This document shows positions 1-64,000 of a stretch of DNA of 64,000 bases, piece by piece; the first letter of the stretch is position 1, and every line of letters starts with the position of its first letter. The stretch lies in NCBI GenBank assembly GCA_001972305.1, contig BDDD01001479.1, positions 344,515 to 408,514 on the forward strand. Direction: 5' to 3'. Below the pieces are notes generated by a model, which was not told the DNA's origin, ran no database searches, and was given only the letters and a program-made list of their open reading frames with translations. The translations under genes and the position numbers were made by a program. This stretch comes from Cephalotus follicularis. Taxonomy: Eukaryota > Streptophyta > Magnoliopsida > Oxalidales > Cephalotaceae.

Positions 1-345
1 ACACATAAGAGTGAGCATACATGTTTCCTATGGCGTTCTGTGCATCGAACAGTGCCCTACATGGTGCCTGGCATGCACTCATGCATGCATGATGCATGTG
101 AGCTCCTGGGTGCGAAACAACGCTATTCTCCAAGGTGAAATTAGAAATATATATGTGAGAATGTGAAATGATTGATGTCTACTCAGTGGAAAGACGAGTG
201 ATTGAAATGGAATATAGTGTAATAAATAACTGCAGTGCAGCATAATGTATTAAAGGCAGACCTCCCATGAATAGTAATATAATAGTACTGTACTGTAGTA
301 TGAATATAGTATCAATGTACGGTTGATATAGTGTCAATGTATTGT

Positions 346-528
346 ACTGTACCGGATCACCAACCGAGATGAGCCTACGGGATCACCGACCGAGATGAGC
401 CGGTAAGGCTATCTTTGAGATGAGCCTGGTGGATCACCGAGATCCCAGCCCAATGGATCACCGACCGAGATGAGCCGACGGATCACCAACTGAGATGAGC
501 CGACGGATCACCGACCGAGATGAGCCAC
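346..528 (+). repeat. Tandem repeat of about 25-27 bp in family-I LTR
   Basis: About seven imperfect units built around GGATCACCGACCGAGATGAG followed by CC and a short variable linker, with some units shortened. The other family-I copy has about four units at 39886-39985, so copy number varies between copies. Non-coding. Confidence 0.85.
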
Positions 529-604
529 ACTGACTGTTACTGTTAATGTTATTATTGTATAGTGTACTGAATGACTGTTACTGATACTGTATAATGTTTG
601 TGTT

Positions 605-775
605 CCTCTCCTCTGCCTTTAACGTCTAGAGCGCGTACATTGCTCTTCCTACGGCCGAGGAACCCGAGGAACCGGTCTGCCTAAAATGTAATGATTATTC
701 CTGTCCCGGCTCCTCTGCCTTAACGTCTGGAGTGCGTTATTGCTCCTTCTTTTGTAGGGGATGCCGAGGAAGGAT
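605..775 (+). repeat. Imperfect direct duplication in family-I LTR
   Basis: Two related segments follow each other, each with CTCTGCCTT, a TAACGTCTRGAG-like stretch, GCTC/CTTC and a GCCGAGGAA end. The same pair is present in the complete copy near 40055-40215, so the duplication predates the dispersal of these two copies. Confidence 0.6.
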
Positions 776-951
776 TTATTATGACGGTTAATGATTGTTA
801 GTGACTGTTAATGAATGTTGAGGACTGATATGGAATGAACGAAGTGTTATACTGTACTCTTATTATTGCATCTCATTGCATTGCATACTGCCTGCTACAT
901 CTGCAGCTCCATACATGAGTGAGTTGTAGTTCCTACACGACCAGTGGTCGC

Positions 952-981
952 TGACCCATTGCATTTTAATGTAATGGGTCA
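952..981 (+). other. Conserved inverted repeat (hairpin) in LTR
   Basis: TGACCCATT is followed after 12 nt by AATGGGTCA, and the inner CATT/AATG also pairs, giving a near-perfect stem of about 13 bp. The same structure occurs at 40378-40407 and, with changed sequence, at 55020-55048. A second small inverted repeat, CTGCC/GGCAG, follows at 1092-1108 and also recurs. The function is unknown. An RNA structure in the transcribed LTR is plausible. Confidence 0.6.
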
Positions 982-1294
982 GGTACAGGTGGAGCTTCGC
1001 AGCTAGCTGAGGATGGAAGCCCCGGGTGAGTCTCCTCCACAGCAGACTGACGACCAGCTTATTTATATTTTTGAATATTGTATTTCTTGACCTGCCGGTC
1101 TGTGGCAGAGTTTTTACGAACTGTTTTGAATTACATTGGGTAATATTCACACGAGTGATTATTAATTGGATTTACTCCGCATGCATCATTACATTGTTGA
1201 AAGTTTTTAATTATTCCGCTAAATTGTAAAGGAATGGTACTGTTCGTAGTGCATCAAATCTTGGGGGTTGAACCTTGGGTTTTTGGGCGTTACA

Positions 1295-4049
1295 GTATAT
1301 CTGTTTTACAGACTTTTATCTGTTTGTGTTTGGGCTTTTTAAATCGTTTTGTTATAAAGTCTGTTTGCCCTGTGTTTTGGGCCTATGTGTTTTGGGCTGA
1401 CTGATACCAGCCCGAACTTTTGGTTATGTTAGTATGTGGGAATGTTTATGTATGGGTTATGTTTATTATAATACTTTTATTCGAAACATAAATTATTTAT
1501 TAAAACAAAATCCTTATTTTATTACTTTTAAAATTCTATTTCCTTTTTCCATTATTTAAAAATCCCTTTATTTCCTTTTTCTTCCTCTTTTCTCTCCTTC
1601 TCCCGTAACTCTCTCTTTCTCCCTATCATCTCACACGGTTTCAATCCTATTTTCTATTCTTATCTCCTAAAAATCCTCTTGTTTCCTTATCTTTACTGAT
1701 TTGGTCTCCTATTCCCGTTTAGAGAGTGATATTACCATTGTTATATGTCATCCTCTCTCTGTTTGCAAAGCCACTGCCGAATTCTGCAATATAAGAGTTT
1801 GTTTTGTGTCCTTCGATTAGTCTCTGCATCAAGTTAGGTTTGTTTTGTAATCTCAATCCTTGTTGTTCAATTGGGTTATGTTTTTCTTTTGCTGGTTTTA
1901 AGGCTGTGTAATTGTTTTGCTTTCTCTCCTCTTCTGTTCCTGTTCGTAGCCAATTAACATTGTTTTGTGGTGTTTCTTCCTGTTGTTTCAGTGTCTGTTA
2001 AACCATTACAGGTTAGTAATCCTTGCTGTGATGGTTTGTTCCACATTGTTATTTTGTTTTATATTCATATAGGCTGCTAAGTTTTATTGGTTTTGGTTCC
2101 TGCATTTATATGTTCTGTCATCGCGTTCCTAAGTCTGTTAGCACCATGGATAAGTTGTAATCTGGTTTTAGCATCTGAATGTTGTTTTTGACAGTAAAAT
2201 TTGATTATAAAAGTTCAGGCATGTGTTTAGAAGCCACCATGTTTTTCCTTGAAAATAGCCACCGGTCATGGAATCATGTCAATTCTATGTTTTCCTATTC
2301 TCTAAATGCCATATTATGTCTTATGTATATGTTCATATGTCTCTGGTATAATGTTATACATGTTTGGACAGTTTCTGTATTGAAATTTCTTAGTTTTTGC
2401 TGTTCTATCGTCCAGAATAGTCGGCTGTTCTTATTGACAGTCGGCTGTCTAGCCTTGTGTAGTCGACTGTTTGTATGAATCAGTCGACTGCTTTGCTTTG
2501 CACAGTCGGCTGGACCACTGTCACAATCGATTGCATACAGTCTGGTTTGTGTAGTCGACTGGCCCTGATAATTAGTCGACTGCCAAGCTTCCTCAGTCGA
2601 CTGGTGCTCTGTAACAGTCGGCTGTTTTGCCCAGAAAATTCATGTTTTCAACTGTTTTGATCTATTTGTTTTTCGAATCGATCTGAGTCTGTCCAAAACA
2701 CTTTAATGAACCTATTTTATGTCTGTAATGATTCCGAGACCCTTATATGAATAGTTTTGTGTCTTTTAGATTGTTGTGCTACAAAGTGGAGTTTGACTTA
2801 ACAATCTTTTCGTAAATACTTTTGTGAACGCATAAGGTACAAATTTCTATTGTTCTTTGACCATATGGTTTTATCGAATGAAAATCAGTTTTGCTTTTAT
2901 TATATGATCTTCGTTTTATGAACTCGGTTATGTTTTTGAATTTGATATGTTCTGGAAAATATAGTCGGTTTTGACATTTTATGAATTTAATATTCCTGAC
3001 TTTATACGTATGTTGCGATATGAAACGATCATCTCTTTATATTGGGAAATAAATGAGTTGGTATTCGAAATATGAAATGTATCTCATGATATCGTTTGTG
3101 AACGATTTTTGAATATGTTTTGAAAAAGCTTATTTTATGTATTTCTAAATTGATTTTGATAAATCAATGAATTTGGAAATGATTAAATACTGAGTGTTTG
3201 TACCCACCTATGAGGCGTACCATAGGCATGTCATAGGCCTGGCACGGGGACATGACACTTCCGTAGCGGTGTGATTAGTCTACGGCGTCTCTCTATGTTG
3301 TGAATAAATCCCATGAGGTGGATTTATGTATCCACTATGTATGATAGAGGCGTATGAATCGATTCTAGTATATGGCATAAGTGATAAGATATGCAATGTG
3401 TGATATGATGTGATTTGAGAATTGACTTTTGTAGTGCCATAAACTTCAATTCTAATGGGCATGTGGAATTAGCACCTCCCTTTCCATATATGTTTCTGAT
3501 ATGTGATATGTTGTGTGGCTCAGTATGAAATTATGAAATTGTGATTTTGAAATGTTACGTATATGAAATTGGGTATTACGAAATGAACCTTTAAATGGTT
3601 TATTGCTTAAGAGTTATGTTACGAGTTTCATTGAAATCTTAGTTCTTTTAAATTACCATTTACTGTTTTACATTCTTTATTCGTAGTGAGGTTTGCTCAG
3701 CGTTTTGTTTTCCATGCGGCAGGTTATCAGGAGCAGCGGGGGAAAGTGTGAATGAGAGATGACCACCATTATGGATCATTAGGAGTGTGATCCTGTTATG
3801 TTTTCTGTTAGAGTTGGTCACGAACAATAAGTTACTTATGGTTTACGTTTTTAATAATTGACTATTGAAATATGTTAAATTTTCCGAATATGATAAGTTT
3901 TAAGTTTTGATCAGTTATATAATATGTTATGTTTTGACCGCCACGTTTTTAGCTAATAAAGTTATGCCTATGTTATGTTTAGTTAAGTCATGCTATGTTA
4001 TGATCTGTACTATGAACTGTGACGACTCTCGCCGTCCGGGGGTGTTACA
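1295..4049 (+). mobile_element. Element A 5' LTR (first ~19 bp displaced)
   Basis: Matches the 3' LTR at 21503-24249 along its length and ends in GGGGGTGTTACA. The first bases (TGTAATACCC) are missing because the family-I LTR sits at 1-1294. Contents in order: AT-rich stretch near 1460-1510 with TATA-like sequence, pyrimidine-rich block 1556-1640 typical of a transcription start region, a palindromic array at 2419-2624, a conserved block near 3205-3290 with GGCCTGGCACGGGGACATG, and a U5-like end. If the start region is right, the array lies in the transcribed leader. Confidence 0.85.
2419..2624 (+). repeat. 21-nt phased array of AGTCGACTG cores (A 5' LTR)
   Basis: Eleven core positions: AGTCGACTG or its variant AGTCGGCTG, with degenerate members AATCGATTG and AGTCTGGTT. 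Successive distances are about 20, 22, 21, 22, 21, 14, 14, 21, 21 and 21 nt. The 11-13 nt between cores differ from unit to unit and are T-rich. Each AGTCGACT is an exact palindrome, and AGTCGGCTG contains GCCGAC on the other strand. The arrays in the other A-family LTRs keep the same spacing, including the two short intervals. Confidence 0.9.
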
Positions 4050-4054
4050 GATTG

Positions 4055-4066
4055 TGGTTACAGAGA
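4055..4066 (+). other. Degenerate primer-binding site of element A
   Basis: TGGTTACAGAGA begins 5 nt after the LTR end. It resembles the initiator-tRNA-Met site TGGTATCAGAGC seen intact in element D, with three changes, fitting an old inactive element. Confidence 0.55.
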
Positions 4067-4221
4067 AATATGTTTTGTTTCCTTAGAAGACCTAACTAGG
4101 TTTGACCTGTGAGATTGGGTAGACTCTGGGTTAGGCTTTTTCGTTATCGTCAGTTTGATATCGTTTCTGTTTCGGTTTCTGTTTTCTTTTGGTGTTTCAT
4201 GTTCTGAGTATCTTTTCGTAG

Positions 4222-4345
4222 ATGGCACGAACAATGAATGCTTCTTGGAGGACTGCACCAGCTGAGGCTCAGGATGTCCAAAATGAGCCCTCTATGGAAA
4301 ATTTGGTACAACAGGCAATCGCTCAGGAGGTATGTCATGTAATGG
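4222..4345 (+). pseudogene. Element A gag, N-terminal fragment
   Basis: The ATG at 4222 opens a short frame after a leader of about 170 nt. It runs about 41 codons and is then cut by element B, flanked on both sides by AATGG (4341-4345 and 12829-12833). Across the repaired junction the frame meets a TAG at once, so gag was probably already broken or has decayed since. The rest of gag is at 12829 onward. Confidence 0.6.
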
Positions 4346-5411
4346 TGTCACACCCCGTTTAAAGAGAAACGACATATATGCAGTAAAGGCAATTAACACA
4401 TAAATACAGCTCATGTAAAAACCATAAAATTGAAACTTTTAACAAGCTGTCATTTGCGGAAGCATAAAAAGAAAACCATAAGCTTTAAAAACCGTAGCGT
4501 GCATCCCATACTACACGCTACCCAAAACACCCAACATTGTTAATCGCCCACGAAACAGAGCGTGATCACAGTACAAGTTCAAATCCCACCAGTAAACAGG
4601 TCCATAAAACGTTACATCAGAATCCTTTAACAACTTAGTTTATTACAGGACATGAGAATGAGTAAAACTGAGAACAATACAATAACTTGTTCTTCGGCCA
4701 TGCTAGTCCGACCGGTCCACAGCATCAATCTCTAAAGCAGGGGGATAGCCTTTGTCCTCACTTGGCTAAGTCATAAAAGTAACTCGGGATCAACATGATG
4801 CATGTCATGATATGAATGCATGAATGATGCAGTGCAGTGGATCCCAGTTCTGTCCCGTTTCTTTTGCAGGAGCAGACGTTGAAGGTGGCACCATAGCCTG
4901 CATGCACACCCAAGTGTCATGCCCTTCCTCCCATTCTGGCACCTGCATGCCTGGTATCAAGTGAGAATGCGTAACACGTATCAATCATGTCCCAAGGCGC
5001 CTGAGAAAGGCTCTAAAAAGATTCCTCTTTGCACGTTTTTTGTCAGCAGAGTAACATGCTTGGCATTCGAAGTTAACACGTCAACGTCTTTCCAAAGACG
5101 TCGATGTCTTTCACCATTTTGCAAGAGGATGTTGATGTCTTCGTATGCATCGATATGCATGTGCATGTAGCTACGTGCGCCCTTTTGCCTCATGGATGTC
5201 GACGTGATTCCAAAGGCGTCGACGCGTTTCCCCAAGAACAGCTTTGTTTTAGCCTTTTTAACATTCTTTTAGCATATAACTCTAAAATTCAACATTATAG
5301 GAATTTTGGAAAAACATCACCAAATTCGGAAAGTCAATCATTTTATTAATTCCACAAATAAAGTACAAGTACATTTTGAAATTATATTACATGAAAATCT
5401 CGGGCGTTACA
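4346..5411 (-). mobile_element. Element B 3' LTR, internally deleted
   Basis: Same ends as the 2712-bp partner at 10117-12828 but only 1066 bp long. The sequence is colinear to about 4848 (partner about 10612), then jumps to partner position about 12262 and is colinear to the end. The lost part contains the distal GTCGAC array; the proximal one is kept at 5075-5227. Plus-strand right terminus is CGGGCGTTACA, followed by the complement of the polypurine tract. Confidence 0.9.
5075..5227 (-). repeat. Phased ACGTCGA(T/C)GT array (B 3' LTR, proximal)
   Basis: Cores such as ACGTCAACGTC, GACGTCGATGTC, GACGTCGACGTG and GGCGTCGACGCG recur at about 20-30 nt with unrelated spacers. It lies about 185-340 bp from the LTR 5' end on the minus strand. 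It matches 12494-12646 in the partner LTR. Confidence 0.85.
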
Positions 5412-5428
5412 TCCACCCCTCCTTCAAG
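5412..5428 (-). other. Polypurine tract of element B
   Basis: On the minus strand CTTGAAGGAGGGGTGGA lies immediately upstream of the 3' LTR, the expected position of the plus-strand primer for reverse transcription. Element D has nearly the same tract at 56442-56455. Confidence 0.85.
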
Positions 5429-5456
5429 GAATTTCGTCCTCGAAATTAAAACAAAT

Positions 5457-6791
5457 CTAAAACAAGTGCGGGTAGCGTTCTCGGATATCCTCCTCACGCT
5501 TACAAGTTGCTTCATCAGATCGATGGAACTGCCACTGAACCTTGACCATGGAGATGGTTCCGTTCCTCAAAATCTGCGTCTTCCGATCAAGAATCCTCAC
5601 AGGCAACTCTTTGCAAGATAGATCATCTTGCATCAGAACAGTATCATGATCCAGGACATGTGACGGGTCTGGGATATATTTCCTCAGCATAGATACATGG
5701 AAGACGTCGTGCACGTTCCATAGTGCGGGAGGTAAAGCAAGCTTCTAGGTGACCTCTCCGACTCTCTCCAAAATCTCGAAAGGACCAATGTAGCGAGGAG
5801 ATAATTTTCCCTTTCTCCCAAACCTTTGCACGCCCTTCCATGGTGAAACCTTCAAGAACACATGATCACCCACACTGAAGGTTAAAGGCCTTCTCTTGAC
5901 ACTGTCCGCATAGCTCTTCTGCCGGCTCTGAGCAGCAAGCAGCTTCTTTTTGATCGACCTGATCTTTTCTGAAGTTTCCTCCACTAATTCAGTCCCGAGT
6001 AAAGGTCACGCACCGACCTCATCCCAACAGATAGGAGATCGTCACTTCCTCCCATACAGTGCCTCAAAAGGTGCCATGCCGATACTGGAATGATAACTGT
6101 TATTGTAAGAGAACTCTATCAAAGGGATATGATCCTCCCAAGTACCAGCAAAATCAATAATGCAAGCCCGTAGCATATCCTCCAAGGTCTGGATGGTACG
6201 CTCAGATTTCCCATCTGTCTGCGGGTGGAAGGCAGTGCTCAGGTTCAGCTTCGTCCCAAAAGCTGTCTGAAATCTCTTCCAGAAGTTGGAAGTGAAGATG
6301 GCATCTCTATCACATACGATGCTGACTGGAACACCGTGCAGTCTCACTATCTCCTTTACATACAAACAAGCTAGCTTGCTCGCAGAATCGGTGACATGTG
6401 TAGGCAGAAAGTGTGCTTATTTGGTGAGTCTGTCCACGACAACCCACACGGCGTTGTGACGGTTCTGAGTCAGAGGAAAACCAGAAACAAAATCCATTGT
6501 AACATGTTCACACTTCCACTCTGGAATTGGCAATGGTTGTAGCAAACCTGCCAGTCTCTGGTGCTCGGCCTTAACTATCTGGCAAGTCAAACACCTTGCC
6601 ACATACTAGACGATCTCTCGTTTCATGCCAGGCCACCAGTAACACTTCTTCATGTCTTGATACATTTTAGTAATACCAGGATCAATACTGCACAGAGATT
6701 TATAAGCCCCGCGAAGTAGCTCATCCTTCAGTCTTGGTTCAATCGGAAGACACACACGTCCCTGATACCTCATAATACCATCAGCATGCAC
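5457..6791 (-). pseudogene. Element B integrase with chromodomain-like tail
   Basis: Pieces at 6606-6791, 6417-6602, 6042-6365, 5745-5984 and 5457-5714 form one integrase separated by stops or a frame slip. The CxxC of the N-terminal zinc finger is kept (CLTCQIVK), but both positions where chromovirus integrases carry histidine read Y and D (AYKS, SIDPG). The catalytic core shows D in MDFVSG, D in CDRDA and E in GKSERTIQ. The tail has HDVFHVSML and ends RERYPHLF, typical of Del/Tekay chromodomains. It is inactive because of the stops and the altered zinc finger. Confidence 0.85.
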
Positions 6792-7493
6792 TCAAAAATC
6801 AGACTCCGAATCCAGGTTCTCTCGGATCCGCTGCAATTCAAGATCATGTGGTTGTGCATCCCTGATGTGATCCATTAACACAGGCTGTAGTCTCATGTCG
6901 GCTAGAAAGATCCCCGGTGACTGATTAAACGGAGACCATTCTTTGAAGTCTTCCAGCATCTTCCATTGCGACACCATCGCATTGGCAAGCATAGCCTTGC
7001 GGCTCAAGGAATCAGCGACCACATTCGCTTTCCCCGGGTGGTACTGGGCACTGCAATCATAGTCATTAAAGAATTCCACCCACCTGCGCTGCCTCATGTT
7101 CAGTGTGTCCTGACAAAACAGGTACCTCAAGCTTTTATGATCGATAAAGATCTCAAACTGCACCCCATAAAGATAGTGCCTCCACTTCTGAAGAGCGAAG
7201 ACAATAGCTGCAAGCTCAAGGTCATGAGTCGGGTAGTTTTCTTCATACGGCTTTAGCTTCCTCGAGGCATATGCAATCACTCTGCCTCGCTGCATCAATA
7301 CACAACCCAAACCCTTACCTGATGCATCACTATAGACTGCAAAGCCTTCATTACCATCAGGTAACGCCAAGACAGGAGCGAAAACCAACCGATCCTTCAG
7401 TTCACAAAAACTAGCCTCACAGTCTTCGTCCCAGATAAAAGGAGTCTTCTTCTGGGTCAGTCTGGTCAAGGGCTCAGCTATCCGTGAAAATTT
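6792..7493 (-). pseudogene. Element B RNase H
   Basis: Ty3 RNase H directly downstream of RT. Visible motifs: [11 protein letters not shown] with the first catalytic Asp, [11 protein letters not shown] with the Glu, and IDHKSLRYL with the third Asp. The connection region with [15 protein letters not shown] follows. The frame is open from 7469 to 6792. It is separated from RT by a TAG near 7492 and ends in a stop before integrase. Confidence 0.88.
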
Positions 7494-8250
7494 CTAGATG
7501 AACCTCCTATAATATCCTGCCAAACCAAGGAAACTGCAGACCTCCGTCACATTCTTCGGTTGCGGCAAGTCTCGTACCACTTCAGTCTTTGACGGATCCA
7601 CCGTCAAGCCTTCTCCAGATACTATGTGACCGAGAAAGATCTCATGGTCAAGCCAGAACTCGCACTTGCCGAACTTAGCATACAACCGATGCTCTCTAAG
7701 AACTTGCAATACTAGCCTCAGATGATGAGCGTGCTCCTCCTCGCTCCTCGAATATACCAGTATGTCATCAATAAACACAATGAAAAACTGATCCAAGTAT
7801 GGTCGGAATATGTCATTCATCAATGACATGAAAGCTGCCGGTGCATTGGTAACACCAAACGGCATCACCAGGAACTCGTAATGACCATACCGTGTCCGGA
7901 AGGCAGTCTTCTCAATGTCTCCTTCCCTTACTCTCAGCTGGTGATAACCCGATCTCAAATTGAGCTTGGAAAACACCCTTGATCCTTGCAACTGATCAAA
8001 CAACTCCACAATGTGGGGTGAAGGATATTTATTCTTGATAGTTGCCTTGTTCAACATTCTGTAGTCGATGCATAGCCTCATCGACCCATCCTTCTTCTTG
8101 ACAAACAGTACAGCCGCACCCCACGGAGAAACACTGGGTCTAACAAAACCCTTATCAATCAGGTCTTATAACTGTAGCTTCAGCTCTCGCAACTCAGCAG
8201 GAGCCATCCGATAGGGTGATTTAGAGATAGGAGTCGTTCCAGGAACAAGA
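7494..8250 (-). pseudogene. Element B reverse transcriptase
   Basis: RT fingers and palm: the [12 protein letters not shown] motif, [25 protein letters not shown], and the catalytic FIDD box in [12 protein letters not shown] near 7762-7779, where the first residue is F as in most plant Ty3 elements. The thumb ends at [13 protein letters not shown] stop near 8165 interrupts the region just upstream of the fingers. The 195-residue open stretch covers most of the domain. Confidence 0.9.
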
Positions 8251-8499
8251 TCAATAATGAACTCCATACTCCTCTTCGGTGGTAAGGATCCCAAGTCATC
8301 AGGTAACACAACTGGAATTTCCACCAAACTCAAGCCTTTCTCCTTCCTACGATCAATCACATACGCCAGGTATCCCTCGCATCCCTTCTCCAGGTATCTT
8401 GATGCTCGAATAAAAGATATGATCGGTGTCAAGAACCCCTTGTCTCCCTTGACCTGAAAAGTCGTTCCATCGGGCAGGCAAAAATCCACAGTCTTATGG

Positions 8500-8865
8500 T
8501 AGCAATCCATACGAGCACGGTGTGCCGATAGCCAATCCATCACCAATATAACATCGAAATCACAGATGGGCAGCACAATCAAATTTGCATACAAAGGAAT
8601 GCCTGCCATAGACATCTCACAACTCCTATATACCGAGTCAGTATACATGGAAGTCTCAGTCGGTGTACTCACATCAAGTATGTATGACATGCAGTCAGGG
8701 GTGACATCTAAACAAGATGCAAAACGTTCAGATATAAAGGAATGTGATGCTCCAGAATCCATCAGTACCCTAGAAGAATAACCATATATATACAGAGTAC
8801 TTCCAACAACAGAAGTCGACTCTGGAACCTCTGTCTGAGCAAGTACAAAAATTCTACCTTTTGCG
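8500..8865 (-). pseudogene. Element B aspartic protease
   Basis: The active-site motif MDSGASHSF (near 8729-8763) sits in a retropepsin-like context, followed by DFDVILVMDWL, which plant Ty3 proteases share. It is in the same open frame as the second Gag zinc knuckle (8166-8996), so Gag and protease were translated as one polyprotein. The active-site triad reads DSG rather than DTG. Confidence 0.8.
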
Positions 8866-10007
8866 ATGCCCTTGCCGGTATCCCCCCTCTGTGACAGTCC
8901 CGCCGTCGCACCGCTGCTACTCCCCGGTCCAGTAGGCGCTGTAGTAGGACTCTTTGGACAGTCCTTCACTGAATGGCCAGGTGCCCCGCACCTCAAGCAC
9001 CAACCATTAAATCTCCAGCAGTCCTTCTGTTTGTGGCCTGTACGACCACAGTAAATGCATCCTCCAGATCTAGCATTACTCCCTCGGCTAGGAGTACCCT
9101 GTGAAGCTGTCTGTTGAGATTTGTTCTTCGACGACTTGGTCGGAGAACCACCATCTTGCCACTTTGACGATGCCGGTCGGGACTATGTAGGACGCTGTTT
9201 ACTCTCCTTTGTACGAGCTCATTCAGCCCGATCCTCACTGGATATCGTCTCCAACAATCTGGCTTTCTGAGCAACCTCCACAAAATTCCTCAGCTCTATA
9301 GCTCTAATCCTTGACTGAAGATCCGGTCGCAAACCTCTCAGGAATCTTCGTATCTTCTTTGCTTCATCAGCTACCAGATAAGGTGAATGTCTGGCCAGCT
9401 CCATGAACCTTGCTTGATACTCAGCCACAGTCATCTCACCCTGTCGCAACTCCAAGAGCTCAGTCTCTCATCGCTCTTGCTCAATATGCAGAACATAAGT
9501 CTCCAAGAACTCCATCTAGAATCTGTCCCAAGTACTTTCCAGTCTTTGTGTTTCCCATTTTGCCTTAACCATTTCCCACCAATGAGTGGCCTCACCCCAT
9601 AGGCGGTACACAGCAAATTTCAGTTTCTGGGCATCTGTACAGTCCATCACCTCAAAAATCTTCTCCAGGTCTTGCAGCCATCTCTCAGCAATCGTAGCAT
9701 CAAGTTCTCCCTTGAAGCTGGGTGGATTCAGCCTCATGAACTTCTCAATATCTCTTCCAAAATGGTTACCATCCTCTCCTGGGCAAAGGCCGGGAGCCCT
9801 ATTTTGCGGTCGAGCTTGCGCGTAATGCTGGCGCATCTCCTCCGCATTATCCCTGTTAAAGGCCATATGTTGCTGAAAGTAGTCCGCAATCCGAGCCATC
9901 GGGTCTCTGTAATTTTGGGGAATATCCATCCCTTGCAGAACATTTGTTTCTTCAGGGGCATTAGCTTCAGCAGCTCTAGCCCTAGCTCGAGTTCTCCTTC
10001 GGTCCAT
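8866..10007 (-). pseudogene. Element B Gag (capsid-nucleocapsid)
   Basis: Starts at the ATG at 10007 (MDRRRTRARAR), 94 nt inside the primer site. The retrotransposon Gag domain is recognisable by AERWLQDLEKIF, WGEATHWWEMV and the later ARLLETISSEDRAE segment. Two adjacent CCHC zinc knuckles (CIYCGRTGHKQKDC and CLRCGAPGHSVKDC, about 8960-9065) bind genomic RNA in such proteins. Stops occur near 9515, 9467 and 9217. Element D Gag starts almost identically, so B and D are close relatives. Confidence 0.87.
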
Positions 10008-10100
10008 TGTTCCTATAAGAAGGATGACAGTCAGTCACGACTTAAGGAAATAATTCATTAATTGCCAAGGAAAGTATCCTAGCTAAGCATATATGGAATA

Positions 10101-10113
10101 TGCTCTAATACCA
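10101..10113 (-). other. Primer-binding site of element B
   Basis: The minus strand reads TGGTATTAGAGCA 3 nt inside the 5' LTR. It matches the initiator-tRNA-Met complement with one C-to-T change relative to TGGTATCAGAGC. Confidence 0.85.
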
Positions 10114-11407
10114 CTCTGTCACACCCCGTTTAAAGAGAAACGACATATAAGCAGTAAAGGCAATTAACACATAAATACAGCTCATGTAAAAACCATAAAA
10201 TTTAAACTTTTCACAAGCTGTCATTTGCGGAAGAATAAAAAGAAAACCATAAGCTGTAAAAACCGTAGCGTGAATCCCATACTACATGCTACCCAAAACA
10301 CCCAACATTGTTAATCGCCCACGAAACGGAGCGTGATCACAGTACAAGTTCAAATCCCACCAGTAAACATGTCCATAAAACGTTACATCAGAATCCTTTA
10401 ACAACTTAGTTTATTATAGGACATGAGAATGAGTAAAACTGAGAACAATACAATAACTTGTTCTTCGGCCATGCTAGTCCGACAGGTCCACAGCATCAAT
10501 CTGTAAAGCAGGGGGTTAGCCTTTGTCCTCACTTGGCTAAGTCATAAAAGTAACTCGGGATCAACATGATGCATGTCATGATATGAATGCATGAATGATG
10601 CAGTGCAGTGGAGACCCTAGTTTATATATATATGAAAATATATACGTATAACAGTACAGTAAAATATCAGTGGGCATAGATATATGTGTGAAATATATGT
10701 ATGCAACAATAGTAGTAACCCGGCCAGGGCTACATCAACAAGAACAGTAATGTACAAGAAGGACCAACAGGCAGTACAAGATGTCTGCATAGGACCACAA
10801 CAACAGGCAGTATGTGTAACGCCGCTAACTCCTAGCCCCACGCTACACTCCCACTCCGGTCCCTGCTCCAGGAAACCGAGCGAGGAAACAGTACAGTGAG
10901 TTACCCAGCCATACTCCTGGCCCCTAGGTCAACCCTACCACTAGCCGGCGCTGGCAGCCTCCGCCATGCAACTAGTGGCTCAAGCACAAACACATAACAA
11001 TTCGCAGAGCAAACAGTGAATTCAAACAGTAACAGTACAGTAAACAGGACAGTAGTGATCGTTTAGATCCACAACAGGCAGGTTATTTCCAAAATGTTTC
11101 AAAAGTGATAACATTTGAAATATTGCATTTTCAGTAGAAAATACTTTTAAACAGTTTCAGTCATGGAAATCGCTTTCCAAAGATGCTTGAAAATACGATA
11201 TCGATATTCGTTTGTACTCAAAATAGCAGTTTCAATTGACATATGCATTTCTAAAGTAACAACACATTAGAAATCATAATTCGAGTACAAACAGTACAAA
11301 CAGGCAGTAAAACAGTGTATGTGCAATGCATACAAATGGTCAAATACACTCTAACAGGAATCGGGATCGTTTCGTATCGTTAGATAAAGAAATCCCCAAA
11401 CAGTTTC

Positions 11408-11740
11408 AAAGACGTCGATGTCCATTAAAAGGCGTCGATGTCTTTTCCTGTAGACGTCGATGTCCAAGTCCTTAGAGTCAACGTGTTCTACTGCAGGAGG
11501 CGTCGATGTCCATTTCATACGCCTCGATGCTCAAGGTCTGGAACCTTAGAACGACATCATATTGTTCACGGCGTTGACGCGTTAAGGTGGAAACCTTAGG
11601 CGTCGACGTGTGACACATCAAAACCTAAACAGATAGCCTAAGGCGTCGATGTCTTTCTATAGACGTCGATCCATTTCACATCAGTAACCAGGCAAAACCC
11701 AAAAGACGTCGACGTTCATCAAAAGGCGTCGATCTTTATC
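11408..11740 (-). repeat. Phased GACGTCGATGTC array (B 5' LTR, distal)
   Basis: At least twelve cores of the form (G/A)(G/A)CGTCGA(T/C)(G)TC, the first five at about 22-24 nt spacing and later ones more irregular. Variants such as AGTCAACGTG and GCGTTGACGC look like CpG-to-TpG/CpA changes of the same core. It lies about 1.09-1.42 kb from the LTR 5' end. It is absent from the deleted partner LTR. Confidence 0.87.
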
Positions 11741-12493
11741 GAGTAACAGTCGTCTTCTTCCTCACGACTTAACAAACAATAGGCATTACAACCCATATTC
11801 ATGCACAATAACAGGGAACCAAGGCAGGAAACCAACATGCAGATACTCATTACATATCTAGCATATCATGGTATCAATCCAGTGACAAAATCAATTCAAT
11901 AAGCATGCATTTCATACACCAAAACCATAGACCATGCATTGATATCAATCTCAAGATTTCAGTTATGGCTTCTCCTACCTTTTGTCCCAAGTTAGGAACT
12001 GGAAAGTCCACCTCTTTTTATTCCAAACTGGTCACAGCAGCCTCTAGGTCCTTCCCGTTGCTGCAAGTCACCAGCTCCAAGCTCAAAGCTCAACAATGGT
12101 GGAAATGTTTTCTTTCCTTAACTCTCTATTTTCTTACACAGGTGTCTCAGCCGAACCAGGGATGAAGAGAGGAGGCGTTTTATGCAGGTCGAACATCTCT
12201 CTTCCCTCTCTGGCCCATTGCATGCATCTCACAGTTCCATTTTCCCATTTTCTCTCTTTCCCAGTTATGTCCCATTTCTTTTGCAGGAGCAGACGTTGAA
12301 GGTGGTACCACAGCCTGCATGCACACCCAAGTGTCATGCCCTTCCTCCCATTCTGGCACCTACATGCCTGGTATCAAGCCAGCATGCGCAGCACGTATCA
12401 ATCATGCCCCAAGGTTCCTGAGAAAGGCTCTAAAAAGATTCCTCTTTGCACGTTGTTTGTCAGCAGAGTAACATGCCTGGAATTTGAAGTTAA

Positions 12494-12646
12494 CACATCG
12501 ATGTCTTTCCAAAGACGTCGATGTCTTTCACCATTTTACACGAGGACGTCGATGTCTTCGTATGCATCGATGTGCATATGCATGCAGCTATGTGCGCCCT
12601 TTTGCCTCAAGGACGTCGACGTGATTCCAAAGGCGTCGACATGCTT
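12494..12646 (-). repeat. Phased GACGTCGATGTC array (B 5' LTR, proximal)
   Basis: About seven cores (ACATCGATGTC, GACGTCGATGTC, GACGTCGACGTG, GGCGTCGACATG and others), 180-335 bp from the LTR 5' end. The spacers share no obvious sequence. Confidence 0.85.
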
Positions 12647-12828
12647 CCCCCAGAACAACGTCGTTTTAGCCTTTTTAACATTCTTTTAGCATATAACTCT
12701 AAAATTCAACATTATAGGAATTTTGGAAAAACATCACTAAATTCAGAAAGTCCATCATTTTATTAATTCCAAAAATAAAGTACAAGTACATTATGAAATT
12801 ACATTACATGAAAATCTCGGGGATTACA

Positions 12829-13812
12829 AATGGATTAGCAAAGTTTGGGGCAAGACCGTAGGCAGCCGGTTACTGAGGAGAATGCTCTAGGTGATGTTTA
12901 GTTGGGAAGGGAAACTAGGGACAGGACTGATACAAATGTTTATATCTGGCTTGAGCGGTTCCAGAAATAGAGGCCACTGTCTGTCAGCTCAGTCGTGACT
13001 CCTGTGGAGTTTGAGCATTGGATTAAGCATATGGACAAGATATTCGATGTGCTTGGTTGTGGTGATGAGCATAAGGTTAGGTTAGCTGTTTACAAGCTTG
13101 AGGGTGATTCTCAGAAGTGGTGGAAGACTCTGGGATTGGCTAAGGGTGGTAACTATGTTGATGCTTTGACTTGGTCATTGTTTTGCGAAGACTTCTATCG
13201 GAAGTATTTTCCCGCTGCTGATAAGGAGGCTTATGCAAGGGAGTTCAAAAATACAAGATAGAAGGATGGAGAATCGGTCACAAAGTTTCTGATCCGTTTC
13301 ACTAGGCTTGTTGGTTTTGCTGGGTCTAAAGCAGGGACAGCACTGGGGCAGGTTGAGAAGTTCAAGTGAAAGCTACACTATCAGCTTAGGGGTAAGCTGA
13401 TTAATACTAGTTTTGCAGATGTTTCTGAAGTGGCTAATGCAACAAAGAATATAGAACTGGAGAGGCTAGACTTCCAGGCAGCTCGGCAGGAAAATGATAA
13501 GAAGAGAAACAGGGGAGATTCTCAAGAGCAAGGTTCTGGACAGTATGGCAAGAACAGAAATGGTAGACGAGGAAGGAGGAATGATAACCAGGGACAACGA
13601 CAGCCCGGTAATGATCAGAAGTAGACACAGGAAGCTGGGGTTGTTCAGATTGCCAAGTGTGATACTTGTGGTAGACAGCATCCAGTGGGAGTGTGCTATA
13701 TGGCCATCGGGGCCTATTTTATATGTGGTCAATAAGGGCACTTGTGAAATATTTTCCTGATCCTTGTGCGAAGGATAGGAGGAGGAACAATGCAGAATCT
13801 GGATAGGACAAT
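12829..13812 (+). pseudogene. Element A Gag, main part
   Basis: Continues A gag after element B. The capsid-type segment contains FEHWIKHMDKIFDVLG and KWWKTLGLAKGG and is open at 12995-13261. Stops follow at about 13259, 13367 and 13622. The basic, Gln/Arg-rich region 13430-13624 precedes a degraded CCHC region (CDTCGRQHPVGVC, then CGQ.GHL with a stop inside). No intact Gag can be made. Confidence 0.8.
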
Positions 13813-14421
13813 GTGGGAGGTCGTGGTTTTGCTATCACGACACAGCAAGCAGCTAATGCACCAGGTATGATTTCAGGTTTTGTTTCTGTTGGTAACCATA
13901 GGGCTTATGTTTTGTATGATACTGGATCGACCCACTCGGTTGTAGCAAGGTCATTTGTTTGGCATCTTGGAATGCCTTCACAAATGCTTGATCCAGCTTT
14001 GGTTCTTTCAAACCCTACGGGTACATCTGTTGTGATACTTGAGTGTTTTTATGCTTGCCCTCTTGTTTTCGATGATTGGATTCATGATGCGGATCTTCTA
14101 CCTATTGATATGTATGACTTTGATATGATTATGGGTATGAATTGGTTAGTTCGCCATCGAGCTACGATTGACTGTCATGCTCGGAGGATTCTGTTTGGGG
14201 ATGTGGGCATACCTGATTTTATGTATCAGGGTTCACAACCGAGAAAAGAAGTGAAGGTTATTTCTGCTTTGAAGGCTCGAAAGTTGGTGGTTAAGGGCGC
14301 TGAGGGTTTCTTAGTTGTTGTGAAGGATGTCTCTAAGGTTGAGCCTCGCCTTGAAGACTATCCTGTGGTTCGAGAGTTTGCAGATGTGTTTTCGGAGGAG
14401 TTACTGGGCTTGCCACTGTAA
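13813..14421 (+). pseudogene. Element A aspartic protease
   Basis: A 202-codon open stretch with the retropepsin motif LYDTGSTHSVV (active-site triad DTG, near 13918-13938) and the later MYDFDMIMGMNWL motif. The C-terminal part (ADVFSEELLGLPL) leads into the RT N-terminus. A TAA at 14419 separates them. Confidence 0.85.
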
Positions 14422-15240
14422 CGGGAAGTGGGGTTTAACATTGAGCTCATTCCTGGGGTGGCACCTATATCTAAGGCACCATATAGGATGGCACCACTTG
14501 AGTTACAGGAGCTGAAGGAATAGTTGCAAGAGCTGTTGGATCAGGGTTTCATTCGGCTTAGTGTTTTACTGTGGGGTGCTCTAGTTCTTTTTGTGAAGTA
14601 GAAAAATGGGTCGATGAGGCTATGCATAGACTATAGAGAGTTGAATCATATTACTGTTCGGAATAAATACCCTTTGCCTAGGATTGATTACTTGTTTGAT
14701 CAACTATGAGGTGCTCGGTATTCCTCTAAAATCGATTTGAGATCATGATATCATCAGCTTCGGATAAAAGATGAAGATGTGCCTAAAACTTATTTCCGTA
14801 CTCTTTATGGGCATTATGAGTTTCTGGTGATGCCGTTCGGACTTACTAATGCACCGGTAGTTTTCATGGATCTGATGAATCGGGTGTTTCATGAGTACTT
14901 GGATCAGTTTGTGATTGTGTTCATAGATGATATTCTTGTGTATTCCAAGTCGAAGGAAGAACATGCAGAACCGCTTCGTATAGTGCTAGGTATTCTGAGG
15001 AAGAATCAGTTATACACAAAGTTTTCAAAATGTGAGTTCTGGTTGGAACAGGTGGCGCTTTTGGGTCATGTGGTTACTGGTAAAGGTATCTGTGTGGATC
15101 CTGCTAAAGTTGAGGCTATTACTAAATGTTCGAGACCTGCCACAGTGACGAAGGTTAGGAGCTTTTTGGGTTTGGCTGGATACTATAGGCGGTTTGTGGA
15201 AGGTTTTTCCTCAATAGCCTTACCACTGACTTAGCTAATG
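14422..15240 (+). pseudogene. Element A reverse transcriptase
   Basis: RT with stops near 14522, 14600 and 14708 in the fingers. From 14779 the palm is open: [14 protein letters not shown], then the catalytic FIDD in [13 protein letters not shown] (14920-14931), then [14 protein letters not shown]. It is similar to the B RT but clearly diverged. A TAG at 15233 ends the open part. Confidence 0.88.
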
Positions 15241-15770
15241 AGAAAGGGAGCTAGGTTTGAATGGAATGAAAAGTGAGAAGCAAGCTTCGAGAAATAGAAG
15301 AATGGTCTTGTGTCAGCACCGATTCTTCGTTTACCATATGGGTTGGGTGGATACCAGATTTACAGTGATGCTTCTAAGAAGGGTTTGGGGTGTGCTTTAA
15401 TGTAGCACGGTCATGTGATAGCTTATGCTTCGCGACAGTTGAAGCCTTATGAAGTAAACTATCCTACACATGATCTCGAGTTGGCAGCAGTGGTGTTTGC
15501 GTTGAAGATCTGGAGGCACTACTTGTACGGAGAAACTTGTGATGTCTTTACTGATCATAAGAGTCTCAAGTACATCTTTACGCAGAAAGAGTTGAATATG
15601 CGTCAGAGAAGGTGGTTAGAGCTTCTGAAGGACTACGATCTGAATATTCAGTACCACCTTGGTAAAGCAAACGTGGTAGCTGATGCACTTAGTCAGAAGA
15701 GTTGTGGGAGTATAGCGGCTTTGCATACTCAGCCGCAGTTGATAGCGATATGGAGAGATGGGACTTGAAT
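15241..15770 (+). pseudogene. Element A RNase H
   Basis: YSDASKKGLGC (15361-15375 for the first residues), [14 protein letters not shown] and [11 protein letters not shown] carry the catalytic acidic residues. [14 protein letters not shown] marks the C-terminal connection. In-frame stops lie near 15275, 15294 and 15404 (the last replaces a Gln-like codon before HGHVIAYAS). Confidence 0.87.
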
Positions 15771-16570
15771 CTGTTTGTTTGGGGTTCTGAAGGTTTTGTT
15801 GCTCAATGAATGTAGAGCCTACTCTTGTATCTCAGATTAAGACAACTTATAGTGATGATGGTAAGCTTTGGGCCTTAGTCCAGGATGTTGAAAAGGGTAA
15901 ACAGACAGAGTTCTGTGTGGATGAACATGGTGTGATATTGTTGGGTAATCGGTTGCGTGTTATGGCTGATACTTCTTTCAGAGATGATGTTTTGTTAGAG
16001 GAACACAGTTCTCCATTTTCTAAACATCCGGGTTCTACAAAATTGTATAAAGACTTGAAGAAGAACTTCTGTTGGAATGGAATGAAACGGGATGTAGCAG
16101 ACTATATTGGGAGGTGTTTGATCTGTCATCAGGTAAAGATTGAACACCAGCATGCTAGTGGTTTGTTACAATCCTTAGAAGTTCCAGTATGGAAATAGGA
16201 AATCATTTCGATGGACTTTGTTACGGGTTTGCCGAGAACTTTCAGAAGGAACGATGCTATCTGGATAGTAGTGGATCGACTGACTAAATCGGCTCAATTT
16301 TTGGCTATTCGAGAGGACTTCTCTTTGGATATTTGGGCTGAGGTGTTTCAGCAGGAGATAGTGAGACTCCATAGGACTCCGGTATCCATTGTTTCGGATA
16401 GGGATCCTCGTTTCACTTTGCGATTTTGGAAAGGGTTCCAGAAAGCTTGGGGTACTAGGCTCAGTTATAGTACAACTTTCCATCCAAAGACAGATGGACA
16501 GACTGAGTAGACCATCCAGACCTTAGAGGATATGTTGAGGTCTTGTGCGTTGGAGTGGACTGGGAACTGG
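15771..16570 (+). pseudogene. Element A integrase, N-terminal and core segment
   Basis: The zinc finger keeps H (EEHSSPFS), H (SKHPGSTKLY) and the CLICHQ cysteines. The catalytic core shows D in MDFVTGLP, D in SDRDPRF and E in DGQTE, the last followed directly by a TAG. The segment stops where a copia solo LTR was inserted (duplication ACTGG at 16566-16570 and 17955-17959). The core continues at 17955. Confidence 0.88.
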
Positions 16571-16689
16571 TGTTGACGATTAAGTCTCAATCCTTGTTTT
16601 GATGATAACATATTTGCATCTAACTAAGTTACTTGATGTGCAAGGAATTACAAGTTGAATATCAAAGTCTAAAGCCATCTGCAGAAAAA

Positions 16690-17316
16690 GAAGTCGACTC
16701 CTTTATAAATAGCATCGACGCCTTTTGTACAGAATGAACTGCGAAGAAAACATCTACCTCCCAGTTATTGGCATCGACGTCCGTACAAAAAGAAGTCGAC
16801 TACTTCCAGAAGACGTCGACCACATTCAAGAAGACATCGACTACTTCAGGGAAAACATCGACGCGTTTAGTCATTTTATGGACCAGAAGCTACTGTATGA
16901 AAATGCACTCAAAGACATCGATCCTCAACCAAAAGACATCGACGTCCAAGTAAAAGACATCGACGCCTTTCAATAGAGATCGACGCCATTTTCATAATTC
17001 CCAGAAAAAGCATCGACTCCAAGGAAGAGATCGACGTGACACTCAAACCCTCTGCACCTGGAGATTTCCCAGAAAAGACATCGACGTCTTTCAAAAAGAA
17101 GTCGACGCCTTTTCAAATAGACAACACCCGGGAAAGCTGGAACGGCTAGTTTAACCACTTATAACGGCTACCAAATAAAAGACATCGACTCCTTTATAAA
17201 GAAGTCGACGCCTTTTCAAGTGAACAAGAACCGGGAAAGCTGGAACGGCTAGTTTAACCACCATAACGGCTATCAACTAAAAGACATCGACCCCTTTCAG
17301 AAAGAAGTCGACGTCT
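16690..17316 (+). repeat. TCGAC-core array in copia solo LTR
   Basis: More than twenty cores of AA(G/C)(T/A)TCGAC(G/T) type (AAGTCGAC, ACATCGACG, ACGTCGAC). Many lie 21 nt apart, most regularly at 16790-16870 and 16910-16975. Because 21 is divisible by 3, one frame translates to heptads of the KDID/EDID type (16725-16976). I regard this ORF as a by-product of the repeat. The position upstream of the TATA box places the array in U3. Confidence 0.88.
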
Positions 17317-17332
17317 TTGTACCAGCAGAGAT
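17128..17332 (+). repeat. Tandem duplication of about 103 bp in copia LTR
   Basis: GGAAAGCTGGAACGGCTAGT followed by TTAACCAC occurs at 17131 and again at 17234, with GACATCGAC and AAGTCGACG cores between, so whole array segments have been duplicated. Confidence 0.8.
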
Positions 17333-17409
17333 AAATTCAACAAATGCAACTCACATTCTTTAATCAAAAGCTTCCACAAATTAAGCAACGGCTATAAACC
17401 TTTTCAAGC

Positions 17410-17416
17410 TATAAAA
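17410..17416 (+). promoter_or_regulatory. TATA box of the copia solo LTR
   Basis: TATAAAA in the context AGCTATAAAAGGAAGC, the best TATA box in the window. Transcription would start about 30 nt downstream (near 17442), placing the whole palindromic array in the upstream promoter region (U3). Confidence 0.65.
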
Positions 17417-17954
17417 GGAAGCATGAAACCTCAGAAGATGTACAACCAAGAACTACTACAATTCAGAATCATCTACATCAATCACACAACATCAAGAGAA
17501 ATCCAATTCAAGCTATCTAGTGTGCAAAAACTCAAAGTGCTCTACATTGTTCAACAAAGCTTCTAAGCTTCTTTCTTTGAGTGTATCTGAGTGTTTCATT
17601 TTGTGAGCTATATTTATTCACATCAACCTATTCAAGAGGTTATTGTAAACACTTTTCATATTACTTGTAAAAGAGGAGAATCCTCTAAGGCTTTGAGGTC
17701 AAAGTCTTGTGATTGAGGTCAATCACGAAATTGTGAGGGGGAACGATTTGCTGCCTTAATCAAATCGAGTTAGTGGAAACTCAAGGAGCTCCCTTGGGAA
17801 AAGTGGACGTAGGCAAGAGTTAGCCGAACCACTCTAAATATCGGAGAAATTTTTCTTTCCTTGTCTATTTACATTTAAAGTTTTTAAATTTCCGCATATT
17901 CCTCAATATTCAATTCACCCCCCCTCTTGTATATTGCAAGAGTGTTTTATTTCA

Positions 17955-18065
17955 ACTGGGATGAGTATTTGAGCTTGGTGGAGTTTGCATACAATAACAG
18001 TTGGCATGCTAGCATCCGTATGGCTTCGTTTGAAGCTCTTTATGGGAGGAAGTGTCGAGCTCCAA
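17955..18065 (+). pseudogene. Element A integrase, middle segment
   Basis: Resumes exactly after the copia LTR with LVEFAYNNSWHASI and FEALYGRKC, the conserved end of the integrase core. It is cut again at 18065 by an A-family solo LTR. Confidence 0.9.
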
Positions 18066-20871
18066 TGTAATACCCTGGTTGTTCGTGTGTATGTTTTACA
18101 GACTTTTAACCTTTTTTTGGGGGGATTTTAATTCTGTGTTGTTATGAAGTCCGTTTGCCCTATGATTGGGCCTTTGTGTTTTGGGCTGACTGATACAAGC
18201 CTGAACTTTGGATATGTTTGTATGTTAATGCATGGTTATGGGTTGTGCCTATGTCTATGTCCTATTAATTATCAAGTTTTATTATAAATTCTATTTTTTT
18301 TTTTCTATTTTGAAAATTATTAAAACAATTTCTTTAATTTTCTTTAATTCTTATTTATTCTTTTCTTTTCTTTTTCCTTTTTCTTTCTTTCCTTTTTTCT
18401 TCCCTCTCTTTCCTTCTCTCACCCGAATTCTTCTTCTTCTCCCTATCTTCTCACACGGTTTTTTTTTTTATTTCTTTTCCATTCTTATCTCCTGAAAATC
18501 CTCTCTTCTACTTTATCAATCAGGTTATGTCTCCTATTTCTATTTAAAGAGTGACATTATCATTGTTACATGTTATATCAGTTCTCTATGCAAAGTCACT
18601 GCCGAATCCTGCAGTATTGAAGTCTGTCTTGGTTCTTGAGGAGTTGTTTCATCAGATTGATAGAGGTAATCTGTCTTTTGTTGTCCTCTTGGTTATGTTT
18701 TCGTTGGCAGGCTTTGAGTTGTGTATTTGTTTTCTCTTCTCTTTTGTCTCTTTGCACAGTCGGTTAACAATTGTTGTGTGTTGTTATCTCTGCTATTTTC
18801 AGTGTCGCTAATACCATTGCAGGTTAGTAATATTTGCTGTGATGGTTACTTCCACATGGTTATAAGTTGGTTTTGTTGTTAATGTCTCATAGTTTTGATT
18901 TCTGCCCATATATGTTATGTCATAGAATTCCTAAGCTCGTCGGCATGTTTTAGACATCATAGACTTCTTGTAATTTGGTTTTAATCTCTATAAAAGGTAA
19001 TGGACAGAAAATTGGACTTATATGTACGCATATGTTCAAAGGTTCTTTCTTTCTTTCTTTGGAAGTTAAGTAACTGTTTATGTATTCTATGTCAATTTTG
19101 TGTTTTTGTGTCATCTAAACATCATACAATGTCTTGGGTATATGTCCATATGTCTCTGGTATTGTGTTAGTTGAGTTTGAACAATTTCCACATTGAAATT
19201 TCTAAGTTTATAGTGTTATGTCGTCCAGAATAGTCGACTGTTCTCATAGACAGTCGGCTGGTTTGGTTGAGCAGTCGGTTGTTTTATGAACATAGTCGAC
19301 TGTTTTGTGTTGAGTAGTCAACTGGACCCCTATCACAATCTACTGCTTGCAGTCCCGTTTGTGTACTCGACTGGCCTTGTTGCATAGTCAGCTGCCAAGC
19401 TTCCAATTGTAGACTGAAGCTCTGTAATAGTCAGCTGTTTTGCTCAAAAAATTCCTGTTTTCAACTGTCTTGATTCGTTTGATTTATGAATCAATCTGTT
19501 CTTTCCTAAACACTATAACGAATCTGTTTTATGTCTCTAATGATTCTCAGACCCTTATATGCATGGTTTTGTGTCTTTTAGATTCGTGTGCTTCAAAGGA
19601 GAGTTGAATTAACAATCTTTTCATGAGTCTTTTCTATAACCGCATAAGGTACGGATATTCTGCTCTTTGGCCATCTGGTTTTATGAACGAAAATCAGTTT
19701 ACTCCTGTGATATGTTCTTTCAGTGTTATGACTCGGTTATGCTTTATGGTTTGGATATGTTTCAAAAATAAAGTTGGTTTTGACATTTTGTGAATTTAAA
19801 TGTTCCTGACTTTATTCTTATGCTGTGATACGTTATGATATGTTATATGTTACGATCATCTCATTTATGGTGATAACTAAATGGGTTGATGCTTTGTTAT
19901 GAAAAGTATGCAATGATATCGTTTGTTAACGATTTTACAACATATTTCGAAAAAGCATATTTTACGTGTTATTAAATTGATTCTGATAAATTCATGCTGC
20001 CGAAATGATAAAATACTGAGTAGTTGTACCCACCTATGGGGCGTACCATAGGCATGTCGTAGGCCTGGCACAGGGACATGACACTTGTGTAGCGGTTTGA
20101 TTAGACTACGGCGTCTCTCTGTGTTATGAATAAATCCCATGAGGTGGATTTATGGATCCGTTATGTATGATTGAGGCGTATGAATCGATTCTAGTTTATG
20201 GCGTACGTGTGGAGTTATAAAATATGTGATATGATGTGAAATGAGAATTGACTTGTGTAGTGCCGTATACATCAATTCTAGTGGGCATGTGGAATTAGCA
20301 CCTTCGTTGCCATCTATATGTTGTGGATACATGATATGTTATGTGGCTCAATATGTGTGTGTGTTTATGAAATTTATGTTTCGTATATGTTTCAAAAGTT
20401 ATGGTTTTAACTGTTTTGTTGCTTAAGATTTCTGCTATGAGGTTTACTAAAATCTTTCTACTTTTAAGTTACCGTTTACTGTTTTACCTTCTTTATTCGT
20501 ACTGAGGTTTGCTCACCCGCGTTTTTGTTTCCATGCGGCAAGTAACCATGTGTAACAGGGGTAAGTGTGATTTGAGAGATGACCACCATATGTCCAGCAT
20601 CCTCTAGGAGTGTGATCCCTTTTATGTTTTCTTTTAGGATTGGCTATGAACCATAAGTTATTTTGGTTTATGTTTTCAGAACTTGACCTTGGAATATGTT
20701 TAAGTTTTTAAGTTTTTGATCAGTTTTCAGATATGCTATGTTATGACTGCAACATTTTTAGCTAATGAAGTTATGCTTATGTTCAGTATGATATACTAAG
20801 TTAAGATATGTTATGCTTAAGTTATGTTAAGTTATGACCTGTGACGACTCCCGCCGTCCGGGGGTGTTACA
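18066..20871 (+). mobile_element. A-family solo LTR inside A integrase
   Basis: 2806 bp, TGTAATACCC ... GGGGGTGTTACA, homologous along its length to both A LTRs but clearly more diverged from them than they are from each other. Flanks are TCCAA (18061-18065) and TCCGA (20872-20876), a duplication with one later change. No internal region is left, so an unequal LTR-LTR exchange removed it. It is an insertion of a related subfamily into A itself. Confidence 0.9.
19232..19437 (+). repeat. 21-nt phased AGTCGACTG array (A-like solo LTR)
   Basis: Eleven positions colinear with 2419-2624, including the two short 14-nt steps, but with more changes: AGTCGGTTG, AGTCAACTG, AGTCAGCTG (twice), ACTCGACTG. 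Most changes are C-to-T or G-to-A at the CpG. Spacing is better kept than core sequence. Confidence 0.88.
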
Positions 20872-21450
20872 TCCGACATGGTTGGATGAGGTTGGAGAAC
20901 AGCTATCGAAGGACCCGAGCTAGTACAGATCGCTACTGAGAAAGTGACAATAGCAAGGGAGATTTTGAAGGTAGCTCAATCTCGACAGAAGAGTTATGCG
21001 GATAGACATCGGAGGGACTTGGAGTTCAAAGTAGGTGAACATGTGTTCTTAAAAGTTTCACCTTGGAAAGGAGTTTGACGTTTTGGGCTGAAAGGAAAGT
21101 TAAGTCCACTATATATTGGACATTTTGAAATTCTGGAAAAGGTGGGCGCAGTGGCATATCGGTTAGCTTTTCCTCCGCAGTTAACACAAGTCCATAACGT
21201 GTTCCACATGTCTCTGTTGAGGGGTTATCAGTATCATCCCCTGCATGTGGTTCACTATCCTTTGGACAGCATTCAGGAGGTCCTATCTTGTGACAAGGAG
21301 GCTGAGGCTATTCTGGGTCGACAGGAGCGGGTGACACGTAGTAAGACCGTTCCTTTTGCGAAAGTTCTATAGAGGAACCATACCGAGCGCGAAGCTACTT
21401 GGGAGTTGGAGGAGCCCATTCGGAAGCGATATCCACGTTTGTTTGTTTAA
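20872..21450 (+). pseudogene. Element A integrase C-terminus and chromodomain-like tail
   Basis: Resumes with TWLDEVGEQL, then HVFLKVSPWKGV, VHNVFHMSLLRGY and a tail ending ATWELEEPIRKRYPRLFV before a TAA. This order and ending are those of Del/Tekay chromovirus integrases, whose tail targets histone-marked chromatin. Stops occur near 20920, 21076 and 21370. Confidence 0.85.
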
Positions 21451-21489
21451 GGTATGTGCATGTTTGTGATTTTGGGACGAAATCCATTT

Positions 21490-21502
21490 AAAGGGGGGTG
21501 GA
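21490..21502 (+). other. Polypurine tract of element A
   Basis: AAAGGGGGGTGGA directly precedes the TG of the 3' LTR. Confidence 0.85.
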
Positions 21503-24249
21503 TGTAATACCCTGGTTATTCGTATATGTGTTTTACGGACTTTTATCTGTTTGTGTTAGGGCTTTTTAAATAGTTTTGTTATAAAGTCCGTTTGCCCTGT
21601 GTTTTGGGCTGACTAATACAACCCGAACTTTTGGTTATGTTAGTATGTTGGAAGGTTTATGTATGGGTTATGTTTATTATAATTCTTTTATACAAAACTT
21701 AAATTATTTATTAAAACAAAATCCATATTTTATTACTTTTAAAATTCTATTTCCCTTTTCCTTTATTTAAAAATCCCTTTATTTCCTTTTTCTTCCTCTT
21801 TTATCTCCTTCTCCCGTAACTCTTTCTTTCTCTCTATCATCTCACACAATTTCAATCCTGTTTTCCGTTCTGATCTCCTTAAAACCTCTTGTTTCCTTAT
21901 CTTTACTTATTTGGTCTCCTATTTCCGTTTAGAGAGTGATATTACCATTGTTATATGTCATCCTCTCTCTCTTTGTAAAGCCACTGCCGAATTCTGCAAT
22001 ATAAGAGTTTGTTTTGGGTCCTTTGATCAGTCTCTGCATCAAATCATGTTTGTTTTGTAATGTCAATCCTTGTTGTTCAATTGAGTTATGTTTTTCTTTT
22101 GCTGGTTTTAAGGCTGTGTGATTGTTTTGCTTTCTCTCCTCTTCTGTTTCTGTTCGCAGCCAATTAACATTGTTTTGTGGTGTTTCTTCATGCTGTTTCA
22201 GTGTCTGTTAAACCATTACAGGTTAGTAATCCTTGCTGTGATGGTTTTTTCCATATTGTTATTTGGTTTTATATGCATATAGGCTTCTAAGTTTTACTGG
22301 TTTTGGTTCTTTCATTTATATGTTATGTCATTGTGTTCCTGAGTCTGTTAGCACCATGAATAAGTTGTAATCTGGTCTTAGCAACTGAATGTGGTTTTTG
22401 ACAGTAAAATTTGATTATAAAAGTGTAGGCATGTGTTTAGATGTCACCTTGTTGTTCCTTGAAAATAGCCACTAGTCATAGAATCATGTCAATTCTGTGT
22501 TTTCCTATTGTCTAAATGCCATATAATGTCTTATGTATATATTCATATGTCTCTGGTATAATGTTATACATGTTTGGACAGTTTTTGCATTGAAATTTCT
22601 AAGTTTCTGTTGTTTTGTCGTCCAGAACTGTCGGCTGTTCTTATTGACAGTCGGCTGTCTAGCCTTGTGTAGTCGGCTATTTGTATGAACCAGTCGACTG
22701 CTTTGCTTTGCACAGTTCGCTGGACCTCTATCACAGTCGACTGCTTACAGTCTGGTTTGTGTAGTCGACTAGCCCTGATGATTAGTCAACTTCCAAGCTT
22801 CCTCAGTCAACTGGTGCTCTCTAATAGTCGGCTGTTTTGGCAAGAAATTTCTTGTTTTCAACTGTTTTGATCCGTTTGTTCTTCGAATCGACCCGAGTCT
22901 GTCCCAAACACTGTAATGAACCTGTTTTATGTCTTTAATGATTCTCAGACCCTTATATGAATAGTTTTGTGTCTTTTAGATTGTTGTGCTACAAAGGGGA
23001 GTTTGACTTAACAATCTTTCGTAAGTACTTTTGTGAACGCATAAGGTACGGATTTCTATCATTCTTTGGCCATCTGGTTTTATCGAATGAAAATCAGTTT
23101 TGCTTTTATGATATGAACTTCGAATTATGAACTCGGTTATGTTTATGAATTTGATATGTTCTGAAAAATAAAGTCGGTTTTGACATTTTATGAATTTAAT
23201 ATTCCTGACTTTATACGTATGTTGCGATATGAAATGATAATCTCTTTATAGTGGAAAATAACTGAGTTGATATTCCAAATATGAAATGTATGTTATGTTA
23301 TCGTTTGTGAACAATTTTCGAATATGTTTTGAAAAAGCATATTTTATGTATTTCTAAATTGATTTAATTTGAGAAATGATTAAATACTGAGTATTTGAAC
23401 CCACTTATAGGGGGTACCATAGGCATGTCGTAGGCCTGGCACGGGGACATGACACTTCCGTAGCGGTGTGATTAGTCTACGGCGTCTCTCTATGTTATGA
23501 ATAAATCTCATGAGATGGATTTATGAATTTTCTATGTATAATAGAGGCGTATGAATCAATTCTAGTATATGTCATATGTGATAAGATATGCAATGTGTGA
23601 TATGATATGATATAGGAATTGACTTGTGTAGTGCCGTACACTTCAATTCTAATGGGCATGTGGAATTAGCACCTCCCTTTCCATATATGTTTATGATATG
23701 TGATATGTTATGTGGCTCTGTATGATATTATAAAATTGCGATTTTGAAATGTTCCGTATATGAAATTGGGTATTACGAAATGAACGTTTAAATGGTTTAT
23801 TGCTTAAGATTTCTGTTACGAGTTTTATTGAAGTCTTACTGCTTTTCAATTACCGTTTACTATTTTATATTCTATATTCGTACTGAAGTTTCCTCAGCCG
23901 TGTTTTGTTTTCCATGTGGCAGGTTATCAGGAGCAGCGGGGGAAAGCGTGAATTTGAGATGACCACCATTATGGATCCTTAGGAGTGTGATCCTGTTATG
24001 TTTTCTATTAGAGTTGGTCATAAATAGTAAGTTACTTATGGTTTACGTTTTTAATAATTGACTATTGAAATATGTTAAGTTTTCCGAATATGATAAATTT
24101 TAAGTTTTGATCAGTTATAGAATATGTTATGTTTTGACCGTCACGTTTTTAGCTAATAAAGTTATGCCTATGTTATGTTCAATTAAGTTATGCTATGTTA
24201 TGATCTGTATGATGACCCGTGACAACTCCCGCCGTTCGGGGGTGTTACA
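21503..24249 (+). mobile_element. Element A 3' LTR (complete)
   Basis: 2747 bp, TGTAATACCC ... GGGGGTGTTACA. Close to the 5' LTR (roughly 93-95% by eye; not computed). Same internal order: AT-rich and pyrimidine-rich block, array at 22629-22834, conserved GGCCTGGCACGGGGACATG block near 23433, U5-like end. Confidence 0.92.
22629..22834 (+). repeat. 21-nt phased AGTCGACTG array (A 3' LTR)
   Basis: Eleven positions colinear with the 5' LTR array. Compared with it, several cores have changed at the CpG (AGTCAACTT, AGTCAACTG) or elsewhere (AGTTCGCTG), and the sixth is AGTCGACTG where the 5' copy has AATCGATTG. Confidence 0.9.
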
Positions 24250-24293
24250 CATATCATCATAAACAAAATTCTAATTGCACATATGCATCAAAT

Positions 24294-24307
24294 CCACTCT
24301 GATACCA
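24294..24307 (-). other. Primer-binding site of a minus-strand element (L)
   Basis: The plus strand reads CCACTCTGATACCA, so the minus strand reads TGGTATCAGAGTGG, the initiator-tRNA-Met type site. The internal region would lie to the left, where element A inserted. The LTR lies to the right. Confidence 0.7.
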
Positions 24308-24313
24308 TTTTTT

Positions 24314-27300
24314 TGGAACCTTATGGCAATTAAACAATCAATTAAAATCTAGAGGCATGCATCCTAATACAAAACCGTCATCATCTCACGATCAAAAACC
24401 ATAAAGTTCAATCAAGGATCTTTGAGCATATATGTAACGACCCTTTTCCTCAATATTACAATTTCACCAAATAACATTATCTATTATCTCACTGTACGAA
24501 TTGTTGTATATAAGAAAACATAATGTCCACCTACACCGAAACGAGCCGTTACGGAGACGGAAATTATTATTATTATTATTTATTTATTATTTTTATTTTT
24601 AAACCATTATTAACTAACTGACCAATTAATATTTACCGTGCAAAAACAATAATAAGGATACTGCCATATAACCCATTAATATATATAGACTTCCAACCCT
24701 TGCATCAAAATACGCATAACATATAAGAAAGAAAATATACTTCTTTTGAACGAACTGTTAATATGGTGTACTTTTATCCAGACCCACAACAGATGTATTA
24801 TCATAAAACTCCAATGCATAGTTTGCAACACTGAATATATAAATCTGATAAAAAGTAGCACCATTAACTGTCAATTAGACTATTGTTATAATCCCATAGA
24901 TCATTTATATTATTCTTGACCTTATATTCAAGTCTTTACTCTTAATGACATAATATTTATAAGCATAGATCCATAACCACAATATTTACAACTTATTCCA
25001 TACTTGACCTCCAGAATTTTATCATTTCCATTTTTACTTAACTTTCCTATTTAATCTCATATATTATATATATATATATATCAACTATCTTATTTATTTG
25101 TCAATAATTGTCCAATAGATAGGTTGAAGATTTCTGCAGAAAACGACAATAACTCCCCCTAAAAATGGACATTTCCCAAATTATACCTGTCAAGAATAAT
25201 ACAATTTCAATATCCACATCAGCAGTTCATTTTAGAGTAATATATCATATAGATATCATCCTCGTTATGATATTCCTTTAACAGTCAAATAGATATCATC
25301 ACTGTGTCAAACAGCAAAACAAAAGAAAAGATAGTAAAGCAGACAGAAAATTTTATAGTAGTTCGGCATATGATATGCCTACATCCACCTCCTCAATCGC
25401 ACCTTAGGTTCCACTAAAATAATTTCGGTTACAAGCATGATAGATACAAAATTTGGATGAGGACTGAAATATATGCCCAAAATACAATACACATTTGATC
25501 TGTCATTCCAAATCGACATCTTCAAACTATTCCTAGCAGTCCCGGCTATCAAAAGAATGTAGAAGAAAGAACTCATCTACTACTGTTCAAGAATTACTAA
25601 GAATATATGTAAAATAGAAGCAATATCAAAAATAGCCATTACTGTAGAGAAGCTATATCAGCAAAGAGAAATCAATGGAAGCCTTACAGACAGGGAAGAA
25701 TCATAACCAAACTATAATACCACTGATGCATCACTAACTGTACTCACAGAGCATGCTAGCTACACCAGCAGATCAAACAAGACTGCAGAGGAAAATCAAG
25801 GGAAGCCTCACTGCTGCACATAGAGAAAATCAGAGAAGTATCATAATTATAATAACCACATCTCAATATCTGCAGACTTCCTCTAATAACACAAAACGAT
25901 TAAAGGTATAGAATATGATAAAATCGTCCAAAAGTAACTGCTCGGCTGTAGAGAAATAAAAGCAGTATCAAAACAGTCACTCCCGAAAAGAATACCAGAC
26001 AACAGTGCCAGAGATGCCTCATAGCCACTGCCCCTGATCATATCTTCAGAAAAATAGAAGTAGAAGAGAAGAGTGTTGATAGTAATAATATAACACAATG
26101 ATATACTCGGACAGTGCATGCACAACCCACACAATATACTCATAAAGCTCTTCGCGGAAAATACAATCAAAACGGATAAATATTAAACCAGACCACTCAT
26201 TAACACAGAACTGAATATAAATATGTGATCCAAAAGAATATTACATATATAATTATCCATTAAAAGTTTACGAAACAAAAGAAACGAACTCTAGTTAAAA
26301 ATTATGTGAAAAACAAACTAACCGGTAAAACTGACCAGTTCATAGTTTATTGGCCATAACTTTCTGTACAATTTCAATCTTGATATGAGATAAACGCCAT
26401 TGTAAAGTAGGCATCTAAACCTTTAAAATGAGCTTTGGTTGACTCAATTCCGATTAGAAACGAAAAAGTTATGACAGTTGCGATATTACCCGAAAACTAC
26501 TCGTAAATCAAGACATATCCTGTCACATTCGAGACAGTTTGTTGTCCTTAAAAACAGTAGCAGATCCTCTTAGTTACATCTTACTAACATCCATTTATCA
26601 TGGAAAATATCACATCCAACTAACTACTAAGAACTCTAAATTTCCAGGAGATAAAGATAAATTAAATCTATACTATTAAACTTCAACTCAAAAAAAATAA
26701 CTGCAAGTAAATAGATGTAAATAAATATGATATTAATTCTTGATGCTGAATGAAACTGCAAAACAATATGATGAAGGGATCTTATGCTAAGAGAACAGCA
26801 AAAGAGAGAACTATAGCAACAAAAGTTCATGATCTTATGAAGGGGTGTATATAAAATTCAAAATGTTAAGCAGTTTATAATGTGTCATGCTGTTTTAAAA
26901 AAAACGAGGAAAGTCATGCCAAGCAAAAGGAAATCCACGATCAGTAAACTTCAATCAAGAGGCATTTTGCAACAGACAACTCCCTGAATTTGGTGAAGTT
27001 TTACTCAACTACAATAAAATTATCATGAAATAGCAAAATCCCACTACATTTTAACACTCATTTCTCAAAGCTTTGTGGAGAACATCATTCTTTTTAACAA
27101 TTCATCAAACCCAAATTAAAGGAAACCAAAAAGGGTAATAATTCCTAAATTGAAGCACTTCAATCCTAGCTTCACCCAAAAATCCGAAATTTATGGGACA
27201 ATAAAGAAAAATCAATTTACAGTAATATTTTACTCATTCACAACTCTTATAAAAACCCATCAACGAATAATTTCCTCCCATAGCAACCACCAAACCCGAA

Positions 27301-30054
27301 ATTTATGGGAGGAAATAATGCTAGAAAGTGAGAAGGCTTACTTGACTTGAGTAGGAGGATGAAGAATACATCCCTTATACTTGTTTTTCCTTAAGAAATC
27401 TTGAAGCAATTTGAGAGGGAGAGTTGAGCTGGATTTTTCAGCGACTATTCGGCATGGACATACACCAACGGCTACTCAAGCAATGGAGGAGAAATAATAA
27501 TACAACCCATCACATGAAAACGTAGGCCTTAACAATAAAGAACCTTGGACGCCATAAGACGTGCTTGAACAAAACATCTCAACATAAAATAGTTATATTA
27601 GCAGGATAATCAAATTTAATCTCAATAAATATCACTTACCTGGATTCTTTGAAGTTTGATTTATAAAGCGGCTCCTTGGAGCACCGGATTTCTCATTTCT
27701 CCTGCCATATGCTTCTTCCTCAAACCCGTGCTAGATGTAATAAGAGAAGTGAAGGACCTCTGGTTTAGAAATGGAGTTAAACTCACAGAAAATAACGCAT
27801 CACCATCTCAATATCCATCCCTCAAAATCTCAGCCTCAAAATATTAGAAGAAGAAGATTGTGAAGTGGAAGCAATTGGGACGTCGGGTGGATGCTCCTGT
27901 CAACCCTGACTATCAAATCTTCCTTCTTTCTTCATTCCTTACTTTTTCCCTTTTTCTTTTCTCCCTTTCTCCTCCGTTTCTTGCTCTCTCCCCCTCCTCT
28001 GTGTATCTCTCACGAATAAAAACGAAGGAAGGCGTCCCCTAGTTTCCTTGAGAAGCTTCCTCCCCCTCTCCCCTTTTTTTCTCATCTTATGTAAATGTAT
28101 AAGAGTAGTTGAAGTTCCGAAATTCTAGATTTTTCTCCCAGATTCGGCTAGCATGGAGGGAACAAACTCTTTGGGGCTGTTTCTTAAGAAATTTTGGCTA
28201 GCACCATTAATAATGAAGGCCCAAATTATTAATTGCCTTATACAAAATGGAAGGTCCAACCACCATTTTGCAAGCCTTTATAGCAAATAAGAAGAGATAC
28301 TTAATCTTGCTAATGGGCTAGACTTTGAGAAAAGATAAAAGAAATATATTTGGTGTAAAATATAACAAGAAAATTTAAATGATACTTAAACTAAAAGCCA
28401 CTAAGGTCCATAAATTAAATTAAAAAAAAAACATACACCCAATATAAAACGGGATGTCACAATATATGAACAGTTAAAAATATAGAGATAGACAAATTGG
28501 AGCAGGTGAAATTTACTCACATAAATGGAGCAGCTCGTTCTTTGATAATCACGGGTTCTAGCCTCCAAGATTAGCAGGCCTCCAAGGTATCCATGCCAGG
28601 CTTCAATCTCCAACAGTAGGCTTCTCAAGGTTTCAACTCTTGAGTGCAAGTTGCGTTTTCTGTTCTTGAGAGAACCAGAGAAACGTGTTTTTTATTGAGT
28701 GAGAGAGGAGAAAATGGTTGGATAGTAAGAGACGTGGGTACTATTTTTGTGCTAGAAAAAAAAACGTGTTATACTAAAGTCTCTATCTCCTATTTTAGTT
28801 AAGTATCTTGCTTAACATAAATAGCCATTCTTTTCATATTGATTACTACTTTCCTTAATCGCATTCAGAATATTTAATCTCATTAAATGTAATTAGAAAA
28901 TAATATCCTAATTATTTTTCTCTCATTACGGTGTTAAACATATCAGCCTGTATTGTGTGTGACCCTATGGGTTCACTATTACGCTAACCGTAGGATAAAA
29001 TTGTGACAATTACCAGATTAGGTATTTACTGTCACATAAAAGAAAATACCCTCTCAAACTTTTCGAATTAAAACTCTTTTAATTCTTCTCTTCCAAGATT
29101 AATTATCAATTTAATATCAGCCATCCTATTGGTCGACATCGACATCCAGCAATGCATAATGACCCCCAGGTAATATAAATTATCTGCGAACTACTATTTA
29201 CAGTTTCATGCACGTATAGTCATTCCATTGACAATACTCTGATTATATATAAGGTACAAATTATATCAGACCCCAATAATTTAATCTTTAGCCACGTGAT
29301 TGTCCTTCATCAGCCTTAAATAATATTAGAGTTGCCCCTCTAATATTTTACAAATGATATCAGACACTTGATATCGTGGCTAGCCTGGCCAGGCACAAAT
29401 TCGCTAACGAAAATCATCCTGGGCATAATCATCCTTTACTGAAACCAATGGATTCATTATTACCAGTTCACATGTCTCCATACATAAGCATATTCTATCA
29501 AACTAATGCATGTATACAGTTCATTGAATATGTATTTAAGCAGAATCAAAACACAGCACCCTATGCACAAGACATCTAGTGACGGCTCAAGTCCAAGGAC
29601 CACATGCACTGCTGTAAACCTAGAATTCTGTCTGACATGAAAGTCAACCTCCATACAGATATTCTATGAACAATCACCTTCAGTGAACTCGTTTATTAAC
29701 CAATGAGCACACACGTAGTTGTCATAGCATCGACCGTGCGAGTGAGTGTGAGATCAGTCACCCTCTGCTTACCGATCTAACAGTACGTGCTAGTTTATCC
29801 AGATTGATCATGCCCTGAGTTTCAATCCTATAACCAGGAAGATTCAAAATAAAGTAAACCCAGATTCCAACTCTCAAATCATTTTCTCATCATGAACTTG
29901 GTTATCTAACTTTATTTATTAAATAAGCACGTATTTAAATAATGAACTCATAGCCAATGATAAAATAAAAACATCTCTATTGAATATAAATCGTTATATA
30001 CCAGATAGAGTAAATAAAAGCTCGGCATTGGCTTGCATGAATTTATCTATAACA
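24314..30054 (-). mobile_element. Copia-like LTR (element L), interrupted by J
   Basis: From just right of the primer site to ...TCTATAACA at 30054, excluding J (24433-28461), about 1.7 kb of LTR-like sequence. On the minus strand it would start TGTTATAGATAAATTC. The stretch 28940-29040 (GTGTGACCCTATGGGTTCAC, and TTAGGTATTTACTGTCACAT nearby) and the AATAAA-rich end resemble LTRs of plant copia elements. I place the ends by TG...CA and the primer site only; no second LTR or duplication is visible in the window. Confidence 0.5.
24433..28461 (-). mobile_element. LTR J (4.0 kb, probable solo LTR)
   Basis: TGTAACGACCC ... GGGATGTCACA flanked by ATATA on both sides (24428-24432, 28462-28466). No retroelement protein motif is visible in either strand over 4 kb, so a very long solo LTR is the likely reading. 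It shares with LTR H the left terminus TGTAACGACCC, the CGAGCCGTTAC motif and the block GTTCGGCA...ATATGCCTACATCCAC (25356-25392 here, 33187-33224 in H). The minus orientation is inferred from termini shared with other Ty3 LTRs. Confidence 0.75.
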
Positions 30055-30439
30055 GGGACCCTAATGCAAATCGGCATTTATGCCCACCTATTTGGTATTC
30101 TGCCTTATTATGCCCAACGTTGATGCCATAATATATGGGATAGATTCCGATCCCCACTAGGAAGCGGGGCTTCGCAAATTCCACATAGGAGGTTTGGAAT
30201 ACGATTCGAATTGTGGGAGGAGCCACAACTTCTAAAGACAAAGGGTTATGGTAATAACATAAAATTGAAAGGTCTACTAATTTACTCTCTTGTTTCTTCC
30301 TATAGGTTGCTAGATAACATATTCTGCATTGACAGTACTATAATATGGCATGATTTAGATTTTCTTAAGCTACAAAATCCACGTTTTATTGAATTGTTGC
30401 GTTTTTCGCATGGTACTCACAAGCATGAGAATTTCTCAT
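30055..30439. other. Unassigned sequence between L and copia remnant K
   Basis: No motif recognised. It may be the degraded 5' part of the K gag or older flanking DNA. It contains no recognisable LTR end or primer site for K. Confidence 0.4.
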
Positions 30440-31035
30440 GTTATGACTGACATGCCCCCCACATTAGGGATCATAGCATCTGACCATTGCAAGGCCATGG
30501 TCACTAAGTGGTGGGAAGATGATCATAGAACCCGTCGCATGGCGATTGTTGGCATGAAGCCATATTGCAAAACGCTATGCATGCACTCACAGACCTTGCG
30601 TGCCATGCTTATACAATTCGAGGAATTGTGTGGCACACAGCCGGGGAATGTAAAGGTAGTTTTAGTCCATGTTGGGTCAAATCAAACTGTGAGACCTATT
30701 CCTTCTTCTAAACAACCTCTGATAGGGGTGGATCGAGAGGATCCAATTCCAAGGGCAAGGCTCCCATAAGGAAGAAAGAAAAGGAACATCTACATGTGGT
30801 TTGGGATGCCATTCAACAGAGGATTAAATAGCTTACCAAGGAGAAAGCCTGCTTCTTTTGTGGGAGGCCAGGGCACTGGAAGAGAAATTGCATACACTTC
30901 CTTGGTTCCATTGCAGATGGTGCCTTAGGGACATGTACCTTCATATTTTCATATACCATCTAGCTTACAGTGTAAGTTCAGCTTTGGTATAGGATTCAGG
31001 TTGTGAGACTAACACTTGTAACTCTTTGCAGATAC
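30440..31035 (+). pseudogene. Copia element K Gag and start of protease region
   Basis: Frames around 30389-30769 and downstream encode a copia-type Gag remnant. The clearest evidence is a CCHC zinc knuckle CFFCGRPGHWKRNC at 30850-30891, preceded by basic KKEKEH. Stops and frame slips are frequent. The region ends at GATAC (31031-31035), the left copy of the duplication made by LTR G. The same element resumes at 61399. Confidence 0.7.
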
Positions 31036-31548
31036 TGTAACACCCCCGATTCAGAACCGGGAATAACCCCTATTTGAGATCGGCATGTCACACTAAACTA
31101 ACTTACAGAAACATGCCAAAATATCTTAGTCTTTATTCAAATCACCAAATTAAGATAAACTATCCTTCATTAAGATCATCAAGCCATAAATCCGAAACAC
31201 CACGATAAACTTAAAACCTTAAATAATATTCAAATTCAAAACTAAGCTTAAGTCTCAAAAATCTCTAAAGGTCCACACATGACCATAACATTACTAAAAG
31301 AAACCAGCTCCTAAGAAATCCTCAAGCCAAAGGTGTTTCTCTCTCATCACACTTGCCCCAGATGCTCTTGATAACCTGTCACATGGAAAACAAAAACACG
31401 GCTGAGCAAACCTCAGTACGGATATAGAATAATAAAATAGTTTACGAACAAAAGAGTTTATGAAATAAAGCAGTACGAATCTTTTACAAAAACTGAACAA
31501 TTCATATATAAACCGAATTTATGCAATTCAAATAGTGTTCATGTCAAT

Positions 31549-31588
<40 letters not shown>
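31549..31588. repeat. (CA)n(TA)n microsatellite
   Basis: About 13 CA units followed directly by about 7 TA units, inside LTR G. A shorter pure TA run is at 25066-25082 and another at 54940-54962. Confidence 0.95.
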
Positions 31589-31867
31589 AGTTCACAAACT
31601 TACATAAAGTAGATATATGGTTTCTTTCATATCAGTTTCCAAAACTTTTTCATAACAATGGTTCATACTGACATATGCAATACGGTTTATATATATATAT
31701 ATTTGCAAGAGATCCTGCAGAATCCACATGCCCGATGGAACGACGTGTACGTCACTACACAATCAACTCCCATATCAGAATCTGAACATAATATATTTTT
31801 CCTAAGGCCGAGCCATACGCCTCTATCCGAAATGGGATCCAAATCCTATTCACAGGATATCAAAACA

Positions 31868-32015
31868 GCGAGAGACGCCATAGACTGATCACACCTCTAC
31901 TGATAGTGTCATGTCCCCATGCCAGGCCTATGTAATGCCAGTGAGAGACGCCGTAGACTATCACACTGCTACGGATACTGTCATGTCCCCGTGCCAGGCC
32001 TATGACACGTCTATG
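31868..32015 (-). repeat. Tandem duplication of the conserved LTR block in G
   Basis: GAGAGACGCC(A/G)TAGACT, a run with TCACAC, then GTCATGTCCCC(A/G)TGCCAGGCC occurs twice, about 76 bp apart. The A-family LTRs have a single copy of this block (for example 3228-3290). Confidence 0.8.
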
Positions 32016-32651
32016 GTACCCCCATACGACTTTATCAAAAATCATTTCAAATATTGATTTACTCCAAAATCAATTCAAAACATATGCATATACATATACA
32101 TACTGTATTTTTCCAAACATATCCGAAATCATTATCATATCCGTATTAATAAAAGTCAACATACTTTTATAATCAAAACTCAAACTCATTTAATTCCACA
32201 ATAATTAAAAGATATAATAATAGTGAAATCTGTATTTCATTCATATAAATCAAAATATCAAAACGAAGAGTCTGTACTTTACTCATAAAAACATAAATGT
32301 GATTTCTTCCAATACAATCCAAGGAATATGATTAAGAACGAAAAATAAAATCTGTACTTTATTCACTAAAAGCAAAACTGAATTTATTTCAATAAAATCA
32401 GGAAGATAACCAAGAACGAGAAAATCCATACTCTGCTTATAAATGGGATTTATTCTAACAAAATCAGAGGATGATAATCAAAGAAGAAGAATCCGTACCT
32501 TAGCCGCTCAAATCTAAACAATCACAAGAATGTATCCAAAGCACATGCGAAATCACTCTAACCTTCACCACAAATGTTTTGGAACCCTAAACAGACAAAC
32601 CAATATGAGTCACAATTAAACAGACGCTAAATACAAATTCCAGGAGAAAAA

Positions 32652-32840
32652 GACATTGACGTATAAGACACAGGTGTCGACGTGTACGACATAAGCGTTG
32701 ATGCTTAAGCAAGGTGTCAAAAAAAAAACAAAGGATAAAGCGTCAACAAAACATGATAGTTTACGATGAAAGCGTCGACGCTCAAACAAAGCTTCGACGT
32801 TTAAGACATAAGCGTCGACAAAAAACGAAAACAATCAACG
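32652..32840 (-). repeat. GCGTCGACG array, left segment (LTR G)
   Basis: Cores such as ACATTGACGT, GTGTCGACGTG, GCGTTGATGC, GCGTCGACGC and GCTTCGACG recur at roughly 20-25 nt. The array is interrupted by LTR H and continues at 36397-36460 (TGTCGACGC, CATCGACAC, GCGTCAATG). Confidence 0.8.
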
Positions 32841-33477
32841 CATTAACATGTAACGACCCGATCCCGAAACCCGAGCCGTTACAGGAATCTGGGATGACTT
32901 TAACCATAACCCATGGCACAAACTAGTCATATAACTTTCCTTCTCTCATCTTCTACTTTATATATTTTTTTTCTTTTTCTTTTTTTCAAGCGCATCATGA
33001 GAGTAGAGGACTGGGCGTCCACCTGCACCTCGGCTACCCACTACAGCGGACTGGCACCACGCGCCAAGGTCTAACCTATCCACTTCCTCCATGGCAGAGG
33101 ACCAGACCTATAACAACTTGGACATAGCATTCATGCATTCACACATGATAAAGGAAATAGTAGATTGAGACAGTCATTTTTTTAGTGGTTCGGCACAGAA
33201 TATGCCTACATCCACTTCCTCAATCATCCATGAGGTTCCACTAGTATGTAGTTCATTACATACAGGGTTATATAACTTAGCAAATACTTAGAATGAAAGG
33301 ATAGCCACGTAGACCATACATAGCAGAGAAGCCGTACCAGACTTCATTCATTTAAGGGAGCTATGCCAAACTAGAAGCCACTACTCAACAAAATCCAAGG
33401 AGAGCACTCCAAGGATGTATTATAAAAAGGAGCAGAGGACTTCAACGAGTGGAGAACCCCAACTAACCGTTTCATTA

Positions 33478-33640
33478 AATCCTCAACACTGTCATCCAAA
33501 ACACCAACACGCACCGTATCACTTAGACTCGAGGAGAGCACCCACGTGTTCCACTCGTGATCACCTAACATTGTCTTCCAAGACACCAACACGCACCGTA
33601 TCACTTAGACCCGAGGAGAGCACCCACGTGTTCTGCCTGT
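33478..33640. repeat. Duplicated ~85-bp segment in LTR H
   Basis: CACCAACACGCACCGTATCA followed by CTTAGAC(T/C)CGAGGAGAGC and CACCCACGTGTTC occurs twice, about 85 bp apart. Confidence 0.8.
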
Positions 33641-33719
33641 GAACACATAGCACCTTGGTCTAAGGTCAGAGGAAACACATCCTCCACAGGCCTTCTCCTC
33701 TGGACCCTTGATCACCACC

Positions 33720-33930
33720 TCTGCAATATGCCAGACGAGGACCTCTGCAATATGTTAGACCACAACGCCAGACCACAAGTACTTCAAGGTACGGGGCCAC
33801 AAGCCAGACCACCATCACTGCAAGGTACCAGACAACAAGCCAGACCATAACCTCTGTAAGGTGCCAGACCACAACCTCTGTAAGGTACCGGACAACAAGC
33901 CAGGTCATAACCTCTGTAAGGTACCAGGGA
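33720..33930. repeat. Irregular ~36-bp repeats in LTR H
   Basis: Units of CCAGACCA(C/T)AACCTCTG(T/C)AAGGT and related spellings, alternating with ACCAGACAACAAG. About six units, imperfect. Confidence 0.7.
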
Positions 33931-34137
33931 ACAAGCACTGCCTGCCCAGGAGAGAATCCATGCACAACTGCCCACTACAGAGTACCAGAACATCCACAGA
34001 ACAACAGCCCATTCCACGGATATCAAACCATCCACAGATGCCAACCCATTCCCAGCACCAGACCAGGTAGCCCGAGGAGATTCACGCCCAAGAAGGCATC
34101 TTCAACAAAATACCAGAGAAGCCACTTCGCTCAGTCA

Positions 34138-34715
34138 ACGCCCGAGGAGACCACCACACAAGCAATGCCTGGGGAGACCACCACACCAGCAATGACCGAG
34201 GAGACCATCACACACCAGCAATGCCCGAGAAGACCACCACACAAGCAATACCCGAGAAGACCACCACACAAGCAATGCCCGAGGAGTCCACCACACAAGC
34301 AATGCCCGGGGAGACCACCACACCAGCAATGCCCGAGGAGACCATCACACACCAGCAATGTCCGAGGAGACCACCACACCAGCAATGCCCGAGGAGTCCA
34401 CCATACCAGCAATGCTTGAGAAGACCATCACACAAGCAATGCTCGGGGAGACCATCACACCAGCAATGCCCAAGAAGACCATCACACAAGCAATGCCCAA
34501 GGAGACCATCACACAAGCAATGCATGGGGAGACCACCACACTAGCAATGCCCAGGGAGACCATCACACTAGCAATGCCCGGCAAGACCACCACGCCAGCA
34601 ATGCTCGAGGAGACCACCACACCAGCAACGCCCAAGGAGACCACCACACCAGCAATGCTTGAGGTGACCACCGTACACCAGTAATGCCCGAGAAGACCAC
34701 CACACAAGCAATGCC
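34138..34715. repeat. 27-bp minisatellite, about 21 copies, in LTR H
   Basis: The consensus reads GCCCGAGGAGACCACCACAC followed by MAGCAAT. I count 21 consecutive units, mostly 27 bp with a few of 29 bp (CACACACC). Being a multiple of three, the array is open over long stretches in several frames on both strands (9-residue repeats such as MPEETTTPA). There is no start context, no conservation of frame across the 29-bp units and no domain, so I do not call a gene. Confidence 0.92.
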
Positions 34716-35089
34716 CATGCACAAGGAGATGACAACGTTTAACATAAGCTAAGCCTGGGATCAACACAAGGGCCCGGGGACAAATGCCAAGCATGGGACA
34801 ACTACACGAGGTCCCTCCAACACTCAACTTACTCTCAGGAGATGAAATCTCACCTCGGCCCAGTACCCAAGGGATCAACCAGGGCTCACCCGACAAAACA
34901 TCTTCAGGGACGGAGCTGGTCTAAGGTCAGGGGGATGGGCAAAACTAAGGAAAACTTCTTACTCCCACACTTCCATAGCCGGAACCACCTCGGCAAGCAC
35001 AAATAACAACTCCATTGAAGATCCATCAACATGGTCATGGGCTACAGGACTGTACACATCCCTCATATACGCATATACATACCCACTTC

Positions 35090-35275
35090 CAGGGCACCGC
35101 ATGAACATCGATAGAAGGGCTACGCGAGCACTCCTTCCTCGACAATCACACGTTTGGCGCACCTCAGTACATGAACATCGATCGAGGGGCTACGCAAGCC
35201 CACCCCCGACGACAATCACAAGCTCAGCACTACACCATATGAACATCAATCGAGGAGCTACCTCGTCGGCAATCA
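35090..35275. repeat. Three ~75-bp repeats in LTR H
   Basis: ATGAACATCGATAGAAGGGC, ATGAACATCGATCGAGGGGC and ATGAACATCAATCGAGGAGC each start a unit that ends with (C/G)GACAATCAC or GGCAATCAC. Confidence 0.75.
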
Positions 35276-38259
35276 CGTAGCGTTGGTATCGCCCAAGGGG
35301 CCCGCGAATCACCACTCAGCTCTACCCTTAACGAGATGACAGAGGAGAACATCGACTAAAAGGTAAGTCTATCACCACTTAGACCATCTCGGGCCGGCAA
35401 TCACATGCCCGAAGACTCCATTATGGCCATAACAGCTGTATTCATCACATAAGATCTAAGGAACCTCGTCTACCCAGAATCTAAATGCTAAAACACAAAC
35501 TCACAAAACACCTCAACACAAAATGGTTAAGTTAGTATAACCATAAAAGAAACCACAGTTAAACGTCACATACCTAGGTTTCTCAACACCAGCTCTTGTA
35601 ACGCTTACCAGTTCCTTGGAACTTCGAATCCACCATACCACTGGATTCTTCATATTCCCAGAACTCGAACATCCCACCCAGAGCTTCGGATCTACCAGCG
35701 AATCCATGTTTCGCCATTTTAGATGTCAAACACACCAGGGATACCAACTCACTACTCAGTGTACTGAGGAACTCTTGATCCACCATACCACACTCGGGTC
35801 AGGACATCAAAGTCTAGTGAGAATCACCTTCAACCACGTTTGACTACAGAAGAAATGGAGAAGAAGAGAAACAAGACTTGTAGAGGAGATGCTCGATCAC
35901 GCTAGAAGTAAGGATCCAACGAAGAGGAAGCTTGGACCTCACAGGGAGTACTCACAACTCACCCAGATAGAGTTCACTTAGCGTCTTCCCTTTTTTTCCT
36001 TCTTGTTCTTCCTACCTACTTCTCACCGACTTCTTCTTTTTTTTTCTTCTCACTTACTTCCTTCTACTTCTCACTAACTTCTTTCTACTTCTGCCAAAGG
36101 CGCCAAATATATCACTTCATACACTCTCTCTGACACAAGTCTTTTCACATTAGAATTGGTTTGCCTCCCTTGTATGCTTCACATATGGGCTTAGTCAAAA
36201 TAAATGCCTCTTCTCAACCCACGCCACTTTTGGGCCTTAATATTGCACAGGAGACGACTCCCAAATGGCTCAAGGAAAATAATAAAACCCAAATCAGGCC
36301 TTAACAAGCAGATGACAAAGAGGATCCTCTAAAAAACCGTACCTGGGTATTACATAACACATACAGAACAATGAAAATAGTTTTTCTATGCACAGATGTC
36401 GACGCATACGATATAGGCATCGACACTTTGGGTTAAAAACATTAAAAACGCGTCAATGTATCAGTTGCAACATAAATAAGTATCCAGTTTTCTCAACGTA
36501 AATCATAAGACAGGGGCATGCAGGTTTTAAAACATGACTTCTACTATTTGAAAATAACTTCATAGCATTTCAAACACATCAATGGTTGATTTACAGGTTA
36601 AAAACAATAACATGAACTTTTTAAACTCTGAGATTACATGATTTAAAACAGACTTCAGTGAAATTTTTAAAACAATCTGTAAACAAAACAATAATATACG
36701 ACGACAATGAAATCATTATCGGAACATACCTTCAAATGATGAGAAAATATGAAGAAAATGGTGACAAAATACTGGCAACTGCTGCTTTGAAAAGAATACA
36801 ATGGCAGAGTTTAAAAAGATGCAAAACTAGACCTTTGATGACAAAACGTGTTTTGTTAAATGCTTACCATATAGGTAGATACTCAGTTGACACAAAAAGG
36901 AAAATAGACCTTCGAGATCAGACATGACATTCCACATGACAACTTCCTTTCAGAAGTCACCACATGGTTTTTGTAAAACTCAGTTTAAACTTGAAAATCA
37001 AGAAGTTATACATTTCAAAAACTTTGAAAATTTTTCTAACTCATAAATTTTTACAAAAATCGGGCATGTAGTATCCATTTATCGAACTATGCCGCATGTA
37101 AAGAAAAACATAGTTTATATCCACACTCCCGAAGGAGGAACCAAAAGATTATAAATTGGCTCAGCCCTTAACAAACCACAATCTTAAAGTAGTAAACATG
37201 GGTTAGGCTCCGCCTCAACTATAATACCAAGCATGAAGCATAAATATATAGGGCTCGACCCTTTTTAAATAAAACCATAAGAGAAAATATTTATATAAAA
37301 ACACAAGTAAATGCGTAAGTTAAATGCTGATGTAGTTATGCTATGCATGTGTTGAAACCCTGGTAGCATGCCCTGCCCTCGTGGTCCATCATCTACTGCA
37401 ATAGACTTAGCAATTGCTTATCATCTTGTCTTTATCTTGGAGGGGAAAGAAAAAGGAGGGGGTTAGTTCAAATGACTAAGTGAGTAGAAACAATAAATAC
37501 ATATCCCATAACTATATATGTAATACCCAGAATTTTGCAATATAAAGGAATGGCTATTGGGCTGACAATTTCTCCTTGGGGCTAGGCCGAGTGTTGGGCC
37601 AAAATTATATAAAGGATAAATTGGGCTTAATTGGTATTAATATTGTTCTTTCGATTGGAATTGGATCTTGTATTGGGCCAATTGCAATTAAAAAAGAGAA
37701 TGGAAGCTTTGGGCCAAATATGGCCCAAGAGAGAAAAGGAAGACGGATGGCCCGAAGTAGTAGAGAAATGGCAATGAAATGTGGGTTGAAATTAATTATG
37801 GAGGAAAGTAAGAATGTTGGGTCGACCATCTCATAGCACCAGCCCACAAAGCGAAGGTTTTGCTGGAATTGTCTCAAGGATTCTAGAGCTTTCTAATTGG
37901 GATTTTAAAAAGGGAGAGAGATAGTGGGGATGAATGATGGAAACTTTGGGAGGGAAAGGGAGAGCTACTAGTGAATGAGCAAGGAAAGATAGGTGAAGGA
38001 GGAACCAATAGAGGAAGTCGCTTAACTAAAGGCAAGGAAGTGAGCTTCTCGGGATTTTCAAGGTAGGTTCTACTACCTACTTAGTGCCTATCTTTTATTG
38101 TCAATGTTATACACTGGCTCTATTATTGGTTAGATTTAATGTACTGAATGAATGAATGAGTGATTGTAAGGTTAGATTGTGTATAATTGTTCCCTAGGTA
38201 CAATGGATTGAGTAATTGTATACTGTTAGTGGTAGAAATGTTTAGATGCGTACACCCCA

Positions 38260-39560
38260 AGCTTGACATGTGCTGAGGATGCCACGCTCTGCCTTGCATC
38301 CCAAGCATGCAGTATGTGTGCGTCCTGTGCATGTGTCCCAAGCTCTATAGCACATGCGCCTTACGTGTACGCCATGCCTAAGCTCCCAACATCATGCCTG
38401 AGCTCCACAACAAGTGCATCCCGTACATACGTTCCGAGCTCTCCAACATGTGCATCCAGCGTGTACCATCCCGAGCTCTCCACGGTGATAGCGCTGAGCA
38501 CTATGTGCTGAGCTCACCATACCATGCAAGTGAGGATGGGATGTAAAGTGACCGAGCTCATTATTGTGACTGTGCCAACCATGGCCTTCCACTGCCATAC
38601 TTCCCAAGTATGCAACATCCTGCACTCATGCGGCTGAGGTGCCGACGTCGAGGAGCCATGAGCCCGAGGTGCCATGCCGAGGTGCCACTGCTAAATGCCT
38701 GAGGTGACCAGGTGCTGAGGTGCCATGCTCTTAAGCATGCAACGCATGCAGGCCCTCCTCTTCCATGTGTCTGATGAGCCACCATGGCCTTCCTCTGCCT
38801 TGCATGCCCGAGGACGCACCAGTATAGTGCAGCACGCCATAGCTGCTATATGCATAGCACCCAATCTCTCCACTGGCAAATACCCGAGGATGCCATAACT
38901 TGCTTTGCAACTACTGTTCATGCATGCGTCCTTAGCATACAATTTAGGCGCCCAACCACTGCCATTGTCATGCAACGTCCAAGGAGCCGTACATGGTTCT
39001 CCAATGACTAGCATGCCTGAGCTCTCCATCAGATGCATTTGAGTATGTAACAACGCTGAGCACTCTCCTTTGCTACGTACGTCGTCCTCTGTCATGTATG
39101 TATCGCACATGAGCTCTCCTCTGCCATGCTTGGTACAACGCCGATGATGGATCGCCATGCATCCTAAGCATGGTATAGCACCGAGCACTGGCCAGCCTGC
39201 ATCTCTAGCATGCATAGGCACTGAGCACTGTTCAGCATGCATCCCGAGTATGCAGGACCAGGTCCCGAGCTCCCCACAGTGTGATCAAGAGCATACAGTG
39301 GCAGTGCCTGAGATTTCCTCTGCCATGCATGCGTCGTGCTCTGCATAGCGCCCTAGCATGCACACATCTGAGCTCTCCTCTGGCACACATCCGTGCATGC
39401 ATGTAGCATCATACACCAGGCGTTCGAGCATGGCACCCATGCACCATGCATGCCGAGCTTTACATTGTCATGCCTGAGCAGGCATGCCTTGTGTTTAATG
39501 CCAGCAATGCCTTGCACGAGTGCATGCATGGATCCTAAATGTGATGTGTTGTATGCAGAG
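38260..39560 (+). repeat. GCATGC / GAGCTCTCC irregular repeat zone
   Basis: About 1.3 kb of degenerate short repeats built from AGCATGC, TGCATCC(C/T)GAG, GAGCTCTCC and TGCCATGC at intervals of about 30-60 nt. The same kind of sequence is at 40-115 in the first family-I copy. GCATGC and GAGCTC are themselves palindromes. Long ORFs on both strands here are repeat by-products. Confidence 0.75.
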
Positions 39561-39885
39561 TGTGCCATAGGCTGCGTGCAATTTATGCACCAACAGTGCT
39601 CCTACTTGTGCATTCAGTGAGATCTCAATATATATATGTATGTATACATAAGTGATTGATATGATGGCTATGTATAAGAAAGGAATATATTAATAGAGAA
39701 AGGTTATAAGTGCAGTGATAAGTGCAATGAATTATATATGATAAGTGCAGTGTAATACAGTGTGATAAAGGATAGGCTAGTGAAGGCAAACGTCACAGTG
39801 AAATGTTAACGTAGTGTTATTGTACAATTAATCTATTGAAATGTAGTGTTAATGTAGTGTCAATGTACTGTACTGTAATGATTGG

Positions 39886-39985
39886 ATCACCGACCAAGAT
39901 GAGCCCTAAGGGGACCACAGACTGAGCTGAGCCAATGGATCACCGACCGACCTGAGCCACTGGATCACCGACAGAGTTGAGCCAC
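39886..39985 (+). repeat. GATCACCGACC tandem units (I2)
   Basis: About four imperfect units of 25-27 bp matching the array at 346-528. Confidence 0.8.
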
Positions 39986-40377
39986 ACTTACTGAATAACT
40001 GTTACTATTACTGTTACTGTATAATGTAGTAATGAATGTTTATGTTCCTCTCTTCTGCCTTTAACACCTAGTGCGCATATATTTCTCTTCCTAAAGCCAA
40101 GGAATCCAAGGAACTAGTCTGCCTAAATTGAATTGTTTATTCCTATCCCGGCTTCTCTGCCTTGATGTTTGGAGTGCGTTACCGCTCCTCCTTACGTAGG
40201 GATGTCGAGGAAGGATATATAAGGACTGTTAGTGCCTGAATGATTGTTATACTGAATGGAGTGTTATACTTAATGGACTGTACTATTATTCTTACATCTC
40301 TTATTTGCATTGCATATGCTTGCTGCATCTGCATTTCATAAATGTATGGTAGTAGTTCCTACACGACCAGCGGTCAC

Positions 40378-40407
40378 TGACCCATTGCATTGTAATGTAA
40401 TGGGTCA
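40378..40407 (+). other. Conserved hairpin (I2)
   Basis: TGACCCATT ... AATGGGTCA with inner CATT/AATG pairing, as at 952-981. The loop base differs from the first copy. The companion small repeat GACCTGTCGG...GTCGCAG follows at about 40520-40541. Confidence 0.6.
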
Positions 40408-41780
40408 GGTACATGTGGAGCTTCGTAGAAAGCCGAGGATTGAAGCCCCAGGTGAGTTTCCTCCCTTTTATTTGCAATTCGATGACCTCAGAGCATGGGG
40501 ATTATTTTATTTGTATTATGACCTGTCGGTTTGTCGCAGAGCTTTTATGAATACTATTGTATAACATTGGGTTCTATCCCCATAAGTGATATTTTATTGG
40601 ACTGTTCTGCATGCATTATTATATTGTTAAAAGTTTTTAATTTTCGCTGAATATTGGTAAATGAAAGGTACTGTTAGTAATGCGTCAAACCCTTGGGGTT
40701 TTGGGCGTTACAATATACCGAATAAAAAGAGAAATGATATAAGCACAAAGTAGAATACAATGTAAATCCATGGCAAGAAATGTAATCAAGGGTCACAAGG
40801 AAATCAAATCCCCCTAGGATATCGAAACCGCAAGGAATATGAGATCATAAAGGGATATAAATATTCCCGATGTGTAAACGAAATCCACAATATAAATGAA
40901 ATCCACAATGTAAATGAGAAACCCAAGTGTAAAAGAAATATGGGAAAGGGATCTCGATACTTGACAAATGGCTCTATAACATAACATGAGTTAGGAATGT
41001 AAGCATGATCCACAGGGGTAACAAGATCATCTCATTACTTGACTATCAAATTCAACAATTATGAACATGGACATTTACAAAGCTCCATAAAAGAAACTCA
41101 GAAGTCAACGATAAATATTCCACTGAACAAACTCAAAGCTCAAGACTCTCTGAATGCAATAAAATCAGAGTACATAAGCATATCAAGAATCACGGATATG
41201 ATCAACAATCATGAATTAACAAATATGCCTCCCATGATCAAGAACATAAACCCACACAGGGTAGAATCAATGATTAAAGAGAATATAATGCCATCATGGC
41301 TTCATAACAGAACGCTCAAAATCAACAATACACTGAACATAAGAATCAATAAGATGAAGTATATCATGACAAGCACAATAGCAAAACTCCAATGAAATAA
41401 CCAGTGACTCACAAGGAAGTCCACTAAATAAATATCATACTGTAGGCAATAAACAAATACATGAGAGTCACAATAATATCAAATATCTGGATATCAAAGC
41501 TTAGAGATACAGTCATAACTCAAATGACAGATATCAATATCAAGAATGTAATATGTGCCCAAAGAATCATAAAATATAAGAGGATGCTGCTACCAATCGT
41601 ATCACTGCCTCATATCTACCGCCAAATCACATGGCAATACTATCTGCTATAACGCCAAATCAAATGGCAATACAATCAACCGCTGTAGCAATAACATAAA
41701 TATAGGCCAATAGGCTATAGGATGTGATCATCATCCATCATACACCGGTGCAGAGTGCATATGGTAATCATAACATACAT

Positions 41781-41960
41781 ACCTCGACCGAGGGGTCATC
41801 GTTATTTCACGGATCTACCCTCGTCGGTATCATATAATAGAACCTCGACCAAGGGGACGTCGTTATTTCATGGATCTGCCCTCGTCGGAAATCATGTATC
41901 ACAACCTCGACCGAGGGGACGCCGTTATTTCACTGATCTGCCCTCGTCAGAATCATATAG
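41781..41960 (-). repeat. Three tandem 61-62-bp units in element C 3' LTR
   Basis: Each unit contains ACCTCGACCGAGGGG, CGTTATTTCACGGATCT and CCCTCGTCGG. Units start at 41781, 41842 and 41904. The partner LTR has only two units (58731-58850). Confidence 0.88.
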
Positions 41961-44151
41961 CCAACACGGTCAAATAGATGAGGAACGGAGCTTCTGCTGC
42001 ACTCACATTCAGCATACCATCATAGACAATAGTATGCCGCAAATATAGGTATGAAACATGGGGGCTGTTCCCACATAACACCCCATCATACACAAATGGG
42101 CATGCTAAGGAGAGTTGTGCATCATACATACCCTCACCATTGACCGGTAATACATGTCAGAAAACCCGATACCCAGTATCAGAGTATAACATAGTATAAC
42201 AATATGACAAGTCACAATATAACAAATGTGAGAAGGTGACCAAGTCACCCAGAACATCGAGCATATACCCGCTCGGAAATCATATCATAAATAAACATGT
42301 CACAGATGACAAGGGAGATATAATCTCAATACTATCACATATCATAAAACAATGGCTACGTCAACAGAAGGACAACGGGATAGAAATCCTGACCAATATC
42401 ACAATCACAATACAATAGGGCACATGTGGATAATATGACTCTCAAACAATGAAGAAGTGAATATCACAATTAATCAACATATCAAATGCGGAAATCAATA
42501 CAAATCAGCAACTCCGGTTCTCAAGAGTCCTTTCAAAATAGAACCACAAAAGGGCACCAACATCATCGAAGAATAACAAGCACAAGGAAAGGAAGATAAG
42601 GGAAATGTTCACTCACAATTGGGATGTGCACAGGCACATGGCCACATGACAGCCATTTCTAGCAAAAGATAGGAATTGCTCAATGGTACCAACAACGAAG
42701 CTCAAGTATAACAATACAGAAATAGAATGAGCATAGGAATAGCAAAGAAGCAAATATCTATCCGCAGGAGCCAAGCAGAAATAATAGTAGAGTCATATGA
42801 ATGTACAACTGATAACGTCTCATATGAATAGGAGAGTTGAATGAAAATACCAATAAAGGATCCAAAGTAAACGATTATGACCTAAATTTCACATCGAACA
42901 ATCAACGAGTCATATCAGAGTTCAATCGAGAATGTCAATAAAGGATTCCAAGAAACAATAATGGAATCATCATATAACAAGTCATATCACAAGAAGGAAT
43001 CACACAACAAGGGCTATCAACAAGTTAGATAATTCACAAATGTAAGAATAACAATAAGGATACATATCCATCAATCAAAGAATTTCATGAATAAAAAGAT
43101 AAGGGAAGGAGATGTTCTACTTCAAAATATCAATGTCGATTACTACCACGGACTAACCCCTTTGAGCTTTGAATCAACTATCGGATTCCCGTCATTGTTT
43201 TGAAACTCAACCATCCTTCACACTACATAAACAAAACATATCCGTTACTTCCTACACATACGCAGCTAACACTGTGAGTCATGGAGCTTTGTCCAGATTT
43301 TGGCCACCACATCGAAGCTCTGGCAACCACATCAACAGCCCCCAAGACAACTGATCTACACATGATTGTCAGAGAACCACCATGAATCACCATAAAACGT
43401 TCCACAACATCCAGCAGTGAGTCTGACACACTGAGTCGACTCATCGGTCATAGACATTTTCTGACCACTTCACAAACAGGTGTCCACAAGGCTAGCTCTA
43501 CGCGTCTCCGTCCAAGACTCGCCAAGAATAAGCGGTTGTTGCCTTTGAGCTCTGGCCAAGTCGTCGATGCTCCGGTCACGCCACCATTGGCCTCCATAAG
43601 ATTCGGTGCATGCATTGGTGTCGGAAACTCGTCGTGACTCAGCGCCAAAGGTGGCATTACAGCCGACCGTATTTCAACCCATTGAGTTGACCCAACGGCT
43701 AAAATCCGGCCGATTCTGGCCAAATGACGCCTCAACTGTAGTCAAAATAGGTAGAGTTGATATTGTATACTAAGACCAACTCCATCCATGATGACAACGG
43801 CGGGGAACGAGCAGCGACAGTGGCCATAGGGAAAAAGAATGGGGAAGAAGGGAAAAGAAAGATGGAGAAGAAGGACACCTGGAATGGAGGTGACGCCATC
43901 CGCCATCTTTTTCTGGCCCCCGGTGCCTCTCCTAATGTCTTCTTCAGTGTCTCTCCCTCTCTCTCATGCTCATCTATCTCTGTCACTCTATTTCTTTCTC
44001 CACACGGGCGCTTAGTGCCCGTGTCCCAGACTATTTTAATTTGAAGTGCCTGGCGCTTTCTAGAAAGCATCGGGCACTTCACTTAATTTTGTTTTAAAAT
44101 AATAATAATAACTAATATAACTCACTCACATCTTGCACGTCAACCATGAAA

Positions 44152-44260
44152 AACTTTCGCATGCTCATGGATATGTACTCGTACTCCCCTAACATTGATA
44201 CGTGGAAGCTATCATGGATGCATTCCATCTCTGTAAATAGATTTGTTATAGCCACGTCTT
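44152..44260 (-). pseudogene. Element C integrase-tail remnant
   Basis: The minus strand encodes IHDSFHVSMLGEY, the conserved segment just before the chromodomain-like tail of Ty3 integrases (compare HDVFHVSML in B and D). The LTR follows almost at once, so the chromodomain part and the polypurine tract have been deleted. It fixes the orientation of C. Confidence 0.6.
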
Positions 44261-46672
44261 GCCTGTGTCTGTGGAAGTCCTGCAAAAAACTCATCTTAGT
44301 ACCATTCTCGCCCAAGCACGCTTAACTTCAAAGCTCCAATTGAATCCGATGCATAAGTGCTGAAAGCATCGCACACCCAAATTGTCTAGGTCGTAGATGA
44401 GCCAAATCGACAGAAATGTGTCATTTGAAAAGGTCATTCTAGCATGAATTGTATCGCATAGTCCTTTAGCTGTGTCTGTGTTGGTCATATAATGAAGTCC
44501 ATCGCGACATGCTCCCACATGACGTCAAGAACCACGTGAGCCACCCATTGAAGCCAACAGGCATGATCGTGGGGTCAACGAGGTACACAAACATCATACG
44601 TGTCGAATTGACAAACGTTTGGACAACGAATAAGGAACGAAGTCCCACACTCATTTCATATCCCATATCCAACTGCACGACAAAGGTCTAGTAGCCCATA
44701 AGAACGTCAAATGAATAGCGTATGCTTGTAACACACGAACTACTACATGGTCAGCCAACACCTCAAAAGGGCATCGGGAAAAAAACTTCTGAGGGACAAT
44801 GGGATTCCGTTTCATAGGTATGCAGCACAAGATCTCAAACACAATCCACCAATAGCAAAGATTCTCAAGAACAAAACTGCAGAGGCATGCGTATTGATAG
44901 ATCGATGAATCAACATGGAGTCAGCCAAGCCACGCATCCAAAATACCACTCAAGCGCCCGAACCAACACAAGCAAAAGGTTATCTAAATGAACCACAATC
45001 GAGACGATGAATAGTCAACATTAAACATGTGGAAACATCATGAAAATCCCATTCTAGCACTGATATGAATGATATAAGAATGAGTACAAGCTCCTGGTAC
45101 GGATAATTCAAGCAGACAATCTAAGCATCAGATGCACAAAATGCACAGGTTCCAAGCATCATGAAGGCAGGTTGCACACACTCACATCAACATGCGTACA
45201 AAACGCAATCACACGTAGAGAACGTGCACACAAATACGCACACAAACCTCATGCAAGCACCACATCATGCACGCACCACCGCCAAGCAAATAGCAAGAAG
45301 TGCTCACAATAGCACGTGTACAAACTCTGTGTGGACAATAAATATATCATCTACACAAAAGGCACATGAGCGCACATCAAGATGTACGTACAACAACCAA
45401 GCACACAACAATTTGCATCAATAGCACAAGGGCACAGCAATCATCGCACACACTTTCGCTTGAGAATGTAGAGCGACGGTAATGGTCTAGAAGTTTCATT
45501 GTTGCTCATTGATTTCAGGTACGTTGAACATCTGCTAATCAAAACTATAATATTCTCTCTTCATGTGTTGTTCTACCAGAAGTGCTCATTCAAGTGACGA
45601 TATACTTGGCACTATGAGAATGCATCGCATAACATGAACTATGACCTTCACAAGGACTTACGTTTGACGACTTCATTGTCCGGCAGACATAACCTATACC
45701 ATACGTCAACGTTCCGTTGTCTCGAAGAGAGAAGTCATTGCAGTTACAAATCTGTCACTGAGCCTCACTAATCCGGTCTTGCCATATCAGTATCTCTTGT
45801 AGAGTAGACGATAGAGTCCCCATGCATAAGGCTGATAGGATCACGTGCAATGATTTGAAAACTCATCCGAAGATAAGCAGAAGAAGTACAAAACTTTTTA
45901 CTCAAAACATCTGTAATCACGTTTGACTTGGGTATTTGTTAGCGCAATCGTACTCTTTAATCGTCTCCACGCGGCTCTGCTCGAGGTTCGAATCCATATC
46001 GATAAAGATCTACATAGGGCCGACATTCATCAATAATAGGGATGTCTTCTAGACATAGCCCTTATAGGCTAAAACATTCACTGTACTCCACTAACGTTTC
46101 CACTAAGTATTCAAGCAGAAATGTACTATACTGGTTGCCTGAACCTCTTCTGATGATTCGTCATTGTCAACAATTTGTCACCATGATGCTGCCCTGGAAC
46201 ATATGCAAGAACTATATAGAAGTTTTGCAAATGCATTTAAGGTGTTCTATCGTATACATCGTGCTTTAATAGCTTATAAAGCCTACAATAGCCAGGTTAT
46301 GGCCCGCTAGAATTCTAGCTCAGACACAAATAAGGAGCTACAGGGAAGGTAATGTCATCGTGGCTAACTAGGCTGCTACGCAAAACAGAGGTGATATCCT
46401 AGAGTATCTATGGTCTTAGAGTCCTTATCCTTACATCTGATTCTGGCTCTACATGAGCTGTCTATTAGATAACCTTAAAAGATCACACTATTTATGTCCA
46501 CAGCGGGACCCATCTTATTGACCACGAAGCATGCTACCAGACACATGACACTTGCATATAATTTTTGATGTGAATTCCTATATGCAATGCGTGATATACT
46601 TGAATTTGTAACACTTAAAACCACTTTTAATAAACAATATATGATACAAGTCTAGAGAATCCAAAACCAATA
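44261..46672. other. Unrecognised internal region of element C
   Basis: About 2.4 kb between the integrase remnant and the primer site. I see no protease, RT, RNase H or Gag motif on either strand. 45160-45440 is unusually CA-rich (GCACACACTCACATCAACAT). It may be strongly decayed internal sequence or a replaced, non-coding interior. Confidence 0.5.
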
Positions 46673-46684
46673 GCTCTGGTACCA
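46673..46684 (-). other. Primer-binding site of element C
   Basis: The plus strand reads GCTCTGGTACCA, so the minus strand reads TGGTACCAGAGC, the initiator-tRNA-Met site with one change, 4 nt from the LTR end. Confidence 0.8.
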
Positions 46685-47446
46685 AAATTGTCACACCCGT
46701 TCTCGACAACAACCGATATCCTACCGAGAACGGATAAGACATTCCACATGACAACTTTCTTTCGGAAGTCACCACATGGTTTTTATAAAACTCACTTTAA
46801 ACTTGAAAATCAAGAAGTTAAACATTTCCAAAACTTTGAATATTTTTCTAACTCTTAAATTTTTACGAAAATCGGGCATGTAGTATCCATTTATCGAACT
46901 ATGCCCCTGTAAAGAAAAACACAATTTATATCCACACTCCCAAAGGAGGAACCAGAAAATTATAAATGCGCCCAGCCCTTAGCAAACCACAATATTAAAG
47001 TAGTAAACATGGGTTGGGCTCTGCCTCAACAATAATACCAAGAATGAAGCATAAATATACAAGGCTTGGCCCTTTTTAAATAAAAACCATAAGATAAAAC
47101 ATTTATATAAAAACATAAGTAAATGCGTAATTTAAATGATGATGTAGTTATGCTATGCATGTGTTGAAACCCTTGTAGCATGCCCTGCCTTCGTGGTCCA
47201 TCATCTACTGCAATAGACTTAGCAATTGCTTATGATCTTGCCTTTATCTGGGAGGGGAAAGAAGAAGGAGGGGCTTAGTCCAAATGACTAAGTGTAACGC
47301 CCGGGATTTTTTGTCAAATGTAATATTGTAAATACCAATGTAAATTATGCATTAAGTTAATGAGAATTATGGATTTTTGCATCGTGTAATGTTAAGGCTT
47401 GAATGAAGAGGTTTAAGGAAAGTTGTGGTGTGAAGAAATAGGGGAG

Positions 47447-47568
47447 CAACCAACTGTAGGGAGAAATAGTTGACTTGAGCCTTAACAGAACCAGCTGACT
47501 GTTAAGAGAAATAGCCGACTGGACTATCAGCAGAAGCAGTCGACTGTTGTGGGAAGGCAGTCGACTGC
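47447..47568 (+). repeat. Phased AGTCGACTG array (D 5' LTR, proximal)
   Basis: Cores AACCAACTG, AGTTGACTT, AGCTGACTG, AGCCGACTG, AGTCGACTG and AGTCGACTG at about 20-25 nt, 155-275 bp from the LTR start and upstream of the TATA-like sequence. Confidence 0.85.
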
Positions 47569-48929
47569 CATACGGTCTATTAGCATAGCCTGCGCGCCAA
47601 ACCTGCCTCTACAAAGAGTAATGATAAGGAAATCTTCAAGGCATTTTGTATTGAAGCCATAATTATGTTGCCAAAATGGCTAATAAAGCCTATTTTTAAT
47701 GCGCGACAGTAAGGCCCAATGTTCGCATTATTATTACGGTTATTTTAGTAGCGGCTGGATTAATTAATATCGTAATTCGCAAAATAATTAGGACCCGGGC
47801 CTTAATATTTTGTTGTGAATATTAGTATAGAAAGAAGGGAAACAAATTAATAAAAGAAAAAAAAATACAAGGGTGCATAGCGTGCCCGTCCAAAGAAAAG
47901 AGACCCGAGAGAGAGACAGACACGAGAGAGCGGGAGAGAGCCCGAGAGAGAGCGTCAGAGACAACGCCGGAGCCAGCCACTAGACCAGGAGAGGACGATG
48001 AGCAACCCAGGCACTCCGACCGATGGTAACCTCTTCCCTATCATCCTATTTTCTCGTATTTTTCTTCTCCTCTTCCCGTCAGTGTGCGCATCTACAGTCA
48101 TTTTTTCGACGCCGTTAGCATCATAGATGCAGTGGGTTTTGGTGTAGAAGGCTAGCTCTGGCCATTTTGACCACCGTTGAGGCATATTTCGGCCAGAATC
48201 GGTCGGAATCACTTGGCTCAGTTACTCAGCGAGTTGACTCATAGCCACCTGAGACACGGCGTTTGGTGCCGAGTCTTGGCGAGTCTCGGGCAGTGACGCA
48301 TAGGACTGTTGATTTTGTGGCATTTTTGGGTGGCGGCCGAAGTGGTGGAAGTCAGACGAATCGACTCAGTGAGTCGTAACTAGCTGCCGCCGGTGGCACG
48401 ACATTCTGCATTGATTCACGGTGAGTCTTGAGCGGTTCTGAGTAGACCGTTCAATGTGGAACCTGTTTATGGGTGTTGCACAAGCTGGATGAGTTGGTCA
48501 GAATCTGGCTGGCATTTCGGTGATGGCAATGTTTTGTGTGCATTGATCATAATGAGAACGTGTTGTATATGCAGTGTGAATAAATAGCGTCTTTAGGGCT
48601 ATGGACCTTGAAGAGGTGGACTGTATTTCCTAACTTGGAATAAGAGGTAGGGGTATTAGTAGGGGATTTATATTTGCATATCTGAGTTCAAGAATGGTGT
48701 TTATCATTAATGAAATGCATGAACTTTGTGGATTGAATTGCATGCACGTTTTGGTATGATTTTCCCTTGGTGTGTGAATGGTGTGATTGGTGTTAGGGCT
48801 GCTTTGAGTAGCTAACCTGCCATGCATGTTGTATTTTACAATGATTGTGGATCGGATTGCATGTGTTGTATGCTTTGAATTCTCTTGGTCTTGAGACGTG
48901 TTGAAGGAGCCATATTTTGGTTCACTTAA

Positions 48930-49176
48930 CCATCGACGCTTAGGAAAGAAGCATCGACGCTATGGACTGTTATACGGAGAATGAGCTCTATTTTCCCGAT
49001 AAATGCTGACGCTTAGAGAAAAACGTCAACGCCATGATTCGTTGTGTTTGAATGGGCACGTGTAGCGTTGACCCCTTAGGTTTTGACCTCAAAGCATCGA
49101 TGCCAAGGGGATATGCGCCGACGCTTAACGCTCCATGCCTTGGGTGTTGACGCCGAAGGGATGAGACATTGACGTG
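48930..49176 (+). repeat. GCGTCGACGC-type array (D 5' LTR, distal)
   Basis: CATCGACGC at 48931 and 48952 (21 nt apart), then GCTGACGC, GTCAACGCC, GCGTTGACC, GCATCGATGCC, GCGCCGACGC, GTGTTGACGCC and CATTGACGTG. The 3' LTR array (58096-58342) keeps more unmutated GTCGACG cores. This LTR combines both core types in separate arrays. Confidence 0.87.
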
Positions 49177-49619
49177 AATAGAGCCCGTTTGCATTTTGAG
49201 CACATGTTTTCATTGCATATTTTTATGGATTGAAATGTATATAATTGCTAAAGTGTTTATCATTTTAGACAATGGGATTATGGTTTTTTTATAACCAATA
49301 TTTTGTATGGAATGTTATATTTCAAAGATTGAAACGAGGTTTCAAAGGATTGTTACATATTTTGAATAAATATGTTTTGCCAAGTACTTTATTTTACATA
49401 AATTACTTGATGACTGTTTTGGAAAGGACTGTTTTGTATGCATCTATATGTATAGATATGATTTCAAGCGTTTATGAAAATATGGACTACTTGAAACATA
49501 ATTGACTGGATTATTGATTGTTGAGCTTTCCTAGAACCATGGGATGGTTAGCCGTGTGCTTTCCTAGCTCGGGGTCAGTTAGTATCATTGATTGATGGAT
49601 TGTGATGGGAATTCTGTAT

Positions 49620-50050
49620 TAGTTACTAAACATAGTGTGGAAGTAACTAGGAATTTAACATGTGTTGGCTGCTAAACACGGAGTGGAAGCAGCTGGGGTT
49701 TCCCATACAATGGTTACTAAACGCAGAGCGGAAGTAACCGGGCTACTAATCATAGAGTGGAAGTAGCTAGGGACTCCCACATTCGGCTGTTACTAAATGC
49801 ATAACGAAAGTAACCGGGTTACTAAACACATAGTGGAAGTGACCGGGTCCTAAACACAGAGTGGGGTCCTAAACACAGAGTGGAAGCATCCCTGGATGGA
49901 TTGTTTGTTCGATGTGACATGATGAATGGATTGTTTGTTCGATGTGACTGATTGATTGTTGTGGAAGTTACTAAATGCAGAGCGGAAGTAACCGGGTTGC
50001 TAAACACAGAGTGCAAGTGACCAGGTGCTAAACACATAGTGGAAGCATCC
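49620..50050 (+). repeat. AACACAGAGTGGAAG repeat zone in D 5' LTR
   Basis: About ten copies of (A)CTAAA(C/T)(A/G)CAGAGTGGAAGT followed by (A/G)ACCGGG or AGCTGGGG, at 25-60 nt intervals. The 3' LTR has lost this part. Confidence 0.75.
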
Positions 50051-50864
50051 CCATTTAGAGTGTTGTCCTTTGTGGCATGACTGATCGACTGATGATTGAT
50101 TGAGTGAGTGATTGTTTATCCGTTGTGACATGTTTGACTGTATCAGATTGTTTTGTCTGCCGTGACATGACTGTATTGGATTGGATTGATTTGTCCTCTC
50201 TAACATGTTTAACTGGATTGATGGGTTCTTATTGACCTGATTGATAGTTTGTATGGTCATAGCCACTTGGCATGGTCGTACCTTTTGGTATATATACATA
50301 TATACGTACATATATATCTGTATATACATATTGTGTATTGCATCATGGTGCATTCATTTCAGTGCATTCATTATCATTGAGTCCCGAAGTGCATCATATT
50401 TTTTTTTCTACTTAGTCGAGTGAGGACAAAGGCTAACCCCCTACATTTCAGGTTGATGCAGTGGATTGTCACCGTTGGGCTTTGGGTAGCGAAGTGGAGT
50501 TTAAATTGTCTTTTCCTTTGAGGAATGTTTAAATTAGTCGTTGTAATAATGAATTGTCCTTATGTTGTATTTACTTTGAGAACTGTTTACTTTTGGGATT
50601 ACTGTATTGGTGTTTTAATGTAACTGATCGAATAGCAGATCACACTCCGTTTGAGGGCAGTTGACAATGGTTATAAGGTGATGAATGCTAGCATCATGTA
50701 GTATGGGATGCATTATACGTGTGATTTCAGCTTTTGATTTATATGCTTCCGTAAAGATATTATGTTTTGAAAGGTTTTAATTTATTTATATTTTGCAATA
50801 AGTTGAATATATGTTGATTGCCATAACCTAAATTTTTTTTTATGGAAACGGGGTGTGACAACAG

Positions 50865-50876
50865 TGGTATCAGAGC
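50865..50876 (+). other. Primer-binding site of element D
   Basis: TGGTATCAGAGC, 4 nt after the LTR end. It is the canonical initiator-tRNA-Met primer complement of plant LTR elements. Confidence 0.95.
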
Positions 50877-50979
50877 ATATATCCATTTATATGCTTAGCT
50901 TGAATAAGTTCCTTGGCAATTAACGAATTGTTTTCTTGAGATGATTGTTAATGGCATCTTTTCCATATAGGAACCAAGA

Positions 50980-51829
50980 ATGGACAGAAGGATAACACGT
51001 GCGAGAGCTAGAGTCGCTGAGGCAAATACTCCCCAGGAAGTGAATGAAAGGAGAGATCCAATGGATCCTATGGCTCATTACTTTCAGCAGCAGATGGCTG
51101 CTAATGCAGCTAACATGGAGGAGATGCGAAGATTGTATACTCAAGCTCAGCCTCAGCAAATGGCTCATGCTTATGGTGTACATGATGATGGTAATCGATT
51201 TGGAAGGAACCTTGAGAGGTTCATGGGACAGAATCCTCCCACTTTCAAAGGGGAGTTTGCTGAGAGGTGGTTACAGGATCTAGAGATGATCTTTGATGTG
51301 ATGGAATGCACCGATGGTCAGAAACTGAGATTTTCTGTATATCGGTTATGGGGAGAGGCCACTCATTGGTGGGAGATGGTCAAGGCAAAGTGGGAGTCAG
51401 CTGTACTCGGTAGTACTTGGGAAAGGTTTCAAGAAGAGTTTCTTGCAACCTATGTGCCCCGGATAGAGAATGAGCGGAGAGAGACAGAACTCTTGGGGTT
51501 ATGTCAAGATGATATGACCGTGGCCGAATATCAGGCCATATGCATGGAGTTAGCTAGACATTCAGCATACTTGGTGGCTGATGAAGAAAAGAAAATCTGA
51601 AGATTTCTAAAAAGGCTTACGACCGGATCTTCGGTCGAAGATTAGAGCTATGGAGCTCAAAACCTTTGTACAAGTTGCTCAAAAAGCAAGGTTGTTGGAA
51701 AGTATATCAAATGAAGACCGTGTTGAGAGGGCTCACACGCAGCAGAATAGACAGGCCCCCACACAGGGTAGGATAGCTCCGTCAAAAGGGCAGGGTAGTG
51801 GTTCTCTGACAAAATCATCGAAGAACAGA
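50980..51829 (+). pseudogene. Element D Gag, N-terminal part
   Basis: The ATG at 50980 (MDRRITRARARVAEAN) is open for 206 codons: FAERWLQDLEMIF, YRLWGEATHWWEMV, LARHSAYLVADEEKK. The TGA at 51598 stands where B Gag has Arg, consistent with CGA-to-TGA change. A few codons later an extra A in an A-run shifts frame. The reading then continues from 51650 (MELKTFVQVAQKARLLE) to 51829, where LTR E interrupts it. Only two small lesions separate this from an open Gag. Confidence 0.9.
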
Positions 51830-51997
51830 TTTCATGTAACGCCCGGAAATTAAATTTCATGTATTATTGTAATCCTCGATGTAGTTTTTACCTTGAATTA
51901 ATAAAAGGTGAATTTCCTGGTTGATATCTTGAATTTAAATTAACTTAGAGCATTTAGAAGTGTGATTCTAAGTATAATTGTGGGAATTTTGGCTTGG

Positions 51998-52155
51998 ACA
52001 GCCGACTGGTGCGATATACCAGCTGACTGTTGGGCTGAAGTTTGGGACAGTCGACTGGCGTGAGGAACCAGTCGACTAGCCAACTATCGTGACACTTGGT
52101 AACAGATTTCCAGGTGAATAGCCGACTTCCAGGGAAGGGCACCCGACTGGTTCAT
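51998..52155 (+). repeat. Phased AGTCGACTG array (LTR E, proximal)
   Basis: Cores AGCCGACTG, AGCTGACTG, AGTCGACTG, AGTCGACTA, AGCCGACTT and ACCCGACTG at about 20-30 nt, 165-320 bp from the LTR start, upstream of the start-like region. Confidence 0.85.
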
Positions 52156-52979
52156 GCTCTGTTTTTGTGACAAATGGTGAAATCACATGCAAACTGACAT
52201 GGAAAGAGCATCTTCAGAAGCCATCACATGCAATAAAACGTGTTGAGCATGCACCACCACGTTAGGACCTGCAAGGACAGAGGGGAAGAGAAAGAGTGAC
52301 AAGTGTGTGTGCATGCAAGTGATAATGGGAGAGAAGGGCTCTTAGTGCCATGCAAAAATGGGTTGAGGGAGAGAGGACTGCATAAATGCTCTCTTCCCTC
52401 CGTCCCTCTCACCCTGCAACCTGATAAGAAGGAACAAGAGAAATTGAGAGAGAAGATAGTGAGAAATTGAGAGAGAAGATAGTGAGAAATTGAGAGGATT
52501 CTCCATTGTTAAGCTTGGAGCTCGGATTGGAGCTATTGGACTATTCTTTGAGTTACTGGGAGGCTCAAAGATACTGGAAAGGAGACACAAAGAGGTGGAC
52601 TTCCGATTTCTAACTTGAAATCAAAGGTAGGGGAAATGGTAGAAAATTCTATGCATGCATTTTGAGTTTAAGAGTAATGATGTTATAAATGAATGGTGTA
52701 GTTGTTTGGCTGTGGAATTTTGTATTAATGTTGTGGTTACTGTTAATAAATAACCTGACATGCACAATGAGTTTTGGATGGAGTTTTGGATTGGTTTTCA
52801 TGCAATACCATGTTTGGATTTCATTTGAACTACGATGAAAATGGAGAATAATGCATGAATTGAGTTGTGTTTTAGACCACGATAGGACTACTGGTGATAT
52901 TCTGCGGTCTGAATATGTGTGGATAAGTTTCAATTGCTTGTTGAATGGATTAGAAGTGAATTACTGGTGCTATCCAGCC

Positions 52980-53215
52980 CAGAACAGCCGACTGTTTAAG
53001 TAAAACAGTCGACTACTCAATCATCCAGCCGACTGTCATGGGAGAACAGTCGACTGTGCATGTGTTCTTGCCCAGAACAGTCGACTGTCGAAGGAAGACA
53101 GCCGACTACTGATTACTCGTGATGAACAAGTCGACTATTGGGGAAGAACAGTCGACTGACTCAAGGATCCAGTCGGCTGTTATGAGAAAACAGCCGACTG
53201 TTATAGCAGAAATTG
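52980..53215 (+). repeat. 21-nt phased AGTCGACTG array (LTR E, distal)
   Basis: Eleven cores alternating between CAGCCGACTG and CAGTCGACTG/CAGTCGGCTG, mostly 20-22 nt apart with two longer steps of about 29-31 nt. The spacers are not repeated. It lies 1.15-1.38 kb from the LTR start. Confidence 0.9.
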
Positions 53216-54368
53216 GACCTTTAGAGAAGGTGATAGGCCTAGGTTAATTACCAACAACTTTAGGTGCATTCTGAGCATATGTTTGCCCTGCATTTGAACT
53301 GTTAATGTACTGTGATTGGTTGTGGTTGATTTCTAAATGTGTTAACCATCTTGAAAACTTGCATGATTATTACAATCATTTTGGGGGCATGAAAATGTAT
53401 AATTGGCAAAACTTATATTTTCAAATGACTGAGGAAGTATTCCCAAAGATGGAGAAATGTATTGTTTTAAGTATTACAACTTATAACAACCTGATAATGG
53501 AGTAATATATTTTAAACAAATATATTTTGATCAAGTAATCATATTTTGTTGCTTGACTTGTATTGTACTGTGTTTGTAACCTCTTGATTACTCAGCCGCT
53601 GTGATAGTAACCTGCTGTTGGTTTAGTCGTCGTGCTAAGCAACATACGGATGACTTCCTCCAAACCATTCGCAAACGGGGATGGGGTAAGAGTGCATGAC
53701 ATTGGGGCCAGGAGGTGGCGACGGTTATGACGACCTGCTTGTCTGGTTCCTTTTGGGGACATACTTACTACCTGTGTTTGATATAACCTTATGAGGTTAT
53801 ACCTGCACTGTGAACATGCATATGTTTTTATATGTACATACGGAGATATAATTACTGTGAAAATTACATGTCATACTGCATCACTATGCATTCATTCATG
53901 ATACGCATTACCTTTGACCTTGAACTTTATACATAAACTTTTCTACTTAGCCGAGTGAGGACAAAGGCTAACCCCCTACTGTAACAGATTGATGGAGTGG
54001 GTTTTGATATGGAGCATGCAAGGAGACTTAAGGAAAAGACTAAGTTATTTCTCTTATTTTTATGTACTGGATTACTGAACAATGACTATGTAAACTGGAT
54101 TATTGTAACGTGGGTTTATTTTATTTCATACTGTATCATCACGCTCTGTTTATGGGCGATCGACAATGATGTTGGGTTTTATATAAACTCTGCGGGTATC
54201 ACGTAGTATGGGATGCGTGATACATATTTTAATTCAGCTTACTTCATGTTATTGCTTCCGCTACTGAAGGTTTTTGTTTATACGTAATATTGCATAAGCT
54301 GAATTATGTTGTGTTATTTGCCTTACCTTTTATGTTGCCTTCTTGGAAAACGGGGGCGTGACATTTCA

Positions 54369-54628
54369 ACAGACCACTACTCAGAGTACTCCTAGTCAGT
54401 GGAGTAATGCTATATTGGAAGCTTGTTCTCATTGTGGCCGTAAAAGCCATCAGCTGGAAGATTGTTGGTTGAGAAATGGGTTGTGCATGAAGGGCGGAGC
54501 ATCCGACCATTTTGCGAGGGTTTGTCCGAACAGGCAAGTGACAGTGCCGACTGGACCTGCAAGTGATAGTGGTGCTATAGCTGGACCTTCACAGCGGAGA
54601 GATACCGGTAAAAGCATCATGAGAGGTA
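54369..54628 (+). pseudogene. Element D Gag, nucleocapsid end
   Basis: Resumes after LTR E. First CCHC knuckle CSHCGRKSHQLEDC (54424-54465) is intact. The second, CMKGGASDHFARVC, has Gly instead of its second Cys. Then a DTGKS segment similar to B, after which homology stops at about 54628, at the sequence AGAGGTAAGT. Confidence 0.85.
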
Positions 54629-56149
54629 AGTCTTCACTTTTAACTAAACACTAGTTTCAGAGTTATTTTGTTACTACATATACATTGTTGTTATCGATCG
54701 AAATTATTCTGGATTATTGGATCATCTAGTTTGTGAGTGAACTGATAGGACGGTTAAGTACTTATATATGCTGGTATGGGACAATATATGTATTTAGTCA
54801 ACTGCTCGAAGTCAACTACATATGGAGTTTACCTCTAGACTCCTAGTATGGATTGTAAATGGATATGGACCGTAAACGGATATGAAATGACATTGTTCAC
54901 ATATTTTAAGCTAGGTATGCATTTCATATGATCGATATTATATATATATATATATATATATCTACTACACCTCTGCATACGTTCATTGCATATGTGTATT
55001 GTACACAGTCATTGGCTGCTGACCATTTCATTGAAATGAAGTGGGTCAGGTTCAGGTTCAGATGATAGCTACACTGATTAGGGAAGTCAAGCGCATGGTA
55101 AGAAAATTCATTTCTCTAGCCTATCTTGTATTATATGAATAAAGTAAGGGGACTAATGTTTTGAGGCTTGTTGTTGTACATTATATGACCTGCCGGCTTG
55201 TGGCAGTGCTGGAAAATAAATGTGCATTAATGTATTGGACCTGCTGGTATGTGGCAGTGCATAAGTTGATCGGTGTATGATATTACTATATATGATCAGA
55301 CCCATCATTTGAGGTTTTGACATGATTATCCTTCGCGTGCGCATGGTATTATTGGATATGATCAAGCCCATCACTGTGGGTATTGAAAGGATTGTCCTTC
55401 CGCATGCAAATGATATACTTGATGTAGTTGTGATGTAGTCTGGTGCGGGCTGAGCCCCCAACATATAGATTGTGATGAGATATGAGGGTTGATCCCCAAA
55501 CATATAAACTGTGGTTTATCAGGTGGCATGGAGTCTGATAAACGAATACTTCATGCCCAAATTTTGAGAAATACTCAGAGTGATTTTAATGGATTCATCA
55601 CTTGAGATATTAGAATGATGATTCAAATCTAAATTTTGGTTTGTTGAGGGCTAAGCACATTCATAAACTACTTGTTCCTCCTTCGTGAGTGTGGACATAA
55701 ATTGTGTTTTCTTTACAGGGCGCACAGGTCCGACAAACGAATACTACATGCCCAACTTTTGGGAGATTATAAGAGTTAGAAGGTTTTCAATTGATTATTC
55801 TGTTGACATGATATATGATTGTTTGGATTGGACGGAACTATGCTGGATATAACAGTGTAGAATCCTTACTGTCCGGAGATTGAAAGTGATTAAACTGAAT
55901 AATGCTAATTGGAGTTATTTGGAGTTGTGGAATAATAATAGGTGATATGTTGGGTTCTTGGAGACCCAGTGATATGGATATAGTAAGGTTACAGATCGAA
56001 CGGATACAGATTGTACGGTTACGAAATGTGCAGTCATAAACCATATGACTATGGATCGTATGATTATGAATTGCTTGAAGCAGACGCGTTAAAATGCTAC
56101 GAGTATGGAATGTCGTGAGCCATTTTGCGGTTGGTTGTGAAATAATATA
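54629..56149 (+). mobile_element. Chimeric LTR-like filler replacing pol in D
   Basis: No pol motif. 55660-55760 matches the reverse complement of the C LTR near 37060-37140 (TGTTCCTCCTTCG, GAGTGTGGA, TTTCTTTACA, TACTACATGCCC). 55020-55048 is the hairpin of family I in altered form, and the GACCTGC(C/T)GG...TGTGGCAG motif occurs at 55188-55207 and 55239-55258. The TGATAAACGAATACTTCATGCCC-like segment is present twice (55535, 55720). I see no TG...CA ends or duplication, so it is a truncated LTR joined to D by deletion or recombination. Confidence 0.6.
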
Positions 56150-56410
56150 AGTGTGCATGATGTCTTCCATGTCCTGATGTTGCGAGGCTACATTCGAGAT
56201 CCTACACACATCTTGGATACTGACTCAGTTCCTGTGCGAGATGTTCTATCTTGCGAGGAGTTTCCAGTGCGGATTATGGACTGGAAGACACAGGTATTGA
56301 GGAACCGAACCATCCTCATGTTGAAGGTTCAATGGCAGTTCCACCGTCCGGATGAAACGACGTGAGAACTCGAGGAGGAGATGAGAGAGCGTCACTCTCA
56401 TTTGTTTTAG
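56150..56410 (+). pseudogene. Element D integrase tail (chromodomain-like)
   Basis: HDVFHVLMLRGYIRDPTH to RNRTILMLKVQWQFH, then a TGA, then an open RERHSHLF end and a TAG at 56408. It closely resembles the tail of element B. The integrase zinc finger and catalytic core are missing. Confidence 0.87.
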
Positions 56411-56441
56411 TACTGTGTTGATTTCAAGGACGAAATTTCTT

Positions 56442-56455
56442 GAAGGAGGGGTGGA
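56442..56455 (+). other. Polypurine tract of element D
   Basis: GAAGGAGGGGTGGA immediately before the TG of the 3' LTR, same tract as in element B. Confidence 0.9.
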
Positions 56456-56608
56456 TGTAACACCCGGGATTTTCGTCAATTGTAATATTGTAATTCCCGA
56501 TGTAAATTATGAATTAAGTTAATGAGAATTATGGATTGTTCCACCCTGTAATGTTAAGGCTTGAATGAAGAGTTTTAAGGAAAGTTGTGGTGTGAAGAAA
56601 CAGGGGAG

Positions 56609-56730
56609 CAGCCGACTGTAGGGAGAAACAGTCGATTGGAGCCTTAATAGAACCACCTGACTGTTAAGAGAAATAGCGGACTAGACTATCGGTAGAAGCA
56701 GTCGACTGTTGTGGGAAGGCAGTCGACTGC
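56609..56730 (+). repeat. Phased AGTCGACTG array (D 3' LTR, proximal)
   Basis: Colinear with 47447-47568. The first cores are less mutated here (AGCCGACTG where the 5' LTR has AACCAACTG). Confidence 0.85.
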
Positions 56731-58095
56731 CATATGGTCTGCTAGCATAGCGTGCGCGCCAGACCTGCCCCTACAAGGAGGAATGATAAGGAAATGTTCA
56801 AGGCATTTCGTATTGAAGCCGTAATTATGTTGCCAAAAATGGCTAATAAAGCCTATTTTTAATGCGTGACAGTAAGGCTCAATGTTCGCATTATTATTAC
56901 GATTATTTTAGTAGATTAATTAATATCGCAATTCGCGGAATAATTGGGACCCATACCTTAATATATTGTGGTAAATATTAATAAAGAAAGAAGGGAAACA
57001 AATTAATGAAAGAAAAAAAAGGGACATGGGCGCATAGCTCGCCCGTTCAAAGAAAAGAGACTCGACAAAGAGACAGAGGCGAGACAGCGGGAGAGAGCGC
57101 CCGAGAGAGAAAGAGAGCGCCGGAGATGACACTGAAGCCAGCCACCAGACTAGGAGAGGACGGCGAGCAACCCAGGCGCTTCGACCAACGGTAACCTCTT
57201 CCATATCCTCCTATTTTCTCCCCTTTTTCTTCTCCTCTTTCCATCACTGTGCGCCTGTACCGTCCATTTTCCGACTCCGTTAGCGTTGCGGATGGAGTGG
57301 GTTTTGGTGTAGAAGGCCAGATCTGGCCATTTTGACCACCGTTGAGGAGTATTTCGGCCGGAATCGGTTGGAATCACTTGGGTGAGTCAACTCAGCGAGT
57401 GGACTCATTGATGCTTGAGACCCGGAGTTTGGCGCCGAGTCTCGGTGAGTCTCGGGTAGTGACGCGTAGGACTGTTGATTTTGTGGCATTTTTGTGTGGT
57501 GCTCGAAGTGGTGGAAGTTGAACGAGTCGACTCAGTGAGTGGCAACTTACTGCCACCGGTGACATGGCGTTCGACGCTGATTCACGGCGAGTCTTGAGCG
57601 TTTTGGAGTACACCATTCAATGTGGAACCCATTTATGGGTGTTTCACAAGCTGAATGAGTTGGCCGGAATCTGGCTGGCGTTTTGGTGACGGCAATGTTT
57701 TGTGTGCATAGATCGTAATGAGAATGTGTTGTATATGCAGTGTGAATAAAGAGCGTCTTCGGGGCTATGGACCATGAAGAGGTGGACTGCGATTCCTAAT
57801 TTGGAATCAGAGGTAGGGGTAGTAGTAGGGGATTTATATTTGAATATTTGAGTTCAAGAATGGTGTTTATCATTGATGAAATCCATGAACTTTGTGGATT
57901 GAATTGCATGCACGTTTTGGGTTGATTTTCCCCTAGTGTGTGAATGGTGTGATTGGTGTTAGGGTTGCTATGAGTAGCTAACCTGTCATGCATGTTGTCT
58001 TTGACAATGATTGTGGATCGGAATGCATGTGTTGTATGCTTTGAATTCTCTTGGTCTTGAGACGTGTTGAAGGAGCCATGTTTTGGTTCGCTTAA

Positions 58096-58342
58096 CCGTC
58101 GACGCTTAGAAAAGAAGCGTCGACGCTATGGACTGTTATACGGAGAATGAGCTCTGTTTTCGCGATAAACATCGACGCTTAGAGAAAAACATCGACGCCA
58201 TGATTCGTTGTGTGTGAATGGACACGTGTAGCGTTGACGCCTGAGGTTTCGACCTCAAAGCGTCGATGCCAAGGGGATAAGCGCTGACACTTAACGGTCC
58301 ATGCCTTGAGTGTTGACACCGAAGGGATGAGACATTGACGTG
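58096..58342 (+). repeat. GCGTCGACGC-type array (D 3' LTR, distal)
   Basis: CGTCGACGC at 58097 and 58118 (21 nt apart), then CATCGACGC twice, GCGTTGACGCC, GCGTCGATGCC, GCGCTGACAC, GTGTTGACACC and CATTGACGTG. Confidence 0.87.
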
Positions 58343-58730
58343 AATAGTGCCCGTTTGCATTTTGAGCACATGTTTGCATTGCATATTGTTATGGATTGAA
58401 ATGTATATAATTGCTAAAGTGTTTATCATTTTAGACAATGGGATTATGGTTTTGTTATAACCAATATTTTGTATGAAATGTTATATTTCAAAGATTGAAA
58501 CGAGGTTTCAAAGGATTGTTACATATTTTCAATAAATATGTTTTGGCAAGTACTTTATTTTATATAAATTACTTGATGACTGTTTTGGAAAGGACGGCTA
58601 TTACGCCAAATATAATGGCAATACAATCAACTACTGCAGCAATAACATAAATATAGGCTAATAGGCTACAAGATGTGATCACCATCCATCATACACCGGT
58701 GCAGAGTGCATATGGTAATCATAACATACA

Positions 58731-58850
58731 TACCTCGACCGATGGGTCGTAGTTATTTCACGGATCTGCCCTCGTTGGAAATCATGTATCACAACCTCGA
58801 CCTAGGGGACGTCGTTATTTCACGGATCTGCCCTCGTCAGAATCACATAG
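58731..58850 (-). repeat. Two 61-62-bp tandem units in element C 5' LTR
   Basis: Same unit as at 41781-41960, two copies instead of three. Confidence 0.85.
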
Positions 58851-61104
58851 CCAACACGGTCAAATGGATGAGGAACGGAGCATCTGTTGCACTCACATTC
58901 AGCATACCATCAGAGACAATAGTATGCCATAGATCTAGCTATGGAACTCGAGGGTAGTTCCCACATAACACCCCATCATAGAACAATGGGCATGCTAAGG
59001 AGAGTTGTGCATCATACGTACCCTCACCATTGACCAGTAATACATGTTAGAAAACCCGGTACCCAGCATCAAACTATAACATAATATAACAATATGAAAA
59101 GTCACAATATCAGAAATGTGAGAAGGTGACCAAGTCACCCAGAACATCGAGCATATACCCGCTCGAAAATCATATCATAAATAAACATGTCACAGAAAAA
59201 AAGTGAGATATAATCTCAATACTGTCACATATCATAAAACAATGGATACGTCAACAGGAGGACAATGGGATACAAATCCTGACCAATATAACATTCACAA
59301 GACAATAGGGCACATGTGGAATAATATGTCTCTCAAACAATGAAGAAGTGAATATCACAATGAATCAACATATTGAATGCGAAAATCAATACAAATCAAA
59401 AACTCCGGTTAGCAAGGGCCCTCTCAAAATAGAACCACAAAAGGGCACCAACATCATCGAAGGATAACAAGCACAAGGAAAGTAAGAGAAGGGAAATGTC
59501 CACTCACAACAGGGATATGCAAAGGCACATGGCCACATGACAGCCATTTCTAGTAAAAGATAGGAATTGCTCAATGGTACAAACAATGAACCTCGAGTAT
59601 AACAATACGCAAATAGAATAAGCGTAGGAATAGCAAAGAAGCAAATATCTATCTGCGAGAGCCAAGCAAATATCTATCTGCGAATATTGGAGTCATATGA
59701 ATGTACAACCGATAAAGTCTCATAACAATAGGAGAGTTCAATGAAAATACCAATAAAGGAACCAAAGTAAACGATTATGAACTAAATTGCACATCGAACA
59801 ATCAATGAGTCATATCGGAGTTCAATCGAGAATGTCAATAAAGGAGTCCAAGAAACAATAATGGAATCATCATATGACAAGTCATATCACATGAAGGAAT
59901 CACACAACAAGGGCTATCAACAAGTCAGATAAATCACAAACGTAAGAATAACAATAAGGATACATATCCATCAATCAAAAAATTTCATGAATAATAAGAT
60001 AAGGGAAGGAGATGTTCTACTCGAAAATATTAGTGTCGGTTTCTACCACGGACTAACCCCTTTGAACTTTGAATCAACTATCGAATTCCCGTCATTGTTT
60101 CGAAACTCTACCATCCTTCACATCGCATAAACAATACATATTCTTTACTTCCTACACATACGCAGCTAACACTGTGAGTCACCAGAGCTTTGGCCAGATT
60201 CCGGCCACCATATCGAAGCTTTGGCCACCACATTAACAGCCCCCAAAACACACATGATTGCTGGAGAACCACCATGAATCACCATAAAACGTTCAGTAGC
60301 ATCCGGTAGTGAGTCTAACACACTGAGTCGACTAGCCGGTCATAGAAAAATTCTTACCACTTCACAAACAGGAATCAACAAGGCTAGCTCTACGCGTCTC
60401 CGCCCAAGACTCGTAGAGAATCGGCGGCAGTGGCCTCGCCGAAGCTTTGGCAGAGTCGCCATTGCTCCAATCACGCCACCACTGGCCTCCACAAGCTTCG
60501 ATCTACGCGTTGGTGGCAAAAACTCGCCGTGGCTCGGTGCCAAACGTGGCATCACAGCTGGCAGCAAGTCAACCTGTTTAGTTGTCTCAATCGCTAAAAT
60601 ACTGCCGATTCCGGCCAAATGACGCCTCAGCTGTCGTCAAAATAGGTAGAACTGATCTTCTAGATGAAGACCGGCTCCATCCACGATGACAACGGCAGCG
60701 AACGAGCAGCGACGGTGCCCGCAGGGAAAAAGAATGGGGAAGATGGGAGAAGAAACATGGAGAAGAAGGATACATGGAATGGAGGTGACACCTTCCGCCG
60801 TCTTTTCCCGGCCCTCGGCGCCTCTCCCGATGTCTTCTTCGTCATCTCTCCCTCTTACTCGCGCTCATCACTCTCTTTCACTCTGTTTCTCTCTCCACAC
60901 AGGTGCTTAGCGTCCGTGTCCCTTTCTATTTTAATTTGAAGTGCCTGGCGCTTTCTAGAAAGCGTCGAGAACTTCACTTAATTTTTTTAAAACTAATAAT
61001 AATAACTAATATAACACACTCACGTCTTCCACGTCAACCACGGAAAAGTGACACGGGGTCTCACAGATTGCACCGACCAAGCACATATAAGGAAAACCTG
61101 TTTT

Positions 61105-61262
61105 AAACGTCAACGTTTACAACAAGGCATTAACGCCTAATCTTTTGAAAAGAAAGCATAAATGTTCATGGTTCAAGCGTCGATGCTTTACACCACTGGA
61201 AGAAAAAAGACAAATAGATGTACTATGGCATCGACGCCTATGAGAAATGTCGACGCCTAATG
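61105..61262 (-). repeat. GCGTCGACG array, right segment (LTR G)
   Basis: ACGTCAACGT, GCATTAACGCC, GCGTCGATGC, GCATCGACGCC and TGTCGACGCC at roughly 20-40 nt, 140-300 bp from the G LTR start on the minus strand. This corresponds to the proximal array of B, D and E. Confidence 0.78.
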
Positions 61263-61398
61263 CCCATAATCAGAAAAACGATAGAATTTTCAAAAACAAA
61301 ATAAACGATCCAACGGATAAACATACAACATACGACAATCTCCAACATACATACACTAGAAATTGATAAACGTGTACGCAATGAAACGGGATATTACA

Positions 61399-62170
61399 GA
61401 TACTAAGAAGAGCTAGACCGCTGGAAGCTGTGGATACAATGGACCTACGACATGAAGATCGAGGATCTACACTAGTGTTGTAGGAAATTTTGATTTGTAT
61501 ATATATGGCCATGTGGATTTTGTATATACACTTAAACTTTGTACACATTGTAAAGAACTTTTGTTCCAATCTTTGATTAGCATATCCAATGCATATTTCG
61601 TAAAGCTGAGAGCTTTTTATTTATTACATACGGATATTCGCTATTATTTTCTGGTAAAATATCAGTGGTCATTGATCAACTAGATAATGGGTTTTAAATG
61701 TCTTAATTACTAATCAAACAATAGTATCAACTATTGAACAGGAATTACTAATAAAACTCTACGAGAGACATATGATATGAACCCCTGCACATATTCCAGC
61801 ATTGAAGATTAGGTCATACAAGCGGAGTTAGATAAACACTCTTGATTGAGGATGAACTTTGGAAAATCCAGGACGGGAAGTTCCTTCCAACGTGTACACC
61901 ATGTATGATTTGTAAAATGACCAAATCTCTTTTCTCGAAGGACGGAGAGAAGGTAGTGGACATATTGAGTTTAGTCCACACTGTCATATGTGGTATATTG
62001 TCAAACAATGCAAGTGAAGGTTTTCACTACTTCGATACCTTCACCGGTGACTCCTCATGGTTTCGGTAAGTGTTTCGTGTGAAACACATATCTGAATCTT
62101 TTGAAATTGTTAAGGGATTTAGATATAAAGTATAGATGCAAACTAGACATTAGTGAACATGTCATCTTCC
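61399..62170 (+). pseudogene. Copia element K, protease-integrase remnant
   Basis: Continues K after LTR G (GATAC duplicate at 61399-61403). 61842-62069 encodes the copia zinc-finger/integrase start: CTPCMICKMTKSLF, LVHTVICG and GFHYFDTFTGDSSW, the region around the first catalytic Asp, though the Asp position after HT reads V here. Frames upstream are scrambled. Confidence 0.7.
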
Positions 62171-62195
62171 TAAGGAGCTAATAAACCTAAAGTCA

Positions 62196-63186
62196 TTGAT
62201 GATGATGGGCCTATGAGCTACAAGGAATCAGTGAAGAGCACTTATTCCAGGGCATGGCTAGGAGTCATGAAATTTGAAATGGACTCCATATACGCCAACC
62301 AAGTATGGAACTTGGTTGATGCTACCGTGGATGGGATTGCCCAATGGTTGCATATTAGTCTTCAAGAAGAAGATAGGTGTTAATGGAAAAGGTTGAAACC
62401 TTTAAATCGTAATGATTAAGTCCATTTGGATAATGCTTACTATTGCCACTCATTATGAGAATAACTAGTGGCAAATGGATGTAAACATGGCCTTCGTTGA
62501 AGCAGTATGTTGAGGAGGACATTCAAATGTTCCAAACCTGGGGGGTTTACATCCTAGGAATTTTAGCATAGAATGTGCAAACTCCTAATGTATGTCCTAA
62601 ATGACCTTAAGTAAGCATCTCGAAGCTGAAATATCCATTTTTGATTTTATAAAAATGGAGCTATGCCTAACGTCTACCGGAATTAGGATATCCTAGATAT
62701 CACCTCCTTGGTGCTATACATAGTCAACATACTACTCATTGGTAATGTGTAAGAATGTTATAGTAAAATTAACCAACAACTTCTCCAAAAGGATTTCGGA
62801 GAGACTTCCTACATTTTGGGAGTGAAGATGTAAAGAGATAGATCAAGTAGGTTGTTCAGACTTTCCCAAAGCCAGTACATCAGCAGCATGCTGAAAAATG
62901 TATGGTGCTTTGAATTCCAATTCTGGCTTACTACCTATTCGCCTAGGAATTCATCTTTCCAAGAGGATGTCTTCACAGATTTATGAGGAGAGTGTTGCGT
63001 AAATAAGCTACGTTACGCTTCGGCTATAGGTTGCATCATGCTATGCCATATTTCATATTAGGCATGACATCGCCTAAGCCTATGGGTCTAGCTAGTCCAT
63101 TATCGGTCCAACCCCTGTGAGAGACACTGGGAAATTCTCAAAGAGATCTGAGAGAGACTCTGGATATCTTCATGACATATGGAGAA
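62196..63186 (+). pseudogene. Copia element K reverse transcriptase remnant
   Basis: Recognisable copia RT pieces in shifting frames: SYKESVKSTYSRAWL and FEMDSIYANQVWNLVD (62216-62320), LYIVNILLIGN near 62715-62745 where the catalytic YVDD box has become YIVN, KDFGETSYILGVK near 62790-62830, and YASAIGCIM near 63010-63050. Heavily mutated; no function. Confidence 0.75.
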
Positions 63187-63194
63187 TATAGTGA

Positions 63195-63690
63195 ATTGAA
63201 ATTTAACCTGCTTAGCGTATTAGCTACTGTAATGGCCTTACCTGGATGATACTCAATGGTGCAGTCATAATCCTTGATGAGCGCGATCCATCTCCTCTGC
63301 CTCACGTGCAGATGTGGTTGGGAAGACAAGTACCTTAAGCTCTGGTGGTCGGTAAAGATCTGGAAGACTTTGCCATAAAGATAATGATGTCATATCTTCA
63401 AAGCGAAGACCACCGCAGCTAACTCCAAATCATGGGTAGGGTAGTTAAGCTCATGGCTCTTCAACTGTCGCGACGCATAGGCTATAACCTTCCCTTCTTG
63501 CATCAACACACAACTGAGGCCTTGATGGGAGGCATCATTGTACGCAACAAAACCAATATTCAGAGAAGGAAGAATCAACACCGGCCTGACATCAGCTTAT
63601 CCTTCAATGCTTGGAAACTCCTTTCATAGTCCTCAGACCAAGAGAACTTCACTTCCTTCATCATCAATCTCGAAAGAGGAGTGTTAGATT
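63195..63690 (-). pseudogene. Ty3 RNase H fragment
   Basis: Two overlapping minus-strand frames: [20 protein letters not shown] with [17 protein letters not shown] (63390-63581), and VRQRRWIALIKDYDCTIEYH with PGK and a degraded LSRL (63200-63329), separated by a frame slip. The sequence upstream to about 63690 is the RT-RNase H connection (PLSRLMMKEVKFSWSEDYE). Both flanks end abruptly, so this is a small truncated piece of a third Ty3 element. Confidence 0.8.
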
Positions 63691-64000
63691 AGGGGTGTCC
63701 CTACATGCCACGTGGTGTGGTGCTTGTATTTATACACTCTTGATTTATACAGTTATGTATTCCATTTATGTTCTATGTGCAAATTTTATTTATATTGGCA
63801 TGATTATATGACTCATCCCAACCTACCAAAAGGAACAGAATAATTAATTGTAATTAACTGTATGGCATATATAGCCCTGTCACATCAAAGGGTTCGATCT
63901 CTTGCCAGGGCGACCATGAGAATGAGATCCTTATTCCCTGTGACTAAACTGTTCCAAGTCATAGGTTCACTTTCTTTGGGCTATTGTTGAACCATGATAA
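63691..64000. other. Unassigned sequence at window end
   Basis: No coding motif, LTR end or repeat recognised. It may be the continuation of the neighbouring Ty3 fragment or another retroelement outside the window. Confidence 0.4.

Follow-up and report, generated by a model that had tools for sequence, protein, structure and literature searches.

The LTRs of the nested plant LTR retrotransposons that make up the window, a 64,000-nucleotide stretch of a Cephalotus follicularis contig, carry arrays of short palindromic cores centred on GTCGAC, spaced mostly by approximately 21 bp and separated by nearly free spacers. The arrays are real within the window. From their sequence and setting, they are probably cis-regulatory (enhancer) modules of these elements that offer sites for a host factor.

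When 500-bp blocks of the window were dinucleotide-shuffled 60 times, the shuffles contained on average 5.7 strict GTCGAC hexamers (maximum 14), against 47 in the window itself. Pairs of strict cores 20–22 nt apart numbered 11 in the window and 0 in the 60 shuffles. With one transition permitted, 163 cores (shuffled mean 63.2) and 48 pairs at 20–22 nt (shuffled mean 0.15, maximum 3) were counted. A blind scan of all 6-mers at distances of 15–61, in which pairs were counted if their flanks were less than 60 % identical, placed GTCGAC at 21 nt on top with 11 pairs; of the 24 words listed after it, 10 overlap GTCGAC, and the second-best palindromic 6-mer reached 4 pairs. This first rank guards against a post hoc choice of motif. 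Fifteen arrays covering 3525 bases (5.5 % of the window) hold 39 of the 47 strict cores, and the 8 outside them are approximately the number expected by chance. In a representative set of 10 arrays from seven LTR families, with one copy taken per array, 44 of the 76 gaps between cores are 20–22 nt.

An earlier, sequence-only reading of this DNA had listed 14 places with GTCGAC-type cores, and such cores were found at all of them. The 20–22-nt spacing attributed to these places holds at 13, but at 61105–61262 the sole short gap is 19 nt. The places are real but not independent, being copies or parts of approximately six LTR families: 11408–11740 lies in the same LTR as 12494–12646, 51998–52155 in the same LTR as 52980–53215, and 47447–47568 in the same LTR as 48930–49176. 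The listing was also incomplete, and had missed the largest array (S, 16693–17312, plus strand), which has 19 cores.

Element X spans approximately 1295–24249. Its left (5′) LTR, at approximately 1295–4049, contains array A1 (2420–2622, plus strand) with 10 CAGTCGACTG-type cores, and its right (3′) LTR, at 21503–24249, contains array A3 (22630–22832, plus strand); outside the array, the two LTRs are approximately 92 % identical. Inside element X lie element E, solo LTR S and solo LTR A2. The last of these (18066–20871, flanked by TCCAA/TCCGA) contains array A2 (19233–19435, plus strand). Solo LTR S (16571–17954, 1384 bp) is Sirevirus-like Ty1/copia; it has no internal region, and the target duplication ACTGG borders both of its ends. 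Element E is a nested Ty3/gypsy element on the minus strand (4346–12828) with the target duplication AATGG on both sides. Its 5′ LTR (12828–10117) has a first array, E2 (12497–12640, minus strand), and a second, F (11414–11733, minus strand, 11 cores), and its 3′ LTR (5411–4346) has array E1 (5080–5223, minus strand). The 3′ LTR lacks the region of array F, for which collinear sequence exists in the LTRs of K and CD.

Element K has a 5′ LTR at 47293–50860, an exact primer site at 50865 and a 3′ LTR starting at 56456. All four of its arrays are on the plus strand, with B2 (47469–47565) and H2 (48932–49173) as the first and second arrays of the 5′ LTR and B1 (56611–56727) and H1 (58098–58339) as those of the 3′ LTR. 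Within element K, solo LTR CD (51835–54363, target duplication TTTCA on both sides) has C (52001–52126, plus strand) as its first array and D (52987–53198, plus strand) as its second, the latter with GTCGAC, GCCGAC and one GTCGGC core. Two further LTRs are on the minus strand: LTR G (32883–31036) contains array G (32655–32839, minus strand), and LTR I, which starts at 61399, contains array I (61109–61254, minus strand), a weak array of 4 cores with gaps of 70, 51 and 19. For CD, G and I, the placement depends solely on the LTR ends and on similarity over short blocks.

Using Pfam, we identified in element E a zinc knuckle, protease, RT, RNase H and the zinc-binding and SH3 pieces of the integrase, in Ty3/gypsy order; its integrase-core ORF had no Pfam match. 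Element X gave RVP_2 and SH3_Tf2-1, and element K gave Retrotrans_gag. SH3_Tf2-1 lies 3′ of the integrase in elements E and X, and no Pfam match to a Chromo domain was found in the six ORFs given. Elements E, K and X bear some resemblance to the Tekay/Del chromovirus type, to which they may belong. A protein search with the gag ORF gave no match at E≤0.001 among 40 candidates. The hosts of arrays A–I do not have the character of Ty1/copia Sireviruses.

The cores of arrays A, B, C and D (class 1) are of the form CAGTCGACTG, with GCCGAC or GTCGGC variants. In class 2, the cores of E, F and S are of the form AAAGACRTCGACGYCTTT, with a palindrome that extends to approximately 18 bp and into the spacer, and the box of G, H and I is shorter and AGCGTCGACGCT-like. 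Across the 10 arrays, the cores of different units are 0.71–0.91 identical, a value that is high partly by construction, since the units were picked by core match, but the low identity of the spacers is not. The outer ten positions show an identity of 0.30–0.49 in 9 of the 10 arrays, with a composition background of 0.26–0.29. Array S is the exception, with 0.91 for the core and 0.59 for the outer positions. Part of it is an ordinary 103-bp tandem duplication with 88 % matches, and TRF detects 20–21-bp repeats in it. The contention that the design is not that of an ordinary minisatellite is borne out by these values. The accompanying notion of free spacers stands for the CAGTCGACTG arrays; in E, F and S, the palindrome enters the spacer.

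One-step variants of GTCGAC in the 10 arrays comprise 45 transitions (5.1 expected) and 4 transversions (10.8 expected). On one strand 38 of the 49 read RYCGAC, and 7 show CpG decay at the centre. The wider CRT/DRE consensus, recognised by CBF/DREB, is RYCGAC, with which 30 GTCGAC cores and the 38 one-step variants agree. ATCGAC makes up 24 of the 38 and is a possible CpG decay product of ACGTCGAC. As deamination also yields transitions, the RYCGAC pattern is compatible with binding specificity but is not proof of it. In most arrays the asymmetric variants occur in a single direction. The ratio of ATCGAC to GTCGAT is 12:0 in S and 7:0 in F, that of GTCGGC to GCCGAC is 4:0 in A1, and that of GCCGAC to GTCGGC is 4:1 in D; H1 and I, with ATCGAC to GTCGAT at 2:1 and 1:1, are less one-sided. 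Symmetry within units beyond the array consensus was not significant (p=0.068) and thus does not demonstrate binding by a dimer.

The LTRs with A1 and A2 are approximately 74 % identical. Between them, in a contrast that depends on family A alone and with p values that, here and throughout, are per test, transversions have affected 4 of 100 core positions and 21 of 118 spacer positions (p=0.0013), the proportion in the remaining LTR being approximately 12 % (p=0.011 against the cores). The A3–A2 pair, which is not independent of A1–A2, gave 7/100 and 21/118 (p=0.024). Pair B showed the opposite, with 3/60 in cores and 0/72 in spacers, and there was little contrast in A1–A3 (3.0 % in cores versus 3.4 % in spacers), E (0/60 versus 2/97) and H (1.1 % versus 3.0 %). 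Transitions amounted to 10/100 in cores versus 3/119 in spacers for A1–A3 and to 9/60 versus 5/97 for E. The cores of element K likewise change more than its spacers, with identities of 0.85–0.86 and 0.93–0.96, respectively. We read these patterns as constraint on the cores while family A was active; the methylated copies would later have undergone CpG decay.

Array S occupies positions 123–742, approximately, of its 1384-bp LTR, and the TATA box CTATAAAAGG (17409–17418, plus strand) follows at approximately 839, some 97 bp past the last core. The arrays of G (approximately 50–230) and I (approximately 150–290) are near the LTR start. In E, K and CD, a first array is found approximately 0.15–0.35 kb into the LTR, followed by a second at approximately 1.1–1.9 kb. 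Their second arrays are preceded by a conserved block of approximately 47 nt ending in AG|GTAGGRG. In CD, this block (52580–52632, plus strand) has the splice-donor-like end AAAG|GTAGGGG and lies approximately 360 bp before array D; the equivalent blocks are at 12025–11979 (minus strand) before array F and at 57766–57812 before array H1. The end of the block is a putative splice donor. The second arrays are probably transcribed and may be situated in a leader intron. In family A, the array is at offset 1126–1328 of the LTR, and the best TATA candidate, at offset 912–925, is 5′ of the array, which contradicts a simple rule that the array is always upstream.

On the sense strand, alignments among the LTRs of E, K and CD are limited to short blocks, the longest being 243 bp at 67 %. 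A and G LTRs share four short blocks, I and K share one, and the LTRs of S and E resemble each other solely within the arrays, with 88 % over 52 bp as the highest value. The unit consensus of the copia-type S, AAAAGACATCGACGCCTTTC, is nearly identical to that of the gypsy-type E/F, GAAAGACATCGACGCCTTTG. In element K, both classes (B and H) are present in one LTR, which indicates turnover of the flanks around a retained GTCGAC centre.

It had been proposed that a spacing of two helical turns would make all cores face the same side of the DNA. Of the gaps, 29 exceed 23 nt; for these, a period fixed at 10.5 bp gave R=0.41 (p=0.006), and a scanned period fitted best near 10.45 bp (p=0.028), but rival periods of 20–21 fitted almost equally well (R 0.37–0.39). 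Gaps of 25 and 28–29 nt, 9 of the 76, are off the 10.5-bp phasing. The proposal thus gains modest support from the longer gaps and is weakened by the similar fit of the rival periods and by the misfits.

In the enhancer reading, the unit would be a predicted site of approximately 10–18 bp, centred on GTCGAC (RYCGAC), to which a sequence-specific host factor would bind. The approximately 21 bp between most neighbours, two helical turns, would bring several factors onto one face of the DNA, and these could act together on the LTR promoter, with cooperative binding and activation of transcription as the presumed outcome. The Sirevirus-like LTR has its array immediately 5′ of the TATA box, and the Ty3/gypsy-type E, K and CD have one array close to the beginning of the LTR (U3) and another downstream in the apparent leader intron. 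AP2/ERF proteins of the CBF/DREB type would be the most plausible class of factor. Several observations argue for this reading. The core and its spacing are far in excess of the shuffles and come first in the blind scan, and the outer spacer identity is low in 9 of 10 arrays beside that of the cores. The variants are of the transition type and mostly still read RYCGAC, and GTCGAC is itself the PLACE element CRTDREHVCBF2, the preferred site of HvCBF2 (PMC4222965). Transversions are scarce in the A1–A2 cores, and the design is common to LTRs that align in short blocks only, one of them Ty1/copia. The position of array S 5′ of CTATAAAAGG also agrees, as does the association of plant LTRs with DREB sites (PMC11656987). 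Counting against the enhancer reading are the faster decay of cores than of spacers between LTR copies, the probable transcription of the second arrays, the TATA candidate of A before its array, the off-phase gaps, deamination as an alternative source of the RYCGAC variants, the restriction of the transversion contrast to family A and the partial construction of core identity.

The sequence-only reading had offered a tandem protein-binding platform or a structured RNA. The platform is best supported, by the spacing, the near-free spacers, the RYCGAC-type variation and the presence in both superfamilies. Structured RNA is not the better account, as the stability of A1 and D comes from the cores alone and arrays are not alike in which strand folds more stably: the sense strand in A, G and H, the antisense strand in C, D, E, F and S. 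RNA of the arrays is more stable than that of shuffles (z of −8.0 for A1, −5.1 for D, −2.9 for part of S and −4.2 for H1), as it would be if transcripts of palindrome clusters formed hairpins that were diced to 21–22-nt small RNAs, a silencing target or regulatory cost. Such a platform has been proposed for maize Sirevirus LTRs, and small RNAs are in excess at the palindrome clusters there (PMC10760457, PMC5311732). One of these papers describes palindromic structure in Copia LTRs of maize, but Ty3 elements generally have no obvious peak in what it reports (PMC10760457). When the 10-bp cores were kept fixed and the spacers shuffled in 9 arrays, z ranged from +0.45 to −2.51 with a mean of approximately −1.1, and 8 of the 9 remained below zero. 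The effect was strongest in F (z −2.51, with 2 % of shuffles equally stable), and in both F and S, spacer shuffling costs almost as much as core shuffling. Part of this effect is explicable because the palindromes of E, F and S exceed the fixed core, and A1, C and D (z of −0.47, −0.40 and +0.45) show no clear contribution of the spacers. The one-way asymmetric variants, such as ATCGAC in S, would also weaken pairing. RNA structure as the sole cause was rejected, as the control abolishes the excess in A1, C and D and partly in F and S. The structure appears to be mainly a by-product that may still make a real contribution, and we consider a hairpin platform unlikely. Retroviral dimer initiation sites are palindromes that pair two genomic RNAs, and by analogy, palindromes in the 5′ leader might serve dimerisation or packaging of the RNA genome. 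The second arrays and array A are in a probably transcribed leader, and the palindromes would be able to pair between molecules. However, the first arrays near the LTR start and array S, 5′ of its TATA box, would be outside the 5′ leader, the RNA stability has no sense-strand bias, and no Rfam family reached the gathering score within the window. The chance that the arrays are such an element seems to us very slight.

Two further explanations concern the DNA itself. The arrays could be ordinary minisatellites produced by slippage or unequal exchange, their cores kept by recent copying alone; the tandem duplication and the TRF repeats in S are what this would produce, and variants are sometimes common to adjacent units. 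This account is largely contradicted, and in our judgement improbable, given spacers near background identity in 9 of 10 arrays, an identical core across LTRs that align in short blocks only and the transversion depletion in the A1–A2 cores. Alternatively, clustered CG, together with CAG/CTG in the CAGTCGACTG class, might draw proteins that bind methylated DNA or silence it, and no activating factor would be involved. The CpG observed/expected ratio is 1.37–2.18 in E2, F, G, H1, I and S versus 0.66 for the window, and transitions between LTR pairs are more frequent in cores than in spacers, both in line with a methylation platform. The ratio is just 0.49–0.88 in the CAGTCGACTG arrays A1, B2, C and D, however, and a CpG platform needs neither the fixed letters GTC..GAC nor the 21-bp spacing; the methylation could be plain host silencing of an enhancer. 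We hold it to be decidedly improbable that methylation alone explains the arrays.

Within the enhancer reading, a bolder version can be put forward tentatively, and we think it rather less than an even prospect. The Ty1/copia and Ty3/gypsy elements of one plant may independently carry, or may exchange, a phased RYCGAC array as a portable module. The likeness of the S and E/F consensuses would then mean that the superfamilies converged on one host factor or that the module passed between them, and the 21-bp helical phase would enforce cooperative binding. If this is true, plant LTR elements of both superfamilies share, by convergence or by exchange, one kind of enhancer that a single class of host factor reads. 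This would explain why unrelated elements are activated together, for example under cold or drought, and RYCGAC at 21 bp would be a sequence handle that predicts responsive elements and adjacent genes. The palindromes of Sireviruses and their link to silencing would then extend to Ty3/gypsy elements.

The earlier statement that no named system matches the design has to be withdrawn, since palindromic repeated-motif (RM) boxes 5′ of the TATA box have been described in Sirevirus LTRs (PMC2829016). As given by Bousios et al. in 2010 (PMC2829016), there are 8–32 RM boxes per element and 3–14 in the 3′ LTR, in LTRs that are otherwise divergent. The boxes are palindromic and CpG-rich, and most of them lie in the upper LTR half, 5′ of a conserved TATA box. 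The Vitis box CGGTCGACCG contains GTCGAC, and the Tnd-1 box is ACAATCGATTGT. The authors proposed a regulatory role with stress-type sites and gave the boxes as Sirevirus-specific, missing from the classic elements that they compared (PMC2829016). The published polyC-rich signal of Sireviruses is approximately 19 bp long, and its mean distance from the LTR end is 21 bp. Array S resembles this system in its 19 palindromic cores (at least 8 being typical) and in its position in the upper LTR half with the TATA box downstream, and LTR S has CCCCCCC at 1348 of 1384. It differs in its core, RTCGAC, without the CGG-CCG signature, to which Tnd-1 is a published exception. This signature is missing from the unit consensuses of the arrays described here, which are found mostly in Ty3/gypsy-type LTRs and, in three families, with a second array; 21-bp phasing is not given in the section of PMC2829016 on the RM boxes. 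For maize Sireviruses, a 2016 study, as reflected in PMC10760457 and PMC5311732, places hairpin-capable palindrome clusters in the cis-regulatory part of the LTR, like the arrays here, but with a motif, CACCGGACNNNGTCCGGTG, that differs from GTCGAC.

The RYCGAC of the CRT/DRE accommodates the core GTCGAC and its most frequent variants, ATCGAC and GCCGAC; the definition of the CRT/DRE does not include long phased arrays. Tandem U3 activator boxes of the Tnt1 type are also repeated, partly palindromic and located in the LTR. They number two or three, have other sequences and are not known to form a long 21-bp phased array. They are mentioned in PMC2829016. The GTCGAC sequences in PMC5893645 are cloning sites. 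Among the literature matches listed, largely open access and represented by titles and the beginnings of abstracts, none reported plant Ty3/gypsy LTRs with GTCGAC arrays at a 21-bp phase, and no plant LTR was recognised in the repeat runs of 23 bacterial stretches (three-unit pattern) and 4 viral ones (two-unit pattern). What is new with respect to the RM boxes is the Ty3/gypsy setting, the doubled arrays, the 21-bp phase and a motif common to both superfamilies.

The two LTRs of element E, a nested Ty3/gypsy element on the minus strand, differ by 1646 bp, which are present in the 5′ LTR (10613–12258) and missing from the 3′ LTR at position 4842. The entire second array of the element lies within this segment.

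A conserved leader block, GAGGTGGACT..CTAAYTTG..AG|GTAGGRG, is common to three LTRs (11979–12025 on the minus strand, 52580–52626 and 57766–57812), and outside it these LTRs align only in short blocks. The AG|GTAGGRG motif is a possible splice donor.

LTR family J (starts at 1294 and 40712, minus strand) carries a 25-bp minisatellite at 353–526 and 39883–39984. Several of its units contain ACCGAC, joined in the first copy by GCCGAC, the DRE core. A 27-bp tandem repeat (CAATGCCCGAGGAGACCACCACACCAG) of approximately 21 copies occupies 34136–34716, and an open frame overlaps part of it.

Bacterial contigs also contain AGTCGACT boxes exactly 21 nt apart, as many as 18 in one run, with core and spacing given by construction, as the runs were picked by search pattern (L012:6312–6676, L002:5046–5347, L001:6017–6192 and L010:3438–3613). 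The spacers vary in some of these runs (L012, L002). In the pattern scan of the collection, 14 of the 23 bacterial matches were MAGs titled Treponema, Tannerella, Prevotellaceae or Spirochaetaceae.
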